From: Natronorubrum halophilum
GTDB taxonomy: Archaea; Halobacteriota; Halobacteria; Halobacteriales; Natrialbaceae
Direction of reading: 5' to 3'
Assembly: GCF_003670115.1 (NCBI RefSeq)
Contig: NZ_QQTY01000001.1
Coordinates: 62,001 to 126,000, forward strand
DNA: 64,000 nucleotides
The stretch's first letter is position 1, and every line of letters starts with the position of its first letter. Positions 1 through 64,000 of the stretch are shown one piece after another. Under the pieces are notes generated by a model. It made no database searches. It saw only the letters and a list, made by a program, of their open reading frames with translations, and was not told the origin of the DNA. The translations under genes were made by a program, and so were the position numbers.

Positions 1-2277
1 AGCGGCTACAACTTACAGAAAGTGCTGCGGGAAAACGCGGCGGGAGAGGACGTACTCAATCTCTCGAAACTCATCGTGGGCGCGGAGGGAACGCTCGGCG
101 TCGTCGTCGAGGCCGAACTCGCGCTTGTGACTCGCCCCGAGAAGACCGCACTCACCGTCTGCTGTTACGACGACCTGCTCTCCGCGCTGGCTGCGGTTCC
201 CGAGGCGCTCGAACTCGAGGCCAGCGCCGTCGAGTTGATGGACGACGAGGTGTTCCGACTGGCGGCCGACTCTCCGGAGTACGCCGAGTACGCGGAACCG
301 ATTCCCGACGGCACCGCGGCGGTACTGATGGTCGAATTCGACTCGGAAGTGGTCGACGATCTCTCCGCGGCGCTCGAGAACGCGACGGCCCGTCTCGTGG
401 ACGCGGGAGCCGCGTTCGACTCGCTCGAGGCGCTGACTCCTGACCGACAGGATCGACTCTGGAAGCTTCGAAAGGCGTCGATTCCGCTGTTGATGAGCAT
501 GGAAGGCGATCCGAAACCGTACCCCTTCGTCGAGGACGCCTCCGTGCCGCCCGAGGAACTCGCCGAGTACGTGGCCGGCTTTCAGGAGATCCTCGCGGAC
601 CACGATACGACGGCAGCCTACTTCGCACACGCGGGCGTCGGTACCTTGCACATTCGGCCGGTGCTCAACCTGAAAGACGGCGAGGGCGTCGAAAAGATGC
701 GATCCATCGCCGAGGACGTGACCGACCTCGCGCTCGAGCACAACGGTGCCTTTTCCGGCGAGCACGGCGACGGCCTCGCGCGGACCGAGTTCAACCCGAA
801 GCTGTACGGTCCCGACCTCTGGCAGGCGTTCAAGGACGTGAAGTCGGCGTTCGATCCCGACTGGCGGATGAACCCCGGGAAGGTCGTCTACCGCGAGGAT
901 GCGCCCACGGATATCCGCGAACACCTTCGATACGGCCCCGACTACGCCTCGCTCGAACCGCAGACGAAACTCGATTTCGACGACGAGGGCGGCTTCTCCC
1001 ACCTCGTCGAACTCTGTAACGGCTGTGGGACCTGTCGCCAGACCGGCGGTGACGTGATGTGTCCGACCTACCGGGCGACCGAGGAGGAGATCGCGACGAC
1101 CCGCGGGCGGGCCAACCTGCTCCGGGCCGCGATCAGCGGCGAGATCGATCCGGAGGAACTCTACGACGAGCGGTTTCAACAGGAGGTGCTCGATCTCTGT
1201 ATCGGCTGCAAGGGCTGTCAGAGCGACTGTCCGACGGGCGTCGACCTCGCGAAACTCAAAGCCGAGGTCAAACACCAGTACCACGAACGCGAGGGGACGA
1301 GCCTCCGCGAACGGCTCTTCGCGAACGTCGATCGGTTCGCGGCGGCCGGAAGCGCCGTCGCCCCGATCGCCAACCGCGCCACGAGCGTGCCGGGCGCGCG
1401 GACGGTCCTCGAGAAAACGGTCGGGATCGCACCCGATCGGACGCTGCCGACGTTCCGGCGGGAGACGCTGGTCGACTGGGACGAGCAACGTGATTCGCGA
1501 GTCGATCCCGAGGCGGCCGAGGCGGGCGTCGTGCTCTTTCCGGATACGGACACGAACTACTCGAATCCGGCTCTCGGCAAAGCGGCCGTCGAACTCCTCG
1601 AGACCGCGGACATCCACGTGACGATACCTGACCTCGGACCGACCGGGAGATCGGCGTACTCGCAGGGGTTGCTCGACGACGCCGCCGACTGTGGCACCGA
1701 ACTGCTCGAGGACGTCGAGCCGTACCTCGAGCGGGGTTGGTCGGTTCTCTTCGTCGAGCCCTCCGATGCCGCGATGGTCGTCGACGAGTACCGATCGCTG
1801 CTGTCGGGACGCGTCGACGACGACCGACTCGAGCGGCTCGTGGCGAACGCCTACGGCGTGTGCGAGTTCCTCGACAGGCACCGGGTCGACGAACGATTGC
1901 CGTACGACCACGAAGACGGCCGGAGACGGCTGACCTACCACGGCCACTGCCACCAGAAGGCCCGCGGCGCGGACCACCACGCGGTCGGACTGCTGAGACG
2001 CGCGGGATACGCGGTCGAGCCCGTCGATTCTGGCTGCTGCGGGATGGCCGGCAGCTTCGGCTACGAGGCCGAACACTACGACCTCTCGCGGGCGATCGGC
2101 TCGATTCTCCGGGACCAACTCGAGGAGGCGTCGGCTAGCGGGGCCACGAGTACGGAAACCGACGGCGCTACGGTCGTCGCACCGGGAACCTCCTGTCGGA
2201 CGCAGATCGGCGATTTCGAGGGATACGACCGGCCGCCACACCCGGTGGAGTTGCTCGCGAGGGCTCTCGAGGCGTAA
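1..2277 (+). CDS. FAD-binding and Fe-S oxidoreductase, D-lactate/glycolate dehydrogenase type (3' part)
   Basis: The reading frame is open from the first base, so the N-terminal FAD-binding half lies outside the window; 758 residues are visible. Numbering from the first visible codon, the start belongs to the FAD-linked oxidase fold (a GTLGVV segment near residue 30). Two ferredoxin-type clusters follow: C339-x2-C342-x2-C345-x8-C354-P and C400-x2-C403-x2-C406-x3-C410-P. The C-terminus has the cysteine-rich CCG domain (HCHQK near 648, C679-C680-G). This GlcD plus GlcF fusion oxidises D-lactate or another 2-hydroxy acid and passes electrons to the membrane chain. The nearby glyoxalase-like gene makes D-lactate a reasonable substrate, but this is inference. 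Confidence 0.85.
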   Translation, partial: SGYNLQKVLRENAAGEDVLNLSKLIVGAEGTLGVVVEAELALVTRPEKTALTVCCYDDLLSALAAVPEALELEASAVELMDDEVFRLAADSPEYAEYAEPIPDGTAAVLMVEFDSEVVDDLSAALENATARLVDAGAAFDSLEALTPDRQDRLWKLRKASIPLLMSMEGDPKPYPFVEDASVPPEELAEYVAGFQEILADHDTTAAYFAHAGVGTLHIRPVLNLKDGEGVEKMRSIAEDVTDLALEHNGAFSGEHGDGLARTEFNPKLYGPDLWQAFKDVKSAFDPDWRMNPGKVVYREDAPTDIREHLRYGPDYASLEPQTKLDFDDEGGFSHLVELCNGCGTCRQTGGDVMCPTYRATEEEIATTRGRANLLRAAISGEIDPEELYDERFQQEVLDLCIGCKGCQSDCPTGVDLAKLKAEVKHQYHEREGTSLRERLFANVDRFAAAGSAVAPIANRATSVPGARTVLEKTVGIAPDRTLPTFRRETLVDWDEQRDSRVDPEAAEAGVVLFPDTDTNYSNPALGKAAVELLETADIHVTIPDLGPTGRSAYSQGLLDDAADCGTELLEDVEPYLERGWSVLFVEPSDAAMVVDEYRSLLSGRVDDDRLERLVANAYGVCEFLDRHRVDERLPYDHEDGRRRLTYHGHCHQKARGADHHAVGLLRRAGYAVEPVDSGCCGMAGSFGYEAEHYDLSRAIGSILRDQLEEASASGATSTETDGATVVAPGTSCRTQIGDFEGYDRPPHPVELLARALEA

Positions 2278-2898
2278 TCCCGGCTCGAGGTGGGGTGACG
2301 GAGGGCGATCGCAACTCAACCTCTCGAGGCGAGCACGGTCGACTCGGGGCGTCCGGTTTCGGGAATCGCCGATCTCCAGAAAAATATCGATAACCAGAGC
2401 TATGGGCCGATCCACCAGGAAACATATCTGTGTAAAATCTGTTCTTTTCCTGCTCGAGGTAGCGAGGTAAGAGACAGTATACTGCTATTTTCGGGTGGGC
2501 GATGCTACCAGCAAGAGACGCATTCATCGGGTTAGCTGTGTTTACCGCCCATTACGCAACCTGAACTCCGAGCAATATCGAACCGAAACGCGCCCGTGAA
2601 ATCACCGCTTCGAGAAACCGATCGTCCCCCAAACGATCCGACATTTCGGAAATATATACAGAATATGAATGCGATAGTTTCCGGATGCCGAAATCGAAGA
2701 ACGGAACACGCTCCGACTCGCTCCGTCACGATTTCCGAACGTCGCCAGCGGAACGTTCTCGGGTGCTCGCGACCGTCCGCTGGTATTCGGTCGCATACGG
2801 CTACGGTCGTTCACCTCAGGGAGTTGAACTCCGGTGTGATACCGCGGTAGCGTCGGAAAATCAGCTCCTTCCAGAGTGAAAGTACCGAGTCTGGCGGG
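2278..2898. other. Intergenic region between convergent genes
   Basis: About 620 bases between the convergent dehydrogenase and the aldehyde oxidoreductase. It is more AT-rich in the middle (about 2630-2690). I see no gene, repeat or strong hairpin. Confidence 0.5.
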
Positions 2899-4752
2899 CT
2901 ATCCGGCGAGTTCGGCGATATCCAGCCGTTCGAGAACCGCATCGGTCGGCTTCCCCTCGTCGTCCCACTGGCGGAAAGCGTAGTACTCCGTCAACATCGC
3001 GTCGAGTTCCGCCGGCGGACAGTACATTCCCTCGGAGGGACCCTCCGGAATCGGTTCCGTCATTACGCGGTGTGACAGCGTGTCGGTTTCCTTGCTCGCG
3101 ATACCGCGTTCGACGTTGATGAGTCGCTCGAGGTTGTAGATCCGTTCGCCGATCGCTTCGACCTCGTCGGTCGTCAGCTCCCAGCCGGTGGCGTAGTTGA
3201 TCGCGTCTCTGTACCGGTCGTTGATCCGTTTCCCCCACCCGCCCTCGCTGACGAATCGACACTGCGTGAGCGAGTCGCCGAGGGCCGTGTAGTGTTGGGA
3301 CCGAGCCGCGAACTCGGCGGTCCCCTCCGTCGTCTCCGCGTGCTCGCCACCGTACTGGCGAGTCGGTCTCGTATCGTGGTGTGAACCGCCGCGCGTCGAC
3401 GTCGCGTAGCCGACGCTCATCCCCTTGAGCCCTCGAGGCGAGTGCGCGGCGAACTCGAGGCCCTTCGAACCGTGTACGTATCGCTCGGCCTCGTCGCTCA
3501 GCTCCGCCGCCATCCGGAACGATCCGTCGGCGAGTCGGTCGCCGATGCCCTCGCGCGAACTCGTTTCCCGAGCGAGTTCGACGAGTCCGTCGGTGTCGCC
3601 GAACTCGAGGTGGTCCGAACTGTCTTCGGGGAGGTGCCCGCGGTCGTAACACTCGCGGGCGAACGCGACGGTGACGCCCCAGCTAATCGTATCCATCCCG
3701 AGTCGGTCGCAGAGATCGTTCGCCTGGATCACTCGTTTGATGTCGTACGCCTCGACCATCGTCGTCGTCGCGAAGAGGCTCTCGAACTCCGGGATCTTCG
3801 CGTCCGTGATGCCGAGCGATTCGACCGAGACGTGTTTCCCGCACTGTACGGCACAGTTCGCACACGTCGTGTCTTCGGTCACGTAGTCGGCGTTGAGGGT
3901 TTCGCCGCTGACCTCGTCGGCCCGTTCTGGCTCCGTGTGCTCGAACTGGTTGTTCCGGCGGCCGAGTTTCCCCATCTCGTTTACCGGGTTGACGAGGCCG
4001 CTCGTCCCGTATTCCTGGAGCATCTCCGTCTCTTCCATCAGCGGCTTCATCCGATCGATCGCGAGCGATTGGAGCCCGTCCGAATCCGCGATCTCGGGTT
4101 CGAACTCGCCCTCTCGTATCGCGACCGCTTTCAGGTTCTTGCTGCCGAGTACCGCCCCCGAACCGCCGCGACCGGCGACACCCTCTCGAATCTCCGATTC
4201 GTGGAGGAGACACGCGTATCGCACCTGATTCTCCCCCGCCGGTCCGGCAGCGATCACGTGGGTATCGAAGCCGTTCCCCTCGCGGTCGCGGATCTCCGAA
4301 CAGGTTTCGTACGTCTCCAGTCCCGCCAGATCCGGCGCTTCGACGATCTCCGCCCCGTGTTCGTCGATCGCGAGGTAGGACAGCTCCGGGGCCGCTCCGT
4401 GGATCGCGATCGCGTCGAAGCCGGTCGACTTCTGTGCGCAGGGGAACGTCCCGCCGAAGGTGCTGTCGAAAAAGCCGTTGGTCATCGGACTGATGAACCC
4501 GACGACGCCGCGACTGGTGCTCTGGAACGGCGTCAGATTCATCGGGCCCACCGCGAAGACCGCCGTGTTCTCCGGATCGAACGCGCCCGCGTCCGTCGGC
4601 ACGTGTTCGTGGATCAGCTTCGCTGCCAGTCCGTTTCCGCCGAGAAACCGGCGCGCGTCCTCGGGTTCGAGGGGGTCAATCCACGTTCGGTCGCTCGAGA
4701 GATCGACGTGGAGGATCTCGCCGCCGTAGACGCCCGGAACCGTCTCGCTCAT
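2899..4752 (-). CDS. Aldehyde:ferredoxin oxidoreductase family protein (tungsten/molybdenum pterin enzyme)
   Basis: The 617-residue protein has the full AOR architecture. The N-terminal domain opens with GGEILHVDLS-type sequence, and a glycine-rich pterin-binding stretch follows (about 193-209, AGRGGSGAVLGSK). The 4Fe-4S ligands are C297, C300 and C304, with a distal C498 matching the fourth ligand of the family; a D-T pair at 354-355 follows an LG. Family members oxidise aldehydes to acids with ferredoxin as acceptor. The start overlaps the stop of the upstream glyoxalase-like gene by four bases (ATGA), so the two are probably co-translated. The aldehyde cannot be read from sequence; methylglyoxal or a sugar-derived aldehyde are possibilities. 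Confidence 0.9.
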   Translation of the reverse strand: MSETVPGVYGGEILHVDLSSDRTWIDPLEPEDARRFLGGNGLAAKLIHEHVPTDAGAFDPENTAVFAVGPMNLTPFQSTSRGVVGFISPMTNGFFDSTFGGTFPCAQKSTGFDAIAIHGAAPELSYLAIDEHGAEIVEAPDLAGLETYETCSEIRDREGNGFDTHVIAAGPAGENQVRYACLLHESEIREGVAGRGGSGAVLGSKNLKAVAIREGEFEPEIADSDGLQSLAIDRMKPLMEETEMLQEYGTSGLVNPVNEMGKLGRRNNQFEHTEPERADEVSGETLNADYVTEDTTCANCAVQCGKHVSVESLGITDAKIPEFESLFATTTMVEAYDIKRVIQANDLCDRLGMDTISWGVTVAFARECYDRGHLPEDSSDHLEFGDTDGLVELARETSSREGIGDRLADGSFRMAAELSDEAERYVHGSKGLEFAAHSPRGLKGMSVGYATSTRGGSHHDTRPTRQYGGEHAETTEGTAEFAARSQHYTALGDSLTQCRFVSEGGWGKRINDRYRDAINYATGWELTTDEVEAIGERIYNLERLINVERGIASKETDTLSHRVMTEPIPEGPSEGMYCPPAELDAMLTEYYAFRQWDDEGKPTDAVLERLDIAELAG

Positions 4753-5132
4753 TTCGGCACCTGCTGGACGAATTCGACGGTGTAGCCGTCGGGATCGGTG
4801 ACGAACGCAACGCGCCGATCCGCCTCGTCGATCGTCGTCGGCTCGAGAACGACCTCGCAGTCGCTCGCTCCGACGACGCGTTCGAACGTCGCGTCGACGT
4901 CGTCGACGGTGAGGGCCAGATGGTCGACGCCGGACGGGGACACTGCGTCGCCGTCGCCGTTCGTGTCGTACTTGAACTGGAGTTCGGCACCGGCGTCCGT
5001 GCCGACGTAGTAGTTTCCGGTTCCGTCCGGCATCGTGAACTCCCGCCGGTATTCGAGGCCGAGAACGTCCTCGTAGAACGTCGTCGTTTCGTCCAGATCA
5101 GAGACCCAAATCGCGGTATGTGCTACGTCCAT
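4749..5132 (-). CDS. VOC-superfamily protein, glyoxalase I-like
   Basis: A 127-residue two-module VOC protein. The four positions expected to bind metal are all present: H5, E50, H71 and E120. This fits glyoxalase I, which isomerises the methylglyoxal-thiol hemithioacetal; haloarchaea use gamma-glutamylcysteine instead of glutathione. I chose the ATG at 5132 because the protein then begins MDVAHTAIWV, the normal start of the family; a longer frame upstream has no family similarity. The gene is first in a two-gene unit with the aldehyde oxidoreductase. Other VOC functions such as dioxygenase are less likely at this length. Confidence 0.82.
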   Translation of the reverse strand: MDVAHTAIWVSDLDETTTFYEDVLGLEYRREFTMPDGTGNYYVGTDAGAELQFKYDTNGDGDAVSPSGVDHLALTVDDVDATFERVVGASDCEVVLEPTTIDEADRRVAFVTDPDGYTVEFVQQVPK

Positions 5133-6054
5133 ATATCCTGTAAAACGTGGGCCTCTACCGTAAAGAAACCTCCACAAATAACACTCGAGGGTGCGTTTTA
5201 ATTGTATCTTCAATCGAGGAGAGGGTATTGGAGCCGTCGACCGTCGCTGCACGGCCGTCGTGCGATCGAGGAGAGCTCGATTCGATTGTGACGACATCCG
5301 AGAGTTGAGGACGGCAGGCGTCTGGTACACGCAAAAAGCGAGGCGGATGGTTACGGTGTCGATGAGACCGATCGAATGTCTCGACGGATTCGCGACCGGA
5401 TCAGCTTGAACGTGGTGGAACGCGAGCGGGCATCTGCAACCGATGGTGCTCTGCGTTCGTTGCCACTCCGAAATATGTCGAGATCAGATATTACTCTGAA
5501 GACAGTTATGTGTGGATAAGATCACTTGCGAAGAGTGATCCACGATCGGGTCCGAACGGACGATCTACCGTCTGCTAATCGGGAGCCTCGACTCACGTTG
5601 TGCTCGACGAGACGCCGATCGTGATCGATAGCTAGCGGTAGCCGCCGTGCCCCAGCGCCAATCCGAAAATGGATAACGAGCCATACGAGACAGTCGTTTT
5701 CAACACCTAACGACGTTACCACAGGTCGATCGACTAACGTAAACCGAGAGATACGACCGCTCTGACGCAGCGTTCTCATCGATGGGGTGCGTCTCCCGAC
5801 TGTATTCCGTCGGCGAGGACTCCGGTTTCGATACGAAAAGCGGAAGAGCCGAAGCGGGGTTCGTTCACATATGATTATCGATAGCTACTCGAATATGTCT
5901 TCATTAGAATATACTTGGCGCCTCGGGGTGGCGACCACCGAATCATCGTTCCGATCCCTCGTCGTTCGATGCGATCTCTCGACTACACAGACCGTTCCAC
6001 CGCACTTATCGTAGCAACTATACATTCAAGTACGAACGGACGAAAACGGGTCTC
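5133..6054. other. Intergenic region between divergent genes
   Basis: About 920 bases holding the divergent promoters of the glyoxalase-like/AOR unit and the SMP-30 gene. AT-rich patches occur around 5160-5210 and 5860-5920. No coding sequence here shows a recognisable family. Confidence 0.5.
6018..6026 (+). promoter_or_regulatory. TATA-like box of the SMP-30 gene
   Basis: The sequence ACTATACAT is centred about 33 bases before the ATG at 6055, consistent with a very short or absent leader. Confidence 0.4.
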
Positions 6055-6930
6055 ATGGATACCATCGAACGCGTCGCCGATATTCGTGCCCACACCGGAG
6101 AGGGACCGCTGTGGCATCCCGACGAACGACGACTGTACTGGGTCGATATTCCGGCCGGTCGACTCTATCGGTACGACCCCGCGACCGACGAGCACGAACG
6201 CGTCTACGAAACCGACGCCGATCCCCTCGGCGGGTTTACGATCGAAGCCGACGGCGCGTTGCTCCTGTTCACCCACGGGACCGTTAGCCGGTGGGATCCC
6301 AGTGCCGAAACCGGGACCGCCGAACCGGTCGCCGAGATCGACGCTGCCACTCGGTTCAACGACGTCATCGCCGACCCCGAGGGCCGCGTCTTCTGTGGAA
6401 CGATGCCCGGCGAACACGAACTCGGCGACCTCTACCGACTCGAGCCGGACGGCACGGCGACACTCGTCGTCGAGGACGTGGACATCGCCAACGGGATGGG
6501 GTTCTCGCGGGATACCGAGACGTTCTACTTTACCGAATCCGAAGCCCACCGCATCTACGCGTTCGATTACGACCGATCGACCGGCGACCTCACGAGCGAG
6601 CGAACACTGCTCGAGACGCCCGCAGACGACGGCGTCCCGGACGGAATGACCGTCGACGAGGAGGGTTCCATCTGGTCCGCCCGCTGGAACGGCGGCCGCG
6701 TCGTCCGGTATGACTCCGACGGAACTGCGGTCGACGAGATCGATCTCCCGGCGCGGAAAGTCTCCGCCGTCACCTTCGGCGGGCCGGAGTACCGCGACCT
6801 CTACCTGACGACCGCACTCGCCGACGGAAACCGATCCGACGAAGGCGACGGCGCAGGCGCGCTCTTTCGGGTCCCGGACGTCGGCGTCGCCGGCGTCCCC
6901 GAGTTCCGATCGCGAATCGCGCTCGAGTAG
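6055..6930 (+). CDS. SMP-30/gluconolactonase family protein
   Basis: A 291-residue six-bladed propeller protein. The metal-binding positions of SMP-30 lactonases are all visible: E16 in a TGEGP motif, N102 in RFND, N146 in ANGMGFS and D196 in PDGMT. The family hydrolyses aldonolactones to aldonic acids, the step after a sugar 1-dehydrogenase, so this could act behind the XacA-like xylose dehydrogenase or the Gfo/Idh/MocA enzyme next door. In Haloferax volcanii the characterised pentonolactonase belongs to another fold, so the sugar specificity here is inferred. The gene is monocistronic and convergent with the next gene. Confidence 0.88.
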   Translation: MDTIERVADIRAHTGEGPLWHPDERRLYWVDIPAGRLYRYDPATDEHERVYETDADPLGGFTIEADGALLLFTHGTVSRWDPSAETGTAEPVAEIDAATRFNDVIADPEGRVFCGTMPGEHELGDLYRLEPDGTATLVVEDVDIANGMGFSRDTETFYFTESEAHRIYAFDYDRSTGDLTSERTLLETPADDGVPDGMTVDEEGSIWSARWNGGRVVRYDSDGTAVDEIDLPARKVSAVTFGGPEYRDLYLTTALADGNRSDEGDGAGALFRVPDVGVAGVPEFRSRIALE

Positions 6931-6977
6931 CCGCGTCGGCGTCGATTCCGTTTCGTCGCCGAAGCGGATCGAGCGGG

Positions 6978-8081
6978 TTACGGCTCCTCCTCGTCAGCCG
7001 CCGGTTCGGGCGTTAGCTCGCCGCTGTCGACCATCGCCTCGAGCGGATTGTCGTCGATCTCGAGCGGGAAATCGACGCGGCCGCGGCGGCGGACGGACTC
7101 GTAGCCGCCGAACAGGATCTCGGCCGTATTGAGTCCGATCCGGCCGCTGAGCTTGGGTTCGGTTCCCGACTCGAGACACTCGAGTACGTGGTCGATCGCC
7201 CGGTCGTGGAACCGCGAGCCGAACCGATCTCGTTCGGTCCCCGTTCGGTGCATCGTCTCGCCGTCGACGTCGAGTTGCTCCGTCGAGCCGCCTCGTCGCA
7301 ACTCGAGCATCGGGCCGTCGTCGACGGCGATCCGGATCTGGCCGTCGGTCCCGCGGAGCAGGATGGCCGCCCCGACCATCTCGCTCCCCGTGCCGGTGGA
7401 CACCACGCCGTAAACGCCGTTGTCGTACCTCCACTGGGCCCACATCTGGTTCTCCTGGTGGGAGCCGAATCGCTGATCCTCCTCGCGGTAGTCCAGTTGG
7501 GCGATAACCCATTCTGCGGACCGATCGCCGGCAAACATTCCCGCGAGATCGACCGTGTGTGCGCCCGTGTCGTAGAAGTCCCCCCAGCCGATCTCGATGC
7601 GCTCGAGGTCGCCGATCTCGCCGTCCTCGAGGAGTTTCCTGGCGTCGACGAACGGGCGGCCGAATCGACGTTGCCGGTTGAACGTCAGTTGAACGTCTTT
7701 GCGCCAGCACGACTGGACCAGCCGCTTTGCGCTCGCCCACGTGTGTGCCATCGGCTTCTCGCAGTGGATAGCGTCGACGACGCCGCTGCGGGCACACCCG
7801 ACGACGATCTCTTCGTGAATCGCCGGCGGGACCGCCACGCTGACGACATCCGGTTCGACCGTCGCGAGCAGTTCGCGGTAGTCCTCGAAGACGCGTTCGG
7901 CTGCAATGTCGAACTCGTCCGCGAAGGCTGCGCCGTTCTCCGGGACGACGTCGGCACAGGCCACGAGCCGGCAGCGATCGTGGTTTCGGTACGCCTCCGC
8001 GTGTCGGTACCCCATCGCGAACCCGTCGAGCGTCGGAGTATCCGGATCCGGTCCGGTGCCGACGATAGCGACATCGTACAT
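6978..8081 (-). CDS. Gfo/Idh/MocA family oxidoreductase
   Basis: A 367-residue NAD(P)-dependent sugar or polyol dehydrogenase. The Rossmann start (VAIVGTG, 4-10) is followed by an unusual proline/aspartate-rich insertion before the first helix. The family EKP motif lies at 108-110 with the usual ...CEKPMAHT context. It is six bases downstream of the TIM-barrel gene and certainly in its operon. Such pairs usually oxidise or epimerise cyclic polyols or rare sugars. It lacks the N-terminal features of the xylose dehydrogenase at 40.8 kb, so a different substrate is likely. Confidence 0.85.
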   Translation of the reverse strand: MYDVAIVGTGPDPDTPTLDGFAMGYRHAEAYRNHDRCRLVACADVVPENGAAFADEFDIAAERVFEDYRELLATVEPDVVSVAVPPAIHEEIVVGCARSGVVDAIHCEKPMAHTWASAKRLVQSCWRKDVQLTFNRQRRFGRPFVDARKLLEDGEIGDLERIEIGWGDFYDTGAHTVDLAGMFAGDRSAEWVIAQLDYREEDQRFGSHQENQMWAQWRYDNGVYGVVSTGTGSEMVGAAILLRGTDGQIRIAVDDGPMLELRRGGSTEQLDVDGETMHRTGTERDRFGSRFHDRAIDHVLECLESGTEPKLSGRIGLNTAEILFGGYESVRRRGRVDFPLEIDDNPLEAMVDSGELTPEPAADEEEP

Positions 8082-8087
8082 CGATGA

Positions 8088-8825
8088 TCACCTGAACGAA
8101 TCGAGGACGGCCGCGCCGTGCTCGAGCGATTCGCGCGGGTTCGTCGGCTCGTCGTGTTCGTACACGTACCACTCGACATCCGCGGCTTGAGCCGCGTCCA
8201 GGCACGCCTCGAGGTCGACGTCTCCCTCGTCGAGTTCGGCGGGCGACATCGTCTCCGTATCGACGTCGGCGAAGTGAACGAGCGAGATTCGGTCGCCGTA
8301 GCGCTCGAGGAGCGCGACCGGATCGAGGCCGCCGGCGACCGCCCAGCCGAGATCGAGTTCGAACCCGAGACCGTCATCGGATTCGTCGAGGAGTTCCTCC
8401 ATCGCCGTGCGGTCGCCGCAGTCGACGAACTCGTGGTCGTGGTTGTGGTAGTGGAGGTCGAACCCGCGGTCGGCGACGGTGCCAGCCATCGTGGACAGCC
8501 GTTCTGCTGTGGACCGCACCGCCTCCGACGACTCGAAGTGCGTCTCGTCGAGGTACGGAACGACGAGCGTGTCACAGCCGAGTCGATCGTACGTCGAGAG
8601 GGTTTCCTCGAGCGATTCCTCCAGGTCCTCGAGGCCGACGTGTGCGCTGGCCGCGGCGAGACCGGCCCGCTCGAGGGTGGTCGCGACGGTGTCGATATCG
8701 GCGTCTCGGACGCGGTGAGCGAACTCGACGCCGTCGAACGACGTCGTCGCAACGTTCTCCAGTATCCGTGGGAGCGGGTCGTCGATCCCGCGAAGCGTGT
8801 AGAGTTGGATGGCCGTCTGTGGCAT
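8088..8825 (-). CDS. Sugar phosphate isomerase/epimerase family TIM barrel (xylose isomerase-like)
   Basis: A 245-residue AP-endonuclease-2-type TIM barrel. Likely metal ligands are E94 (YLDETHF), H129/D130 (YHNHDHEF) and an acid near E156-D158 (FELDLGW), with H184 further on. The family includes tagatose epimerases, inosose dehydratases and hydroxypyruvate isomerases, so the exact reaction is open. The ATG at 8825 was chosen because a TATA box lies 27-33 bases upstream and the protein begins normally (MPQTAIQLYT). First gene of a two-gene unit with the Gfo/Idh/MocA enzyme. Confidence 0.83.
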   Translation of the reverse strand: MPQTAIQLYTLRGIDDPLPRILENVATTSFDGVEFAHRVRDADIDTVATTLERAGLAAASAHVGLEDLEESLEETLSTYDRLGCDTLVVPYLDETHFESSEAVRSTAERLSTMAGTVADRGFDLHYHNHDHEFVDCGDRTAMEELLDESDDGLGFELDLGWAVAGGLDPVALLERYGDRISLVHFADVDTETMSPAELDEGDVDLEACLDAAQAADVEWYVYEHDEPTNPRESLEHGAAVLDSFR

Positions 8826-8851
8826 ACGATAACAATTTGACGGGTGCCACG

Positions 8852-8858
8852 TATATAG
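8852..8858 (-). promoter_or_regulatory. TATA box of the isomerase/dehydrogenase operon
   Basis: Read on the minus strand the box is CTATATA, about 30 bases before the ATG at 8825, which implies a leaderless transcript. Confidence 0.6.
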
Positions 8859-9493
8859 ATGGTGTAACCGGGGATTGTGGCTGGGTCGCCGATCCGCATC
8901 CGTCGACCCGGTCCGGACGAGACGGATCGCGGATTCGGGTTTAATCATAGAGAACGCAGTGGGTGCGCTACGAGTCGTGGCTTCACTGTGCGAACCGAAT
9001 CGACCGGTGATTCGAACCGGAGGCGTCCGACGTCAGTACGGCCTTGGTTTACAACCATATGATCGTAAATATCTGCCGAAGTTGCACCTCGAGCGCTGGA
9101 ACTCGATTTCGACTAGCGACACCGATCGCGCGATCCTATTACCCCTATTTGTCACCCGCGGGAGCTAGAAAAGCCGATGACATGATCGACACACTGCTGT
9201 TTCCCTCCCGATCGGCGGACGCCGTTCTATCCTGTCCTCGTGGCACTAGTACCGATGATAGGCGCTCTTTAATTTCTCTCGAGCGGATCTACTCGATACG
9301 AGTAATACTGTCGCAGCAGTGGCAAACGATCGTGAACTGATCGTGCGTATTAGTCACAAACACTCGCGAAAGTATCGGAGCAGAACGACAGGTACCGAGT
9401 CCTAGCCGAAAGAATCGTAATTCAGTAACGGTGGTGTCGAACGGGCAGTCGACGCCGGTAGTACTGTCTTTGAACTGAGAGTACCACTGAAAC

Positions 9494-9509
9494 CTCCGTT
9501 TAGACGGAG
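9494..9509. repeat. Inverted repeat, 6-base arms
   Basis: CTCCGT and ACGGAG are separated by TTAG, giving a simple hairpin. It lies about 210 bases beyond the stop of the GH4 gene and may contribute to transcript termination. Confidence 0.5.
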
Positions 9510-9523
9510 AAATATCGCGTGAG

Positions 9524-9539
9524 GCTGACGATCGTCAGC
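9524..9539. repeat. Perfect 16-base palindrome
   Basis: GCTGACGATCGTCAGC reads the same on both strands. It is about 180 bases downstream of the GH4 stop codon. It could be a regulator binding site or part of a terminator; no second copy was noticed. Confidence 0.5.
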
Positions 9540-9716
9540 TTCGGACTCGAGCAGCGTCGAGTCCGTCGAGACGGTGCGTAACCGTCTCGGCCCGAACTCT
9601 CCGGTTCGCCACCGGTGTCGATACCGTCGGCTGTCCGCCTCGTTCCGTTCGTTCGCCGCGAGCGTGGCGCTTTCGCACACTTTCGGAGTGCGACGATCGG
9701 ACTCCGCGTGCCACGT

Positions 9717-11051
9717 TCAGGCGAGTTCGGGCAGGTACTCGTCGTTCGCCTCGAGCAAGTCGTCGACCATGTCGTCGGTCGCCTCGAGCGTGCACACCGC
9801 AGCCGTCAGCGGGTCGAGTTTGACGGCCTGTCGAAGCGCAGTCTCGTCGCGCTCGACGGCGGCGGCGACGGCGAGCGACTGGACGTTGACGTTCGAGCGG
9901 TTGGGGGCTGCGAGTTGGGGCGGGAGGTCGCCCACGGAACAGGGATGGACGCCCGTTCCGTCGACGTGACACGGAACTTCGACCAGCGCGTCGTCGGGAA
10001 GGTTCGTGATAAGTCGCCCGTCGTTCGGAACGTTGAGGTTCAGCCGTCGGGGCTCGTCGGTTTCGAGGGAGTGGACGATCCGTGCGGCGTACTCGCCGGA
10101 TCGCGAGAGCGAGGTGTCCATCGTCTCGGGATCGAACTGGTCGGCGTGATCGATCGTCCGCCACTGGTCGAAGTACTCGCCCGTCGGGAGCCAGCAGACG
10201 GGGGAGTACTCGAACTCCTCCCGGTCCGGATCGTAGGCGCTGGCGTCGACGAGCCGGTCGATTTCGTCCTGACTGTGACGGAAGTACGGCAGGTACTCGC
10301 TCAGGTGGTGGCTCGACTCCGTGATAAACCGGCCGAAGTGGTCCATCGTCTCGAAGCGGACGACGTCCCGGGCGTAGATGTCCGGGTCCGTCATCGCCGC
10401 CCTGAGATCGGGATACAGGTCCCGCCCCTCGTGTTCTAACTCGAGGAACCACGCCATGTGGTTGATGCCGGCGACCCAGTACTCGAGTTCCTCGACGGGG
10501 ACGTCGACGTAGCTCGCGATGTCGTGGGCCGTCGCGACGATGCTGTGACAGATGCCGTAGACGTCGATCTCGGTCTCGGCCTCGAGCGCCCAACAGACCA
10601 TCGCCATCGGGTTCGTGTGCTGGAGCAACGGGGCGTCAGGGCACAGTTCCTCCATGTCGCGGGCGATGTCGAGCATCGTCGGAATCGTCCGCGTGGCGCG
10701 GAAGACGCCGCCGGGACCGAGGGTGTCCCCGACCGACTGTTTGACGCCGTAGCGTCGCGGAATCTCGATCTCGTTTTCGACCGGTTCGACGCCGCCGACG
10801 TGGATCGTCGTGATCACGTAATCCGCGTCCTCGAGCGCGGCCCGCCGGTCGGTCGTCGCTTCGACCGTCGCGGAAAGGTCGTGGTCGTCGACCAGGAACC
10901 GTGTCGCGGCTTCGATCCGCCCGAGGCGGTCGCCGTCGATATCCATCAGACACAGCGTCGAGTCCTGTAAGGCCGGGAACGAGAGGACGTCGCGGACCAG
11001 CGTCTGCGTGAACGTGTGACTCCCCGCGCCGATAAACGCGATTTTCACCAT
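9717..11051 (-). CDS. Glycoside hydrolase family 4, alpha-galactosidase (MelA) type
   Basis: A 444-residue GH4 enzyme, which uses NAD and a divalent metal to cleave glycosides by a redox-assisted elimination. Visible are the dinucleotide motif GAGS (8-11), D109 in GDTLGPGG, N147 in HTNPM, the metal site C168-H169-S170, and H198 in GINHMAWF. A CHS tripeptide is typical of MelA-like alpha-galactosidases, in contrast to the CHE enzyme at 25.1 kb. It lies downstream of GH127 and GH2 in the same direction, so it probably removes alpha-galactosyl caps in the cytoplasm. It may also be transcribed from its own promoter. Confidence 0.87.
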   Translation of the reverse strand: MVKIAFIGAGSHTFTQTLVRDVLSFPALQDSTLCLMDIDGDRLGRIEAATRFLVDDHDLSATVEATTDRRAALEDADYVITTIHVGGVEPVENEIEIPRRYGVKQSVGDTLGPGGVFRATRTIPTMLDIARDMEELCPDAPLLQHTNPMAMVCWALEAETEIDVYGICHSIVATAHDIASYVDVPVEELEYWVAGINHMAWFLELEHEGRDLYPDLRAAMTDPDIYARDVVRFETMDHFGRFITESSHHLSEYLPYFRHSQDEIDRLVDASAYDPDREEFEYSPVCWLPTGEYFDQWRTIDHADQFDPETMDTSLSRSGEYAARIVHSLETDEPRRLNLNVPNDGRLITNLPDDALVEVPCHVDGTGVHPCSVGDLPPQLAAPNRSNVNVQSLAVAAAVERDETALRQAVKLDPLTAAVCTLEATDDMVDDLLEANDEYLPELA

Positions 11052-11078
11052 CGTACGTCACGGTGTCCCACGCACGAT

Positions 11079-11087
11079 AATAGCTCG
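11079..11087 (-). promoter_or_regulatory. TATA-like box before the GH4 gene
   Basis: CTATTATCG on the minus strand, about 32 bases before the ATG at 11051, suggests a promoter internal to the glycosidase run. Confidence 0.4.
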
Positions 11088-11120
11088 TTCGGTTATCGAG
11101 ACCGGCGCTCGTGACGCAGT

Positions 11121-13088
11121 TCAGCCGTCGTGCAGCCAGACGGCCATCTCGCCGGGCTCCCGGTTATCCCACTGGAAGTAGGGGATCGCGGTGAACGAAG
11201 CCGAAACGCGATTCGTCTCCGCGGCCGGTCGGTACAGGTCGTTGTCCCACTCCTCGAGGGTCGGAGCCGACGCCGCTCCCTCGAGGACGACGGTGCCCCC
11301 GAGGAGGTCTTCCCGATATCGTGCGTCGGCGTTCGATTCCGACTCGAGTCGATACTGATTGAGGGGCCGGTCGTTGTCCACGCCCTCGAGACAGTAGACG
11401 AGCGGGCCGCGAGTGAGTGCGATCCGTCCGGCGTCCGCCTCGACCGCCGGATGGGCTCGGACCGGGACGACCGACTGCTCGAAGCCGATCTCGAGGCGGT
11501 CGTCGTCCCATTCACGCGTCACGGTGACGTAGTCGGCGTTCCAGGTCCCGGGCTGGCCCTCGACGTCGCCTTCGAGTACGTGCTCTTTGTCGTTGATGCG
11601 AACCGTCACGTCGGGACACCACGAGGGAATCCGGAGAGAGACGCCGAACTCGGTCGGTTCCGCCGCGTCGACCTCGAGCGTCACATCGCCGCCCCACGGG
11701 AGGCCGGCCGTCTGTACCACGCCGACGTCCGTGCCGGCGACGTCGACCGTCGCTGCGCTACTGACGTACTGGTTGACGTACAACCGCGGATCGTCAGCGT
11801 CGTCGCGTCCGGTCGCGTACAGGTACCCCTCGAGCGAGGCGAGTAATCGCGCGACGTTCGGCGGACAGCACGCGCACTCGAACCAGCCCTCGCGGTGATG
11901 ATCGCCGTCGCTCTCGAGTCGGTTGTCGTAGAAGAACTCGGTTCCGTCCCGTGATATCCCGACGAGGACGGCGTTGTACACCGTCCACTCGATCAGGTCG
12001 GCGTAGCGCGCGTCGCCGGTCAGTTCGAACAGCCGCTGACTCCAGAAGACGCTGCCGATCGCCGCACAGGTCTCGGCGTAGGCGGTGTCGTTCGGCAGGT
12101 CGTAGTCTTCGGTAAAGCGCTCGCCGGCGGCGCTCGAGCCGATGCCGCCGGTGACGTACGTCCGCCGTTCGGTCACGGTCTCCCAGAGGCGCTCGAGGTG
12201 GGCGAGCAACTCCGCGTCGCCGGTTTCGGCGGCGACGTCCGCAGCCCCGGCGAAGAAGTACGTCGCGCGAACCGCGTGCCCTTCGACGGACGCCTGCTCG
12301 AGAAGCGGGGCGTGAGCCTGCGCGTAGCGCCCGTCGTACTCGCCGTCCTCGTAGAACGTGTCGCGCGCGCCGGCCGCGATGCCGCCATTTTCGGGGTCGT
12401 AGCCCGCGATCTCCTCGATCCGTTCGAACTCCCGTTCGAGGCGGTCGTCGTGACCGCGCAGGTCGACGAAGTACCGCGCGAGGTCGACGTAGCGGTCCTC
12501 GTCGGTCGCTCTCGCGAGTGTCACCAGCGCGAGTTCGATCTCCTGGTGGCCGGGGACGCCTTCGATCTCGTCGCCGAAGATCGATTCGATGTGATCCGCG
12601 AACCGCGTCGCGACCGCGAGCAGTTCGCGGTCGCCGGTCGCCCGGTGGTGGGCGACGGCGGCCTCGATGAGGTGACCCGCACAGTACAGTTCGTGCATCA
12701 TGTTCAGGTTCGTCCACCGCTTCTCGGGTTCCTCGAGGACGAAGTACGTGTTCAGGTAGCCGTCGTCGTCGTCCTGGGCCGCGGCGACGAGGTCGATCAC
12801 CTCGTCGACCCGTCGTCGCAGGTCGGGGTCGTCGCGCGTCGCGAGGACGTAACTCGCCGCCTCGAGCCACTTGTAGGCGTCCGAATCGGCGAACCACATC
12901 CCCCGAAAGCCGCCGGAATCGCCAGCGGCGGCCCGGCGGAAGTTCTCGAGACAGCCGCTCGTCTCGAGGTGGTCGTACTGGTACTCGAGCGTGACCTCGC
13001 GATTGGTCTCGAGCCACGAGTTCCAGAACTCGTCGTCGATCGTGACATCGGCCTGGTCGACCGACTTGGCGGAGTGAAGCGTCGTCAT
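11121..13088 (-). CDS. Glycoside hydrolase family 127, beta-L-arabinofuranosidase type
   Basis: A 655-residue alpha/alpha-barrel protein of the former DUF1680 group. It has the zinc-cysteine catalytic centre known from Bifidobacterium HypBA1: E339 and C341 in AETCAAIG, and C407-C408 in the FECACCPPN motif, where the first cysteine is the nucleophile. The enzyme releases beta-L-arabinofuranose (some relatives act on other beta-linked furanosides). There is no signal peptide, so it acts on imported oligosaccharides. It is downstream of the GH2 gene in the same direction, with an AT-rich box about 27 bases before its start that may act as a second promoter. Confidence 0.9.
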   Translation of the reverse strand: MTTLHSAKSVDQADVTIDDEFWNSWLETNREVTLEYQYDHLETSGCLENFRRAAAGDSGGFRGMWFADSDAYKWLEAASYVLATRDDPDLRRRVDEVIDLVAAAQDDDDGYLNTYFVLEEPEKRWTNLNMMHELYCAGHLIEAAVAHHRATGDRELLAVATRFADHIESIFGDEIEGVPGHQEIELALVTLARATDEDRYVDLARYFVDLRGHDDRLEREFERIEEIAGYDPENGGIAAGARDTFYEDGEYDGRYAQAHAPLLEQASVEGHAVRATYFFAGAADVAAETGDAELLAHLERLWETVTERRTYVTGGIGSSAAGERFTEDYDLPNDTAYAETCAAIGSVFWSQRLFELTGDARYADLIEWTVYNAVLVGISRDGTEFFYDNRLESDGDHHREGWFECACCPPNVARLLASLEGYLYATGRDDADDPRLYVNQYVSSAATVDVAGTDVGVVQTAGLPWGGDVTLEVDAAEPTEFGVSLRIPSWCPDVTVRINDKEHVLEGDVEGQPGTWNADYVTVTREWDDDRLEIGFEQSVVPVRAHPAVEADAGRIALTRGPLVYCLEGVDNDRPLNQYRLESESNADARYREDLLGGTVVLEGAASAPTLEEWDNDLYRPAAETNRVSASFTAIPYFQWDNREPGEMAVWLHDG

Positions 13089-13241
13089 TGTGTGCCATTC
13101 TCAGGGAAGGCATTGTAATTCTTCGGATCGGACGCCGATCGATCCCGCCAGAACTCACCCGTCCGGCAGCCGCCTCGAGACCCAGAGCCGAGGACCACTC
13201 AATCGACCGCTCACCGACGGCGCGGACAGCAGACCGTCCGG

Positions 13242-15977
13242 CTACGCTCCGCCCGGCGACTCGAGCGATTTCGCCAGTAACTCGTCGACGAGCGTCGTCG
13301 CCGTCGGGCAGGAACCGTAGCCGTCGATCACCCGGAACGTACAGACGCGGACGACTCCGTCGCCGTAGTGCCGCGTCGCGACCGCCGCCGCCGGGTTGGC
13401 GAGCCACCCCTCGACGTATCCGACCGACACGTCGTCGGCGTCGGTGACGACCGCGTACGGGTATCGCCCGTCGAGTTCCCACCCCGGTATCGTCCCGAGG
13501 AGCGCCTCGAGCCGTTCGTCGGTGGTGTAGAACAGCGACGCGACGAGGTTCCAGCTCTCGTCTTCGGGCAGGTCGCGGTAGTCGAATACGTCCTCGTCGG
13601 CCACGGAGCCGTCCCGGTCGGCCAGCAACAGCACGTTGCCGCCGCCGCGAGCGTACTCGAGCACCTGGAACGTGGTTTCCGTGACGACGGCGACCGAAAC
13701 GGTCTCGTCGAGTCGGTCGACCACGGATACTCCGCGTCGCTCGAGCGCGTCTCGAAGCGCCTCGTCCGCGGCGTAGACGGGACCGTCGGCCCCGCGGTCC
13801 GGGGCGGAATCGGACCGCGGAGCGATAGTTACGGGTTCCTCGGTCGTCGCGTCGCCGAACTCGAGGGTCACCGTCTCGGTCGTCGCGTCGCCGACCGACG
13901 GCGCATCGACGGCGACGAGGTCGTCGGCGCGGACCGTCGATGCGGGATCCACTGCGACCGTTTGCCGCCCCGATTCGCCGGCGACGGTCCACGATAGTTC
14001 GCCTTCGAGTCGCTCGTCCGTGTCGTTGACGACGACCGCGTCGGCCGCGACGGTCTCGTCGTCCCAGACGGCTCGCGACTCGAGGTCGAGTTGCACGGCG
14101 ACCGGCGCGTTGACGCCGGCGAACTCGTCGTGGAACGCCTTCTCCTCGCGACGGTAGTCGAGGATCCCGTTGAACTCCCACTCTATGTCGGAGAATTCGG
14201 TGATGACGTAGCCGGCGACGTCGTCTCTGGCGCGCATGCGCTCGATGACGTCCTTGTTCGAGCGGAGCTCCCGGCGCTGCCAGGCCTCGGCCAGCGCCTC
14301 GATCCCGTCGAACGCCTCCGAGAGCGGGGTCTCCGCGAACCGCTCGCGGTAGCCCGCGGGCCGTTTCAGCCCCGCTTCGAGGAACTCGTAGTCGAACCAG
14401 GGCGGGCGCTCGCCGTAGTACTCCTCGATCGCCGGCGCGTCGCAGAGCCCCCACGTGCCGAACTCGGAGACGACGAGCGGCGCGTCGTCGGGGTCCGTCT
14501 CGGTCGCCGCGTAGTTGTCCTGGGGCCGCTCGGTCATCCGGTCGAGGTCGGCCTCCCAGGCGTCGGCGCGGTCGGGACTGACGAAGTAGCGGTGGTAGTC
14601 GTTGACGTCGGTCGCCACGTGCGCCCAGCCGGAGTTGTCACAGACGAGCCGCGTCGGATCCAGCTCGCGAGCCGTCTCGTAGCAGTCCGCGAGGTAGTCC
14701 TGTTTCGCCTCGTCGTCCCACAGCGACGTCTCCACGTCCAGCCCCTGCGGGTTGCCGATTCCCCACTCCTCGTTGTAGATGCTCCAGACGACGACGCTCG
14801 GCCGGTTGTAATCGCGTTCGATCATCCCCTCGAGTTGCTCGAACACCGCGCGCCTCGAGCGATCGGTGTGGACCGTCGGATTCGCGGGTTCCTCCCAGAC
14901 GAGGAGGCCGAGTCGGTCGGCGCACTCGAGGAAGTCCGGATGCGCCGGCTTGATGTGCTTGCGAAGCAGGTTGAAGCCGAGTTCCGTGGCGGTCCGAACC
15001 TCCTCCTCGAAGCAGTCGTCGCTAAACGGTCGGTACAGCGTCTCCGGGTAGTAGCCCTGCTCGAGTGCGCCCCGGAGGAAGTACGGCTCGCCGTTCAGGT
15101 ACACCCGCCCGTCTCGGGCCTCGACGCTGCGCATTCCGAAGTAGTCCTCGTCCCGGTCGATGACGGTTCCGTCGCGCTCGAGGTCGACGCGCACGTCGTA
15201 GAGCGCGGGCCTCTCTGGCGTCCAGTAGTCGGCGTCGGGGATCGGGAGCGCGACCGCCCCCGTTCCGCCCGCGTCGTCCGTCTCGATCGCCGCGGACTCG
15301 GTCACGACCGGATCGCCGTCTCGAGAGACGACGATGCGAGCGCTGACGGCGGGTTCTCCGTCCGATCCGGCCCGTTCGCCCAATTCGTTCAGTCCGTCTA
15401 CGTCGACCTCGACGTGGGCCGTGTCCGTCTCGAGGTCGGGGGTGACCCGGATCCCGTCGACGTGTACGGACGGGACGGTCTCGAGCGTCACGTCCTGCCA
15501 GACGCCGCTGACTCGCTGGTACCACGGTTCGCCTTGCTTTCCGTGGGGCAGTTCGCTCAGGTCGTCCGGGTCGACCACCTCGAGAACGATCTCGTTCTCG
15601 CCGTCGACGAGCGCGTCGGTGACGTCGAACTCGAAGGGCAAGTAGCCGCCGCGGTTCGCGCCGACGCGCTCGCCGTTGACCCAGGCGGTCGCCTCGTAGT
15701 CGACGGCACCGAAGCGGAGGTACGTACGGGAACCGTCGTCTACCGGTGACTCCGCCGTGACCGCCCGTCGATACCACGCGGTGCCCGTGTACTCTCGATA
15801 CCCCTCGAGTTCCTGCCAGGCGTGGGGTACCTCGACGGCCCGCGTTCGGTCCGGCCAGGCGCTGTCGGAGTCGTACCACGCCTCGTCGCGACCGATCCCG
15901 TCGGGATCGGTGGTGAACTGCCACGCGCCGTTCAGTGACGTTTCCTGTCGAACGTCCGCTCGAAAATTCGTATTCAT
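13242..15977 (-). CDS. Glycoside hydrolase family 2 enzyme (beta-galactosidase/beta-glucuronidase-like)
   Basis: A 911-residue cytoplasmic GH2 protein. The N-terminal sugar-binding jelly roll (about 14-165) leads to an immunoglobulin-like domain and the TIM barrel (about 285-600). The acid/base is E403 in IYNEEWG and the nucleophile is E505 in VVSEFGTWG. The last 250 residues form extra beta-sandwich domains. The family includes beta-galactosidases, beta-glucuronidases and beta-arabinosidases; the sequence does not decide between them. It starts 71 bases after the ABC ATPase, so it is probably read as part of the transporter operon. Confidence 0.88.
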   Translation of the reverse strand: MNTNFRADVRQETSLNGAWQFTTDPDGIGRDEAWYDSDSAWPDRTRAVEVPHAWQELEGYREYTGTAWYRRAVTAESPVDDGSRTYLRFGAVDYEATAWVNGERVGANRGGYLPFEFDVTDALVDGENEIVLEVVDPDDLSELPHGKQGEPWYQRVSGVWQDVTLETVPSVHVDGIRVTPDLETDTAHVEVDVDGLNELGERAGSDGEPAVSARIVVSRDGDPVVTESAAIETDDAGGTGAVALPIPDADYWTPERPALYDVRVDLERDGTVIDRDEDYFGMRSVEARDGRVYLNGEPYFLRGALEQGYYPETLYRPFSDDCFEEEVRTATELGFNLLRKHIKPAHPDFLECADRLGLLVWEEPANPTVHTDRSRRAVFEQLEGMIERDYNRPSVVVWSIYNEEWGIGNPQGLDVETSLWDDEAKQDYLADCYETARELDPTRLVCDNSGWAHVATDVNDYHRYFVSPDRADAWEADLDRMTERPQDNYAATETDPDDAPLVVSEFGTWGLCDAPAIEEYYGERPPWFDYEFLEAGLKRPAGYRERFAETPLSEAFDGIEALAEAWQRRELRSNKDVIERMRARDDVAGYVITEFSDIEWEFNGILDYRREEKAFHDEFAGVNAPVAVQLDLESRAVWDDETVAADAVVVNDTDERLEGELSWTVAGESGRQTVAVDPASTVRADDLVAVDAPSVGDATTETVTLEFGDATTEEPVTIAPRSDSAPDRGADGPVYAADEALRDALERRGVSVVDRLDETVSVAVVTETTFQVLEYARGGGNVLLLADRDGSVADEDVFDYRDLPEDESWNLVASLFYTTDERLEALLGTIPGWELDGRYPYAVVTDADDVSVGYVEGWLANPAAAVATRHYGDGVVRVCTFRVIDGYGSCPTATTLVDELLAKSLESPGGA

Positions 15978-16048
15978 GTCATATCCGTCTGCTCTTTCTC
16001 ATTGAATGTCGGCCGTCGGTTCGTGGGTCGCAAATCGCTGATCGCCGC

Positions 16049-17215
16049 TCAAGCGGCTTCCTCCGCCTCCTCCGTTTCGGATTCGGGAACGGGCTGGCCG
16101 TCGCTCCCGTCGACGAGCAGGTTCTTCCCCGTACGGACGTCGAAGAGGTGAACGTCGGCGGGGTCGAACGCGATCTGCGTCTGCTCGCCGACGGCCGGTT
16201 TCACGCCTCCGGGCACCCGAACGCGGCATTCGGTGCCGTCGATATCGACGTAGACGAAGTTGTCGCTTCCGGCGACCTCGACGACGTCGACGACGGCGGA
16301 GATCGTATTGTCCCCGGTCGCATCGTACGCGATGTCTTCGGGGCGGATCCCCAACTCGAGGCCAGATGTGGCGTCCGTCTCGAGGATCGTCTCGACGATC
16401 GCAGGCGGGACGTCGTACGTGAATCCGTCGCTGACGAGCGCCGTTCCGTTCAGTTCGACGTCGAAGAAGTTCATCGCGGGGCTGCCGATAAAGTCCGCGA
16501 CGAACCGGTTTGCGGGTTCGTTGTAAACCTCGTCCGGCGGTGCGAACTGCTGGAGTTCGCCCCCGTCGAGGACGATGATTCGATCGCTCATCGTCAGGGC
16601 CTCGTGCTGGTCGTGCGTGACGTAGATCGTCGTCGTCCCGAGGTCCTCCTGGAGCCGCTGGAGTTCGGTCCGCATGTGGACCTTGAGTTTCGCGTCGAGG
16701 TTCGACAGCGGCTCGTCCATCAGGAAGATCTTCGGGTCGCGAACGATCGCTCGACCGGTCGCGACGCGCTGTTGCTGGCCGCCCGAGAGGTTCGCCGGCT
16801 TGTCGTCCAACTGGTCTTCGATCCCCATCATCTCCGCCGTTTCGCTGACCCGTCGTTCGATCTCGTCGTCGGAGAGATCCGTCGTCAGTTTGAGCCCGTA
16901 GGCCATGTTCTTCCGAACGGTCATGTGCGGGTATAGCGCGTAGTTCTGGAACACCATCGCGATCCCGCGGTCCTGCGGCTCGACGCCCCTGATGCTGTCG
17001 TCGCCGATTCGAATGTCGCCGTCGGTGATGTCCTCGAGACCGGCGATCATCCGCAACAGCGTCGATTTGCCGGACCCCGAGGGACCGACGACGGTGATGA
17101 ACTCCCCGTCTTCGATCGTCGCGTCGAATCCGTTGACCGCGACGAAGTCGTCCAGGTATACTTTCCGCACGCCGTCGAACGTTACCGATGCCGCTTCGTT
17201 GTTCGTTTCACTCAT
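16049..17215 (-). CDS. Carbohydrate ABC transporter ATP-binding protein (MalK/UgpC/MsmX type)
   Basis: A 388-residue ATPase with Walker [10 protein letters not shown] (44-52), an LSGGQQQR signature, Walker B ending in LMDEP and a C-terminal TOBE-type domain typical of CUT1 sugar importers. It energises the two permeases encoded upstream. It ends the transporter part of the operon and precedes the GH2 gene on the same strand. The C-terminal tail is rich in glutamate, as in other haloarchaeal versions. Confidence 0.93.
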
Positions 17216-17311
17216 TGTTGTAGCTCCGTTGTTGGTTGTGGGTACTGCGATCGTTCGTAACCGATGCTCCCGCTTTCGGGGTGGCTGTTCGTAGTCGACC
17301 GGGGCGTCCGA

Positions 17312-17959
17312 TCATCGCTCGGTCACCACCGTTGCGACCCGGCTCTCGGCCCCGGAAACGCTCGAGATAAACTCGACGTGGAGCGCGAACGCGACGCCGG
17401 CGAACAGCAGCGCCACCGCGACGGTCAACAGCGACGTGACCACGAGCAACGCACCAGTCACGACGCCGAGTGCCACCGCGCCGACGGCGTGACGCGCCGT
17501 CCAGAGGAATCCGTCTTTGAGCGCGGTGGCGACGGGTTTGCCCGTTGCGAGGCCGAGCAGCGTCGGCATCGACACGAGCCAGGCGTACAGTCCGGCGTAC
17601 GCACAGCAGAGTGCGAGCAGGCCGGCGGCGACCGTTCCGCTCGCGAGGTACGCGAGCGCGTAGTTCGCCGCGATCGCGAACAACACGAGCGGGAGGAGCC
17701 CGAGCAGCGTCGCGTGGACGAACTGGCGGCGAACGGTCTCGAGGACGGCCGCTCGATCGATACCATCGCTGTCGTCGTCGCGAAGCGACAACACGGCGCG
17801 GTAGGCCCCGACGGTCGCCGGGCCGAGCGTCACGACCGGAAGCGACGCGAGGAACCAGCCGACGCTGATCCACACGATCGACACGAGGTTCGCCCAGGCG
17901 AACCGTGTCGTTTGCTCGAGCGAGGCGTACATCGGGTCGAGATCGGCTGTTCGAGTCAT
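17312..17959 (-). CDS. DUF624/YesL-like membrane protein
   Basis: A 215-residue membrane protein with about five hydrophobic segments (near 25-50, 80-105, 108-130, 150-180 and 185-205). It resembles the YesL/DUF624 group, small proteins encoded inside CUT1 sugar transporter operons of Gram-positive bacteria and of unproven function. The ATG at 17959 overlaps the stop of the upstream permease (ATGA), so translation is probably coupled and the longer frame upstream is not used. An accessory or sensing role for the transporter is inferred from position only. Confidence 0.7.
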   Translation of the reverse strand: MTRTADLDPMYASLEQTTRFAWANLVSIVWISVGWFLASLPVVTLGPATVGAYRAVLSLRDDDSDGIDRAAVLETVRRQFVHATLLGLLPLVLFAIAANYALAYLASGTVAAGLLALCCAYAGLYAWLVSMPTLLGLATGKPVATALKDGFLWTARHAVGAVALGVVTGALLVVTSLLTVAVALLFAGVAFALHVEFISSVSGAESRVATVVTER

Positions 17960-18822
17960 TTCGTCGTCCCCTGCATTTCGACTGCTTTGACGAGGTGTTT
18001 TTGCATGACGAGGAACACGATCAGTAGCGGCACCGAGGCGATGACCGCGGAGGTCATGATCACGCCGGGTTCGGTGACGCCCATGTTGTCCTGGAGCGTC
18101 ACCAGCCCGATCGGTAACGTGTACATCGTCTCGCTCTGGAGGATGAGCAACGGCCAGACGAAGGCGTTCCACGTCCAGATGAAGATGAACAGTCCGAGCG
18201 CCGCGAGCGCCGACCGCATCAGCGGCAGGATGATGTGCGTGAAGATCCGGAGCCGCGAGAACCCGTCCAGACGCGCCGCCTCCTCGAGTTCCTCGGGGAT
18301 GTCCTTGAAGAACTGGACGAGCATGAACACGCCCAGCGGGTTGGCGGCGCTCGGCAGGACGACGCCCCACACGGAGTTGACCAGCCCGAGTTCGCTCACG
18401 ATGATGTACACCGGGACGAGGTTGACGATGCCGGGAACCATGAAACTCGCCACGATGACCGCGAAGATGACGCGCCGCCCCGGCCAGTCGAGACGGGTCA
18501 GCGAGTAGGCGATCATCGCGTCGATCACGAGCACGACGAGGGTCGTCACGCCCGCCAGAATGAGCGTGTTGACCGTCCACATGTCGATCAGCGAGTTGGT
18601 GAGCAGGTACTCGTACCAGTAGAGGGTGACGTCCCACGGGATCAGGTGGGGCACGTCCGAGTAGACCAGCTCGCGCGTCATGAACGACGTCGCGAACATG
18701 TACAAATAGGGAAGCAGGAACAGCGCCGCCATCCCGTAGAGGCCGACGTACACGGCGATCGTTCGGAGTCGTTCGTCGGTGATCGTCAGATCGTCGCGCA
18801 GGCTCGTCGATTTCGTACTCAT
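17956..18822 (-). CDS. Carbohydrate ABC transporter permease (MalG/AraQ type)
   Basis: A 288-residue CUT1 permease with six predicted membrane helices and the cytoplasmic EAA loop (EEAARLDGFS, about residue 193) that docks the ATPase. It overlaps the upstream permease by four bases and the downstream DUF624 gene by four bases, so the three form a tightly coupled unit. It pairs with the MalF-type permease to import the sugar delivered by the lipoprotein at 19.7-21.0 kb. Confidence 0.93.
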   Translation of the reverse strand: MSTKSTSLRDDLTITDERLRTIAVYVGLYGMAALFLLPYLYMFATSFMTRELVYSDVPHLIPWDVTLYWYEYLLTNSLIDMWTVNTLILAGVTTLVVLVIDAMIAYSLTRLDWPGRRVIFAVIVASFMVPGIVNLVPVYIIVSELGLVNSVWGVVLPSAANPLGVFMLVQFFKDIPEELEEAARLDGFSRLRIFTHIILPLMRSALAALGLFIFIWTWNAFVWPLLILQSETMYTLPIGLVTLQDNMGVTEPGVIMTSAVIASVPLLIVFLVMQKHLVKAVEMQGTTK

Positions 18823-19730
18823 TTGCGGTCACCTCCGAGGAAGTAGTAGCTGGTCGCCGAGACGGCGATCAGGATCATGAACAGCACGTAACCGACCGCG
18901 GCGGCGTAGCCGAAGTCGCGGCCGGTAAACGCGGTTTCGTACAGGTACAGGACGATGGTCGTCGTCGAGAACGACGGGCCACCGTCCGTCATGATGAACG
19001 GCTGGCCGAACACCTGAAACGAACCGACGAACGTCACGATGACGACGAAGATGAGCGGATTCTGCATCTGCGGAATCGTGATGTCGCGCATCATCCGCCA
19101 CGTGCTCGCGCCGTCCAGTTTCGCCGCCTCGTAGAGGCGATCCGAGACGTTCTGTCGCGCAGCGAGCAGGATGATGAAGTTGAAGGCCAACTGCCACCAG
19201 ATCGTCGCGATTGCGATCGCGGGCATCGCGAGGTCGTGAGAGGTCAGCCAGTTGCCGCCACCGACGTAGTAGGGGACGAGCCCTGACGAACTGAAGATGT
19301 CTGCCCACAGCAGGCCGACGACCGCGACGGTTAGCACGTACGGGCTGAAGAAGACCGTTCGCAGGAACCATTTCCCCTTCACGTCGCGGTTGACGCCGAG
19401 GGCTAGCAAGAGCGAGCCGACGACGATCAGCGGCACCGTCAGGACGACGAAGTAGACGGTGTTCCACAGCGCGCTCCAGAAGTCGGGATCGGAGAGCAGG
19501 ATCTGGTAGTTATCGAGGCCGATGAACTCCGACTGGCCCGGATCGAGCGCGTTCCAGTCGTGGAGGCTCATGTACAGCGCCAGGAGCAGCGGCCCGAAGA
19601 GGAACAGGCCGGCGATTATCAGGTACGGTATCGAGAACGAGACTCCCGCGAGTAGCTCGCGCGTCGACGACTTCGAGAGGTCGAGACCTCTCGAATCGCC
19701 CGAGTCGGGTTGTTGATTTGCTTGTGCCAT
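18819..19730 (-). CDS. Carbohydrate ABC transporter permease (MalF/AraP type)
   Basis: A 303-residue CUT1 permease with six predicted helices and an EAAKLDGAS loop near residue 205. The start lies one base after the stop of the binding-protein gene, and its end overlaps the second permease. The N-terminal 30 residues are hydrophilic and precede the first helix at about 33-55. Confidence 0.93.
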   Translation of the reverse strand: MAQANQQPDSGDSRGLDLSKSSTRELLAGVSFSIPYLIIAGLFLFGPLLLALYMSLHDWNALDPGQSEFIGLDNYQILLSDPDFWSALWNTVYFVVLTVPLIVVGSLLLALGVNRDVKGKWFLRTVFFSPYVLTVAVVGLLWADIFSSSGLVPYYVGGGNWLTSHDLAMPAIAIATIWWQLAFNFIILLAARQNVSDRLYEAAKLDGASTWRMMRDITIPQMQNPLIFVVIVTFVGSFQVFGQPFIMTDGGPSFSTTTIVLYLYETAFTGRDFGYAAAVGYVLFMILIAVSATSYYFLGGDRK

Positions 19731-19731
19731 A

Positions 19732-21042
19732 TTATTGCCTACTGAACGTTTTTCTGACGCCGTCCGCAGCGGTCTCGATGGCTTCTTCGGGAGTCAGGTT
19801 TCCGGCGCGCATGTCGTCGAGTGGCTGGTAGATCTGTTCCATGTATTGGGTCGTTCTCGGGGTCGAGGGCGGCCGAAGGAACTCGTCTTCCTCGACCATC
19901 TCGTGGAAGATCTCGAGCGTCTGCGACCACGTCTCGGAGTCGCGGAGGTCGTCGCTTTCGATCGCCGTCTTGCTGGCGGGAAGGTGTCCGGCGTCGTACC
20001 CCCACCGCGGATTGAACTCCTGTGTGAGCAGTCGAATCGTCTCGATCGTGTCCTCGAGACGATCCTGATCGCGGTCCTCGCTCTGCGGGATGATCATCAT
20101 GTGACTCTCACCGAGCGTCACGGGGTCGGTCGAGCCCGGCATGACGAACGGTTTCGTCATCCCGAACTCGAATCCCGTTTCGCGAACGACGGTGATGTGC
20201 CACGATCCTTCGAGCCGCATGCCGACCTCACCTCGATTCCAGGCGTCCCAACCGGTGTCCGGATCGACGGGTGCCCACTCCCGTTCGTGAACCCAGTCGT
20301 GCATCTCCTGGACGACCGCCAGCCCGTCGTCCGTTTCGAACGCCGGCTCGTAGTCGTCCTCGAGAAGTCGTCCGCCTCTGCTGGCGAGCATCATTCGCAT
20401 CACTTCGACTCCTTGGTCGGCTTCGAAGAAGTCGAACGCGTAGTGATCCGTGTTTTCGACGATTGCGTCGGCCGCATCGGTGAACTGTTCGGGCGTCTCC
20501 GGCGGGTCCTCTGGATCCAACCCGGCTTCCTCGAAGATTTCCTTGTTGTAGTAGAGGCCGAACGGGTGGCTATCGAGCGGGACGGCGAGTTGCTCGCCGT
20601 CGACGACGCCACCCTGAGCGACTTCCTCGAGGTACGGTTCCGTCCCGATATCGTCGGTGACTGGCACGAGGTTGTCCTGGTACTCGTCCATCATCCGCGA
20701 GTGCATGATCGCGAGATCCGGTGGATTGCCGCCGACCATCGACGTGTACAAACGACCGTAGTACTCGTCCCACGGCACTCGCTGCCGATTGATATGCAAG
20801 TCGCCGCTCTCGTTAATCTCGTCGACCATCGCTTCCATGACGTTGCCGTCACCGCCGCCGAACAGCGTCCAGTACTCGACGCCGTCCTTGGATCTGCCGA
20901 CGAACCCCGTACAGCCAGCAAGTCCGGCAAGACCGGCAGCACCCGTCGCCCGAAGTAACCCCCGGCGACTGACGGATCTCGAGCCGTGACGATGGCTCGA
21001 GCGAGATCTGGATGGTCTCCTCTCTTTGTCACCTGTGCTCAT
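19732..21042 (-). CDS. Extracellular sugar-binding lipoprotein of a CUT1 ABC transporter
   Basis: A 436-residue solute-binding protein. The N-terminus has a twin-arginine motif (SRRGLLR, about 25-31) and a lipobox LAGC with C44, so it is exported folded and lipid-anchored outside the cell. The mature part has the extracellular solute-binding family 1 fold. The substrate is not readable; the GH2, GH127 and GH4 genes downstream point to arabinose- or galactose-containing oligosaccharides. First gene of the run that extends to the glycosidases. Confidence 0.9.
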   Translation of the reverse strand: MSTGDKERRPSRSRSSHRHGSRSVSRRGLLRATGAAGLAGLAGCTGFVGRSKDGVEYWTLFGGGDGNVMEAMVDEINESGDLHINRQRVPWDEYYGRLYTSMVGGNPPDLAIMHSRMMDEYQDNLVPVTDDIGTEPYLEEVAQGGVVDGEQLAVPLDSHPFGLYYNKEIFEEAGLDPEDPPETPEQFTDAADAIVENTDHYAFDFFEADQGVEVMRMMLASRGGRLLEDDYEPAFETDDGLAVVQEMHDWVHEREWAPVDPDTGWDAWNRGEVGMRLEGSWHITVVRETGFEFGMTKPFVMPGSTDPVTLGESHMMIIPQSEDRDQDRLEDTIETIRLLTQEFNPRWGYDAGHLPASKTAIESDDLRDSETWSQTLEIFHEMVEEDEFLRPPSTPRTTQYMEQIYQPLDDMRAGNLTPEEAIETAADGVRKTFSRQ

Positions 21043-21065
21043 ACACCACTATCAATCAAATATAT

Positions 21066-21075
21066 CCATATATAT
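21066..21075 (-). promoter_or_regulatory. TATA box of the 16-21 kb transporter operon
   Basis: An AT-rich ATATATAT stretch is centred about 28 bases before the ATG at 21042, consistent with a leaderless transcript. Confidence 0.55.
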
Positions 21076-21245
21076 TTTACGCTGTTTTACCGTTTGATAC
21101 GGCCATCGTAATAGTGGTAAAATCCGAATAGTAACCGAACCGATATGACGAGGACTGCGGGTGAAATGAGTGAGACGAGTCCGGGCTGTCGAACGTGACC
21201 CGACGCCGAAACCGAGACGAACGACGCTTCGCCGCCGATCGTCGG

Positions 21246-22019
21246 TCAGAACGCGCTGTCGGCGAACCCGCCGTCGACGGTGAGCACCTCGCCGGTGACG
21301 AACGAGGACGCGTCGCTCGAGAGGTAGATCGCGGCCCCGATCAGTTCCTCGCGCTCGCCGACGCGCCCGAGCGGCGTTCGCTCGTCGATTCGATCCCGCT
21401 TGTCGGTGCCCTCGGCGTAGGTGTCCGCGTTCTGTGGCGTGATGAAAAAGCCGGGGGCGATCGCGTTGACCCGGATCTCGGGGGCGAGTTCCTTGGCCGA
21501 AGCGCGGGTAAACGCCTCGACACCGCCTTTGGCCGCCGAGTACGCCGGCAGATTCGACATCGACAGTCGCGCCGCGAGCGAGGAGATGTTGATGATACTT
21601 CCGCCCGCGTCCATCGCGGGTGCGAACGCCTGAGTCACGCGACGCACGCCGTCGAGTGCGACGTCGGTGACGAAATCCCAGTCGTCGTCTCCGATTCCGA
21701 GAACGGTCTCCCGAGAGATCGCTCCCTGCGAGGCGACGACGACGTCGATTCCGCCGAACGTCTCCTCGGCGACCGCCCGGACCCGATCGAGCGATTCCCG
21801 ATCGGTGACGTCGCAGGTGACTCGAGCCGTCTCAGCGCCGCGCTCCTCGAGGAGGGTTGCGGTTTCCGCGACCGCATCGTCGCTTCTGCTCGTCGCGATA
21901 ACGTCCGCTCCGTCGGCCGCGAAGCCGAGCGCGATCGCTTGCCCGAGGCCGCTGGTCCCGCCGATAACGATCGCACGCTTGTCCGCGACGGTCACTGGAG
22001 TGTGGGAATAGTCGTCCAT
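21246..22019 (-). CDS. Short-chain dehydrogenase/reductase
   Basis: A 257-residue classical SDR. The cofactor motif GGTSGLGQ lies at about 19-26, the NIS.S catalytic serine region at about 148-152 and Y-x3-K in AYSAAKGG. The C-terminal TVDGGF is typical of 3-ketoacyl reductase-like and gluconate/KduD-like enzymes. In this setting it could oxidise a sugar (for example arabinose) or act as a mannonate or deoxygluconate oxidoreductase; sequence alone does not decide. It is divergent from the GH51 gene with 135 bases between the starts. A very long frame continues upstream, but the ATG at 22019 gives the normal SDR N-terminus. Confidence 0.87.
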   Translation of the reverse strand: MDDYSHTPVTVADKRAIVIGGTSGLGQAIALGFAADGADVIATSRSDDAVAETATLLEERGAETARVTCDVTDRESLDRVRAVAEETFGGIDVVVASQGAISRETVLGIGDDDWDFVTDVALDGVRRVTQAFAPAMDAGGSIINISSLAARLSMSNLPAYSAAKGGVEAFTRASAKELAPEIRVNAIAPGFFITPQNADTYAEGTDKRDRIDERTPLGRVGEREELIGAAIYLSSDASSFVTGEVLTVDGGFADSAF

Positions 22020-22118
22020 ACGACAGCCAATCGCATCCGATCCTATGAACGTTTTCATCGGCGATCTACACGATAATCCGGCGGGCCGATCGAACGCTGC
22101 GACGAGCGCGACCCGAAG

Positions 22119-22126
22119 TATTAATA
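22119..22126 (+). promoter_or_regulatory. TATA box of the GH51 gene
   Basis: The sequence ATTAATAC is about 32 bases before the ATG at 22155, placing the transcript start a few bases before the codon. Confidence 0.5.
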
Positions 22127-22154
22127 CCGATATGTGCGAATACCGAGTCAGTGC

Positions 22155-23666
22155 ATGACTGACGCACGCATAGCGGTTCATACTGCGGCGAGTATCGACC
22201 GAATCGAACCCGAAGTACACGGTCACTTTGCCGAACACCTCGGCCGCTGCATCTACGACGGGATCTGGCACAGCGACGGCGCCGACGAGACCGGCTTCCG
22301 TGAAGACACCGTCTCCCTTCTGGCCGACCTCGACCTCCCCGTCCTTCGATGGCCGGGCGGCTGTTTCGCCGACGACTACCACTGGGAAGACGGCGTCGGA
22401 CCGCGGGACGAACGACCGCGCCGTCGGAACCTCTTCTGGGCGCAGGGGCCGGAAGAGGCGCCCGAGGAGTCGAACGCTTTCGGCTCCGACGAGTTCCTCG
22501 AACTCTGCGAGCGCATCGGTACCGAGCCCTACCTCGCGGCGAACGTCGGCTCCGGCGACCCGCAGGAGGCGGCGAACTGGGTCGAGTACTGCAACTACGA
22601 CGGCGACACCGAACTCGCGGACCGACGCCGGGAAAACGGCCACGAGGAGCCGTACGGCGTCAAATACTGGGGTCTCGGAAACGAGAACTGGGGCTGTGGC
22701 GGCCGGATGACGCCCGAACAGTACGCCCGTGAGTATCGTCGGTTCGCGACCTACGTCGGAACCATGGATAACCTGATGCTCGACCACGAACTCGAACTCA
22801 TCGCCTGCGGGTTCGAGGGCCACGAGTGGAACCGCCGCTTCCTGGAAGAGGTCAGCGGCGCGCCGTGGGGAGCGTCGTTCCCGCTCGACCACCTCACATT
22901 GCACCACTACTACGGTCGCACGATGACCGTCGCCGAGTCCGACGAGGACCAGTACGACACCTTCCTCGCCGACGCCCTCGAGATGGAAACCCACATCGAG
23001 AAGATGGCCGCGGCGATCAACGCGGTGGCGACGACCCGCGACATCGGCGTTATCGTCGACGAGTGGGGCTCCTGGCACCCCGAGGCCACGGCCGACAACG
23101 GCCTCGAGCAACCCGGAACCGTCCTCGACGCGCTCTCGGCGGCGGCCGTCCTCGATATCTTCAACGACAACAGCGACGTCGTGACGATGTCGAACATCGC
23201 CCAGACCGTCAACGTCCTCCAGTGTCTCGTCGAGACCGACGCGGACGACGCCTGGGCGCGTCCAACCTACCGCGTCTTCGATCTCTACGCCCCGCACAAG
23301 GGCAACGAAGCCGTCCAGACGACCGTCTCCGCGCCGAGTCGCGAACTCGTCGACGACAGCGAAGACCGCGAACTGACCCTCGTCCGTGCCTCCGCCTCGA
23401 TCGGCGACGACGAGACGTACGTCACCCTCACGAACCTCGACTGTCGCGAGGACCACACCGTCGAGATCACCCTCGAGGGCGCGAGCCTCTCCGAAGGCGA
23501 CGTCCGCGCCGAAATCCTGTTCGCCGATCAGGAGCCCGATCTCGAGGTCACGTCCGACAACGCCGACGCGTTCACCGCCGCGGAGCTGGCGGTCTCGGTC
23601 GACGGCGACGGCTCGATCGTCGCGGAACTGCCGCCATCGACGGTCGCGGCGGTCACCATCGAGTAA
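22155..23666 (+). CDS. Alpha-L-arabinofuranosidase, glycoside hydrolase family 51
   Basis: A 503-residue GH51 enzyme that removes arabinofuranosyl side groups from arabinoxylan or arabinan oligosaccharides. The acid/base is E177 in GLGNENWG, the nucleophile E303 in IVDEWGSW, with the RWPGGCFADDYHW substrate-site stretch at 65-77. A C-terminal beta domain follows (about 400-503). There is no signal peptide, so it is cytoplasmic. I chose ATG 22155 over a GTG 21 bases upstream because of promoter spacing. A 45-base piece of its 3' end recurs exactly at 62048-62092. Confidence 0.93.
   Translation: MTDARIAVHTAASIDRIEPEVHGHFAEHLGRCIYDGIWHSDGADETGFREDTVSLLADLDLPVLRWPGGCFADDYHWEDGVGPRDERPRRRNLFWAQGPEEAPEESNAFGSDEFLELCERIGTEPYLAANVGSGDPQEAANWVEYCNYDGDTELADRRRENGHEEPYGVKYWGLGNENWGCGGRMTPEQYAREYRRFATYVGTMDNLMLDHELELIACGFEGHEWNRRFLEEVSGAPWGASFPLDHLTLHHYYGRTMTVAESDEDQYDTFLADALEMETHIEKMAAAINAVATTRDIGVIVDEWGSWHPEATADNGLEQPGTVLDALSAAAVLDIFNDNSDVVTMSNIAQTVNVLQCLVETDADDAWARPTYRVFDLYAPHKGNEAVQTTVSAPSRELVDDSEDRELTLVRASASIGDDETYVTLTNLDCREDHTVEITLEGASLSEGDVRAEILFADQEPDLEVTSDNADAFTAAELAVSVDGDGSIVAELPPSTVAAVTIE
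23544..23588 (+). repeat. 45-base exact direct repeat (copy inside GH51)
   Basis: This part of the GH51 coding sequence is identical over 45 bases to 62048-62092. Similarity stops abruptly on both sides. Confidence 0.9.
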
Positions 23667-23818
23667 CTGACAGCCGCTCCGACCACCCATAGCACGTTTT
23701 CGACTCGAGCGAAACTCTACTCGAGTTCGACGCGGTTCGGTCCGTTCTCTCAACTGCTACTCGAGTCGATCGTTTCCGGAGATCGGCAGTCGCTCCCGGG
23801 AACGCCCCCTCTCCGTTT

Positions 23819-23923
23819 CGAGCGGACGCGACGAACTGCCTCGAGTTCCTCGCGCAACCGTTCGCGGTCGACGATGGTCTGACTGGTCGGTTTCGGAAGC
23901 GCGTGCTCGTCGATGATTCTCAG
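23819..23923 (-). pseudogene. Remnant of an IclR-family regulator gene
   Basis: On the minus strand 35 codons encode an IclR effector-domain signature: IIDEHALPKPTSQTIVDRE, then a charged helix (RLREELEAVR). The intact IclR protein at 62.1-62.9 kb has ILTEHGLPALTSQTITDRE at the matching place. Here a stop codon (23924-23926) immediately precedes the fragment and the frame degenerates after it into low-complexity arginine/serine codons. The DNA-binding domain is absent. It faces the GH51 gene tail to tail, as the intact gene faces a GH51 fragment at 62 kb. Confidence 0.75.
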
Positions 23924-24486
23924 TCATGTTTTGGAATCGAGAACGTGTTTCGGGTATCGGTGCACGTTAAACCACTGTAATCCATTTAACCAGCATAATG
24001 TCCACTACTAGCGTTCGACCGCACCTGTTGCAGTCGCGACGACGAGCAGGCAACGAGCGTGTATCGTGGCAAAATATAATTCTGTTATACAGAACAGTTT
24101 TGGTCCTATCGAGACGGATGGATGGATGTTACCGAATGTCTTTCACGAGTCGATTCGAATTCGTTTACAGAAGTACGCCTGTAACGGACACTGGCTTGAG
24201 TCCACTCGCGTTCGCGGTTCCACCCGCCCGACCGCCGACAGACGCGCTGGGAGGACAGTTTTGCGCGTTCGACGGCGAAAACTAAATCGGGCCTCGGCCT
24301 TCGAGACGCGTTCTCCGCGTATCGTGTGGTGCCGAGTCGCGTTCTCAAATACGGAATGGCGTTCTGTATCAGCCAACCGACTAATGTTACCACTTAACGA
24401 ACGACTCGGTGAGCACGCCGAACTGCCGTGAGTATCCGTCGCTGTCCTAGTTTTCGGTCATACTCGGTATCTAGTCGGGCGCAATA

Positions 24487-24493
24487 CTTATTA
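24487..24493 (+). promoter_or_regulatory. TATA-like box of the stress-protein gene
   Basis: CTTATTA-type sequence is centred about 28 bases before ATG 24517. Confidence 0.45.
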
Positions 24494-24516
24494 TTTGCGT
24501 GAGTGAACGTCGCGCC

Positions 24517-24975
24517 ATGGATCGTGCACTCGCGGTAGTCGAATCGACCGATTCCGCCAAGCGATTGGTTCGGGACGCCGGCGAGCTCGTGGCACAAACC
24601 GGTGGCGAACTCGTCCTCCTCGCGACGATGAACGAAGACGAGTACGAACACACGCTCGAGACGATGTCGACGATCGCCGACGTCGAAGGCACGTCGTACT
24701 CCTCGGCGGACGTCACGGAAAGCGGACGGCAGTTCGTCAGGGATATCGCCGAGACTGAACTGACCGATCTCGACGTCGAGTACGAGCCGCTCTGTATCGT
24801 CGTCGAAGACGGCCAGCGGGCGCGACGGATCGTCGCGACCGCGGCGGAACGCGACTGCGATCACGTTTTCGTCACGGGGCGGAAACGCTCACCGACGGGG
24901 AAAGCGATCTTCGGCGATACGGCACAGCGCGTGATTCTCGACTTCGACGGCCCCGTCACCGTCGTTACTGACTGA
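24517..24975 (+). CDS. Universal stress protein (UspA) family
   Basis: A 152-residue single-domain Usp fold. The N-terminal strand (RALAVVEST) is followed by the C-terminal nucleotide-binding-type stretch G-R-K-R-S-P-T-G-K-A-I-F-G-D-T-A, close to the family pattern G-x2-G-x9-G-S. Such proteins bind ATP or act as small regulators under stress. It has its own promoter and no operon partner; its place in a sugar island may be incidental. The ATG at 24517 was preferred over an upstream GTG because of TATA spacing. Confidence 0.8.
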   Translation: MDRALAVVESTDSAKRLVRDAGELVAQTGGELVLLATMNEDEYEHTLETMSTIADVEGTSYSSADVTESGRQFVRDIAETELTDLDVEYEPLCIVVEDGQRARRIVATAAERDCDHVFVTGRKRSPTGKAIFGDTAQRVILDFDGPVTVVTD

Positions 24976-25078
24976 CGTCGGGACCGCCGACCATCGGCGG
25001 CCGGCGGAAACGCGTCCGGTTCGTACACTTCCGCGGACGGATCGGTCCTGGTACGGAGTACGGTCCGCATCACGTACG

Positions 25079-25084
25079 TTTATG
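25079..25084 (+). promoter_or_regulatory. TATA box of the second GH4 gene
   Basis: TTTATG lies about 28 bases before the ATG at 25110. Confidence 0.5.
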
Positions 25085-25109
25085 CCCGTGTATCACACAC
25101 AGTGGGACG

Positions 25110-26564
25110 ATGGCTCAAGCGATTCACTCGAGCACAGCGGTCGATCCGAACGACATCACGATCGCGTACCTCGGCGGTGGAAGCCGGCAGTGGGCGCCGA
25201 ACCTCATCCAGGACCTCGCGCAGTCGGACCTCGACGGACGGGTACGGCTCTACGACGAGTACTACGAGAGCGCGGAACGGAACGCGCGATTCGGGAACTG
25301 GGTGCAAGAGCGGGAGGGCGCGGTTGCCGACTGGTCGTACGAGGCGACGGGTTCGCTCGAGACGGCGCTCGCCGGCGCGGACGTCGTCATCCTGTCGACC
25401 CAGTACGATCCGGCGGAGACGTTCGTCCACGACCTCGACGTTCCCGAACGGTACGGCATCTACGGCGCCGTCGCGGCGACCATCGGACCCGGCGGCATCT
25501 TCCGTGCGATGCGGACGGTCCCGCTCTACCGCACGTTCGCCGCCGCGATCCGCGAGCACTGTCCCGACGCCTGGGTGTTCAACTACACGAATCCCGTCCA
25601 CTTCGTGACGCGAGCGCTGTACGACGAGTACCCCGACATCAACGCGCTCGGCCTGTGTCACGAGGTACTCGGTACCCGCCACCGCCTCGCGCGCTACGCT
25701 CGGGAGCACCTCGACATGGACGCGGAGCGGAGCGACGTCTCGGTTAACGTCAAGGGGATCAACCACTTCACGTGGGTCGACGAGGCGCGCTGCAAGGGCG
25801 TCGATCTCTGGCCGGTGCTCGAGGAACTCCGCGACGGCGCGGAGGGCCACCGGACGTTCACGACCGAGGACCTCGCCGACGAGAACGTGTTCGTCGACAA
25901 CTGGCAGGTGACCTGGGAGCTGTTCCGCCGGTTCGGCGTCCTCCCCGCCGCGGGCGACCGCCACCTCGTCGAGTACGCGACCTGGTTCATCCGGGACGGC
26001 AAGGAGGGACTCAACCGCTGGGGCGTCAAGCGTACCGGAAGCGACTACCGGGCCAAACACTGGACGCCCGCCGAGTCGGACCAGACGACCGACGTCGAGG
26101 CGTGGCTGACCGGCGAGCGCGAGTTCGAACTGAGCGAGTCGAACGAGGTCTTCGTCGACATTCTCGCGGCGCTCGCGGGGCGGGACGACTACGTGACCAA
26201 CGTCAACCTGCCGAACACGGGCCAAGTATCGGACCTCCAGAACGACGCGGTCGTCGAGACGAACGCGCTCGTCCGGGCGAACGAGGTCAAGCCGATGGCG
26301 GCCGGCGGCTTCCCGCGTCCCGTTCGTAGCGTCATCCGCGGACACATCGACACCATCGAGACGGTCATCGAGGCCTCCGCCGACAGCGACGTCGACGACG
26401 CGTTCCAGGGATTCCTCATCGACCAGCAGATCCGCACCCTTCAGACCGAGGACGCCCGCGAGCTGTTCGCGGAACTCGTCGCCGCGGAGGAATCGTACTT
26501 ACAGGACTGGGATCTCGAGGACTCGGCCGTTCTCGAGGAAGCTGACGCCTACCCCGTCGAGTAA
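25110..26564 (+). CDS. Glycoside hydrolase family 4, CHE-motif subgroup (alpha-glucuronidase/galacturonidase candidate)
   Basis: A 484-residue GH4 enzyme dependent on NAD and a divalent metal. The dinucleotide motif is GGGS (22-25), N161 sits in NYTNPVHF, the metal site is C183-H184-E185 and H219 is in GINHFTW. A CHE tripeptide is associated with alpha-glucuronidase or alpha-galacturonidase members rather than with MelA (CHS) or phospho-glycosidases (CN.P, CD.P). Released glucuronate would feed uxaC and uxuA encoded nearby, and no GH67 or GH115 gene is present. No signal peptide. The assignment within the family is inferred from this motif and the neighbourhood. Confidence 0.8.
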   Translation: MAQAIHSSTAVDPNDITIAYLGGGSRQWAPNLIQDLAQSDLDGRVRLYDEYYESAERNARFGNWVQEREGAVADWSYEATGSLETALAGADVVILSTQYDPAETFVHDLDVPERYGIYGAVAATIGPGGIFRAMRTVPLYRTFAAAIREHCPDAWVFNYTNPVHFVTRALYDEYPDINALGLCHEVLGTRHRLARYAREHLDMDAERSDVSVNVKGINHFTWVDEARCKGVDLWPVLEELRDGAEGHRTFTTEDLADENVFVDNWQVTWELFRRFGVLPAAGDRHLVEYATWFIRDGKEGLNRWGVKRTGSDYRAKHWTPAESDQTTDVEAWLTGEREFELSESNEVFVDILAALAGRDDYVTNVNLPNTGQVSDLQNDAVVETNALVRANEVKPMAAGGFPRPVRSVIRGHIDTIETVIEASADSDVDDAFQGFLIDQQIRTLQTEDARELFAELVAAEESYLQDWDLEDSAVLEEADAYPVE

Positions 26565-26701
26565 CGTCTTCGTTGGCGATCCGTTTTCGAATCCACGTCA
26601 CGGTAGCTGCGCCCCTTCTCGAGCGACGCTCGCGTTACGAACGCGTCGCTGACCGGGTATCGAGCGACCAACGTGACGTGAAGATCGAAATCCGCGCGGG
26701 T

Positions 26702-28762
26702 TCAGACGGGTTCGTCGTCGTCGACAGACTTCGCGTGGCGAGCCCGGATCCGCGGGTTGCTGATGCGGTCCAGCGCCTGGGCGATGAGGATCAGCCCCAT
26801 CGAGAGCCCGATGATGAACAGCGTCGGCGCGAGGATGTAGTGAATCTGCCCGACGGAGTAGAGGGCGTGTGCCTCCTCCGCGTTGTTGAGGACGACGCCC
26901 CAGTTCTGCGTGCTGACCGGGAGGAAGCCGAGGTAGTACAGGGCCACCGAGGCGAAGATGATGTTGCGCGCGTGGTTGGCGAGGTTGATGAGGACGTACG
27001 GCCAGATGTTGGGGAGGATATCCTTGACGATCGTCGAAACCGTCCCGACGCCCATCGAACGGGCCGCTTCGACGTACTCCTGGCTCCTGACCTTGAGCAC
27101 TTCGGAACGGATCGACCGGCCGAGCCCGCCCCACGCGGCGACCGAGAGCACGAGACCGACCATCGCCGGATGGCGCGGTTCGATGATTGCCGCGATGACG
27201 ATAATCAGGGGGAGACCGGGGATCGAGACGACGATGTCACAGAGCGTCATGAGGACTCGGTCGGTCGTTCCGCCGCGGAATCCGGCGGTCGCGCCGATGC
27301 CGACGCCCAGGACGACTGTTGCGATCGCGCCAGCGGTGATCATGATGAGGACGGGCGTCGTTCCGTGAACCATCAGCGAGAGGATATCGGCTCCGGTGTT
27401 CGTCGTCCCCAGCGGGTGTGAGAGATTTCCGTCGAGCGGGGACACCCAGGTTTCGAACGTGGCGGTCGGGCTGTGAACGAACCGCGGCCCGAGCGTCCCG
27501 AGCAGGACGAACGCGATCGTGATCGTCACGCCGAGGAAGCCGCGCCAGTCGCTCAGCACGATCTTCGCCGGTGCGTAGATCGACCGATCGAACTTCCGGT
27601 ACAGCACGTCCCTACGGTCGACGTCGATCGCCCGCTCCTCGCCGAAGAACGCGTGGTCGGTGGTGCCGCCGTCCGCTCGCGGCTCCGTAGTGTTGTTCGT
27701 CAGCCGCCGGATGTAGCGCTTGAACTGCGTTCGCAGCGGGACGCCCGCGGAGCTGCCGTACACCTGCATGTCGTCGCCGCCGGTCTTCGCCCGCGGATCG
27801 ATGCGGCTGTACGTGAGGTCCGCGACGAACATCGCGATGACGACCGTGATACAGATCACGGTGAACCCACCGACCATGAGCGGGTAGTCGCGGTTTTGCA
27901 CGCCCTCGAACATATACCACCCCATCCCGCGGTAGGTGAATATGTCCTCGAGGATGATCGAGCCGCCGATCATGAAGCCGATCGTCAGCAGCAGACCGGT
28001 GTAAAGCGGCAGCAGGGCGTTTCGCATGACGTATCGCAGCGCGATTCTCGTCGGCGGGAGCCCCCGAAGGCGAGCGACGCGAATGTGATCGGCGCCCAGG
28101 ACGCTGATGGAGTTCCCGCGCATGCCGAGCGAGGCGGCCGCGCCCGTAACGATCAACGAGAGGACCGGTAACGAGGCGTGGCGTAACGCGCCGAGGACGA
28201 ACTCGGCGTTGAGCCCGATATCCGCGCCGCCCGGGTACCGCGCGCCGGTGGGGAACCAGCCGAGCTGGTAGGCGAAGACGAACGACAGGAGGAGCGCGGC
28301 GACGTAGTACGGCGTCGAACTCTCGATGACGGCGACGACGGTCATCGCGGTGTCGAACTTCGAACCCTCGTAGTAGGCCATGATCGCCCCGAGACAGATG
28401 CTCGTCACGAACGTGATTATCATCGCGATGGACATGTAGAAGATCGTCCACGGCACCGCCTCGGCGAGGATCTGGTTGACCGACTGGTTCTGGGATAGCG
28501 AGTGGCCGAGATCACCCTGCAACATCGAGGACATGTATTCTACGTACTGCACGTGCATCGGATCGTCCGGGTGGATGTTTATCGTGAGTTCGACCAGTCG
28601 ACGAGCGGCGTCCGGATTGCTCGGATTATCCGACAGCATCTGCGCGTACATCGCCTCGAACGGATTCCCCGGCATGAACCGCACGAGCACGAACGTCAGG
28701 TGAAACACGACGAGGATGGTTAACACTCCCTGGCCGACTCGCTTGATTAGCCAATTGGACAT
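26702..28762 (-). CDS. Fused OppB-OppC permease of a peptide/oligosaccharide ABC transporter
   Basis: One uninterrupted 686-residue frame. Residues 1-330 are a complete OppB/DppB-type permease (N-terminal LIKRVGQGVL, six helices, ending near RIDPRAK at 320-326). A hydrophilic linker (331-400, acidic and threonine-rich) follows, and residues 400-686 are a complete OppC/DppC-type permease with its ATPase-docking loop (EAARSMG near 570). The two halves are normally separate genes. An internal ATG at 27769 (M332) could allow separate OppC translation, but no stop precedes it. Likely partners are OppD/OppF at 38.3-40.5 kb and the OppA-like lipoprotein at 42-43.8 kb. Confidence 0.88.
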   Translation of the reverse strand: MSNWLIKRVGQGVLTILVVFHLTFVLVRFMPGNPFEAMYAQMLSDNPSNPDAARRLVELTINIHPDDPMHVQYVEYMSSMLQGDLGHSLSQNQSVNQILAEAVPWTIFYMSIAMIITFVTSICLGAIMAYYEGSKFDTAMTVVAVIESSTPYYVAALLLSFVFAYQLGWFPTGARYPGGADIGLNAEFVLGALRHASLPVLSLIVTGAAASLGMRGNSISVLGADHIRVARLRGLPPTRIALRYVMRNALLPLYTGLLLTIGFMIGGSIILEDIFTYRGMGWYMFEGVQNRDYPLMVGGFTVICITVVIAMFVADLTYSRIDPRAKTGGDDMQVYGSSAGVPLRTQFKRYIRRLTNNTTEPRADGGTTDHAFFGEERAIDVDRRDVLYRKFDRSIYAPAKIVLSDWRGFLGVTITIAFVLLGTLGPRFVHSPTATFETWVSPLDGNLSHPLGTTNTGADILSLMVHGTTPVLIMITAGAIATVVLGVGIGATAGFRGGTTDRVLMTLCDIVVSIPGLPLIIVIAAIIEPRHPAMVGLVLSVAAWGGLGRSIRSEVLKVRSQEYVEAARSMGVGTVSTIVKDILPNIWPYVLINLANHARNIIFASVALYYLGFLPVSTQNWGVVLNNAEEAHALYSVGQIHYILAPTLFIIGLSMGLILIAQALDRISNPRIRARHAKSVDDDEPV

Positions 28763-28921
28763 TGTTAAATGTTACTACAGAACTCCCTCCCCGAGCTAAT
28801 AAAATTACTGTTTCGGTGCATGCGGACCGCCCGAAAACCGAACGCGGAGGTCCCGCATCGCCACCACTCCCCGACGCGGACGCGACGTCCGCCGTCGAGC
28901 GCGCGATTTCGGGCGGCCGGC

Positions 28922-29695
28922 TCAGTTGTGGACGTACTTCACCTCGACGATGTTGGCCGCGTTCCGGAGCAGCGGAACGGCGGTCTCCTCGATCCAGGCG
29001 TCGTTGATCCGATTTTTCGGCCCGGAGATGGAGAGCGCGCCGATCACGTCGTCGTCGTCGGTGACGATGGGAACGCCGACCGACCGAATTCCTACACGAC
29101 GTTCCTCGTTCTCTATCGAGTACCCCCGGCCTCGGATCTGCTCGAGCTCCGCCCGCAGCGTCTCGACGTCCGTGATCGTCCGATCGGTTTGTGCTTCGAG
29201 GCCGTACTCGTCGACGATCGCCTCGAGCTCCGCCCGCGAGTAGCGCGAGAGCAGCGCTTTCCCCAGCGCGCTCCAGTGCATGTTCGTGTACTCGCCCGTC
29301 GGCGCGTTGTCGTAGATGGCGTTGTTACCCTCGGACTTGTAGATGAGCACCCGCTGTCCGTCCTCTTCGATCCCGAGCGACGCGACCTCGTTCGTCTCCC
29401 TGGCGAGCCTGTCGACCTCCGGCCGCGCCACGTCGTAGACGTCGACCGACTGTCGAACGCGGCCGCCCTGCTGGAGAAATCGCAGGCTGAGCTCGTACCG
29501 GTCGCCGACGCGTCTGACGTATCCCGTCTCAATCAGGGTCTGGAGATAGGTGTGGGTCGTACTCGCCGAGAGACCGACCGCCGTCGAAACGTCCGTCAGC
29601 CGCGCTCCCTCGAGTCCGACCAGCGTTTCGATGATCTCGAAGCCTCGCTCGAGTGACTTGATCGTCCGGCCATCGCTCGTGTTGTGAGTTCCCAT
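28922..29695 (-). CDS. IclR-family transcription regulator
   Basis: A 257-residue regulator with an N-terminal winged helix-turn-helix (about 15-65: TDVSTAVGLSASTTHTYLQ) and a C-terminal IclR effector domain (about 80-255) ending in LLRNAANIVE. IclR proteins bind sugar-acid or aromatic metabolites; in Haloferax the family member XacR activates pentose genes. This copy lies between the fused Opp permease and the uronate genes, so control of either is plausible. Start ATG 29695 was chosen because a TATA box lies 21-28 bases upstream; a longer frame upstream is unlikely to be used. Confidence 0.88.
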   Translation of the reverse strand: MGTHNTSDGRTIKSLERGFEIIETLVGLEGARLTDVSTAVGLSASTTHTYLQTLIETGYVRRVGDRYELSLRFLQQGGRVRQSVDVYDVARPEVDRLARETNEVASLGIEEDGQRVLIYKSEGNNAIYDNAPTGEYTNMHWSALGKALLSRYSRAELEAIVDEYGLEAQTDRTITDVETLRAELEQIRGRGYSIENEERRVGIRSVGVPIVTDDDDVIGALSISGPKNRINDAWIEETAVPLLRNAANIVEVKYVHN

Positions 29696-29697
29696 GG

Positions 29698-29709
29698 CAC
29701 ACGAGTGTG
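29698..29709. promoter_or_regulatory. Small inverted repeat between TATA box and IclR start
   Basis: CACAC-GA-GTGTG lies just before the start codon and directly downstream of the TATA box, a place suited to autoregulation. The arms are only five bases, so chance is not excluded. Confidence 0.25.
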
Positions 29710-29715
29710 GCGCAC

Positions 29716-29723
29716 GCCGTATT
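29716..29723 (-). promoter_or_regulatory. TATA box of the IclR gene
   Basis: Minus-strand TTTAATAC, about 25 bases before ATG 29695. Confidence 0.55.
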
Positions 29724-30525
29724 AAACCCTTTGCAATCCTCGAAACGAAGTTCGGATATACCGAAAGCCAAGGCGTCCACTCGAGCGGCGCACTCGCGAT
29801 ACGGACCGCCTCGTCAACGGCGCTCCTCGAGAACCGAACGCCGTCAGCGGCCGATACGGGTTCGTCGTGCGGACAGGTCTGCTTTGAAACGGGGGTAGTG
29901 AGAGACGATACGGACGAGGCTCGTACACCCCGTACCGGCGACACGGACGGACATCGTACGTCCACACCGCCGTCGAGCCGAGATCGACGACCGCGTTTCG
30001 CAAATATCAAAAGTAGAACCGGAAGACGTCGCTGCGCTCTCTATTACAGTCATACAGTTGTAATCCGGCGGATGTACTCTCGAGATGTCATGAGGGAGGC
30101 GCCCCTTCCCGGTGCATCGAGCGAGTTTCTGGCGCCCGTCTGCCGCGCGATCGCTTCGCCAGCGGTGCCAATCGTTCGACGGGAGTGTTTTGATATATGC
30201 GAAATAGAGTTCGCGAGGAGACGGTTTTTCACCGGCCGTCGTTTGAACTGCTAAGACGATCGATCACGAGGACCGTGTGACACGAAACAGTCAGCGGTAT
30301 CGTATCGAGACGAATCGAACTCCGCGTCGACTCGCATCGACGCCCTCCTCGAGTGGATGCTGCTCGAGGTGACGGCGACGAAGACGCTTCCGAAGATTTG
30401 CCGGACGTACTCTCCGGAGACGACCGTCGAAGACGAAGAATAGCCCCTCTCCACCGGAATTCCGCTTCTCTCCGATCGAATCGGCCGCCGTGAGGGCCGC
30501 CGACGCTACCCCGTTCGGGAGCGGC

Positions 30526-31887
30526 TCAGAACCCGTACAGCTCGTTCGGCCGCTCGTAGGCGAGCCGTTCGACGAGATCCTGCGCCACGTCCATCGGCAC
30601 CTGCCCGCGCTCGACCTGCTTGCCGACGACGTTCGCGAGCGATCGACGGAACATCTCGAAGCGCGAGCCGTAGGAGAGCAACTTCCGCGAGTCGCTGACC
30701 ATCCCGGCGTGCTGGGAGAGCAGTTCCACCGTGCCGACGTACTCGAGTTGCTGTTCCACGCCGAAGGGACTGTCGTTGAACCACCAGGCGGGGCCGACGG
30801 TGACGTGCGGGAAGACGCGAGCCATCGTCGCGACCGTCGGGTAGTGGGTGGGATCGATCGCGTAGAGCACGATCTCGGTTTCGCCGTCGAACTCGTTGAC
30901 GAAGTGCTCGAGCGAGCCGGCGAGCTCGACATTCTGGGTGGAGATGTCGCCGCCGGCGGGTCCCAGCCGCTCGAACAGCTCGTCGCGGTAGTTGCGCACG
31001 GGGCCGAGGTGGAGCTGTGTGACCCAGTCCTTCTCGGCGTTCAACTCGCCCACGAACTCGAAGAGGAACGCCTGGAAGTCGCCGACCGCGCGTTCGGAGA
31101 GCGAGCCACCCGCGATCCGCCGTCGGAACACCTCCCGCGCGCGTCGCTCGCTGACGGGCCGGGAGACGGGCTGTTCGATGCCCAGGTCGCTGGCTCGGCA
31201 GCCGCGCTCGTCGAAGTAGTCGTGAGTCGCCGCGAGCGCCTCGCAGAACCCGTCGAACGCGTCGGTCTCGATTCCGGTCGCGGCCTCGAGGTCGTCGACG
31301 AAGGTGGTCCACTCGAGTCGGTCGATCTTCACGGCCCGATCGGCGCGCCACGTCGGAACGATATCGACGCCGGGCACCTCGTCGGCGGCGCGCTCGTGGT
31401 ATGCGAGGTCGTCCGTCGGGTCGTCGGTGCTGCCGACGACGTCGACGTTCATCGCTTCCAAGAGCTGTTGCGGCCGCATCGACTCGTCGGCGATCTGCGC
31501 GCTCGTTTCCGCCCAGATCTCGTCCGCCGTCTCCGCCGAGATCCGTTTCTCGATGCCGAATCGACGCCGTAGATCCAGGTGGACCCACTCGTAGGTCGGG
31601 TTGCCCGCGAACTGCGGGAAGACCTCCGCGAGCGCGGTCCACTTCTCGCGGTTCGACGCGTCGCCGGTAATCAGCTCCTCGTCGACGCCGCAGTCGCGCA
31701 TCAGGGCCCAGACGTAGTGATCGGTCGCCGCTTCGACCTCCCAGACGTCGTCCCAGCCGTCGTTCTCGACGATCTCCGCGACGTCCGCGTGAGTGTGCGG
31801 ATCGACGATCGGCAGGTCCGCGATCGTGTCGTACAGCTCTCGTGCGGCGTCCGTCTCGAGCAGGTAGTCCTCACCGAGGAAGCTCAT
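30526..31887 (-). CDS. uxaC: Uronate (glucuronate) isomerase
   Basis: A 453-residue UxaC protein of the amidohydrolase-like superfamily; the Escherichia coli enzyme is about 470 residues. H31 and H33 in IVDPHTHAD form the metal-binding pair, and W-W-F-N-D and R-K/S segments of the family follow in the C-terminal half. It converts D-glucuronate to D-fructuronate (or galacturonate to tagaturonate) in the cytoplasm, the entry to the hexuronate route to 2-keto-3-deoxygluconate. Start ATG 31887 is supported by a TATA box 29 bases upstream; a longer upstream frame is arginine/alanine-rich and unlike the family. Confidence 0.93.
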   Translation of the reverse strand: MSFLGEDYLLETDAARELYDTIADLPIVDPHTHADVAEIVENDGWDDVWEVEAATDHYVWALMRDCGVDEELITGDASNREKWTALAEVFPQFAGNPTYEWVHLDLRRRFGIEKRISAETADEIWAETSAQIADESMRPQQLLEAMNVDVVGSTDDPTDDLAYHERAADEVPGVDIVPTWRADRAVKIDRLEWTTFVDDLEAATGIETDAFDGFCEALAATHDYFDERGCRASDLGIEQPVSRPVSERRAREVFRRRIAGGSLSERAVGDFQAFLFEFVGELNAEKDWVTQLHLGPVRNYRDELFERLGPAGGDISTQNVELAGSLEHFVNEFDGETEIVLYAIDPTHYPTVATMARVFPHVTVGPAWWFNDSPFGVEQQLEYVGTVELLSQHAGMVSDSRKLLSYGSRFEMFRRSLANVVGKQVERGQVPMDVAQDLVERLAYERPNELYGF

Positions 31888-31910
31888 GGCCGTAGCGTTC
31901 CCAGCGAATC

Positions 31911-31919
31911 GAGTTAAAC
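31911..31919 (-). promoter_or_regulatory. TATA box of uxaC
   Basis: TTTAACTC on the minus strand, about 29 bases before ATG 31887. The same TTTAACTCG string occurs at the same distance from uxuA. Confidence 0.55.
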
Positions 31920-32010
31920 CTACGGGTGCGAGTCCCGAGACCCGCGCGGCGTCGCGCCGCGCGAGGTGAGCGACGGAGCATACCGGACTCGAGGCGGCGA
32001 AAACGCTCAC

Positions 32011-32018
32011 CTATTTAC
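32011..32018 (+). promoter_or_regulatory. TATA-like box of the LLM oxidoreductase gene
   Basis: CTATTTAC is about 28 bases before ATG 32043. Confidence 0.5.
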
Positions 32019-32042
32019 TGCAGCCCTCCCAAGGGTGCGTCG

Positions 32043-33122
32043 ATGAGTAGATCCGATTTGAGCGACCTCACCTTCGGATGTCAGGTCGTCGCGTACGGCG
32101 ACGTTCCCGGAACGATCGAACAGGCAAAGCGCGTCGAGGAGGCGGGGTTCGACCTCGTTACGCTCCCCGATCACCTCTTCCACCCGACAGGCTCCGAAGA
32201 GTTCCTCGTCGAACCGCCGTGGGAGGTCTTTAGCGTCCTCGGCGCGATCGCACAGCACACCGATCGAGCGACCCTGATGCCGGGGGTCACCGACTCGGTG
32301 CGACGCCATCCGACCGAACTCGCACACGCTACCGCGACGCTCGATCGGATGACCGACGGGCGCGCGGGGCTCGGAATCGGCGCCGGCGAGGCGTTCAACT
32401 TCGTCCCGATCGAGGACGTCGACTGGGACGACCCGTTCACGCGGTTCGTCGAGGCGGTGAAGATCGTCGACGGCCTCTGGAACTCCACCCCCGACGAGCG
32501 CTTCTCGTTCGACGGCGACCTCTTCCGACTCGAGGACGCTCACATGGGCCTGAAGCCGGTCCAGGAGCCCCGGCCGCCGCTGTGGGTCGGCGGCTACGGA
32601 CGGAGCATGCGCGGGTTCGCCGGTGCGGTCGCCGACGGCTGGTTCCCCTGGATCCACTCGCCCGAGCAGTACGCCGCGGATCTCGACCGCGTGGTCTCGG
32701 TCGCCGAGGACAGGGGTCGCGATCCCGACGCGATCGATCGCGCGGTGATGGTGCCCACGACGGTCACCGAGGACGCGGACGAGGCTCGAGCGATCGGGAT
32801 CGAGCGCAACCGAACGAGCCTGGCGTTCCGACCGCCGCTGCTGGCCGACATGGGGTACGAGGAGATCGCCGAGGAGACGCCGATCATGTGGGAGATGGCC
32901 TTCGACGAGAAACAGGAGCGGCAGTTGCTGGCGGCCGCGGAACGAATTCCGGACGCGGCCGTCGACGAAGTGACGATCTCCGGCGACCCCGAGCGGGCGA
33001 TCGAGCGCATCGAGGCGTTCGTCGACGCCGGCGTCGACAATCTGGTGCTCATCCCCGTCGGCGACTTCGAGGAGACGATGCGCCACTACGAGGAGACGAT
33101 CATCCCGCACTTCCGGGAGTAG
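32043..33122 (+). CDS. LLM-class flavin oxidoreductase (F420- or FMN-dependent)
   Basis: A 359-residue luciferase-like TIM-barrel protein. The N-terminal strand-loop (FGCQVVAYGD), DLVTLPDHLF, the GLGIGAGEAFN loop and the GGYGR segment before a C-terminal helix region are typical of F420-dependent LLM enzymes. Haloarchaea make F420. The family includes F420-dependent glucose-6-phosphate and other sugar or alcohol dehydrogenases. The gene sits between uxaC and uxuA, where a fructuronate reductase would be expected, so a uronate-pathway role is possible but inferred. Start ATG 32043 is set by the TATA spacing and family N-terminus. Confidence 0.85.
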   Translation: MSRSDLSDLTFGCQVVAYGDVPGTIEQAKRVEEAGFDLVTLPDHLFHPTGSEEFLVEPPWEVFSVLGAIAQHTDRATLMPGVTDSVRRHPTELAHATATLDRMTDGRAGLGIGAGEAFNFVPIEDVDWDDPFTRFVEAVKIVDGLWNSTPDERFSFDGDLFRLEDAHMGLKPVQEPRPPLWVGGYGRSMRGFAGAVADGWFPWIHSPEQYAADLDRVVSVAEDRGRDPDAIDRAVMVPTTVTEDADEARAIGIERNRTSLAFRPPLLADMGYEEIAEETPIMWEMAFDEKQERQLLAAAERIPDAAVDEVTISGDPERAIERIEAFVDAGVDNLVLIPVGDFEETMRHYEETIIPHFRE

Positions 33123-33146
33123 GTGCCGCCGTTTTTCCGAGTCGCC

Positions 33147-34205
33147 TCACTCGCCGCGCGGTTCGCTGACGCGACCGCGAAGCATGCCGCGAAGGTAGCC
33201 GACGGTAAAGGCGCGTCCGCGGTGTTCCCAGTCGGTGTCGTTCTCGAGGTGGGGCGTGTGGTCGGGGATCATGATCCCGTCGAAGCCGACCTGATCGAGC
33301 AGCGCGAGCAGCCCGTACTCGTCGTAGTTGCCCTCGTCGACGAACGTCTCGTTGAACTTCGGCACGGTCCCCTCGACGTCGCGGAAGTGAACGTAGAAGA
33401 TCTCGCCCCGTTCGCCGAAGTAGCGGATCACCTCCTCGAGATCCTCGCCCATCTGCGACCAGCAGCCGAGACAGAGATCGAGCCCGTGGTTGTCACTCGG
33501 CACGAGGTCCATCGCGCGCTTGAAGTTCTCGAAGTTCCGGAACAGCTGCGGAACGCCACCGAGGCGCTCCATCGGCGGGTCGTTGGGATGGAGGCAGAGA
33601 TCGATCCCAGCTTCCTCGGCGACCGGGACGACCTCCTCGAGGAAGTACTCGTAGTTCTCCCAGAGCACCTCCCCGGTGTACTCGCGGTCGTGGGTGTACC
33701 CGTCGTCGAGCTCGTCGGCGTCGAACGCGGAGACCGTGGCGCCGCCCCGAACCGTCTCGGAGCCGGTCCGCCACACGCCCGCGGGCGCCCAGTGGTAACC
33801 GAAGCTCGGAATCCCCGCTTCGCCCATGTTCCGGATCGTCCGCTTGAGTTTTCCGAGCTGTTCGTCGCGCTTCGGGCCGTTCAGCATGACGTCCTCGTAG
33901 AACGAAATCGGAACGTTTTCGATGGCGTTGAGGCGGATCCCCGCCGCTTCGACGCGCTCGCGGAGTGCGATCAGATTCTCGACCGACCACTCGCCGTCGC
34001 CCTCGAGAGGCATCCGCTCGTTATCGGGCATGTGCTCGTAGTCGGGGTCGTACTGGTACATGTTCAGGAGTACGTCGTCGACTCCGAGTTGCTTGATGTA
34101 GCGGAGTCGCTTCTCGCTCGGGTCCATGAACTGACCGAGACCGACTCGCATCGGCAGGTCGTCGAACTCGTTCGATAGGGCGTCGCTGCTAGTCTCGAGA
34201 GACAT
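33147..34205 (-). CDS. uxuA: Mannonate dehydratase
   Basis: A 352-residue UxuA protein, a TIM barrel that dehydrates D-mannonate to 2-keto-3-deoxygluconate using a divalent metal. The four ligand positions known in the family are present: H206 (CLHPNDPP), C245 (GLDLCLG), H273 (FYVHFRD) and D315 (IPDHTP). It is convergent with the LLM oxidoreductase gene (24 bases apart) and divergent from the GH10 xylanase. Start ATG 34205 is supported by a TATA box 29 bases upstream. Together with uxaC it forms a two-enzyme part of the glucuronate pathway; the intervening reductase is not obvious. Confidence 0.93.
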   Translation of the reverse strand: MSLETSSDALSNEFDDLPMRVGLGQFMDPSEKRLRYIKQLGVDDVLLNMYQYDPDYEHMPDNERMPLEGDGEWSVENLIALRERVEAAGIRLNAIENVPISFYEDVMLNGPKRDEQLGKLKRTIRNMGEAGIPSFGYHWAPAGVWRTGSETVRGGATVSAFDADELDDGYTHDREYTGEVLWENYEYFLEEVVPVAEEAGIDLCLHPNDPPMERLGGVPQLFRNFENFKRAMDLVPSDNHGLDLCLGCWSQMGEDLEEVIRYFGERGEIFYVHFRDVEGTVPKFNETFVDEGNYDEYGLLALLDQVGFDGIMIPDHTPHLENDTDWEHRGRAFTVGYLRGMLRGRVSEPRGE

Positions 34206-34228
34206 TACACGCACACACTCCCCCACCC

Positions 34229-34238
34229 GAGTTAAATG
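34229..34238 (-). promoter_or_regulatory. TATA box of uxuA
   Basis: Minus-strand CATTTAACTC, about 29 bases before ATG 34205. Confidence 0.55.
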
Positions 34239-34508
34239 TTGTTCGAAGCGCCCGATCCCGGGGGCCGCCGCTCACACCGTGACGTTCCCCTTCGAGTCTC
34301 AGATCGCCGTCACCATATAACGAAGATCGCCGTTCGAACGGGATAGTCGTCCTCGTCGGTGTCCAGCCGCGAACATCGCTCGCCGAGCGAACAGTCGCTG
34401 TCGATCGGTCGTCATAGCACCTCGTTTGGGTACCGCTATACGATCCTTGTGTCGCCGCCGTCGCCGGTGCTATGGACACGGACCGGATCGACTGCCGCGA
34501 CCCGACGC

Positions 34509-34514
34509 TTTATG
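34509..34514 (+). promoter_or_regulatory. TATA box of the GH10 xylanase gene
   Basis: TTTATG is about 28 bases before ATG 34539. Confidence 0.5.
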
Positions 34515-34538
34515 TGCGCTGCCGGCGCTGTTCGACCA

Positions 34539-35531
34539 ATGTCAACCGAGCAAGGCCAGCCGACGCTTCGAGACGTCGCCGACGAGCGCGAGTTCACCAT
34601 CGGGGCCGCGATCGATCCTGATTCGCTCCGGCGCGATCCGAGTTACTGGAAGACGGCCTCGAGCGAATTCAACGCCGTCACGCCCGAGAACGCCCTGAAG
34701 ATGGGGGCGCTGCGACCGTCGCGACACACCTACGACTTCAGGGACGCCGACGCGATCGTCGACTTCGGGCGCGAGAACGATATGTACGTCCGCGGGCACA
34801 CCCTCGTGTGGCACAACCAGAAACCCGACTGGTTCCAAGCGTGGGACCACACCGACGAACAAATCGAGGCGTTCCTCCGCAATCACATTCACACCGTCGC
34901 CGGCCGCTACCGGGCGACGATCGACGCCTGGGACGTCGTCAACGAGGCCGTCGACGACGACGGCTCGACGCGCCGGACGGTCTGGTCCGACGCGATGGGC
35001 GAGGGATACATCGCGGACGCGTTCAGGTGGGCCGACGAGGTCACCGACGCCGACCTCTACTACAACGACTACGGCGCCGACGAGGTAAACGAGAAGTCCG
35101 ACGCCATCTACGACCTCCTCGAGAGGCTGCTTGAGCGGGACGTGCCGATCGACGGCGTCGGATTCCAGCTCCACGCGCTGGCCGCCCACCCGGACCCCGA
35201 GTCGATCGCCGAAAACATCGAGCGCTTCCGGGCGCTCGGACTCGACGTGCAGATCACCGAGATGGACGTCGCGTTCCCCGACGACGACGTGCCGGCGGAC
35301 GCCGCAGAGCGCCAGGCCGACTACTACCGCGCGGTCGTCGAGGCCTGCCTCGAGGCGGGCTGTGAGACGATCGTCACGTGGGGGGTCCACGACGGGGGCA
35401 CGTGGCTGCGCAGCTTCAAGGACTTCGGCGAGCGCTACTCCGGCGACCCGCTGCTGTTCGACGATCGATACGAACGCAAGCCGGCGTATCGCGCGGTCCG
35501 GAACGCACTCGAGAAGCACCGAGAGCGGTGA
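34539..35531 (+). CDS. Endo-1,4-beta-xylanase, glycoside hydrolase family 10 (cytoplasmic)
   Basis: A 330-residue single-domain GH10 barrel. The acid/base is E136 in DVVNEAV and the nucleophile E241 in QITEMDV; the GHTLVWHNQ motif (87-94) and N178-free YYNDYG stretch are also family features. There is no signal peptide, no twin-arginine motif and no carbohydrate-binding module, so it must act inside the cell on imported xylo- or glucuronoxylo-oligosaccharides. It is divergent from uxuA, a pairing that fits glucuronoxylan use. The ATG at 34539 gives the family start; the frame upstream is not conserved in character. Confidence 0.92.
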   Translation: MSTEQGQPTLRDVADEREFTIGAAIDPDSLRRDPSYWKTASSEFNAVTPENALKMGALRPSRHTYDFRDADAIVDFGRENDMYVRGHTLVWHNQKPDWFQAWDHTDEQIEAFLRNHIHTVAGRYRATIDAWDVVNEAVDDDGSTRRTVWSDAMGEGYIADAFRWADEVTDADLYYNDYGADEVNEKSDAIYDLLERLLERDVPIDGVGFQLHALAAHPDPESIAENIERFRALGLDVQITEMDVAFPDDDVPADAAERQADYYRAVVEACLEAGCETIVTWGVHDGGTWLRSFKDFGERYSGDPLLFDDRYERKPAYRAVRNALEKHRER

Positions 35532-35928
35532 CAGACGTCGTCGATCCGTTCCGCGTCCGCTCAGTCGTCTCCCTCAGCGCTCGTCCCGTTCGTCGTCGGC
35601 GTAGCCCACGAACCCCGATAGCCCGGCGACCGGTGGCTAGTACCGAACGATGACGGGATCGCTCGCGTGAGTCGGCGCGTTCGAACCGGAGACCGAGCGA
35701 TGAGGCGGCCGCAATCAGGGCAGAGATCTCACGGCCGTGATCGTATTCGTCGGTGTCGGTTGTACCGCGAGCGTCACTCCCGTATCGAACGTGTGATCAC
35801 GGCGCGACGAAGGAGAGAAACAGAGCTCCCGAGACGGGCCGCAGCGCACTTCGCGTGGCGGGCCCCGATCCGGAGGTGCGAAGATCGAGGCGATCCACGG
35901 CGATCCGAGCGTCGAACGGATCAGTCGA
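35532..35928. other. Intergenic region between convergent xylanase genes
   Basis: About 400 bases between the GH10 and GH11 genes. Nothing recognisable; a short minus-strand frame at about 35577-35640 is closed by a stop at once. Confidence 0.5.
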
Positions 35929-37230
35929 TCAGATCGATTCGAACGTCCAGAGCTGGTTACCGGACCCATTCCAGTCGTACTGCTGGACGTTCGCGCCGTC
36001 ATCGGTCGACGAGCTTTCGACGTCGAGCGCCTTCTCGCTGTGGACTGGCTGGATGTGGTACTCGCCGCCACCCTGATCGTGCAAGTAGAAGCGCTGGTTG
36101 TCGCTACCGCCGTCCGAATACTGTTGGACGTTCGCGCCGTCGTCGGTCGAGCTGTTGGCGACGTCGAGCACCTTGCCACTGTTGACGTTCTCGATGCGGT
36201 ACCCGTTGCCCGTGTCCTCGACGTTCCACTGCTGGTTCGAGCCGCCGCCGTAGGAGTACTGCTGGACGTTCGCGCCGTCGTCGGTCGAGCTGTTGGCGAC
36301 GTCGAGTGCCTTCCCGCTGTTGCCGTTCTGGATGCGGTAGGTTCCGTTCTCGACCGACCCCGACGAGCCGCCGTTGTCGTCGTCGTCATCGCCCCCGCCG
36401 TCGGAGCTCCCGACGGTGACGTTGGCGCTTCCGCTGCTCTCGTATCCCTCGGTGGCCAGGATCTGGTAGTCGTGGTTGCCCATGTTCATACCGTTACTCT
36501 CCCACGCGTCGAAGTGGTTACCGGCGGTGATGGTACCGCTGCTGCGCGTGGACTGGCGAACGCTCCAGTACTGCGGGAAGGTCGCCTCCCCCTCGATGGA
36601 GGGTTTGTTTTCACGCAACGACTCGTAGATGTCGTAGGTGCCGCCGTCGCTGTTGACGGTGCCCTTGTAGTCGTGTTCGGGCCGGTAGCTGCCGTGGTTC
36701 TCGATGATGTAGTACTCGACGAGGGGATCCGTCGTCCACCCGTAGAGGCACAGGTAGGAGTTGCCGGACGGGTTGTACGAGGCTGAGTAGTCCACGCTTC
36801 TGCGCGCGCCGGTTTCCCAGCCCTTGCCGCAGACGAAGTTGCCCGTGTCGTTCCACTCGACGCTGTAGTTGCCGCCGTCTCCCAGTTCCATTGAGACCGT
36901 CCCTTCGGAGTCGGTCCAGAACGAGTAGAAGTATCCGCCGTCGTTGCCGGTCTGATTCTCGGTGACGGCGGCGGCAGCCGGGGTTGCCACGGCTCCGACG
37001 CCGAGGCCAGCGACCGCGGTGGTGGCCGCCGCTTTCATGTAGTTGCGCCGGTCCATCGAGCCCGGTCCCTCGTCGGATTCGGTCGGCTGATCGTCGTCCG
37101 CCATGAAGTCGGTCACGTTCTTCGCCACCGCGGTGAGATCGTTGCCTTTCTCCGTCGAGTCACCAGTTGCTTCGATACTGTCCAGTTCGTCCGTCGGTGC
37201 TTTCATGTCGCGTGTATCGTCGTTCGTCAT
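35929..37230 (-). CDS. Secreted endo-1,4-beta-xylanase, glycoside hydrolase family 11, with ricin-type CBM13
   Basis: A 433-residue exported enzyme. A twin-arginine signal ([11 protein letters not shown], 61-71; AAA cleavage region near 86-88) follows an unusually long acidic N-terminal extension. The GH11 jelly roll spans about 97-275, with nucleophile E172 in VEYYI and acid/base E261 in ILATEGYES. An aspartate/glycine/serine linker (276-292) leads to a ricin-type beta-trefoil (293-433) with three repeats of the K-A-L-D-V...DDGANVQQY kind; two are nearly identical at DNA level. It cuts xylan outside the cell. GH11 proteins are uncommon in archaea. A downstream start at M59 is possible. Confidence 0.92.
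36125..36168 (-). repeat. 44-base direct repeat, copy 1 (ricin-repeat coding)
   Basis: Identical over 44 bases to 36263-36306, with a period of 138 bases (46 codons). It encodes the conserved [14 protein letters not shown] segment of adjacent beta-trefoil units and indicates a recent internal duplication. Confidence 0.85.
36263..36306 (-). repeat. 44-base direct repeat, copy 2 (ricin-repeat coding)
   Basis: Second copy of the repeat at 36125-36168; a third, more diverged unit lies near 35985-36030. Confidence 0.85.
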
Positions 37231-37638
37231 TGTTCTGTGGCTGATAGTTGCGTAGTCGCGTCGCTATTCGAGCCGACTCTCGTCGATTTCCAGCGGGCTA
37301 TCGCTGCCCATCGCACGCGCGTAGTCTCGATCCTCAGTCGGCATTCCGCTCATCGGTGGCTGTTTCATTAGCATTCGATCTGCCGATTTCGTTCCTCGTG
37401 GTGATCCGCGACCGCGTTCAGTATTATACTTCTAGTATTAATAAAAGTTTAGGAGAGTATCATCATAGTAAAAATCAGTTCGCGTCGTCGGTAGATGACG
37501 ACCGGCGATATAACGACTGACTCCGGGCGGTCCGTCCGATCGGGTAACGGACGTTCGATGACCGCGCTCGTTCGAGCGATACCCCTCTCATCCGCAAAAA
37601 CAGTGGTCCGTCCCCCTTGGTTGAGAGCGTCAGGAGTC
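37231..37638. other. Intergenic region upstream of the GH11 gene
   Basis: About 400 bases. A strongly AT-rich block at 37420-37475 includes minus-strand TATA candidates (for example near 37425-37445), about 200 bases before the start codon. If used, the GH11 mRNA has a long leader, unlike most genes here. Confidence 0.45.
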
Positions 37639-37887
37639 TCACTCGAGGCCGGACCGACGGATCCGCCACTGACGGAGGACTTCCGTACTGTACGTGAGGG
37701 AGTAGATGGCGACGTACCCGATCACGCAGACGATGAGCGCGACCATTGCGTACAGCGCCAGGAATCCCGCCACGGTGTGGATCTCGGCGACTTCGGCGAC
37801 TGCCGACAGCGCGAGCAGAAGTCCGGCAACCGGAACGAGCGAAAGCAGGTACGGGTGTTCGAACCGCTCGGTGTATGCTTCGAGCAT
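37639..37887 (-). CDS. Small two-helix membrane protein
   Basis: An 82-residue protein with two hydrophobic helices (about 15-35 and 40-65) and a basic C-terminal tail (RQWRIRRS). I do not recognise a family. The ATG at 37887 is 27 bases from a TATA-like GATTGATAAT, so it is preferred over one seven codons upstream. No operon partner. Confidence 0.55.
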   Translation of the reverse strand: MLEAYTERFEHPYLLSLVPVAGLLLALSAVAEVAEIHTVAGFLALYAMVALIVCVIGYVAIYSLTYSTEVLRQWRIRRSGLE

Positions 37888-37910
37888 AGAACGAAGTGAC
37901 GTTGGCACGG

Positions 37911-37917
37911 ATTATCA
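37911..37917 (-). promoter_or_regulatory. TATA-like box of the small membrane protein gene
   Basis: Minus-strand TGATAAT, 27 bases before ATG 37887. Confidence 0.4.
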
Positions 37918-38015
37918 ATCATGCGGTCCCTCATCGGTTCCGATAGCTCCGCCTCGGCCGAAGTCGGTGGGTCCATCCCGCACGTTTATCTACGCCGCTC
38001 CGGTACCCTCTCACG

Positions 38016-38237
38016 ATGACAACCCGTCCGCCGGCCCGATCGTCCAGTTTCAGTAATCAGCTCTGGATCTGGCTGCTCGCGCTGTCGACCGCGATGTTGC
38101 TGTTGCTCGGCTGGTCGTTTCTGTATCTCGAGCCGGGAACGGCCTCGTACGTGATCGGGCAGGTCGGCGCGATCGTGCTGGTCGTCACGATACTCGGCGC
38201 GTTCGTGGCGCTGCGATCGGACTGGGAACCGTTCTGA
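38016..38237 (+). CDS. Small two-helix membrane protein
   Basis: A 73-residue protein with a short basic N-terminus and two hydrophobic helices (about 16-37 and 45-65). No family recognised. A TTTATC box (37985-37990) is 28 bases before the start codon, which supports a real transcript. It is divergent from the other small membrane protein and convergent with the OppF gene. Confidence 0.55.
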   Translation: MTTRPPARSSSFSNQLWIWLLALSTAMLLLLGWSFLYLEPGTASYVIGQVGAIVLVVTILGAFVALRSDWEPF

Positions 38238-38274
38238 ACCGAATCGCGGAAAGTCGGGATCTCGATCGGATCGA

Positions 38275-39441
38275 TCAGGAAGAGGCTTCGTTGGTTGCGG
38301 AGGCGTCGTCGACCGTCGACTCTACGGGCTCGTCGTCGGAGATCTCCTCGCTCCGCCAGTACTCGTGGTCTTCGACCTCGCGGAAACACTTCGTCCGGTG
38401 GGGTTCGTCGCTATCGCTCTCGTAGAGCGCCGGCGACTGCTGGCGGCAGGTCTCTCGGGCCTCCGGACAGCGGGTGTGGAACCGACAGCCCGCCGGCGGG
38501 TTGGTCGCGTCCGGGATGTCGATCTTCCTGACGGGCGGGGACTCGCGCATCGCCTGTTCGGCTTGCTCGGGATCGAGTTTCGGCGTCGCCCACTGGAGCA
38601 CCTTGGTGTAGGGGTGTTGCGGGTTGTTGATGATCTCGTCGGCCGTGCCGATCTCGACGATCTCGCCGAGGTACATCACCGCGATCTTGCCGCCGGATTT
38701 CCCGGCCAGGTAGCGGGCGTTCGCGAGGTCGTGGCTGATGAAGACGAACGAGGTGTCGAAGATTTCCTGCATCTCGAGGAAGAGATCCATCACGCCGATT
38801 CGAAGCGAGACGTCGAGCGCGCTGACCGCCTCGTCGGCGAGGATGACCTCCGGTTCGACGAGCAGCGCACGGATGAGCGCGACGCGCTGTTGTTCGCCGC
38901 CGGAGAGCTGGTGGACGTACCGCTCCGCGTAGTCCTCCGGCGGGCTGACCCCCGTCCGTTTCAGCATCGAGAGGATGCGCCCGCGCCGTTCCGCGTAGTT
39001 GAGGTGGGGATGCCAGCGCTTCAGCGGCACCTCGAGGTTCTCGAGGACGGACCGGTACGGATTGAGCGCGGAGCCGGGGTCCTGGTGGATGATCTGGAGC
39101 GAGCGGCGGATCTCCTCGAAGGTGATGCCGTCGTCGTCGCCGTCGCGGACCTCCCAGATGTCGTGGCCGCGGTACTTCACCGAGCCGCGGGTCGGTCGGG
39201 TGAGGCCGACCATCGTCTTTCCGAGCGTCGTCTTCCCGCAGCCGCTCTCGCCAACGAGCGCGAGCACGTCGTTCTCGCCCAGATCCAGATCGACGTTGTC
39301 GACGGCTCTGACGGTCGGGTCCGTTTCCAGCCCGATTCTGTCACGAAGCCACGACGGCGCGACCGAGTGCATCAGCGACGAGTCCTCGAAGTGCACCTCG
39401 AGATCACGGATCGAAACCACCGGCTGCTCGTCGCGGCTCAT
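38275..39441 (-). CDS. Opp-type ABC transporter ATP-binding protein (OppF-like)
   Basis: A 388-residue ATPase with Walker A GESGCGKTT (64-72), signature LSGGEQQRV and Walker B ILADEAVSALD. The C-terminal extension has the oligopeptide-transporter cysteine motif (GCRFHTRCPEARETC) expected to bind a 4Fe-4S cluster. It overlaps the OppD gene by four bases. With the fused OppBC permease and the OppA-like lipoprotein it would form one importer. In this island an oligosaccharide is a more likely cargo than a peptide, as known for Opp-type xylo-oligosaccharide importers in Thermotoga. Confidence 0.92.
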   Translation of the reverse strand: MSRDEQPVVSIRDLEVHFEDSSLMHSVAPSWLRDRIGLETDPTVRAVDNVDLDLGENDVLALVGESGCGKTTLGKTMVGLTRPTRGSVKYRGHDIWEVRDGDDDGITFEEIRRSLQIIHQDPGSALNPYRSVLENLEVPLKRWHPHLNYAERRGRILSMLKRTGVSPPEDYAERYVHQLSGGEQQRVALIRALLVEPEVILADEAVSALDVSLRIGVMDLFLEMQEIFDTSFVFISHDLANARYLAGKSGGKIAVMYLGEIVEIGTADEIINNPQHPYTKVLQWATPKLDPEQAEQAMRESPPVRKIDIPDATNPPAGCRFHTRCPEARETCRQQSPALYESDSDEPHRTKCFREVEDHEYWRSEEISDDEPVESTVDDASATNEASS

Positions 39442-40499
39442 TCCTCCTCACCTCCGAACGCGAGCGAAACGGCTTCGTCCGCGTTCTTCCAGTAGTGACA
39501 GCGCACCTCGTGGGCGTCCGAGACTTGCTCGAACGCCGGGTCGTCGACCTCGCACTTTCCGTCGCCGAGCGGACACCGCGGGTGGTACGAACAGCCCGGC
39601 GGGTGGCTGACCGGGTCGGGGCTCTCGCCCTCGATCGGTCGCATCTCCTCGAGCGAGATGTCCAGGTTCGGCGTGGATTTGAGCAGCGCTCGCGTGTACG
39701 GGTGGGAGGCGTTCCCGAGGATCTCGGTCGCTTCGCCGACCTCGACGAACTCGAAGGCGTAGAGGACGGCCAGCCGGTCGGCGAAGCCGGAGACGATCGG
39801 GAGGTCGTGGCTGATGAACACGAGCGTGAGGTCGTACTTGTCCTTGATGTCGTACAACAGGTTGAGGATCGATCGCTGCATCAGGAGGTCGAGCGCGGCC
39901 GTCGGCTCGTCCATGACGAGCACCTCCGGCTCCAGGATCAGGCTCAGCGCGATCAGCGCCCGTTGCTTCTGCCCGCCGGAAAGCTCGTGGGGGAACGAGG
40001 AGAGCATTCGATCCGAATCGAGGTGCAGGTCGACGAACAGCTGTCGAGCGCGCTCGAGTCCCTTCGCTTCGTCCCAGCCGTGGGCGTCGAGGGTCTCCTC
40101 GAAGTGTTCGCCGATGCTCATCGTCGGATTGAACGCGCTCATCGCCCCCTGGAACACCATCGAAATGTCCTCCCAGCGCACCTCGCGAAGCTCCCAGGGC
40201 TGGAGACCCAGAAGGTCTATCGGTCCCCCGTCCGCCGGGTAGTACGTGATCTCCCCGGTCAGGATGCCGGGGTCGACGACGGCGTCGAGCAGCGCGTCGG
40301 CGAACATCGACTTCCCGCTGCCGCTCTCGCCGACGACCCCGAGCGTTTCGCCCCGATAGATGTCCATGGTAACGTCGTTGAGCACCTTCGACGTTCCCTT
40401 GTCCATGTCGAAGCGGACGTTCGCGTTTCGAACCGTGATGATCGGGTCGTCCGAGACTCGGCGATTCGTCCTCGCCGACTTCGCTGTGTTACTTGACAT
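39438..40499 (-). CDS. Opp-type ABC transporter ATP-binding protein (OppD-like)
   Basis: A 353-residue ATPase with Walker A GESGSGKS (57-64), signature LSGGQKQRA, Walker B LVMDEPTAALD and the C-terminal motif GCSYHPRCPLGDGKC. It is the first gene of the OppD-OppF pair, which is translationally coupled. An AT-rich TATATATA stretch at about 40604-40613 suggests a transcript start some 80 bases upstream of the codon, so this message may have a leader. Confidence 0.92.
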   Translation of the reverse strand: MSSNTAKSARTNRRVSDDPIITVRNANVRFDMDKGTSKVLNDVTMDIYRGETLGVVGESGSGKSMFADALLDAVVDPGILTGEITYYPADGGPIDLLGLQPWELREVRWEDISMVFQGAMSAFNPTMSIGEHFEETLDAHGWDEAKGLERARQLFVDLHLDSDRMLSSFPHELSGGQKQRALIALSLILEPEVLVMDEPTAALDLLMQRSILNLLYDIKDKYDLTLVFISHDLPIVSGFADRLAVLYAFEFVEVGEATEILGNASHPYTRALLKSTPNLDISLEEMRPIEGESPDPVSHPPGCSYHPRCPLGDGKCEVDDPAFEQVSDAHEVRCHYWKNADEAVSLAFGGEEE

Positions 40500-40731
40500 C
40501 TGTGGTCACTCCGTGCGGTCCGCTCGTTCGATCGCAACACCTGGCAATGAGACTCAGTGAACCGAACACACGTGGCATCGAATCACACGTTCGGGCTTGC
40601 AATATATATATCATTTCATCACGAAAACGCCTCTCGTCGCGACTAACCGGGACGATGAACGGTGATTCCATCGTCCACGCGTCGTTCGCCGTGCGTTCCC
40701 GGGCCGTCCGTCGACGCCGTAATCGACGTGA

Positions 40732-40737
40732 TTTATA
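40732..40737 (+). promoter_or_regulatory. TATA box of the xylose dehydrogenase gene
   Basis: TTTATA is centred about 28 bases before ATG 40762. Confidence 0.6.
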
Positions 40738-40761
40738 GTCGTGAGTCGGGAATCCCCGCGT

Positions 40762-41841
40762 ATGGAACCCGTAGACTTCAGCGAGTACCTCGAGTCGTTC
40801 ACGCACCGCGAGTGGCAGGAATCGACGGCCGACGACGGTCCCGTTCGGTTCGCCCTGATCGGCCTCGGCTGGTGGACCACCGACAGGGCGATGCCAGCGA
40901 TCGAGGACTCGACACTCTGTGAGACGACCGTCGTCGTCAGCCGGTCGAAAGAAAAGGCGGATCGGGTCGCGACCGACCACGAGTCGGTCGAGGTCGGTCT
41001 CTCGTCCGAGGAGTTCCACGACGGGGCCGCCACCGACGCCTACGACGCGGTCTACGTCTGCACGCCCAACGCTCGCCACCTCGAGTTCGTCGAGAGCGCG
41101 GCGGCACACGGCAAGGCGATCCTGTGCGAGAAGCCGATGGAGGCGACTCTCGAGCGGGCACGGCGGCTCGCGGACGCCTGCGAATCCGCGGACGTAACGG
41201 CGATGATCGCCTACCGAATGCACACGGAGCCCGCGGTCAGACGCGCGAGAGAACTCGTCCGGGTCGGGGCGATCGGCGAGCCGCGATTCGTCCACGGCTC
41301 GATGTCCCAGTCCATCACCGGCTGGGGCCGCGACCAGTGGCGACTGGACGGCGACCTCGTCGGCTACGGGGCGAGCGTCTCGGATCTCGGCATCTACCCG
41401 ATCAACACGACGCGCTTCATCCTCGACCGCGAGCCGGTGGCCGTCCAGTCGATGATGGACTCGACTCACGACTATTTCGACGACGTGCCGGACGAGGTCG
41501 CCGCCTTCACCGTCGAACTCGAGGGCGGGGTGTACGCGAGCTGTACGGCGAGCCAGCACTCGAAACTGGACAGCTTCCTCGAGATCGTTGGCAGCGAGGG
41601 AACCGTCACGATCGAGCCGGCGTTCCACATGGAGAGCGGGCTCACCGCGTCGATCGGGAAGACGACCGTCGACGTGGAGACGCCGCAGGTCGATCAGATG
41701 GAAGAAGAGTTCGACTACTTCGCCGATCGTCTCCTCGCCGGGCGGGAGCCGGTGGCGACGCCCGACCACGGCCTCGTCGACATGCGAACGCTCGAGTCGA
41801 TCTACGACGCGGCCGAGCGAGACGAGACCGTTTCGATCTGA
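40762..41841 (+). CDS. xacA: D-xylose 1-dehydrogenase (NADP+), Gfo/Idh/MocA family
   Basis: A 359-residue protein very like the haloarchaeal D-xylose dehydrogenases of Haloarcula and Haloferax. Shared features are the N-terminal REWQE segment, the Rossmann stretch VRFALIGLGWWTT (28-40), S60-R61 where NADP phosphate binds, EEFHDGAA, EKP at 123-125, YRMHTEPAVRRA, and QMEEEFDYFA near the C-terminus. It oxidises D-xylose (and L-arabinose more weakly) to the lactone, the first step of the oxidative pentose route. Single gene with its own TATA box, followed by the OppA-like lipoprotein gene in the same direction. Confidence 0.9.
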   Translation: MEPVDFSEYLESFTHREWQESTADDGPVRFALIGLGWWTTDRAMPAIEDSTLCETTVVVSRSKEKADRVATDHESVEVGLSSEEFHDGAATDAYDAVYVCTPNARHLEFVESAAAHGKAILCEKPMEATLERARRLADACESADVTAMIAYRMHTEPAVRRARELVRVGAIGEPRFVHGSMSQSITGWGRDQWRLDGDLVGYGASVSDLGIYPINTTRFILDREPVAVQSMMDSTHDYFDDVPDEVAAFTVELEGGVYASCTASQHSKLDSFLEIVGSEGTVTIEPAFHMESGLTASIGKTTVDVETPQVDQMEEEFDYFADRLLAGREPVATPDHGLVDMRTLESIYDAAERDETVSI

Positions 41842-41931
41842 CCGGTCTGTCGGCGGACGACCAAACGCGGACTGCCCCAGATCCACCGATCGGTAATCCG
41901 TACCCCGGGTGTGGGATGGTATCCCGAAACA

Positions 41932-41937
41932 TTTATG
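41932..41937 (+). promoter_or_regulatory. TATA box of the OppA-like gene
   Basis: TTTATG about 29 bases before ATG 41963. Confidence 0.55.
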
Positions 41938-41962
41938 ATGTATGATAATACATATCACGTCG

Positions 41963-43780
41963 ATGCCAGTGAAGAACCATCGCCAGGAGTATCTGTCACG
42001 CCGACGGGTTCTGGCTGCGACCGGTGTAACGGGTGCAGCAGCACTCGCGGGCTGTTTCGGTGAGGACGACGACGCGTCGGACCTGCTGGGCGGGGATTTC
42101 GACGAAGTCGACATCGATTACCCCGAAGACTACGAAGACGAGATGAACCAAGCCGTTCCGTCGGGTGCCGTCAACCCGTTCAACGGCGAGTACATCTTCA
42201 ACCCCTACCACCACTCGTGGAACTCGGGAGACGCCCAGGAGACGATGTGCGAGTACCTCGCCGTCTACAATACGGAAGACGGCGAGTTCATCCCGCGCGT
42301 CGCCGAGAACTGGGAAATCGACGATGAAACGCGCCTCACGACGGTCGAGATCAGCGACGAGTACGGCTGGTCCGACGGCACCCCCGTCACCGCCGGCGAC
42401 TTCGTGACCGCGCTCAAGCTTCAGGCGTACATGCAGATGGGGCTCGAGAAGTACGTCGACCCCGAGGACGGTATTCGGCTCGTCGACGACCACACGTTCG
42501 AGATCGAACCGCGGGAGGACTACGTCGGTCTCGAGGAGGAACTCTGGTTGAACCAGTGGATCGAGACGCTCCTCGATGTCTCCGAGACGCAGTTCGGTCC
42601 CGTCGTCGGGGAGTTCGAGAACGCGGAGTCCGACGACGAGATCGAAGACGTCCAGCGAGACCTCGTCTCGCTCGAGCCCTACTGGGATCAGATCCTGGTG
42701 TCGGGTCCGTTCGCGTTCGTCGAGGCGAACGAGCAGTACGCCGACCAGGTACCCAATCAGCACCACCCGATCGCACAGGATTTTGACTTCTACCTCCGTC
42801 ACGGCATGTTCGAGGGCGAACAGGGCCTGAAGGCGGGCGAAGTCGACTGGGAACACAACGATCCGACCATCGAGGGGCTCCCCGACAAGTACGGCGAGCC
42901 GCCGGTGTCGTTTTCCGGCCAGACGTTTGCGATCATCTTCGGCAGGGACGACGAGTACATCCGGGACTACCCGGCGGTTCGGAAGGCGCTCGCCTACGCC
43001 GTCGACATGGAACACCTCGTCAGCGTCGCCACCCCGGAGACGCCGGTCGACGAGTACTCCGCCGGAATCGATATCGGCTACATCGAGCACTTCGTCGAGG
43101 AGGACGTGCTGGACGCGATGCCCAACTACGCGCCGCAGGACATCGACACCGCGCAGGCGCTGCTCGAGGACGTCGGCTTCAGCTACGACGACGGCGCGTG
43201 GTACACGCCCGACGACGACGAGTGGACGCTGCACTTCCCCGTCGGCGACTGGTTCAGAACGGCGTCCCAGATCGTCTCCGACAACCTCTCCGAGTTCGGC
43301 ATCGACATGGATCACTACGTCAGCGAGATGCCGACCTGGCAGTCCGAACACGAGGCCAACCTCGACTACGATCTGACCGTCCACCTGAACTACGGGATGG
43401 CCCGCCAGTACCACGCCCACGCCGATCTGTACGAGGAGATGTACAACCCCGATCGGGGGATCCTCACCGAACGGAACCTCTTCGGCGAGGAAGTCGAGGT
43501 TCCTGAAGTCGGCAACCCGGACGGCGACACGGTGACGATCAGCATCCCCGACGCGCTCGACGGACTCGCGACGGCGAACGACGAGGACGAAGCGATGGAG
43601 CACGCGACCCAACTCGCGTGGGCGCACAACCAGCTCTTGCCCGCCGCGATGGTCCACCCGTGGAGCGAACACTACTGGGTGAACGCCGGCGACTGGGACT
43701 TCGACCTCGAGTCGGACGCCTGGCTCACCTCGAACCGGATCACGCACTACCTGCTCGAGCACGGCCTGTCGCCGCAGTAG
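41963..43780 (+). CDS. Opp/Dpp-type solute-binding lipoprotein (OppA-like)
   Basis: A 605-residue family 5 solute-binding protein. The signal has an RRR cluster at 13-15 (SRRRVLAAT) and a lipobox LAGC with C31, so it is a twin-arginine-exported lipoprotein. It is the natural partner of the fused OppBC permease and the OppD/OppF ATPases, which lie on the other strand up to 15 kb away. The gene follows xacA, so a xylo-oligosaccharide or other sugar is the likely ligand. I chose ATG 41963 over one at 41942 because of the TATA spacing and a more normal signal. Confidence 0.9.
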   Translation: MPVKNHRQEYLSRRRVLAATGVTGAAALAGCFGEDDDASDLLGGDFDEVDIDYPEDYEDEMNQAVPSGAVNPFNGEYIFNPYHHSWNSGDAQETMCEYLAVYNTEDGEFIPRVAENWEIDDETRLTTVEISDEYGWSDGTPVTAGDFVTALKLQAYMQMGLEKYVDPEDGIRLVDDHTFEIEPREDYVGLEEELWLNQWIETLLDVSETQFGPVVGEFENAESDDEIEDVQRDLVSLEPYWDQILVSGPFAFVEANEQYADQVPNQHHPIAQDFDFYLRHGMFEGEQGLKAGEVDWEHNDPTIEGLPDKYGEPPVSFSGQTFAIIFGRDDEYIRDYPAVRKALAYAVDMEHLVSVATPETPVDEYSAGIDIGYIEHFVEEDVLDAMPNYAPQDIDTAQALLEDVGFSYDDGAWYTPDDDEWTLHFPVGDWFRTASQIVSDNLSEFGIDMDHYVSEMPTWQSEHEANLDYDLTVHLNYGMARQYHAHADLYEEMYNPDRGILTERNLFGEEVEVPEVGNPDGDTVTISIPDALDGLATANDEDEAMEHATQLAWAHNQLLPAAMVHPWSEHYWVNAGDWDFDLESDAWLTSNRITHYLLEHGLSPQ

Positions 43781-44014
43781 TCGTTCGTCCGCACAGTCGC
43801 CGACCGCCTCGAGTCGATCCGACAGATTCGTTTTCGACGACTGATCAGTACCCGATACGGTGCCTATCGCGGCGCTGTAACCCGGACCGATCGACGATCG
43901 TTCTCCTCATAACGGTGCCCGTCGTCGAGCGCTACTCGGTGCTCGACTCACGCTCGCGAAATCGTGAACGGACCGACCGCCGCAATCCACGATCCGAGAA
44001 GCGGACTCGCCCGG

Positions 44015-44381
44015 TCAGACTTCGACGACTGTGTTCGAGAGCGTTCCGACCCCCTCGGGGTCGATTCCGACCTCGTCGCCTTCGTGGAGCGCGAACCCCT
44101 GCTCGGGGACCAGCGACGCCCCGGGCAGGAGAACTGAGACATCCGGAACGGCGTTGTGCATGACATAACAGCCGACCAGTTCCTCGACGGAGCGCCCCAT
44201 CTTGCTCGTGCTCGTCGACTCGTCGTACGAGACGTCGTCACCGCTGCTGCCGACCCCCTCGTCCGGACCGACGGTCCGATCCGGTGTTGCCTTGAAGAAC
44301 ACCTCCGGACGATCGCTCTCGTAGACGTCGAGGTACGTGTCCGGCATGGAGCTCACAGCTTTGCGCGCCTCCTCGCTGATG
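44015..44381 (-). pseudogene. Internally deleted FAH-family (XacE-like) dehydratase pseudogene
   Basis: A decayed copy of the intact gene at 63.1-63.95 kb. It matches protein residues of about 90-134 (SSMPDxYLDVYESDRPEVFF) and then jumps to about 217-290 (YDEST...LSNTVVEV). The first 90 residues and an internal block of about 82 are missing, including metal ligands E145, E147 and D165. The frame stays open after the deletion. DNA similarity is high and ends sharply at 44381. It sits 80 bases upstream of the xacF-like gene, its expected pathway partner. Confidence 0.9.
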
Positions 44382-44433
44382 TGGTTAGTCTCGATAGTCT
44401 CGATGCGGAGATTCCTGTGTCGATCACAAGAAT

Positions 44434-44440
44434 TCTATAT
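44434..44440 (+). promoter_or_regulatory. TATA box of the xacF-like gene
   Basis: TCTATAT is about 25 bases before the GTG start at 44462. Confidence 0.55.
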
Positions 44441-44461
44441 CCGGTCCACCATGTCTCCGTT

Positions 44462-45910
44462 GTGACCGCACGCTACCAGAACTACGTGAGCGGAGAATGG
44501 ACCGAGTCCGAAACGAACGAGACGTTCGAAACGACCGATCCGGCCGCGCCGGCGGAAGTCGTCGCCGAGTATCAACGCTCGAGCGCCGACGACGCGAACG
44601 CCGCCGTCGAAGCCGCCGCGGCCGCACAGGACGAGTGGGCGGAGACACCCGCGCCCGAACGCGGTGCGATTTTGCGCAAGGCGGCCTCGATCTTGGCCGA
44701 CCGGAAAGACGAACTCACCGAGCTCCTCACGCAAGAGGAGGGCAAGACCCACGCCGAAGCCGGCGGTGAGGTCCAACGGGCCATCGACATCTTCTACTAC
44801 TACGCGGAGAAGACGCGCGACCTCGGCGGGTCGGTAAAGTCCGCGAGCGGACCGCGAACGAACCTCTACACCGTCAACGAACCGGTCGGCGTCACCGCGC
44901 TGATCACGCCGTGGAACTACCCGATCGCCATCCCGGCCTGGAAGCTCGCACCCGCACTCGCCACCGGAAACGCGGTCGTCCTCAACCCGGCCTCGGTCGC
45001 TCCCGGCGTCGCCATCGAACTCTTCGATGCGCTCGACGAAGCGGGACTCCCCGACGGCGCGGCGAACGTCGTCACCGGTCCCGGCAGCACCGTCGGCGAC
45101 GCGATCATCACCCACGAAGCCGTCGACGCCGTCTCCTTTACCGGCTCCGGTCAGGTCGGTCACATGGTCTACGACAAGGCAACCGACGACGGCAAGCGCG
45201 TCCAGACCGAACTCGGCGGGAAGAACCCGACCGTCGTCTCCGACAGCGCCGACGTCGAGGAGGCGGCCGAGATCGTCGCTTCGGGCGCGTTCGGCGTCAC
45301 CGGTCAGGCCTGTACCGCCTGCTCTCGAGCGATCGTCCACACCGACGTCTACGACGAGTTCGTCGACGCGGTCGTCGCGGAGGCCGAGTCGATCGAGATC
45401 GGCCCCGGCGACGAGTACGACATGGGGCCCCAGGTCACCGAGAGCGAACTCGAGGGCACGCTCGAGTACATCGAGATCGCCGAGGAGGAGGGCGCGACGC
45501 TCGCGACGGGTGGCGGCCAACCCGAGGGCGAGCGCTTCGGCGACGGCTACTACGTCGAACCGACGGTCTTTACCGACGTCGACAACGATTTCCGACTCGC
45601 ACAGGAGGAGGTGTTCGGACCCGTCCTTGCCGTGATCGAAGTCGAGAACTACGAGGACGGCCTCGAGACGGCCAACGACGTCGACTTCGGACTCTCGGCG
45701 AGTATCGTCACGGACGATCACACTGAGGCCGAGCGGTTCGTCCGCGAGGTCGAAGCCGGTGTCGCCAAGGTCAACGCGAAGACGACCGGTCTCGAGTTGC
45801 ACGTGCCCTTCGGCGGGTTCAAGCAGTCCTCGAGCGAGACCTGGCGCGAGCAGGGTGACGCCGGGATCGACTTCTACACGATCGAGAAGACGGTCTACGA
45901 CGGTTTCTGA
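44462..45910 (+). CDS. xacF: Alpha-ketoglutarate semialdehyde dehydrogenase-like aldehyde dehydrogenase
   Basis: A 482-residue NAD(P) aldehyde dehydrogenase, the length of Haloferax XacF. Catalytic residues are N152 (TPWNYP), E250 (ELGGKNP) and C284 (GQACTA). It would oxidise 2,5-dioxopentanoate to alpha-ketoglutarate, the last step of xylose and arabinose oxidation. The start is a GTG: the nearby ATG at 44450 is out of frame and soon stopped, and the GTG lies 22-28 bases after a TATA box. One oddity is N176 where the family has a conserved lysine (KPAS) that contacts the cofactor ribose. Confidence 0.85.
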   Translation: MTARYQNYVSGEWTESETNETFETTDPAAPAEVVAEYQRSSADDANAAVEAAAAAQDEWAETPAPERGAILRKAASILADRKDELTELLTQEEGKTHAEAGGEVQRAIDIFYYYAEKTRDLGGSVKSASGPRTNLYTVNEPVGVTALITPWNYPIAIPAWKLAPALATGNAVVLNPASVAPGVAIELFDALDEAGLPDGAANVVTGPGSTVGDAIITHEAVDAVSFTGSGQVGHMVYDKATDDGKRVQTELGGKNPTVVSDSADVEEAAEIVASGAFGVTGQACTACSRAIVHTDVYDEFVDAVVAEAESIEIGPGDEYDMGPQVTESELEGTLEYIEIAEEEGATLATGGGQPEGERFGDGYYVEPTVFTDVDNDFRLAQEEVFGPVLAVIEVENYEDGLETANDVDFGLSASIVTDDHTEAERFVREVEAGVAKVNAKTTGLELHVPFGGFKQSSSETWREQGDAGIDFYTIEKTVYDGF

Positions 45911-46670
45911 TAGCGACGACGACGAGCGGTAGAACCGCGGTCTTTTTTGGAGACGGTCACTCGCGAGCGAACGGTCCGTATACGATTCGAGGCCGGATCG
46001 ACACCGAACGGCCACCGAACCGGACGCGACGCGATCCGGGACAGCGGAAACGATGCGCGCTCAACGACGAAACGGGTGACCGCCGACCGCGGGCCGACGG
46101 TGTAGAAGCCACTCGCGGGTACGGGATCGATAGTAGCGCGAAACTCGATTCTCCATTACAGAATCTCCACCACCTCTTCAGAACATCGTATATGAAGCAC
46201 ACATTCTCCCACGGTACTCCTTCCCAAGAACGTGTTCTGTCAACGCACTCCCGAAAACGAGGTACGAAGCGCTACCGAGCCGGAGACGGTGCTCGAGGCG
46301 GACGGAAACCGGTCGCGATCCTCGAGTCGCCGCCGATTCCAGAGATATTTACAATAGTACAGGCGTAATTCCACGCGCCGAAAGGCGGTTGTTGCTCCCG
46401 AGGGCGAGCGATATCCATCCGGGGACTGAGTTCAGGGGACTGCCCGACTACAGAGAATCCGTATGAATTTTCCTTACCATATGTTCTGCGATAGTGAATG
46501 ATGTTCTCTGTGAGTGTGCGACCCGAGGGAGACGTTCGTCGGTCGAGTCGAATAGCGTAGCGCGCGAGCGTTTTTCCGCACGGGCGAAACGTATCGCTCG
46601 AGGGCACCGTCAGTACTCGATCGGTTCGCTCGGCCGGAGCGGTTCACCCGTCGGTGCCGAAACCCGCAGC
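45911..46670. other. Intergenic region between convergent genes
   Basis: About 760 bases between the xacF-like gene and the end of the XacGHIJK-like operon. It has AT-rich patches (46140-46220, 46450-46500) but no recognisable gene, repeat or RNA. Confidence 0.5.
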
Positions 46671-47813
46671 TTACGGAAGCACCTCATCCGCCGTCCCGGA
46701 GAACGATACCGTCCGGTTCTTGATCGCGACGCCGCTGTCGCCGTCGAAAAGGTGGATCGCCGCCTCGGGGAACTCGACGCCGATCCGATCGCCAGCGTCG
46801 ACGCTCGGGATCCCCTCGGTCGTCGCGAGGAACTCCTCGCCGTCCGTCGCGCCGTCGAACCGAAGGTGGATGATGTTCTCGTTGCCCATCGGCTCGACGA
46901 TGACGACCTCGGCCTCGAATCGGCCTGGGAGGAGTTCCTCGGCGAGTCGAACGTCTTCCGGACGGATCCCAAGCAGGAGATCGGTTCCCGCCTCGATATC
47001 GCGCCGTGAATCCGCGGACAGCGGGTACTCGAACGAGTCGGTCACCGCTGCGTTCTCCTCGAGACGTCCGTCGAAGACGTTCATCGACGGCTCACCGATG
47101 AACCCCGCGACGAACAGGTTGTTCGGCTCGTGGTAACACTCGAGCGGCGTCCCGACCTGCTGGAGTCGCCCCTCGTGTAACACGGCGATCCGATCGCCCA
47201 TCGTCATCGCCTCCGTCTGATCGTGGGTGACGTAGACCGACGTGACGTCGAGTTGTTCCTGGAGGTGCTGGAGTTCGCTTCGCATCTCCGCGCGGAGTTT
47301 CGCGTCGAGGTTCGACAGCGGCTCGTCCAGCAAGAAGACGTCGGGATCGCGAACGATCGCTCGCCCGAGCGCGACCCGCTGTTGCTGGCCGCCCGAGAGT
47401 TCGCCGGGCTTGCGATCCAGCAGGTCCTCGATACCCATCATCGCCGCCGTCTCTTCGACCGTCTCGGCGATCGCCGCGTCGGAGAGATCCGTCGACTCCT
47501 CGAGACCGAAGGACATGTTCGCCCGGACGGTTTTGTGGGGATACAGCGCGTACGACTGGAACACCATCGCGATGTCTCGCTCCTGCGCGGGGACATCGTT
47601 GATCGATCGCTCGCCGAGTCTGATCTCGCCGTCGGTGACCTCCTCGAGGCCGGCGATCATGCGTAACGTCGTCGACTTCCCACAGCCGGAGGGACCGACG
47701 AGGACGAGGAAGTCCCCGTCGGGAACGTCGACGGAAACGTCTTCGACCGCAACGACGCTCATTTCTCCGTCCCGGTACTCCTTGGTTACGTCGTCGAGTG
47801 CTAAGCGTGCCAT
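46671..47813 (-). CDS. Carbohydrate ABC transporter ATP-binding protein (XacK/XacJ-like)
   Basis: A 380-residue CUT1 ATPase with Walker A GPSGCGKST (40-48), signature LSGGQQQRV and Walker B LLDEP, plus the C-terminal regulatory OB-type domain. It is last in a five-gene operon that has two ATPases, as in the Haloferax XacGHIJK pentose transporter. Its DNA shares exact blocks of 74 and 41 bases with the neighbouring ATPase gene, a sign of recent duplication or gene conversion. Confidence 0.92.
   Translation of the reverse strand: MARLALDDVTKEYRDGEMSVVAVEDVSVDVPDGDFLVLVGPSGCGKSTTLRMIAGLEEVTDGEIRLGERSINDVPAQERDIAMVFQSYALYPHKTVRANMSFGLEESTDLSDAAIAETVEETAAMMGIEDLLDRKPGELSGGQQQRVALGRAIVRDPDVFLLDEPLSNLDAKLRAEMRSELQHLQEQLDVTSVYVTHDQTEAMTMGDRIAVLHEGRLQQVGTPLECYHEPNNLFVAGFIGEPSMNVFDGRLEENAAVTDSFEYPLSADSRRDIEAGTDLLLGIRPEDVRLAEELLPGRFEAEVVIVEPMGNENIIHLRFDGATDGEEFLATTEGIPSVDAGDRIGVEFPEAAIHLFDGDSGVAIKNRTVSFSGTADEVLP
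47341..47414 (-). repeat. 74-base exact repeat shared by adjacent ATPase genes (copy 1)
   Basis: Identical to 48500-48573. It encodes the signature-to-Walker B region. A second identical block of 41 bases pairs 47181-47221 with 48340-48380. Confidence 0.85.
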
Positions 47814-47814
47814 G

Positions 47815-48960
47815 TTAGATCGTGAGCTCCTGTGTGGTTTCGAGCCGGCGGTTACAGAGCGCGTCGCCGGTTTCTCCGTCGAAGAGGTGGACCGTCTCCG
47901 GATCGATAGTGACGACGACCGATTCGCCCACGGCGACGATCTGCATGCCGTCGGTTACCGCGCGTACGGCGTCGTGGTCGGCCGCGTCGTCGGCGTGTGT
48001 GAGGGAGACGACGTTCTGGTCCCCGTGCGTTTCGGTGACGGTCACGGTCATCCGGAACTCGTACGGCCCGAGACTCTCCGCCGACGTCTCGTCGGCGCGG
48101 CGAACGTCGATCGCCTCGGGACGGACGCCGAAGACGAGTTCGTCGGCGTCGCCGACGGTCCGCTCGAGGCGCTCGTCGAACGGGTACTCGATGTGTCCGC
48201 TGTCGAACCCGGTCTCTGATCGACGCCCGTGGAGGAAGTTCATCATGGGTTCGCCGATGAATCCGGCGACGAACTGATTTGCGGGCTCGTGATAGATCTC
48301 GAGCGGTTCCCCCACCTGCTGGAGTCGACCGCCGTCCAGCACGGCGATCCGATCGCCCATCGTCATCGCCTCCGTCTGATTGTGGGTGACGTAGACCGTC
48401 GTCACGTCCAGGTCGGCCTGCAAACGCTGGAGTTCCGTCCGCATCTGGGTCCGGAGTTTGGCATCGAGGTTGGCCAGTGGCTCGTCCATCAGGAACACCT
48501 CGGGATCGCGAACGATCGCTCGCCCGAGCGCGACCCGCTGTTGCTGGCCGCCCGAGAGTTCGCCGGGCTTGCGGTCCAGCAAGTCGTCGATGCCGAGGGT
48601 TTCGGCGACGTCCGCGACTCGCTCGTCCCGCTCGCTGTCGGTGTACCCCGCCTCCTCCTCCAGACCGAACCGCATGTTCTCCCGAACGGTCATGTGCGGA
48701 TAGAGGGCGTAATCCTGAAAGACCATCGCGATGTCTCGGTTCTGGGGGACGCGATAGTTCATGTGATCGCCGGCGATGTAGAGGTCCCCCGACGTCGGCG
48801 TCTCGAGACCGGCCATCATGCGGAGCGTCGTCGACTTTCCACACCCCGAGGGACCGACCAACACGAGGAACTCGCTGTCCTCGACGTCGAGCGTCACGTC
48901 CTCGACGGCAACCGTCTCTCCGAATCGCTTCGTCAGGTGATCGAGTTGAATTCGTCCCAT
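47815..48960 (-). CDS. Carbohydrate ABC transporter ATP-binding protein (XacJ/XacK-like)
   Basis: A 381-residue CUT1 ATPase with Walker A GPSGCGKST (36-44), signature LSGGQQQRV and Walker B LMDEP. It lies one base before the second ATPase gene and three bases after a permease gene. The two ATPases may form a heterodimer, as proposed for the two-ATPase haloarchaeal pentose transporters; alternatively each serves a different permease set. Confidence 0.92.
   Translation of the reverse strand: MGRIQLDHLTKRFGETVAVEDVTLDVEDSEFLVLVGPSGCGKSTTLRMMAGLETPTSGDLYIAGDHMNYRVPQNRDIAMVFQDYALYPHMTVRENMRFGLEEEAGYTDSERDERVADVAETLGIDDLLDRKPGELSGGQQQRVALGRAIVRDPEVFLMDEPLANLDAKLRTQMRTELQRLQADLDVTTVYVTHNQTEAMTMGDRIAVLDGGRLQQVGEPLEIYHEPANQFVAGFIGEPMMNFLHGRRSETGFDSGHIEYPFDERLERTVGDADELVFGVRPEAIDVRRADETSAESLGPYEFRMTVTVTETHGDQNVVSLTHADDAADHDAVRAVTDGMQIVAVGESVVVTIDPETVHLFDGETGDALCNRRLETTQELTI
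48500..48573 (-). repeat. 74-base exact repeat shared by adjacent ATPase genes (copy 2)
   Basis: Second copy of the block at 47341-47414. Confidence 0.85.
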
Positions 48961-48963
48961 TGG

Positions 48964-49896
48964 TTATGCACTCTCCGTTTCCAGTCCCTTTGCGAACTGT
49001 TCGGCGAAGGCAACGTACAGGATGATCGTCGGTAGTGCCGCGAGGAACGCCGCCGACATCCGGATCCCGAAGTCGATTCCCGACGTCGACGTGCCGATGG
49101 CCGGGATGATCAGCGTGACCGGCGATTCCGGCGAGTTCGCACTCGAGATGAGGGTAAACGAGAACAGGAACTCGTTGTAGATCTGGGTGAACTGGTAGAT
49201 GAAGACGACGCCGAACATCGGTTTCGATATCGGGAGGATGATGCGGCGGTAGATCTTCGTAACGCTCGCGCCGTCGATTTTGGCCGCCTCGACCAGCGAG
49301 TTCGGCAGGCTCTGGTAGTACGATCGGAAGAGGATCATACAGATCGGAATCCCGTAGGCGACGTGGGTGATGATCAGCGGTACGAGATCGGCGTGATACC
49401 CCTGAAGCAGCGGTACCGTCACGAACAGCGGCGAGAGCATATCCGCAAGCGGAAACGTGTTGTTCCAGAACCGAGCCAGCGGAACCAACACGGCCTGGTA
49501 CGGCACGAAGATCCCGATGAGAAACAGGACCAAGATCCCGAGTTGGCCGCGCCATTTGACCATCGTCAGACCGAACGCCGCCATGCTCGCGAGCAACACG
49601 TTGATGATCGTCGCTGGAATCGCCATCAGCAGCGAGTTGAAGAACCCGCTCGAAAGCCGGTCAAACGCGTACTCGAGGTTCTCGAGCGTGAACCCCTCGC
49701 CCAGTGGCGGCATGAACGGGACCGTCCGAGCGATGGCCTGGTTCGTTTTCAGTGCCGTCATGATCCCCGTCACCAGCGGGAGGAGGAAGAACCCGAGGAA
49801 GAGGACGATCAGCGTGTAGTGGCCGATCCGCCTGAGGTTGACGTCTTCGACGACCGATGCAACGTCGAGGTTCGTATCGGATGTTGACTGTGACAT
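48964..49896 (-). CDS. Carbohydrate ABC transporter permease (XacI/MalG-like)
   Basis: A 310-residue CUT1 permease with six predicted helices and an EAAKIDGAS loop near residue 205. I chose ATG 49896, two bases after the stop of the partner permease, because the protein then starts with a short polar segment before the first helix (about 26-48). It is third in the operon and pairs with the next permease. Confidence 0.92.
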   Translation of the reverse strand: MSQSTSDTNLDVASVVEDVNLRRIGHYTLIVLFLGFFLLPLVTGIMTALKTNQAIARTVPFMPPLGEGFTLENLEYAFDRLSSGFFNSLLMAIPATIINVLLASMAAFGLTMVKWRGQLGILVLFLIGIFVPYQAVLVPLARFWNNTFPLADMLSPLFVTVPLLQGYHADLVPLIITHVAYGIPICMILFRSYYQSLPNSLVEAAKIDGASVTKIYRRIILPISKPMFGVVFIYQFTQIYNEFLFSFTLISSANSPESPVTLIIPAIGTSTSGIDFGIRMSAAFLAALPTIILYVAFAEQFAKGLETESA

Positions 49897-49898
49897 TG

Positions 49899-50864
49899 TT
49901 AGAGACTCCCCTGTCGGTACTGGAAGACGAGATACGGTGCGATGACGGCGAGCGAGAGCAACAACAGCAACGTTGCGATCGCCGCACCGTACGCCCACTG
50001 ACCGTACTGGAACGCCTCGCGAACCATCAGCGTCGCCAGGATGTCGGTTCCGTTCGGCGGCCGATAGTCACCGGAGATGGCATAGAGGAAGTCAAACGCC
50101 TTGAGAGCGAACAACATCAGGACGACGGCGGCACCGACGGACGCCTGCTTGAGCTGTGGAATAATGATTCGAAGATACGTCTTGGTCGGACTCGCGCCGT
50201 CGACTTTCGCTGCCTCGAACTGATCTGACGGAAGCGACTGGAGTCCGGCCAGGAAGACGACCATCGCGTAGCCGCTGAACTGCCACACCAGGGCGAAGAT
50301 AACCGCCGCGAGCGCGAGTCGGGGATTGCCCAGCCAGTTGATCGATTCGAACCCGAGCGTCGTCACGAATACGTTCAACACCCCGTTGTCCCCGGAGCTG
50401 TACATCCATAACCAGAGCTGGGCCGTCACGACGAACGAAAGGGCCATCGGCAGGAGATAGATCGTCTGGATCGTCTCCCTGTATCTGATCCCGTGATCGA
50501 TGAGGACCGCGAGGAACAGTCCGAGCCCCAGGGAAATCGACGTGAACCCGACGAGCAACACGAAGTTCTGGAACGCGGCCTGCCGGAACGATTCGTCCGC
50601 GAGCGCCGTTCGATACATCTCGAGGTTTAAATCGGTGAACTCCGGACGGCCGATTCCCGCGTAGTCCGTAAAGGAAACCGCGAGGTTGTAGCCGATCCCG
50701 CCGTACACCGCGAATCCCATGAGAAGGAAGGGGATTCCCCAGTACGGCGACGACCGAACGAAGTCGCTGTTGAGGAAATATCTGAGTTTCGTCTTCCAGT
50801 CCACCGCCTCTTCGGTCGCCCCCGTCGTCGAGTCCGTGGTTTCAGTTGTGTCGTGCGTTGCCAT
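49899..50864 (-). CDS. Carbohydrate ABC transporter permease (XacH/MalF-like)
   Basis: A 321-residue CUT1 permease with six predicted helices, a threonine-rich polar N-terminus (1-25) and an EAAKVDGAS loop near residue 222. It follows the binding-protein gene by about 86 bases, the widest gap in this operon. It forms the membrane channel with the XacI-like permease. Confidence 0.92.
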   Translation of the reverse strand: MATHDTTETTDSTTGATEEAVDWKTKLRYFLNSDFVRSSPYWGIPFLLMGFAVYGGIGYNLAVSFTDYAGIGRPEFTDLNLEMYRTALADESFRQAAFQNFVLLVGFTSISLGLGLFLAVLIDHGIRYRETIQTIYLLPMALSFVVTAQLWLWMYSSGDNGVLNVFVTTLGFESINWLGNPRLALAAVIFALVWQFSGYAMVVFLAGLQSLPSDQFEAAKVDGASPTKTYLRIIIPQLKQASVGAAVVLMLFALKAFDFLYAISGDYRPPNGTDILATLMVREAFQYGQWAYGAAIATLLLLLSLAVIAPYLVFQYRQGSL

Positions 50865-50950
50865 CTAACTACCAGATTATGTCTATCATCTTAACTGATT
50901 TGTTGGTTGTAGTGTGATATCGGACAACATGCTTGGGCGCGAGTCCGCCG

Positions 50951-52234
50951 CTACTGGGACACGGCGTCGAGCAGGGTATCCGCCGCCGCTTCGGCGTCGT
51001 AGGGGCCCATGAAGTGGTCTCCGATCGCACCCTCGCAGTCGTTTTGCTGCTGGGGTTCGACGGCGAGTCCGTGCGCGAGCGTCGGCGGATACTGCTCCGA
51101 GTCGAGGAGTTCTTCGTAGGTCATCGCCAGGAAATCCGTCAGTTCGCCCGAGTCGATATCCGTTCGCAGCGGCACCGATCCCTTGAGGTTGTTGAACTCG
51201 ATTTGGGCCTCCTTCGTTCCGACGAACTTCTGCCACTCGACCGTCTCGTCCGGACTCGGATTGTCGCCCGGCGTGACGAACGCGTCGAGGTGGTAGAAGT
51301 ACACGCCCTCGGTACCGGGGAAGGGAATCCAGTCCCACTCCTCCCCGTAGTTGAACTCGTCGTCGGCCCGGTACATCCCGTACTGCCAGTTCCCGCCGTG
51401 AATGCACGCGGCCTCGTCGGCGATTAGTTTCTGTGCGGCCTGCGTGTACCCGATCGACGACGCGTCGCCGTTGATGTAGTTCTCCTGAATCTCCTGGAGC
51501 GTTTCTAACGCGTCGATTATCGCGCCCCTGTCGCCGTTGCCTTCGATGAAGTCCATGTAGGCGTCGACGCCGGATTGGCTCGAGAGAATCTGGACCCACG
51601 TCTGCAACCCGAGGAACGCCGACCGCATTCCGTGGGCGAACGGAACGTAATCGGTCTCCTGATCGATCGTCTCGAGGGCGTCGAGGAGGGCGGACATGCT
51701 CCCGAGACTCTCCGCGTCGATGCCCGCCTCGTCGAAGGCGGCCGTATTGTAAAACAGGTTGTTCATCCGGTGTGAACCGATTGGCACCGCCGGCATCTTC
51801 CCGTTGAACGTACAGAGTTCGACGGCTCGGTCCTGTATGTTCTCCTTTAATCCCTCGGCCTCCCAGACGTCCTCCTCGAGGTCCATGAGCACCCCTTCGT
51901 ACCGTTTGAGGTTGTTTCCCGGCCAGTTGGCGAACGAACTCATCGGATTCTCGTTCGTCAATCGCTGCAGGATGGCCGTATTCAGTTCGACGTTCCCGTC
52001 CCCACCGACAGGTTCGAAGGTCGCGTCGATATCGGGGTGTTCCTCCTCGAACGCGTCCGTGAGCGTGTTGATCGCGTCCGCACCGTCGCCGCCGGTCCAG
52101 CCGTGGAGCACCTCGAATCCGCCATCCTCGCTACCGCCGGTGCAGCCCGCTATCCCGGCCGCAGCCCCCGCTGCGATACCGCCGAGATACGTTCGTCTGT
52201 CTATCTCACCCACTGGTTTGTCATTGTCAACCAT
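50951..52234 (-). CDS. Sugar-binding lipoprotein of a CUT1 transporter (XacG-like)
   Basis: A 427-residue solute-binding protein with a twin-arginine signal (DRRTYLGG, 12-19) and lipobox IAGC (C31). First gene of the five-gene transporter operon. The gene order (binding protein, two permeases, two ATPases) equals that of the Haloferax xylose/arabinose transporter XacGHIJK, so pentose uptake is the best guess; the ligand pocket cannot be judged by eye. Confidence 0.88.
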   Translation of the reverse strand: MVDNDKPVGEIDRRTYLGGIAAGAAAGIAGCTGGSEDGGFEVLHGWTGGDGADAINTLTDAFEEEHPDIDATFEPVGGDGNVELNTAILQRLTNENPMSSFANWPGNNLKRYEGVLMDLEEDVWEAEGLKENIQDRAVELCTFNGKMPAVPIGSHRMNNLFYNTAAFDEAGIDAESLGSMSALLDALETIDQETDYVPFAHGMRSAFLGLQTWVQILSSQSGVDAYMDFIEGNGDRGAIIDALETLQEIQENYINGDASSIGYTQAAQKLIADEAACIHGGNWQYGMYRADDEFNYGEEWDWIPFPGTEGVYFYHLDAFVTPGDNPSPDETVEWQKFVGTKEAQIEFNNLKGSVPLRTDIDSGELTDFLAMTYEELLDSEQYPPTLAHGLAVEPQQQNDCEGAIGDHFMGPYDAEAAADTLLDAVSQ

Positions 52235-52259
52235 ACTGATTGGACGGTAATCCTACATC

Positions 52260-52267
52260 TTTATAAA
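52260..52267 (-). promoter_or_regulatory. TATA box of the XacGHIJK-like operon
   Basis: TTTATAAA on the minus strand, about 29 bases before ATG 52234; one of the clearest TATA boxes here. Confidence 0.65.
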
Positions 52268-52433
52268 ATTATCGGTCAGCACGATCTCGCTGTAGATTCG
52301 CGGGGCGCGACGGGTAGTCCGAGAACGCTTCGCGTCGGGGTTCGATCGATCACCGTCGCCGTCTCACCGAATCGTATCCCCAGCGGCCCGTGGAGACCGC
52401 TCGAAACCGGTCGAGAAACGAATGGGTGGGCCC

Positions 52434-53996
52434 TCAGACCGGATCGAAGGTCCACTTCTGGTTGTCGCTGTCCCGCCAACTCCACTGGATGACGTCGGCA
52501 CCGTCGTCGCTCGACGCATCCAGCACGTCCGCGACGTACCCGTTCGCGTTGTTCTCGAGGCGATACGTGCCGTCACCGTTGTCGATCACGGCCCAGCGCT
52601 GGTCGGCATCGTCGCTCCAGGAGCGTTGGACCAGGCTCGCGCCTTCGCTCGTCGAGCCATCCGCCGCCGACAGCACGTACCCGGAGTTGACGTTCTCGAG
52701 TCGAGAGGTCCCGTCGCCGTTCTTGATCACATTCCATTCCTGACACGGATGGCCGGTGTCCGACCACTGGTTGACGTTCGCGCCTTCGCTGGTGTCTGCG
52801 TCCCCGACCTCCAGATACAGGCCGCTGTTGACGTTCGAGAGCCGGTACGTTCCCGCGGTGATCGGGCCGCCGTTGTCACCGTCATCGTGACAGTGCGTGC
52901 CGCTGCCGGGAACCGCGGCTACGTCGCTCGGCGTTCCATCGCAGCCGATCACCGGCCAGTCGTCCTCCCAGTCGATGCGATCCATCATGAGCACGCGGCG
53001 CGGCACGCCGTCGATGAACTCCGGTTCATCAGCGTTGTAGGCGTGGTAGATCATCCACTCCGACCCGTCGTCGTAGGTCGTGATGTCGCCGTGAGCGGCT
53101 CCCGGGAACTGGGCGCTGCCGGTGAGGACCGGGACGCCCTCGTTGTGGTCGTCGTAGTCCAGCAGATCGACGCCGTTCTGGTCGACGTACGGTCCGAAGA
53201 AGTCAGTCGACCGCCCGACCTCGTACTCGTACGTACTGCTGTGGCCGTCACAGCAGGTGCCCGTCGAAACGAACAGATAGTGATACCCGTTCCGTTCGTA
53301 GTGAATCGTCCCCTCGTAGGCGTCGCCGGCGAGTTGCGTGGCCGTCGACATGTCGACGTCTTGGAGGTCTGACGTGAGCTCCGCGACGTAGATGCCCTGA
53401 AAACTCCCCCAGAAGAGGTAGGGCGTCCCCTGGTGTTCGACGAAGTAGGCATCGATGGTTCCGCCGCCCGTATCGCCGTCGCCGATAACCTGTCCATGGT
53501 CGGTAAACGGCCCGTCGGGTGTGTCAGACGTCGCGAGGCCGATGCCGAACTCGCCGCTCTCCCACGGGCGCGGCTCGAGCGAGTAGAACATGACCCACTC
53601 GCCGTCGAAGTAGTGAACGTTCGGTGCCCAGATCGACCCGTACGTCCAGCCGGGACGCGTGTCGAACGCTTCCCCCTCGAAGGTCCAGTTCACCAGATCC
53701 GTCGAGGAGAGGATCGTCACGAGCAACTCGTCACTGTCGTTCTCTCGGTCCATGTTCGTGCCGTACGCCCACCACGTGCCGTCGTCGGCACGGTGAATTT
53801 CCGGATCGGGGAAATGTGGCTCGTACAGTGAGTTAGTGTAGTGGTCTCCACCGTGATCGGCGACCGCTGACCCGCTCGATCCGAGGACACCCGTAGTTCC
53901 GACCGCTCCGACTCCGATCGCTTTCAGAACGGTACGTCTGTTCGTCTCGTTGCAGTCATGACTGTCTGCCAACGGATGAATGTCACATACAGACAC
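52434..53996 (-). CDS. Secreted glycoside hydrolase family 43 enzyme with ricin-type CBM13
   Basis: A 520-residue exported enzyme. A twin-arginine signal (NRRTVLKAIGVG, 19-30) leads to a five-bladed GH43 propeller (about 55-365). The three acids of the family are D64 (FPDPEI), D182 (TIDAYFV) and E228 (AYEGTIHY). A ricin-type trefoil (380-520) follows. GH43 enzymes are arabinanases, arabinofuranosidases or xylosidases; the AHGDITTYDDGS.W.IYHAY stretch is arabinanase-like. The start is a GTG at 53996 placed about 25 bases after a TATA-rich block. It shares the GH11 enzyme's export route and binding module. Confidence 0.88.
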   Translation of the reverse strand: MSVCDIHPLADSHDCNETNRRTVLKAIGVGAVGTTGVLGSSGSAVADHGGDHYTNSLYEPHFPDPEIHRADDGTWWAYGTNMDRENDSDELLVTILSSTDLVNWTFEGEAFDTRPGWTYGSIWAPNVHYFDGEWVMFYSLEPRPWESGEFGIGLATSDTPDGPFTDHGQVIGDGDTGGGTIDAYFVEHQGTPYLFWGSFQGIYVAELTSDLQDVDMSTATQLAGDAYEGTIHYERNGYHYLFVSTGTCCDGHSSTYEYEVGRSTDFFGPYVDQNGVDLLDYDDHNEGVPVLTGSAQFPGAAHGDITTYDDGSEWMIYHAYNADEPEFIDGVPRRVLMMDRIDWEDDWPVIGCDGTPSDVAAVPGSGTHCHDDGDNGGPITAGTYRLSNVNSGLYLEVGDADTSEGANVNQWSDTGHPCQEWNVIKNGDGTSRLENVNSGYVLSAADGSTSEGASLVQRSWSDDADQRWAVIDNGDGTYRLENNANGYVADVLDASSDDGADVIQWSWRDSDNQKWTFDPV

Positions 53997-54335
53997 ACTT
54001 ATAAATATTTATAATTTGTAATATATATATATATGGAAATAATCAGTGGATATCCGTCAGAGACCCCTCGAACTACGGTTCGCTGAAATACCGGTCTGGT
54101 CTTCGCCAGTCCACTAACCCCACTGAAGAACGTCGGCACCGTCGGCACGCCGGCGTCGGTCCGTTCAGAACGTCGCTCTCTCACTGATCACCCGGTCAGT
54201 GTACCGGCACGAAACGGACCCTGATGTGGATCGGCACCTCGCTATCAACAGCCTTTGTGGCGGACGGTGGAGTCCGCACCGCCGTTAGTGAACCTCCCCA
54301 AAGAATATTAACTCCTCCCTTCGAACGTCTTCGTA
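53997..54335. other. Divergent promoter region
   Basis: About 340 bases between the GH43 and ABC ATPase genes. It contains the GH43 AT-rich promoter at one end and a TATTAAC box (54306-54312) 28 bases before the ATPase start at the other. Nothing else seen. Confidence 0.55.
54011..54035 (-). promoter_or_regulatory. AT-rich TATA region of the GH43 gene
   Basis: An almost pure A/T run whose centre is about 27 bases from the GTG at 53996. The exact box cannot be chosen because several TATA registers overlap. Confidence 0.45.
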
Positions 54336-55532
54336 ATGAGTTCGATCGACTTCGCTAGCGTCAGAAAGGTGTATGACGAGAATATCGTCGCCGTCGATGG
54401 GTTCGATCTCACGATCAACAGCGGCGAGTTCCTGACACTCGTGGGTCCGAGCGGCTCCGGGAAGTCGACGCTGCTGCGAATGGTCGCCGGCCTCGAGGAT
54501 ATTACCGACGGGACGATATCGATCGGCGGCGAAACCGTCAACAAGCTTCCGCCGCGTCATCGCGACATCGCGATGGTGTTTCAGAGCTACGCGCTGTATC
54601 CTCACCTGAGCGTCCGCGAGAACATGGCGTTCGGTCTCAAACGCTCGACCGACCTACCCGACGAGGAGATCTACGGACGCGTCGAGGATGTCGCCCAACT
54701 CATGGGGATCCCGGAGTTGCTCGACGACCGACCGAAACAGCTCTCGGGCGGCCAGCAACAGCGGGTCGCGACCGGACGTGCGATCGTCAGAGAACCGGCC
54801 GTCTTCCTGTTCGACGAGCCGCTGTCGAACCTCGACGCGAAACTCCGAAAGCACATGCGAACCGAACTCCAGCGAATCCAGCAGGAACTCGACACCACGG
54901 CGATCTACGTCACGCACGATCAGGAGGAAGCGATGACGATGTCCGACCGGATCGCCATCCTCAACCACGGCGAACTTCAGCAAGTTGGGACGCCTCGAGA
55001 CGTCTACAACCACCCGCAAAACCTGTTCGTCGCACAGTTCATCGGGAGCCCGTCGATGAACGTCTTCGACGTGCAGTACGAACCCGGTGACGAAAACGGA
55101 CGACTCGTTGGAGACGTGACGCTCGAGATCGGCCCGGAGCAAGCGGCCCGGATCGAGAACGCGACCACCGACGAACTGAAACTCGGTATCCGGCCCGAAG
55201 ACATCAGCGTCAGCCAAACCAGCAGCGAGGAACACATCGCCGCGTACGTCGACATCATCGAACCGCTGGGCGGCCACGACTTGTTGTACTTCGAGTTAGA
55301 AGAGACGGATAACTTCGTCTCGTCGGATGCCTCCACTCTCGGCGACGATACGGCGCCGGAAGCGGAGGTCAACGAGCGCAAAGCGTTCATCGAGCCCGAA
55401 TCGATCTCTGAAGACGCTCACGAAGTGTTCCTGAACCTCAACCTCGAACAAGCACACGTGTTCGACGCCGAAACCGGCCTCAACGTCGTCTACATCGACG
55501 AACAGGAGCAGGAAGTCGCCCCGTCGGTGTAG
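54336..55532 (+). CDS. Carbohydrate ABC transporter ATP-binding protein (orphan, UgpC/MsmX type)
   Basis: A 398-residue CUT1 ATPase with Walker [10 protein letters not shown] (37-45), signature LSGGQQQRV and Walker B LFDEP; the C-terminal domain carries an extra acidic insert near 325-345. No permease is adjacent. The nearest set without an ATPase is the binding protein and two permeases at 58.4-61.8 kb on the same strand, so these probably belong together. Its own TATA box lies 28 bases upstream. Confidence 0.91.
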
Positions 55533-55577
55533 GCAGACGAGCGGTACCTTTTTGCCGAGTTGGGAACTGGAGCACGT

Positions 55578-56270
55578 ATGAGCCACCGCGGAGATTCTGA
55601 CCACCGAACCTCGGACTGGACGGTAATTCGGCCGTGGCGTAAACTCTTGCAGTCGAGCGATACTGACGGGATGATACGCGTAGTTCGCCGATACGGATGG
55701 CTGCCGGCGTTGTTCGGACTCGCGCTCCACTCGATCGCCCGCGGCGCGTTCGAATATCTCAGCGAACCGTTCATTATCGTCGAGGGGTACGTTTTCCCCG
55801 GTTGGCCCGCGGCACTCGTCGTCAACGTCCTCTTCGGGTCGTTCGTCGTCATCTTCTCCTGGTTTTGCTACTTCGGGCTTATCGGTGTCATCGCCGGTTT
55901 TCTCTCGACGGAGTACGATATGGTCGGAGACATCTTCAAATTCGGCGGGTATCTGACAGTCCTATTCGCACCGGTCTTTCTCGTCGGCTCCGTGCTGATC
56001 GCTACTGTCACCGCCCCCGACGGCGTGAGCACGGAAGTGGTTGCGGAAAACAGCGACGGTACTGCCGAGTTCGCGACGACGGCGTACTCGTTCGTCTACG
56101 ATACGCCACAGATGCACGCGATTCGCATCCTCAAGGCCGTCGCCTGGGTTGTAACTGGCTTTCTGCTGTTACCGATCGTACAGCACCTGTACGAACTCGA
56201 CGAGAAACGAAGCGTCATGAGCGTACTGCCGGTTACACTCGTGGGCGTGATCACTGCGTTCTTGCTCTAG
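55578..56270 (+). CDS. Yip1-like multi-pass membrane protein
   Basis: A 230-residue protein with a polar N-terminus and about five hydrophobic segments (48-70, 80-105, 115-135, 185-205, 212-230). The overall pattern resembles the Yip1 domain family, common in haloarchaea with no settled function. It is convergent with and directly abuts the thermosome gene. ATG 55578 gives a normal N-terminus. Confidence 0.6.
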   Translation: MSHRGDSDHRTSDWTVIRPWRKLLQSSDTDGMIRVVRRYGWLPALFGLALHSIARGAFEYLSEPFIIVEGYVFPGWPAALVVNVLFGSFVVIFSWFCYFGLIGVIAGFLSTEYDMVGDIFKFGGYLTVLFAPVFLVGSVLIATVTAPDGVSTEVVAENSDGTAEFATTAYSFVYDTPQMHAIRILKAVAWVVTGFLLLPIVQHLYELDEKRSVMSVLPVTLVGVITAFLL

Positions 56271-57914
56271 CTATCGCCTGATCTCGTCCGGATCAATCGG
56301 TGGCGACGTATCGAACACGACGTTGTCGACCCTGAACAGCGAATTTGCGAACTCGACGCTCCAGGCCAGGTTGTTCGTCCGAATAAGTTGCGCATCGAGG
56401 CCGTCACTGGCTGCAACGACATCTTCGACGATCCGTCCGGAGGCGTCGATTCCTGCACGCGCGTGCCCGGCGTCATGGAGCACGCGAAGGTCCGTTATCG
56501 CGTCGATCGGGTCGGCACCCGCATTGCGAGCCAACGTCCGCGGAATCGACTCGAGGACGGTCGCGAACTCCTCGACTGCCAGTTGCTCGCGCCCGTCGAA
56601 CCTCGGAGCCAACTGCCGGACGGCCCGCGCCGCTTCGACCTCGGCTGCGCCGCCGCCGGGAAGCGCCACGGGGCGCTTGATCGCGGCGCGAACCGCGTTG
56701 AGTCCGCCCGTAATTCGTCGTTTCGCCTCGTCGGCGGCGCTCTCGGTGCCGCCGCGGACGACCAGCCCGACGGTCCGCGGGTCGGCGCCGTCCGGAGCCG
56801 TAACTTCCAGCCACGTCTTGTCGTTTTGCGCCTCGCGTACCCTGATCGTTCCGCGTCCGAGATCGCCGGGGCTCGCGGGTTCACCCGGCGTGACCGGTCC
56901 GCGGATCGTAGCGCCGGTCACCCGCGACAGAACGTCGATGGACGAGTCCTTGACGTTTCGGAAACACACAACGCCTCGCGCGGCCAACTGCTGGCCGATC
57001 TCGTCGGTGACATCGCCGGTAACGAAGACCGCCGTACAGTTCGAGTCGGTGACCGCCGCTGCGATCCGCTCACTCTCTGTCTCGCGGTCGCCGGACCTGT
57101 CCACGTAGTCGGTGTCGACCGTCACGGAACTGGCGCTGATCTCGCGGGGTTGTAACGAGCCGTCGACGAGGAGCACGGTTCCGTCGACGGGGAGGTCTCC
57201 TGGGATCATCGGCTCGTACGTCAGGAGCGCCCCGGGGATCACCGACGACGACGTGACGTTACCCCCCGGAATCGCTTCGATGGAAACGTACCCGATGTGA
57301 ACGCGCCCTCGCCGGGGCTCCCACGCTCGAAAGACGGCGTCGACGACGTCGTCGGTGAGTTCTTCGAGCGGCCACGCGCCGAGGCGACCGTTGGTCATCC
57401 CGCTGTGCGCGACCCGCTCGAGTCGCGAGCCGTCGAATTCGGCTCGCGTCGTCGGACGGTCAGTACTGGCCACCGGGATTCCGATCTCGTCCCAGACCTC
57501 GAGCGTCCGCTGGGCGCCGATCGAGAACCCTTCGACGACGGAGACGGGGGGAACACCCGATTCGATCAGGTCGATCCCGCTCGTCAACAGTTCACTGGCC
57601 AGTAGAACCGTCGTAGTCGACCCGTCACCGAGTGCATCTTCGTGGTCTTCCGCGAGGGCGATAAACCGGTTCGCGATCGGATGGTCCGTCTCGCCCTCGA
57701 ACTCCTCGAGAATCGCAACGCCGTTGTTGGTGACGAACGCGCGTAGCGTATCGTCTCCCATTCGGCGGACGATCATCTTGTCGGCGCCTAACGGTCCGAG
57801 CGTGCTTCGGACGAGTTCGCCCATCTCGCCGGCGGCCTGTCGTATTCCTCGTCTCGTTTCCTCCGGAGACAGCTGTTCCCAGCTGACGGCTGCAGTCTCG
57901 TTATGTGTTGCCAT
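56271..57914 (-). CDS. Thermosome (group II chaperonin) paralogue
   Basis: A 547-residue CCT/thermosome subunit. The ATP-site motifs GPLGADKM (41-48) and GDGSTTTV (about 96-103, family GDGTTT) and the PGGGAAE loop are present. Many otherwise conserved positions differ and the C-terminus lacks the usual glycine/methionine tail, so this looks like a diverged third-type subunit rather than the main ThsA/ThsB. It may form mixed rings with other subunits encoded elsewhere. Its place between parts of a sugar transporter is unusual. Confidence 0.88.
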   Translation of the reverse strand: MATHNETAAVSWEQLSPEETRRGIRQAAGEMGELVRSTLGPLGADKMIVRRMGDDTLRAFVTNNGVAILEEFEGETDHPIANRFIALAEDHEDALGDGSTTTVLLASELLTSGIDLIESGVPPVSVVEGFSIGAQRTLEVWDEIGIPVASTDRPTTRAEFDGSRLERVAHSGMTNGRLGAWPLEELTDDVVDAVFRAWEPRRGRVHIGYVSIEAIPGGNVTSSSVIPGALLTYEPMIPGDLPVDGTVLLVDGSLQPREISASSVTVDTDYVDRSGDRETESERIAAAVTDSNCTAVFVTGDVTDEIGQQLAARGVVCFRNVKDSSIDVLSRVTGATIRGPVTPGEPASPGDLGRGTIRVREAQNDKTWLEVTAPDGADPRTVGLVVRGGTESAADEAKRRITGGLNAVRAAIKRPVALPGGGAAEVEAARAVRQLAPRFDGREQLAVEEFATVLESIPRTLARNAGADPIDAITDLRVLHDAGHARAGIDASGRIVEDVVAASDGLDAQLIRTNNLAWSVEFANSLFRVDNVVFDTSPPIDPDEIRR

Positions 57915-57977
57915 TTGACTTGTACGGTTCGGCGGTGATGATAGCTGCGTCCATCCTCGATCACTTGCTCTCGAGCA

Positions 57978-58169
57978 TTACCGAATGAACAGCCGATCGG
58001 CGACGATTCCGAATACGATCAGCAGGATCAGGAGGTACGTGAGTTCGAATATCAGACCCCAACTCTGCGTGAGTATGTATCGAATGCCAACGAAGGCGAG
58101 GGCCAGAAACGCAACCACGAGACCCACGCCGACGCCTGCCGTTCGCGACGAAATGTTACCTACTGCCAT
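57978..58169 (-). CDS. Small two-helix membrane protein
   Basis: A 63-residue protein with two hydrophobic helices (about 12-30 and 38-58). No family recognised. The ATG at 58169 follows a TAATAAAA/TTTTATTA box by about 32 bases, which supports expression; the longer upstream frame has no such support. Located just upstream of the thermosome gene on the same strand, 63 bases away. Confidence 0.55.
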   Translation of the reverse strand: MAVGNISSRTAGVGVGLVVAFLALAFVGIRYILTQSWGLIFELTYLLILLIVFGIVADRLFIR

Positions 58170-58197
58170 AATCGTTCGACGAATTGGTTCGGGGCCT

Positions 58198-58205
58198 AAT
58201 AAAAG
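58198..58205 (-). promoter_or_regulatory. TATA box of the small membrane protein gene
   Basis: Minus-strand TTTTATTA, about 32 bases before ATG 58169. Confidence 0.5.
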
Positions 58206-58362
58206 ATTGCCCCTCCGCTCGCCTCTCGTGCGTGGGAGACGATCGGCTTGCTGGCGGGCTCTCACTGACGAACAACTCGTGCAACTACCACCCGGACCCG
58301 GGAAGATCGACCGACGGACGTTTCGGCATCGACACGCAGCCATCGTGATAGCTATGCGAAGT

Positions 58363-58370
58363 TATTTATG
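58363..58370 (+). promoter_or_regulatory. TATA box of the third CUT1 transporter
   Basis: TATTTATG about 27 bases before ATG 58393. Confidence 0.55.
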
Positions 58371-58392
58371 AGATCGTCAGTATCTATGCTGT

Positions 58393-59946
58393 ATGTCAGG
58401 GAAAGCCACGGCTGGTAGTGACAGTGATATTGACCGGACGCGGGATGCGAGTGCGTCGAATGCCGATCCGCGCGAAGACGAAGACGAGTACTCGCGTCGC
58501 GGGTTCATCGAGACCGCGGGCACGATGGCTGCGGCAGGGGCAACCGCCGGGTTAGCGGGCTGTACGGGCGGGACGAGCGAGGGCGACTTCCTCTGGTGGA
58601 CGATGCGCGGCTACATCCCAGAGGAGGAGGAAGCGATCAAGGACACCGCGGCGGAGTTCGAGGACTGGTATGACGGCGAAGTCAACCTCACCACCAAGGT
58701 CGTGACGTGGAACCAGGTCTTCGAACAGTGGATGTCCGCCATCCAGGGCCGGAACACGCCCAACGTCAGCGAGATGGCCAACGAACACGCCGTCGACTAC
58801 GGCTCCTCCGGCGTCGTCCAACCGAACACGGAACTCTTCGAGGAGTACGACGACTGGTACGATACGCCGTCGTTCTGGGGACAGTACGAGGACGAAATCT
58901 GGGGGTTCCCCTGGTTCATCGAGGTTCGTAACCTCTATGCGAACATGGACGTTCTCGATGACGCCGGTCACGATAGCGTCCCCGAAACGTGGGAAGAGAT
59001 GGTCACCATGGCGATGGACGTCGGCGACGAAACCGATAACGTCGGCTTCGTATCCAGTGGCTCGCAGGATACGGGAACCGGACAGGCGCTCTACGGCGTG
59101 ACCGTTCAATCCGGCGGCTCGTTCTTCGATCACGACGGGGACCAGTGGTCCGTCGAGCTGGACTCCCCGACGTCGTTGTTTAGCCACCTCTGGATGGCGA
59201 GTTTTCAGGAGGAGTGGGATATCGGCCCCGGCGGGTGGGCCGGAATGAACGGGACTGACGCCGAACAGTTGTACCGCGGCGGCGATGTCGCGTTCATGAT
59301 CAACTCCGGCGACACCGCCAACGAAATGGCTAGCGAGGGCGAGGAAGTCGGCGACGTTACGGAGCTCACACCCATCCCAGCGGGGCCGATGGGGACCAAC
59401 ACCGCCTTCATGGGCGGCAGCTGTTTATCCGCGTTCGAGTCGGACTATACCCAACACGACGTCGACGACGAAAAATCGATGGCGTTCATCGAGTACATGA
59501 CGCTCCCTGACACGATGGAGGGATACTTCCCGGAAGCAGCACCGAACTTCCTGCCCGTCCGGGAAGCACAGGAGGAGATCCAACCGTTCACCGAGAACTC
59601 GACGGACATCCCCGACGAGTGGATCGACGCTCGACTCGAGCAAGCCGAGGACACCGCCCGCTACGGGATCACCGGACCCCAGCGGAACGCGCCGTTCCTC
59701 GGCGATCTGGAGGGGACCATGGACGCGTATTCGGTCGCGATTTCTGCGATCCTCGGCGCGGACGAGGATCCACAGGAAGCGGTCGTCAGCCAGGCGAATA
59801 AGGTTCGAGAGACGATCAGCGACGAAGTGGAGTACGACCTCGGAGAAAACACCGATCCGCCGGACCTCGACGACGCGCCGGACGAACTGCAGGCCTGGAT
59901 TCAGGGCGACGGAAGCACGCCCCAGATCTGGGATCCGTCCGAATAA
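58393..59946 (+). CDS. Sugar-binding lipoprotein of a CUT1 ABC transporter
   Basis: A 517-residue solute-binding protein of family 1. A long hydrophilic N-terminus precedes a twin-arginine motif (SRRGFIE, 34-40) and lipobox LAGC (C57). It heads an operon with two permeases. The nearby IclR regulator and XacE-like dehydratase suggest a pentose or pentose-containing oligosaccharide. The protein is tryptophan-rich around residues 58-200, as expected for a sugar site. Confidence 0.9.
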   Translation: MSGKATAGSDSDIDRTRDASASNADPREDEDEYSRRGFIETAGTMAAAGATAGLAGCTGGTSEGDFLWWTMRGYIPEEEEAIKDTAAEFEDWYDGEVNLTTKVVTWNQVFEQWMSAIQGRNTPNVSEMANEHAVDYGSSGVVQPNTELFEEYDDWYDTPSFWGQYEDEIWGFPWFIEVRNLYANMDVLDDAGHDSVPETWEEMVTMAMDVGDETDNVGFVSSGSQDTGTGQALYGVTVQSGGSFFDHDGDQWSVELDSPTSLFSHLWMASFQEEWDIGPGGWAGMNGTDAEQLYRGGDVAFMINSGDTANEMASEGEEVGDVTELTPIPAGPMGTNTAFMGGSCLSAFESDYTQHDVDDEKSMAFIEYMTLPDTMEGYFPEAAPNFLPVREAQEEIQPFTENSTDIPDEWIDARLEQAEDTARYGITGPQRNAPFLGDLEGTMDAYSVAISAILGADEDPQEAVVSQANKVRETISDEVEYDLGENTDPPDLDDAPDELQAWIQGDGSTPQIWDPSE

Positions 59947-59998
59947 GACCGATCTACGGGCAACCACCATACTAGAAATTCACTGAGTTTAGCAAAAC

Positions 59999-60928
59999 AT
60001 GTCAACAAATTTAGAAAAACTACGACAGGTCGAACTTCCGAGGGAGTACTATCACTGGCTCTCGAAAGAGAGCGTCTGGGGATGGCTGTTCCTTCTCCCC
60101 TCGTTGCTCGCACTCGGAATCGTCAGCGTCTATCCGCTCACTCGAGGCGTCTATCTCAGCTTCTTCGAGTACGACGGGATCGCCGATCCCGAGTGGGTCG
60201 GACTCGATCACTACGCGCACATCATCGGCTGGACCGAGTTCTGGATCGTCATGCGGAACACGCTGGTGTGGGCGTTCGCAGCGGTCGTGATCATGGCCCT
60301 GATCGGACTCGGTTTCGCGATCATGCTCAACCGCGAGTTTCGCGGCCGGTCGATCGCGACGACGCTACTGTTGCTCCCCTGGGCAGTGCCGTTCATCTCG
60401 ATCGCACTGAACTGGCGACTGATGTATAACTTCGAACTGGGGCCACTCAACGGCTTCCTCCGACTGACCGGGATCAGTGAGGGGCTCCCGTGGATCGCGA
60501 GTTCGCGGTACGCGCTGTTTTCGGTGATGCTCGCCTGGGTTTGGCGTAACTTTCCCTTCTTCATGCTCACCTTCTTGGCGGGCATGAAGGGGATCCCGGG
60601 TGATCTCTACGAGGCGGCCCGTGTCGACGGCTCCTCGAGGCTGGATTCGTTCCGACACATCACGTTGCCGTTCCTGCAGCCGATCGTGGTCGTGATGACG
60701 CTGCTGATGAGCCTCTGGTCACTCAATCACTTCACACTGATTTACGTGATGACCAGCGGCGGCCCCGGCAACTCCTCGATGGTGTTGCCCGTGTACATCT
60801 ACGAGCACGCGTTCCATTACGGCAATATGGGGTTAGCCAGCGCGATCGCCGTCGTGATGTTACTGGTCATGCTGACGTACGGCCTGATCTACCTCCGACT
60901 ATACCGGGAAGACATCGGTGCAAAATAA
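59999..60928 (+). CDS. Carbohydrate ABC transporter permease (MalF type)
   Basis: A 309-residue CUT1 permease with six predicted helices and an EAARVDGSS loop near residue 205. It follows the binding-protein gene by 52 bases and precedes the second permease by two bases. No ATPase is in the operon; the orphan ATPase at 54.3 kb is the likely partner. Confidence 0.92.
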   Translation: MSTNLEKLRQVELPREYYHWLSKESVWGWLFLLPSLLALGIVSVYPLTRGVYLSFFEYDGIADPEWVGLDHYAHIIGWTEFWIVMRNTLVWAFAAVVIMALIGLGFAIMLNREFRGRSIATTLLLLPWAVPFISIALNWRLMYNFELGPLNGFLRLTGISEGLPWIASSRYALFSVMLAWVWRNFPFFMLTFLAGMKGIPGDLYEAARVDGSSRLDSFRHITLPFLQPIVVVMTLLMSLWSLNHFTLIYVMTSGGPGNSSMVLPVYIYEHAFHYGNMGLASAIAVVMLLVMLTYGLIYLRLYREDIGAK

Positions 60929-60930
60929 CA

Positions 60931-61830
60931 ATGGCAACAGATACACAAGCGACCCTTGACGAGGAATCGGACACCGGCTTCCTAGGGTTGAGCGAGCGAC
61001 AGGTCGAGAGCGGTAAGCGCATCGGCTTCCACGCGGTGTTGTGGTCGCTGATCGCGCTCATCCTGTTCCCGGTGTTCTGGATGTTCGTCGTCTCGGTCAA
61101 TCAGACCGGGTTCGCGGCGTTTATCGACGATCCCATCGGCTGGGCGACGAACGCCGATCTCTCCGGCTACTACCAGGTCTGGAACGAGTCGGACTTCCGG
61201 TACTGGTTCCAGAACAGTCTGATCGTCAGTATCGGCGCGACCGTTCTGAGTACCGCTGTCTGTACGCTCGGTGCGTACAGTATCGGTCGCCTCCGGTACC
61301 GCGGACGCACGGCGATGGCGACGTTCCTGCTCATCACCCAGATGTTCCCGGCGATTCTGATCGCGATTCCATTGTTCCTGGTCTTTCGGGACTTCGGACT
61401 GTTCAACACGTTGACCGGGCTCGTGATCGCGTACGTCGCGTTCACGCTTCCGTTCGCGATATGGATGCTGCGCGGGTTCTACGAAAACCTGCCCGAATCG
61501 CTCGAGGAGGCGGCGATGATCGACGGAAGTACCCGCTTCGGTGCCGTCATCCGAGTCATCCTTCCCCTGTCGGCACCAGCGATCGCAACGACAGCGATCT
61601 TCACGTGGGTGCTCGCGTGGAACGAGTTCGTCTTCGCGTTGGTCCTGATCAACGATTCCGAAAAGCAGACGCTCCCGCCCGGAATGGGCCAGTGGATCGG
61701 TAAGCAAGCGCTCAACTGGGATATGATCATGGCCGGTGCACTCGGTGCGACGATCCCGATGTTGGTCGTCTTCTTCCTGCTCCAGAGCTACATCGTCAAA
61801 GGATTGGCTGAAGGCGCTGTCAAGTCGTAA
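60931..61830 (+). CDS. Carbohydrate ABC transporter permease (MalG type)
   Basis: A 299-residue CUT1 permease with six predicted helices and an EAAMIDGST loop near residue 193. Last gene of the third CUT1 operon; the next feature downstream is the GH51 fragment and the convergent IclR gene. Confidence 0.92.
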   Translation: MATDTQATLDEESDTGFLGLSERQVESGKRIGFHAVLWSLIALILFPVFWMFVVSVNQTGFAAFIDDPIGWATNADLSGYYQVWNESDFRYWFQNSLIVSIGATVLSTAVCTLGAYSIGRLRYRGRTAMATFLLITQMFPAILIAIPLFLVFRDFGLFNTLTGLVIAYVAFTLPFAIWMLRGFYENLPESLEEAAMIDGSTRFGAVIRVILPLSAPAIATTAIFTWVLAWNEFVFALVLINDSEKQTLPPGMGQWIGKQALNWDMIMAGALGATIPMLVVFFLLQSYIVKGLAEGAVKS

Positions 61831-62047
61831 CTGACGGCGGCAACAACCCAGCATTCGTCACAACAACTCCCTTCTCACATCGGTTTACAAGACGAGGAGC
61901 GATCTACAAAGAGGAGCCGTCTCTCGGGATCTATTCTGTATACCTCAGCAGCCAACCGCGACAACCGATACGGTCGCCAGAGCACGAAACCGGGGATCGG
62001 TCGACAACACCACTCGGAAGGACGTCGATTCTAACCGTGCTGTGAGA

Positions 62048-62092
62048 GAGGTCACGTCCGACAACGCCGACGCGTTCACCGCCGCGGAGCTG
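62048..62092 (+). pseudogene. 45-base GH51 fragment (exact copy of 23544-23588)
   Basis: An exact 45-base copy of the 3' part of the GH51 gene lies seven bases beyond the stop of the IclR gene. Neither flank resembles the GH51 locus, so the insert has sharp borders. It cannot encode a functional product. The rest of 61831-62099 shows nothing recognisable. Confidence 0.9.
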
Positions 62093-62099
62093 CACGCGA

Positions 62100-62861
62100 T
62101 CAGGAGTAGTTGTGCTCGAGTTCGATCACGTTCGCCGCGCCGAGGACCGACTCCGGCAGATCTTCGTAGAAGCGTTCGTCACCCACGCGGTGAACGGGAC
62201 AGGCGACGCTGATCGACGCGATGCTCCGGTCCGCGTCGTCGGTGATCGGTGCCGCGATACACCGCAATCCGTTGAGACGCTCCTCCCGGTCGATCGCGTA
62301 GCGCTGGTCCCGGACCTCCTCGAGTTCCGCGTGAAACTCCTCCCGGTCGGTGATCGTCTGGCTGGTAAGCGCCGGTAATCCGTGTTCGGTGAGGATCTCG
62401 TCGACCTCCTCGCGGGGACGAAAACCGAGGATCGCCTTTCCGAGCCCCGTACAGTGGAGTCGGACCCGTTTTCCCTCGTGCGTATCGAGTTCGACCGCGT
62501 TCTCCCCTTTCGCCTGGTAGAGGTAGATCCCCATCCCGTTCTTTTCGACGAGGAGGTTCACCAGTTCGCCGGTCTCGTCGGCGAGTTCGTCGGCCTGTGA
62601 CTGGGCGGCGTCGTAGATCGGCGTCCGGTTTCGCGCGTACGCGCCCAGTCCGAGAAACGAGAGCCCGATGTGGTACTCGTCGCCGTCTTTGTCGACGTAC
62701 TCGTGATTCGCGAGCGTCATCAGGTGGTTGTGCACCGCGCTCTTCCCGATATCGACTCGTTCGGCGATCTCCGAGACGCCGGCCCCGTCGAGTTCCTGGA
62801 TTACCTCGAGGATCTCGAACGTTCTGCCGACGGTTCGGACCGGGTGTTTTGGTTCTGTCAT
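62100..62861 (-). CDS. IclR-family transcription regulator (XacR candidate)
   Basis: A 253-residue regulator: winged helix-turn-helix at about 8-55 (VSEIAERVDIGKSAVHNHL) and IclR effector domain at about 75-250. In Haloferax volcanii the IclR protein XacR activates the oxidative pentose genes. This gene lies 218 bases downstream of the XacE-like dehydratase on the same strand, so it is the best XacR candidate in the window. Its TATA box is about 28 bases upstream. A decayed relative lies at 23.8 kb. Confidence 0.88.
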   Translation of the reverse strand: MTEPKHPVRTVGRTFEILEVIQELDGAGVSEIAERVDIGKSAVHNHLMTLANHEYVDKDGDEYHIGLSFLGLGAYARNRTPIYDAAQSQADELADETGELVNLLVEKNGMGIYLYQAKGENAVELDTHEGKRVRLHCTGLGKAILGFRPREEVDEILTEHGLPALTSQTITDREEFHAELEEVRDQRYAIDREERLNGLRCIAAPITDDADRSIASISVACPVHRVGDERFYEDLPESVLGAANVIELEHNYS

Positions 62862-62885
62862 GCTCCTATGTTACACCGGACTCAC

Positions 62886-62893
62886 ATATAAAT
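62886..62893 (-). promoter_or_regulatory. TATA box of the IclR gene
   Basis: Minus-strand ATTTATAT, about 28 bases before ATG 62861. Confidence 0.6.
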
Positions 62894-63079
62894 CGTTCTG
62901 AAACAGTGAATCTGGTTTTGTCCTTCTCGGAAAGCACAGCCAGGCACAGAACGGGGCGAACCGCTTCGGGACGAACGAACGCGAAAAACCGCCGCAGCGA
63001 GCGTCAGATCCCCCTTCAGGCATTCGGCGGTATTAACGACGGCCACTGTCTCTCGGTGCGCGTTCTGAATCGCGGTAGA

Positions 63080-63952
63080 TCAGACTTCGACGACCGTGTT
63101 CGATAGCGTTCCGATCTCCTCGAGGCCGATTTCGACCTCGTCGCCTTCGTGGAGCGTGAACCCCTCCTCGGGGACCAGCGACGTCCCGGTCAGCAGGACC
63201 GAAACGTCGGGGACGGCATTGTGCTCCACGTAGCAGTCGACCAGTTCCTCGACCGAGCGGACCATCTTGCCCGTGTTCGTCGACTCGTCGTACAGTACCT
63301 CGCCGTCGCGACTGATCGTCATCCACATCTCGAGGTCGTGTGGGTCCTCGAGCGAGTCGGCCGAGCGGACGCAGGGACCGATCGCACAGCACCGGTCGTA
63401 CACCTTTGCCTGCGGAAGGTAGAGCGGATTTTCTCCTTCGATCGAGCGACTGCTCATGTCGTTGCCGATGGTGTAGCCGACGATGTCGCCCTCGAAGAGG
63501 ACGACCCCGAGTTCCGGTTCGGGGACGTCCCACTCGGAGTCGGCGCGGATGCCGACGCCTTCGTTCGGACCGACGGTCCGGTTCGGCGTCGCCTTGAAGA
63601 AGACTTCCGGCCGGTCGCTCTCGTAGACGTCGAGATACATGTCCGGCATGGAGCTCTCGGCTTTGCGCGCCTCCTCGCTGATCCGATAGGTGACTCCCGC
63701 CGCCCACACCTCTCCCGACGAAACGGGCGCTTCGGGGGCGTCTTCCTCCAGAGCGTCGTTTGGGAGCACGGACGCGTCCTCGAGCAACCGATCGGCGATA
63801 CGATCGACGGTGTGGTCGGTGATCGTGGACGCGCGAAGCAGGTCTTCGAACGTCCGTAGTTGCGGCGTTGCTGCGGTGAGATCGTACAGCGATCCCGCCG
63901 TTTCCACTGCGAGACGAGGGGATTTCCCCTCGCGGAGCTGGTAGTAACGCAT
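63080..63952 (-). CDS. xacE: FAH-family 2-keto-3-deoxypentonate dehydratase (XacE-like)
   Basis: A 290-residue fumarylacetoacetate hydrolase-fold protein. The metal ligands E145 and E147 (PEPELGVV) and D165 (IGNDMSSR) are present. In the haloarchaeal pentose route the enzyme of this fold dehydrates 2-keto-3-deoxyxylonate/arabinonate to alpha-ketoglutarate semialdehyde, the substrate of the XacF-like enzyme at 44.5 kb. Start ATG 63952 is about 32 bases after a TATA-like CTAATAC, so the gene is complete; a frame open to the window edge is probably not coding. A broken copy lies at 44.0-44.4 kb. Confidence 0.83.
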   Translation of the reverse strand: MRYYQLREGKSPRLAVETAGSLYDLTAATPQLRTFEDLLRASTITDHTVDRIADRLLEDASVLPNDALEEDAPEAPVSSGEVWAAGVTYRISEEARKAESSMPDMYLDVYESDRPEVFFKATPNRTVGPNEGVGIRADSEWDVPEPELGVVLFEGDIVGYTIGNDMSSRSIEGENPLYLPQAKVYDRCCAIGPCVRSADSLEDPHDLEMWMTISRDGEVLYDESTNTGKMVRSVEELVDCYVEHNAVPDVSVLLTGTSLVPEEGFTLHEGDEVEIGLEEIGTLSNTVVEV

Positions 63953-63981
63953 GTAGGTACCCCCGTCTTTCTTCCCAACCG

Positions 63982-63988
63982 TATTAGC
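63982..63988 (-). promoter_or_regulatory. TATA-like box of the XacE-like gene
   Basis: Minus-strand GCTAATA-type sequence about 32 bases before ATG 63952, close to the window edge. Confidence 0.4.
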
Positions 63989-64000
63989 TCTGGTGCTCAA

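Follow-up and report, generated by a model that had tools for sequence, protein, structure and literature searches.

How D-fructuronate is reduced to D-mannonate is the question raised by a locus of Natronorubrum halophilum, a halophilic archaeon able to break down the xylan of wood. The locus lies in a stretch of 64,000 nucleotides, here called the window, and contains a uxaC gene, a UxuA-family gene and, between them, a gene for an LLM-class oxidoreductase (Table 1). An earlier note on this DNA proposed that the LLM enzyme substitutes for the missing reductase of the pathway. A survey of haloarchaeal genomes covering glucuronate names uxaC and uxuA genes and no reductase (PMC3102087).

Table 1. 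Features of the hexuronate locus and its surroundings, in window positions.
Feature	Position	Strand	Evidence and remarks
SDR, competing candidate of the earlier note	21246..22019	-	pentose-pathway context in relatives; judged not UxuB
GH4 glycosidase	25110..26564	+	PF02056/PF11975; nearest PDB 3fef, LplD alpha-galacturonidase
IclR-family regulator	28922..29653	-	PF01614
uxaC, glucuronate (uronate) isomerase	30526..31887	-	PF02614, 479 bits; NF002794, 506.3 bits against a cut-off of 387; nearest PDB 1j5s, uronate isomerase
Divergent intergenic region, uxaC/LLM	31888..32042	.	155 bp
Oxidoreductase of the LLM class (luciferase-like hydride transferase) with 359 aa; possible F420-dependent enzyme for hexuronate/fructuronate	32043..33122	+	PF00296
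UxuA-family (mannonate dehydratase-like) protein	33147..34226	-	PF03786, 182 bits; nearest PDB 3ban, mannonate dehydratase
GH10 xylanase, glucuronoxylan island	34359..35531	+	PF00331, 334 bits
GH11 xylanase with ricin-type lectin domains	35929..37230	-	PF00457, PF14200

The uxaC gene of the earlier note is confirmed, its product scoring as a glucuronate isomerase equivalog, and the LLM-class and SDR genes are likewise present where they had been placed. The assignment of uxuA holds at the level of the family; however, the protein misses the two curated cut-offs for mannonate dehydratase, with scores of 146.6 against 191 and 93.6 against 199.6. The family-invariant residues H213, C252, H280, D322 and H323 are retained, and the ATG at 34205 gives a product of 352 amino acid residues. 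The LLM gene is divergent from uxaC and convergent with the UxuA-family gene, from which it is separated by 24 bp. Since it lies on the strand opposite to both, an operon with either of them is ruled out. The divergent promoter region common to the LLM gene and uxaC suggests that these two genes may be co-regulated.

The absence of a long-chain UxuB, noticed earlier in the window, extends to the whole genome, which is 99.99% complete and was searched family by family. There are no matches to the long-chain polyol dehydrogenase type (PF01232), which carries out the reaction proposed for the LLM enzyme with an unrelated fold and cofactor. The SDR-type D-mannonate oxidoreductase (PRK08277/NF006132) also shares the proposed reaction and is also unrelated to the LLM protein in fold and cofactor; in other haloarchaea it occupies the same slot beside uxaC. 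No ortholog of this type was found in the N. halophilum genome (G000) at E<=1e-60, in any of the 10 tested genomes carrying both uxaC and the LLM gene, or in three more with the LLM gene elsewhere, while 16 of the remaining uxaC genomes have one (Fisher p=0.001, uncorrected for kinship).

The same pattern is seen when the comparison is made by locus. Among 51 uxaC loci, an SDR gene within 12 kb of uxaC was found in 2 of the 12 that are LLM-linked and in 31 of the 39 that are LLM-free (p=1.5e-4). Both SDRs of the LLM-linked loci are of unrelated types, and the uxaC-linked SDR types occur in none of these 12 loci. At the loci with close UxuA homologs (L048, L050, L051 and L155) SDR-B occupies the position that the LLM gene has in N. 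halophilum. In Halosimplex, one genome (G244) has the LLM gene at the locus and no SDR-UxuB, and another (G302) has the same locus without the LLM gene and an SDR-UxuB elsewhere. Across loci, the LLM gene and the SDRs linked to uxaC thus stand in for one another. Four uxaC genomes (G054, G033, G035 and G272) speak against the proposed role, since their LLM gene is unlinked and an SDR is found near uxaC.

It is important to consider whether the reduction could be carried out by another SDR encoded in the same genome. The SDR of the window, named as the competing candidate in the earlier note, lies 8.5 kb from uxaC and gives 186.2 bits with the SDR D-mannonate oxidoreductase model, a score under the cut-off of 281, and it belongs to a clade separate from the uxaC-linked SDR-B. 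Its orthologs (74-89% identity) occur in pentose contexts, with genes for xylose dehydrogenase, aldehyde dehydrogenase, FAH-family proteins and GH51 and sugar ABC genes as neighbours, and many of these genomes are without uxaC. None at this level of identity was found in G147, G244 and G305, which have both uxaC and the LLM gene. On context and distribution this candidate ranks low, and it is very improbable that it is the fructuronate reductase. A second candidate is an SDR-D-like gene elsewhere in the genome (G000:C2:336140-336862), 58% identical to one uxaC-linked SDR. If such an unlinked SDR were the reductase, the role of the LLM protein could be unrelated to the sugar step. SDR-D-like genes (56-60% identity) are found in G000, G006, G050, G057 and G147, and SDR-B-nested genes in G032, G053 and G244. 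However, these genes have no uxaC, uxuA or GH4 among their neighbours, neither kind was found in G305, and the pairing of uxaC with the LLM gene is conserved across families. This arrangement is therefore considered quite unlikely.

The relatives of the LLM protein form a single compact family within the haloarchaea, with identities of 72-92%. The N. halophilum genome contains 16 LLM genes, so that a lone gene of this class would be unremarkable, and it is the conserved linkage with uxaC that draws attention. The co-occurrence anticipated by the earlier note is found: the linkage is kept across three GTDB families, and 11 of the 12 linked loci have the divergent arrangement. These loci are glucuronoxylan clusters containing GH10, GH11, GH67 and GH3 genes. 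IclR genes near the LLM gene and uxaC recur in other loci, and a GH4 gene accompanies the LLM gene in most of them as well. A relative with 50% identity (L125) has a PAS/GAF regulator, phosphoglycerate mutase and thiolase as neighbours, and unlinked LLM copies (L032, L035 and L038) have a transposase, an exchanger and hydrolases; neither set provides a functional hint.

The same ortholog is also present without uxaC in at least eight genomes, mostly in EnoDeh-USP-(UDH)-GH4-LLM operons or beside the gene for uronate dehydrogenase (UDH). The family forms a single clade in which the uxaC-linked and uxaC-free contexts are interleaved. This might be explained if the LLM enzyme acted on a free uronate or a close derivative, for example by F420-dependent C1 oxidation of glucuronate, 4-O-methylglucuronate or galacturonate, a step that the isomerase route would share with the oxidative one. 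An unlinked SDR would then be the fructuronate reductase. That one ortholog accompanies uxaC in some genomes and lies in UDH or GH4 operons free of uxaC in others speaks for such a role, as do the presence of UDH in 22 of the 24 genomes searched for it and of GH4 alongside the LLM gene in most loci. The F420-dependent glucose(-6-P) dehydrogenases, which oxidise hexose C1, are among the nearest structures. However, a free-uronate substrate would leave unexplained why the uxaC-linked SDRs are missing exactly where the LLM gene is present. It would also duplicate UDH, whose gene shares an operon with the LLM gene in L036 and L121, and its product would bypass UxaC and UxuA. We regard this possibility as doubtful, although it is the strongest of the alternatives.

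The protein itself matches PF00296 over residues 14-332 with 209.3 bits against a gathering score of 27.9, and its membership of the superfamily is confirmed. It scores below every cut-off of the named NCBIfam F420 LLM subfamilies, the best being TIGR03619 (142.5 against 166.9). In sequence and fold searches the nearest solved structures are F420 enzymes, namely Mer, Adf and the F420-dependent glucose(-6-P) dehydrogenases including FGD. The seven best fold matches are all Mer or Adf, obtained with a model of moderate confidence (mean pLDDT 64, pTM 0.68). The best match in both sequence and fold is Mer (8qpl, 1z69), a C1-pterin enzyme, the methylenetetrahydromethanopterin reductase. However, the GPGDK motif of Mer is replaced by GAGEA in the LLM family, and a Mer-like C1 function is disfavoured for this reason; the genomic context is one of sugar acids. 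The secondary alcohol dehydrogenase Adf (1rhc) and the glucose-6-phosphate and sugar-6-phosphate dehydrogenases FGD/FSD (3b4y, 5lxe, 9hav), all F420-dependent and also in the top group of matches, share the TIM-barrel LLM fold at about 21-26% identity; unlike them, the LLM gene sits in uronate loci. His44 and Glu116, invariant among 13 orthologs, align with the Adf histidine (DH..HP) and glutamate (GAGEAMN), and we take them to be the catalytic His and Glu of the dehydrogenase branch. The position of the Adf tryptophan is occupied by Thr. The genome also encodes an F420 ligase. On these sequence features the protein is most likely an F420-dependent luciferase-like hydride transferase.

FMN monooxygenases also occur among LLM enzymes, and an FMN-dependent monooxygenase could strip the 4-O-methyl group from xylan-derived 4-O-methylglucuronate before isomerisation or oxidation. 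Such an activity would explain why the LLM gene is linked with either glucuronate route as well as with xylan and uronidase genes. However, the LLM protein is nearer in sequence and fold to the F420 enzymes, and the sequence scores of FMN monooxygenases are well below those of the F420 hydride transferases. The Adf-like motif GAGEAFN is kept with its Glu invariant, and the LLM gene is absent from the GH67/GH10 xylan loci that have SDRs. In addition, UDH is reported to accept 4-O-methylglucuronate with its methyl group still in place (PMC7071571). The demethylase function was accordingly ranked low, as an improbable one.

Taken with the replacement pattern, these features allow us to propose, with a probability of about 0.4, that the LLM gene encodes a hexuronate oxidoreductase of the F420 type, which in uxaC loci like this one most likely serves as fructuronate reductase and so supplies the missing step. 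UxaC would form D-fructuronate, at whose C5 ketone the LLM enzyme would place a hydride from F420H2 to yield D-mannonate, and the UxuA-family enzyme would dehydrate D-mannonate to 2-keto-3-deoxygluconate. The LLM enzyme would stand in place of the SDR-type reductase of other haloarchaeal uxaC loci. The cofactor, substrate and direction of the reaction are those we infer. The earlier suggestion of a substitute reductase is strengthened by the lack of either type of UxuB, the conserved linkage, the SDR replacement, the F420-type nearest structures and the F420 ligase gene, and weakened by the genomes with the LLM gene and no uxaC, the four in which an SDR lies near uxaC and the LLM gene is elsewhere, and the 58% identical SDR elsewhere in this genome. 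The interleaving of contexts within the LLM clade, the lack of co-transcription with uxaC or the UxuA-family gene and the low scores of the UxuA-family protein also count against it. In the literature, no link between F420 and fructuronate and no fructuronate activity of any LLM enzyme were found. We suggest tentatively that this could be the first F420-dependent mannonate oxidoreductase, one that displaced the SDR in glucuronoxylan loci, with orthologs serving an F420-linked step in the uxaC-free uronate operons.

The pattern of replacement between the LLM gene and the SDRs makes the idea testable by few experiments, for which Halosimplex offers a natural contrast. Haloarchaea synthesise F420, yet to our knowledge substrates have been assigned to only a few of the enzymes that use it there. 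If the proposal is true, F420 would participate in haloarchaeal sugar-acid catabolism, and through hexuronate breakdown it would gain a catabolic role in aerobic archaea. The gap in the haloarchaeal glucuronate pathway would be filled, and the two enzyme folds found at the same step would provide an example of fold replacement.

The uxaC gene, the gene of the luciferase-like hydride transferase class (LLM) and the UxuA-family gene are consecutive in the window, in a haloarchaeal genome of 4.67 Mb that is 99.99% complete. The genes uxaC and LLM are divergent and 155 bp apart; LLM and uxuA are convergent and 24 bp apart. The surrounding island encodes glycosidases of families GH10, GH11 with lectin domains, GH51, GH43, GH127 and one GH4, oligosaccharide and sugar ABC transporters, an aldehyde dehydrogenase and a sugar dehydrogenase of the Gfo/Idh family, a relative of xylose dehydrogenase. 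The substrates degraded by the island are glucuronoxylan and arabinan. A chaperonin (Cpn60/TCP-1) gene lies within it and an aldehyde ferredoxin oxidoreductase gene at its edge. A second GH4 (27% to the first) stands in a row with a Gfo/Idh dehydrogenase and a xylose-isomerase-like TIM barrel.

Coordinates of the features discussed (L, loci compared; G000:C2, a contig of the window's own genome; all others, window)
Feature	Coordinates	Strand
uxaC	30526-31887	minus
LLM-class gene	32043-33122	plus
UxuA-family gene	33147-34205 or 34226	minus
SDR of the window	21246-22019	
Gfo/Idh dehydrogenase, TIM barrel, second GH4	6978-11051	minus
Chaperonin	56271-57914	
Aldehyde ferredoxin oxidoreductase	2899-4752	
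Weaker SDR candidate	G000:C2:336140-336862	
Apparent operons ending in LLM, Haloferax-type genomes	L036:4484-9901; L121:4956-9218; L115:5796-10160	
ThuA-domain and Gfo/Idh/MocA genes	L119:9620-11591; L036:11421-15547	
UxuA-family clades	33147-34226; L172:15347-16399; L170:634-1668	

The LLM protein matches PF00296 with 209 bits, and none of the named LLM subfamilies matches it above cut-off. Among solved structures, sequence comparison puts it nearest to Mer, to the F420-dependent alcohol dehydrogenase Adf and to F420-dependent dehydrogenases of hydroxymycolic acid and of glucose-6-phosphate; FMN monooxygenases rank below these. A fold search with a moderate-confidence model places Mer, Adf and FGD1 among the top matches. 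All 13 orthologs compared have His44 and Glu116 (GAGEAFN), whose counterparts in Adf lie in its DH and GAGEAMN motifs, in agreement with the dehydrogenase branch described in PMC6279831. Because of these matches, the modelled fold, the two residues and an F420 ligase gene in the window's genome, the LLM protein likely uses F420.

The earlier note saw no UxuB of the long-chain polyol dehydrogenase type in the window, and neither known type of mannonate oxidoreductase was found in this genome. A domain search of the genome found no UxuB with a Mannitol_dh domain. Haloarchaea do have the canonical SDR-type enzyme (the SDR adjoining uxaC at locus L045 scores 361.9 bits, cut-off 281), and it was found in 16 genomes of a set of 50; it is absent from the window's genome, from all ten directly searched uxaC-carrying genomes with an LLM ortholog, and from G054, G033 and G035, which have LLM elsewhere. 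The SDR of the window, the competing candidate of the earlier note, reaches 186 bits against that cut-off and is an unlikely candidate. Its orthologs (74-89% identical) occur in many genomes without uxaC, beside xylose dehydrogenase, aldehyde dehydrogenase, FAH-family, GH51 and sugar ABC genes; it therefore probably belongs to pentose use, and could be a sugar 1-dehydrogenase in the oxidative route for arabinose/xylose. A weaker SDR candidate remains elsewhere in the genome; it shares 58% identity with a third type of uxaC-linked SDR, and for about 9 kb around it no uronate gene was recognised.

A search of 342 genomes of the order gave LLM orthologs at 72-92% identity in 13 and next relatives near 50%. 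Linkage with uxaC is conserved at twelve loci in three GTDB families, at 94 to about 2100 bp, with LLM divergent from uxaC in 11; any UxuA-family gene detectable there is a close homolog of the window's. An SDR lies within 12 kb at two of the twelve (the window's, of pentose type, and G305's, which is unrelated), whereas 31 of 39 LLM-free uxaC loci have a linked SDR, usually directly adjoining uxaC or uxuA (Fisher's exact p=1.5e-4, or p=1e-3 for xylan loci only, uncorrected for kinship). In Halosimplex, G244 has LLM and no canonical SDR; G302, in contrast, has that SDR elsewhere and an otherwise like locus from which LLM is cleanly absent, with about 90 bp between uxaC and an IclR gene. G305 carries LLM, whereas its congeners G258 and G343 have SDRs adjoining uxaC instead. 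A uxaC-linked SDR type, SDR-B, takes the position of LLM at L048, L050, L051 and L155, four loci whose UxuA homologs are close and most of which also have close GH4 homologs. Replacement of an SDR by LLM at the fructuronate step would produce such an alternation, and we give LLM as fructuronate reductase a probability of about 0.42.

However, the same comparison shows that this proposal, although it has real comparative support beyond a chance neighbour, is incomplete when put most simply, with LLM as a dedicated fructuronate reductase. At least eight uxaC-free genomes carry an LLM ortholog (G268, G329, G306, G174, G332 and those of L028, L029 and L036), which a fructuronate-only role leaves unexplained, and four uxaC genomes (G054, G033, G035 and G272) have SDR-B near uxaC and LLM elsewhere. 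Therefore, LLM enzymes either accept several uronate-derived substrates or share a substrate upstream. In the latter case LLM would act on free uronate and an unlinked SDR would be the fructuronate reductase of the LLM loci; this reading comes second, somewhat less probable than LLM as fructuronate reductase. In a tree of 26 LLM sequences, uxaC-linked and uxaC-free copies are interleaved, which a fructuronate-only role does not explain either. A demethylation role for LLM is quite improbable.

In Haloferax, Halogeometricum and G272, LLM is the last gene of an apparent operon with an enolase-superfamily enzyme (closest PDB entry 4ggb, a galactarolactone cycloisomerase), a universal stress protein and a GH4, the last two sometimes with a uronate dehydrogenase-like SDR between them. 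This is probably an oxidative uronate pathway in the Haloferax-type genomes, whose LLM copies are, in the tree, sister to a uxaC-linked one. A uronate dehydrogenase homolog occurs in 22 of 24 genomes searched, the window's included. ThuA-domain and Gfo/Idh/MocA genes, a pairing like that of 3-keto-glycoside systems, adjoin LLM both in a uxaC-linked locus and in uxaC-free loci.

The UxuA-family protein of the window is below both curated mannonate-dehydratase cut-offs; shorter UxuA proteins of other haloarchaeal uxaC loci exceed that of PRK03906. Since it retains the family-invariant residues, dehydratase chemistry is likely, and mannonate as its substrate is not certain. Three clades or more can be told apart among haloarchaeal UxuA-family proteins. 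The genes of one clade, whose proteins show 45-49% identity with that of the window, are linked to those of uronate dehydrogenase, an enzyme of the DHDPS family and an aldehyde dehydrogenase, which suggests an aldarate rather than a mannonate dehydratase.

At least three distinct SDR groups fill the uxaC-linked reductase slot in haloarchaea (L159-L168, L182 and L183), and so different SDRs appear to have taken over this step repeatedly.
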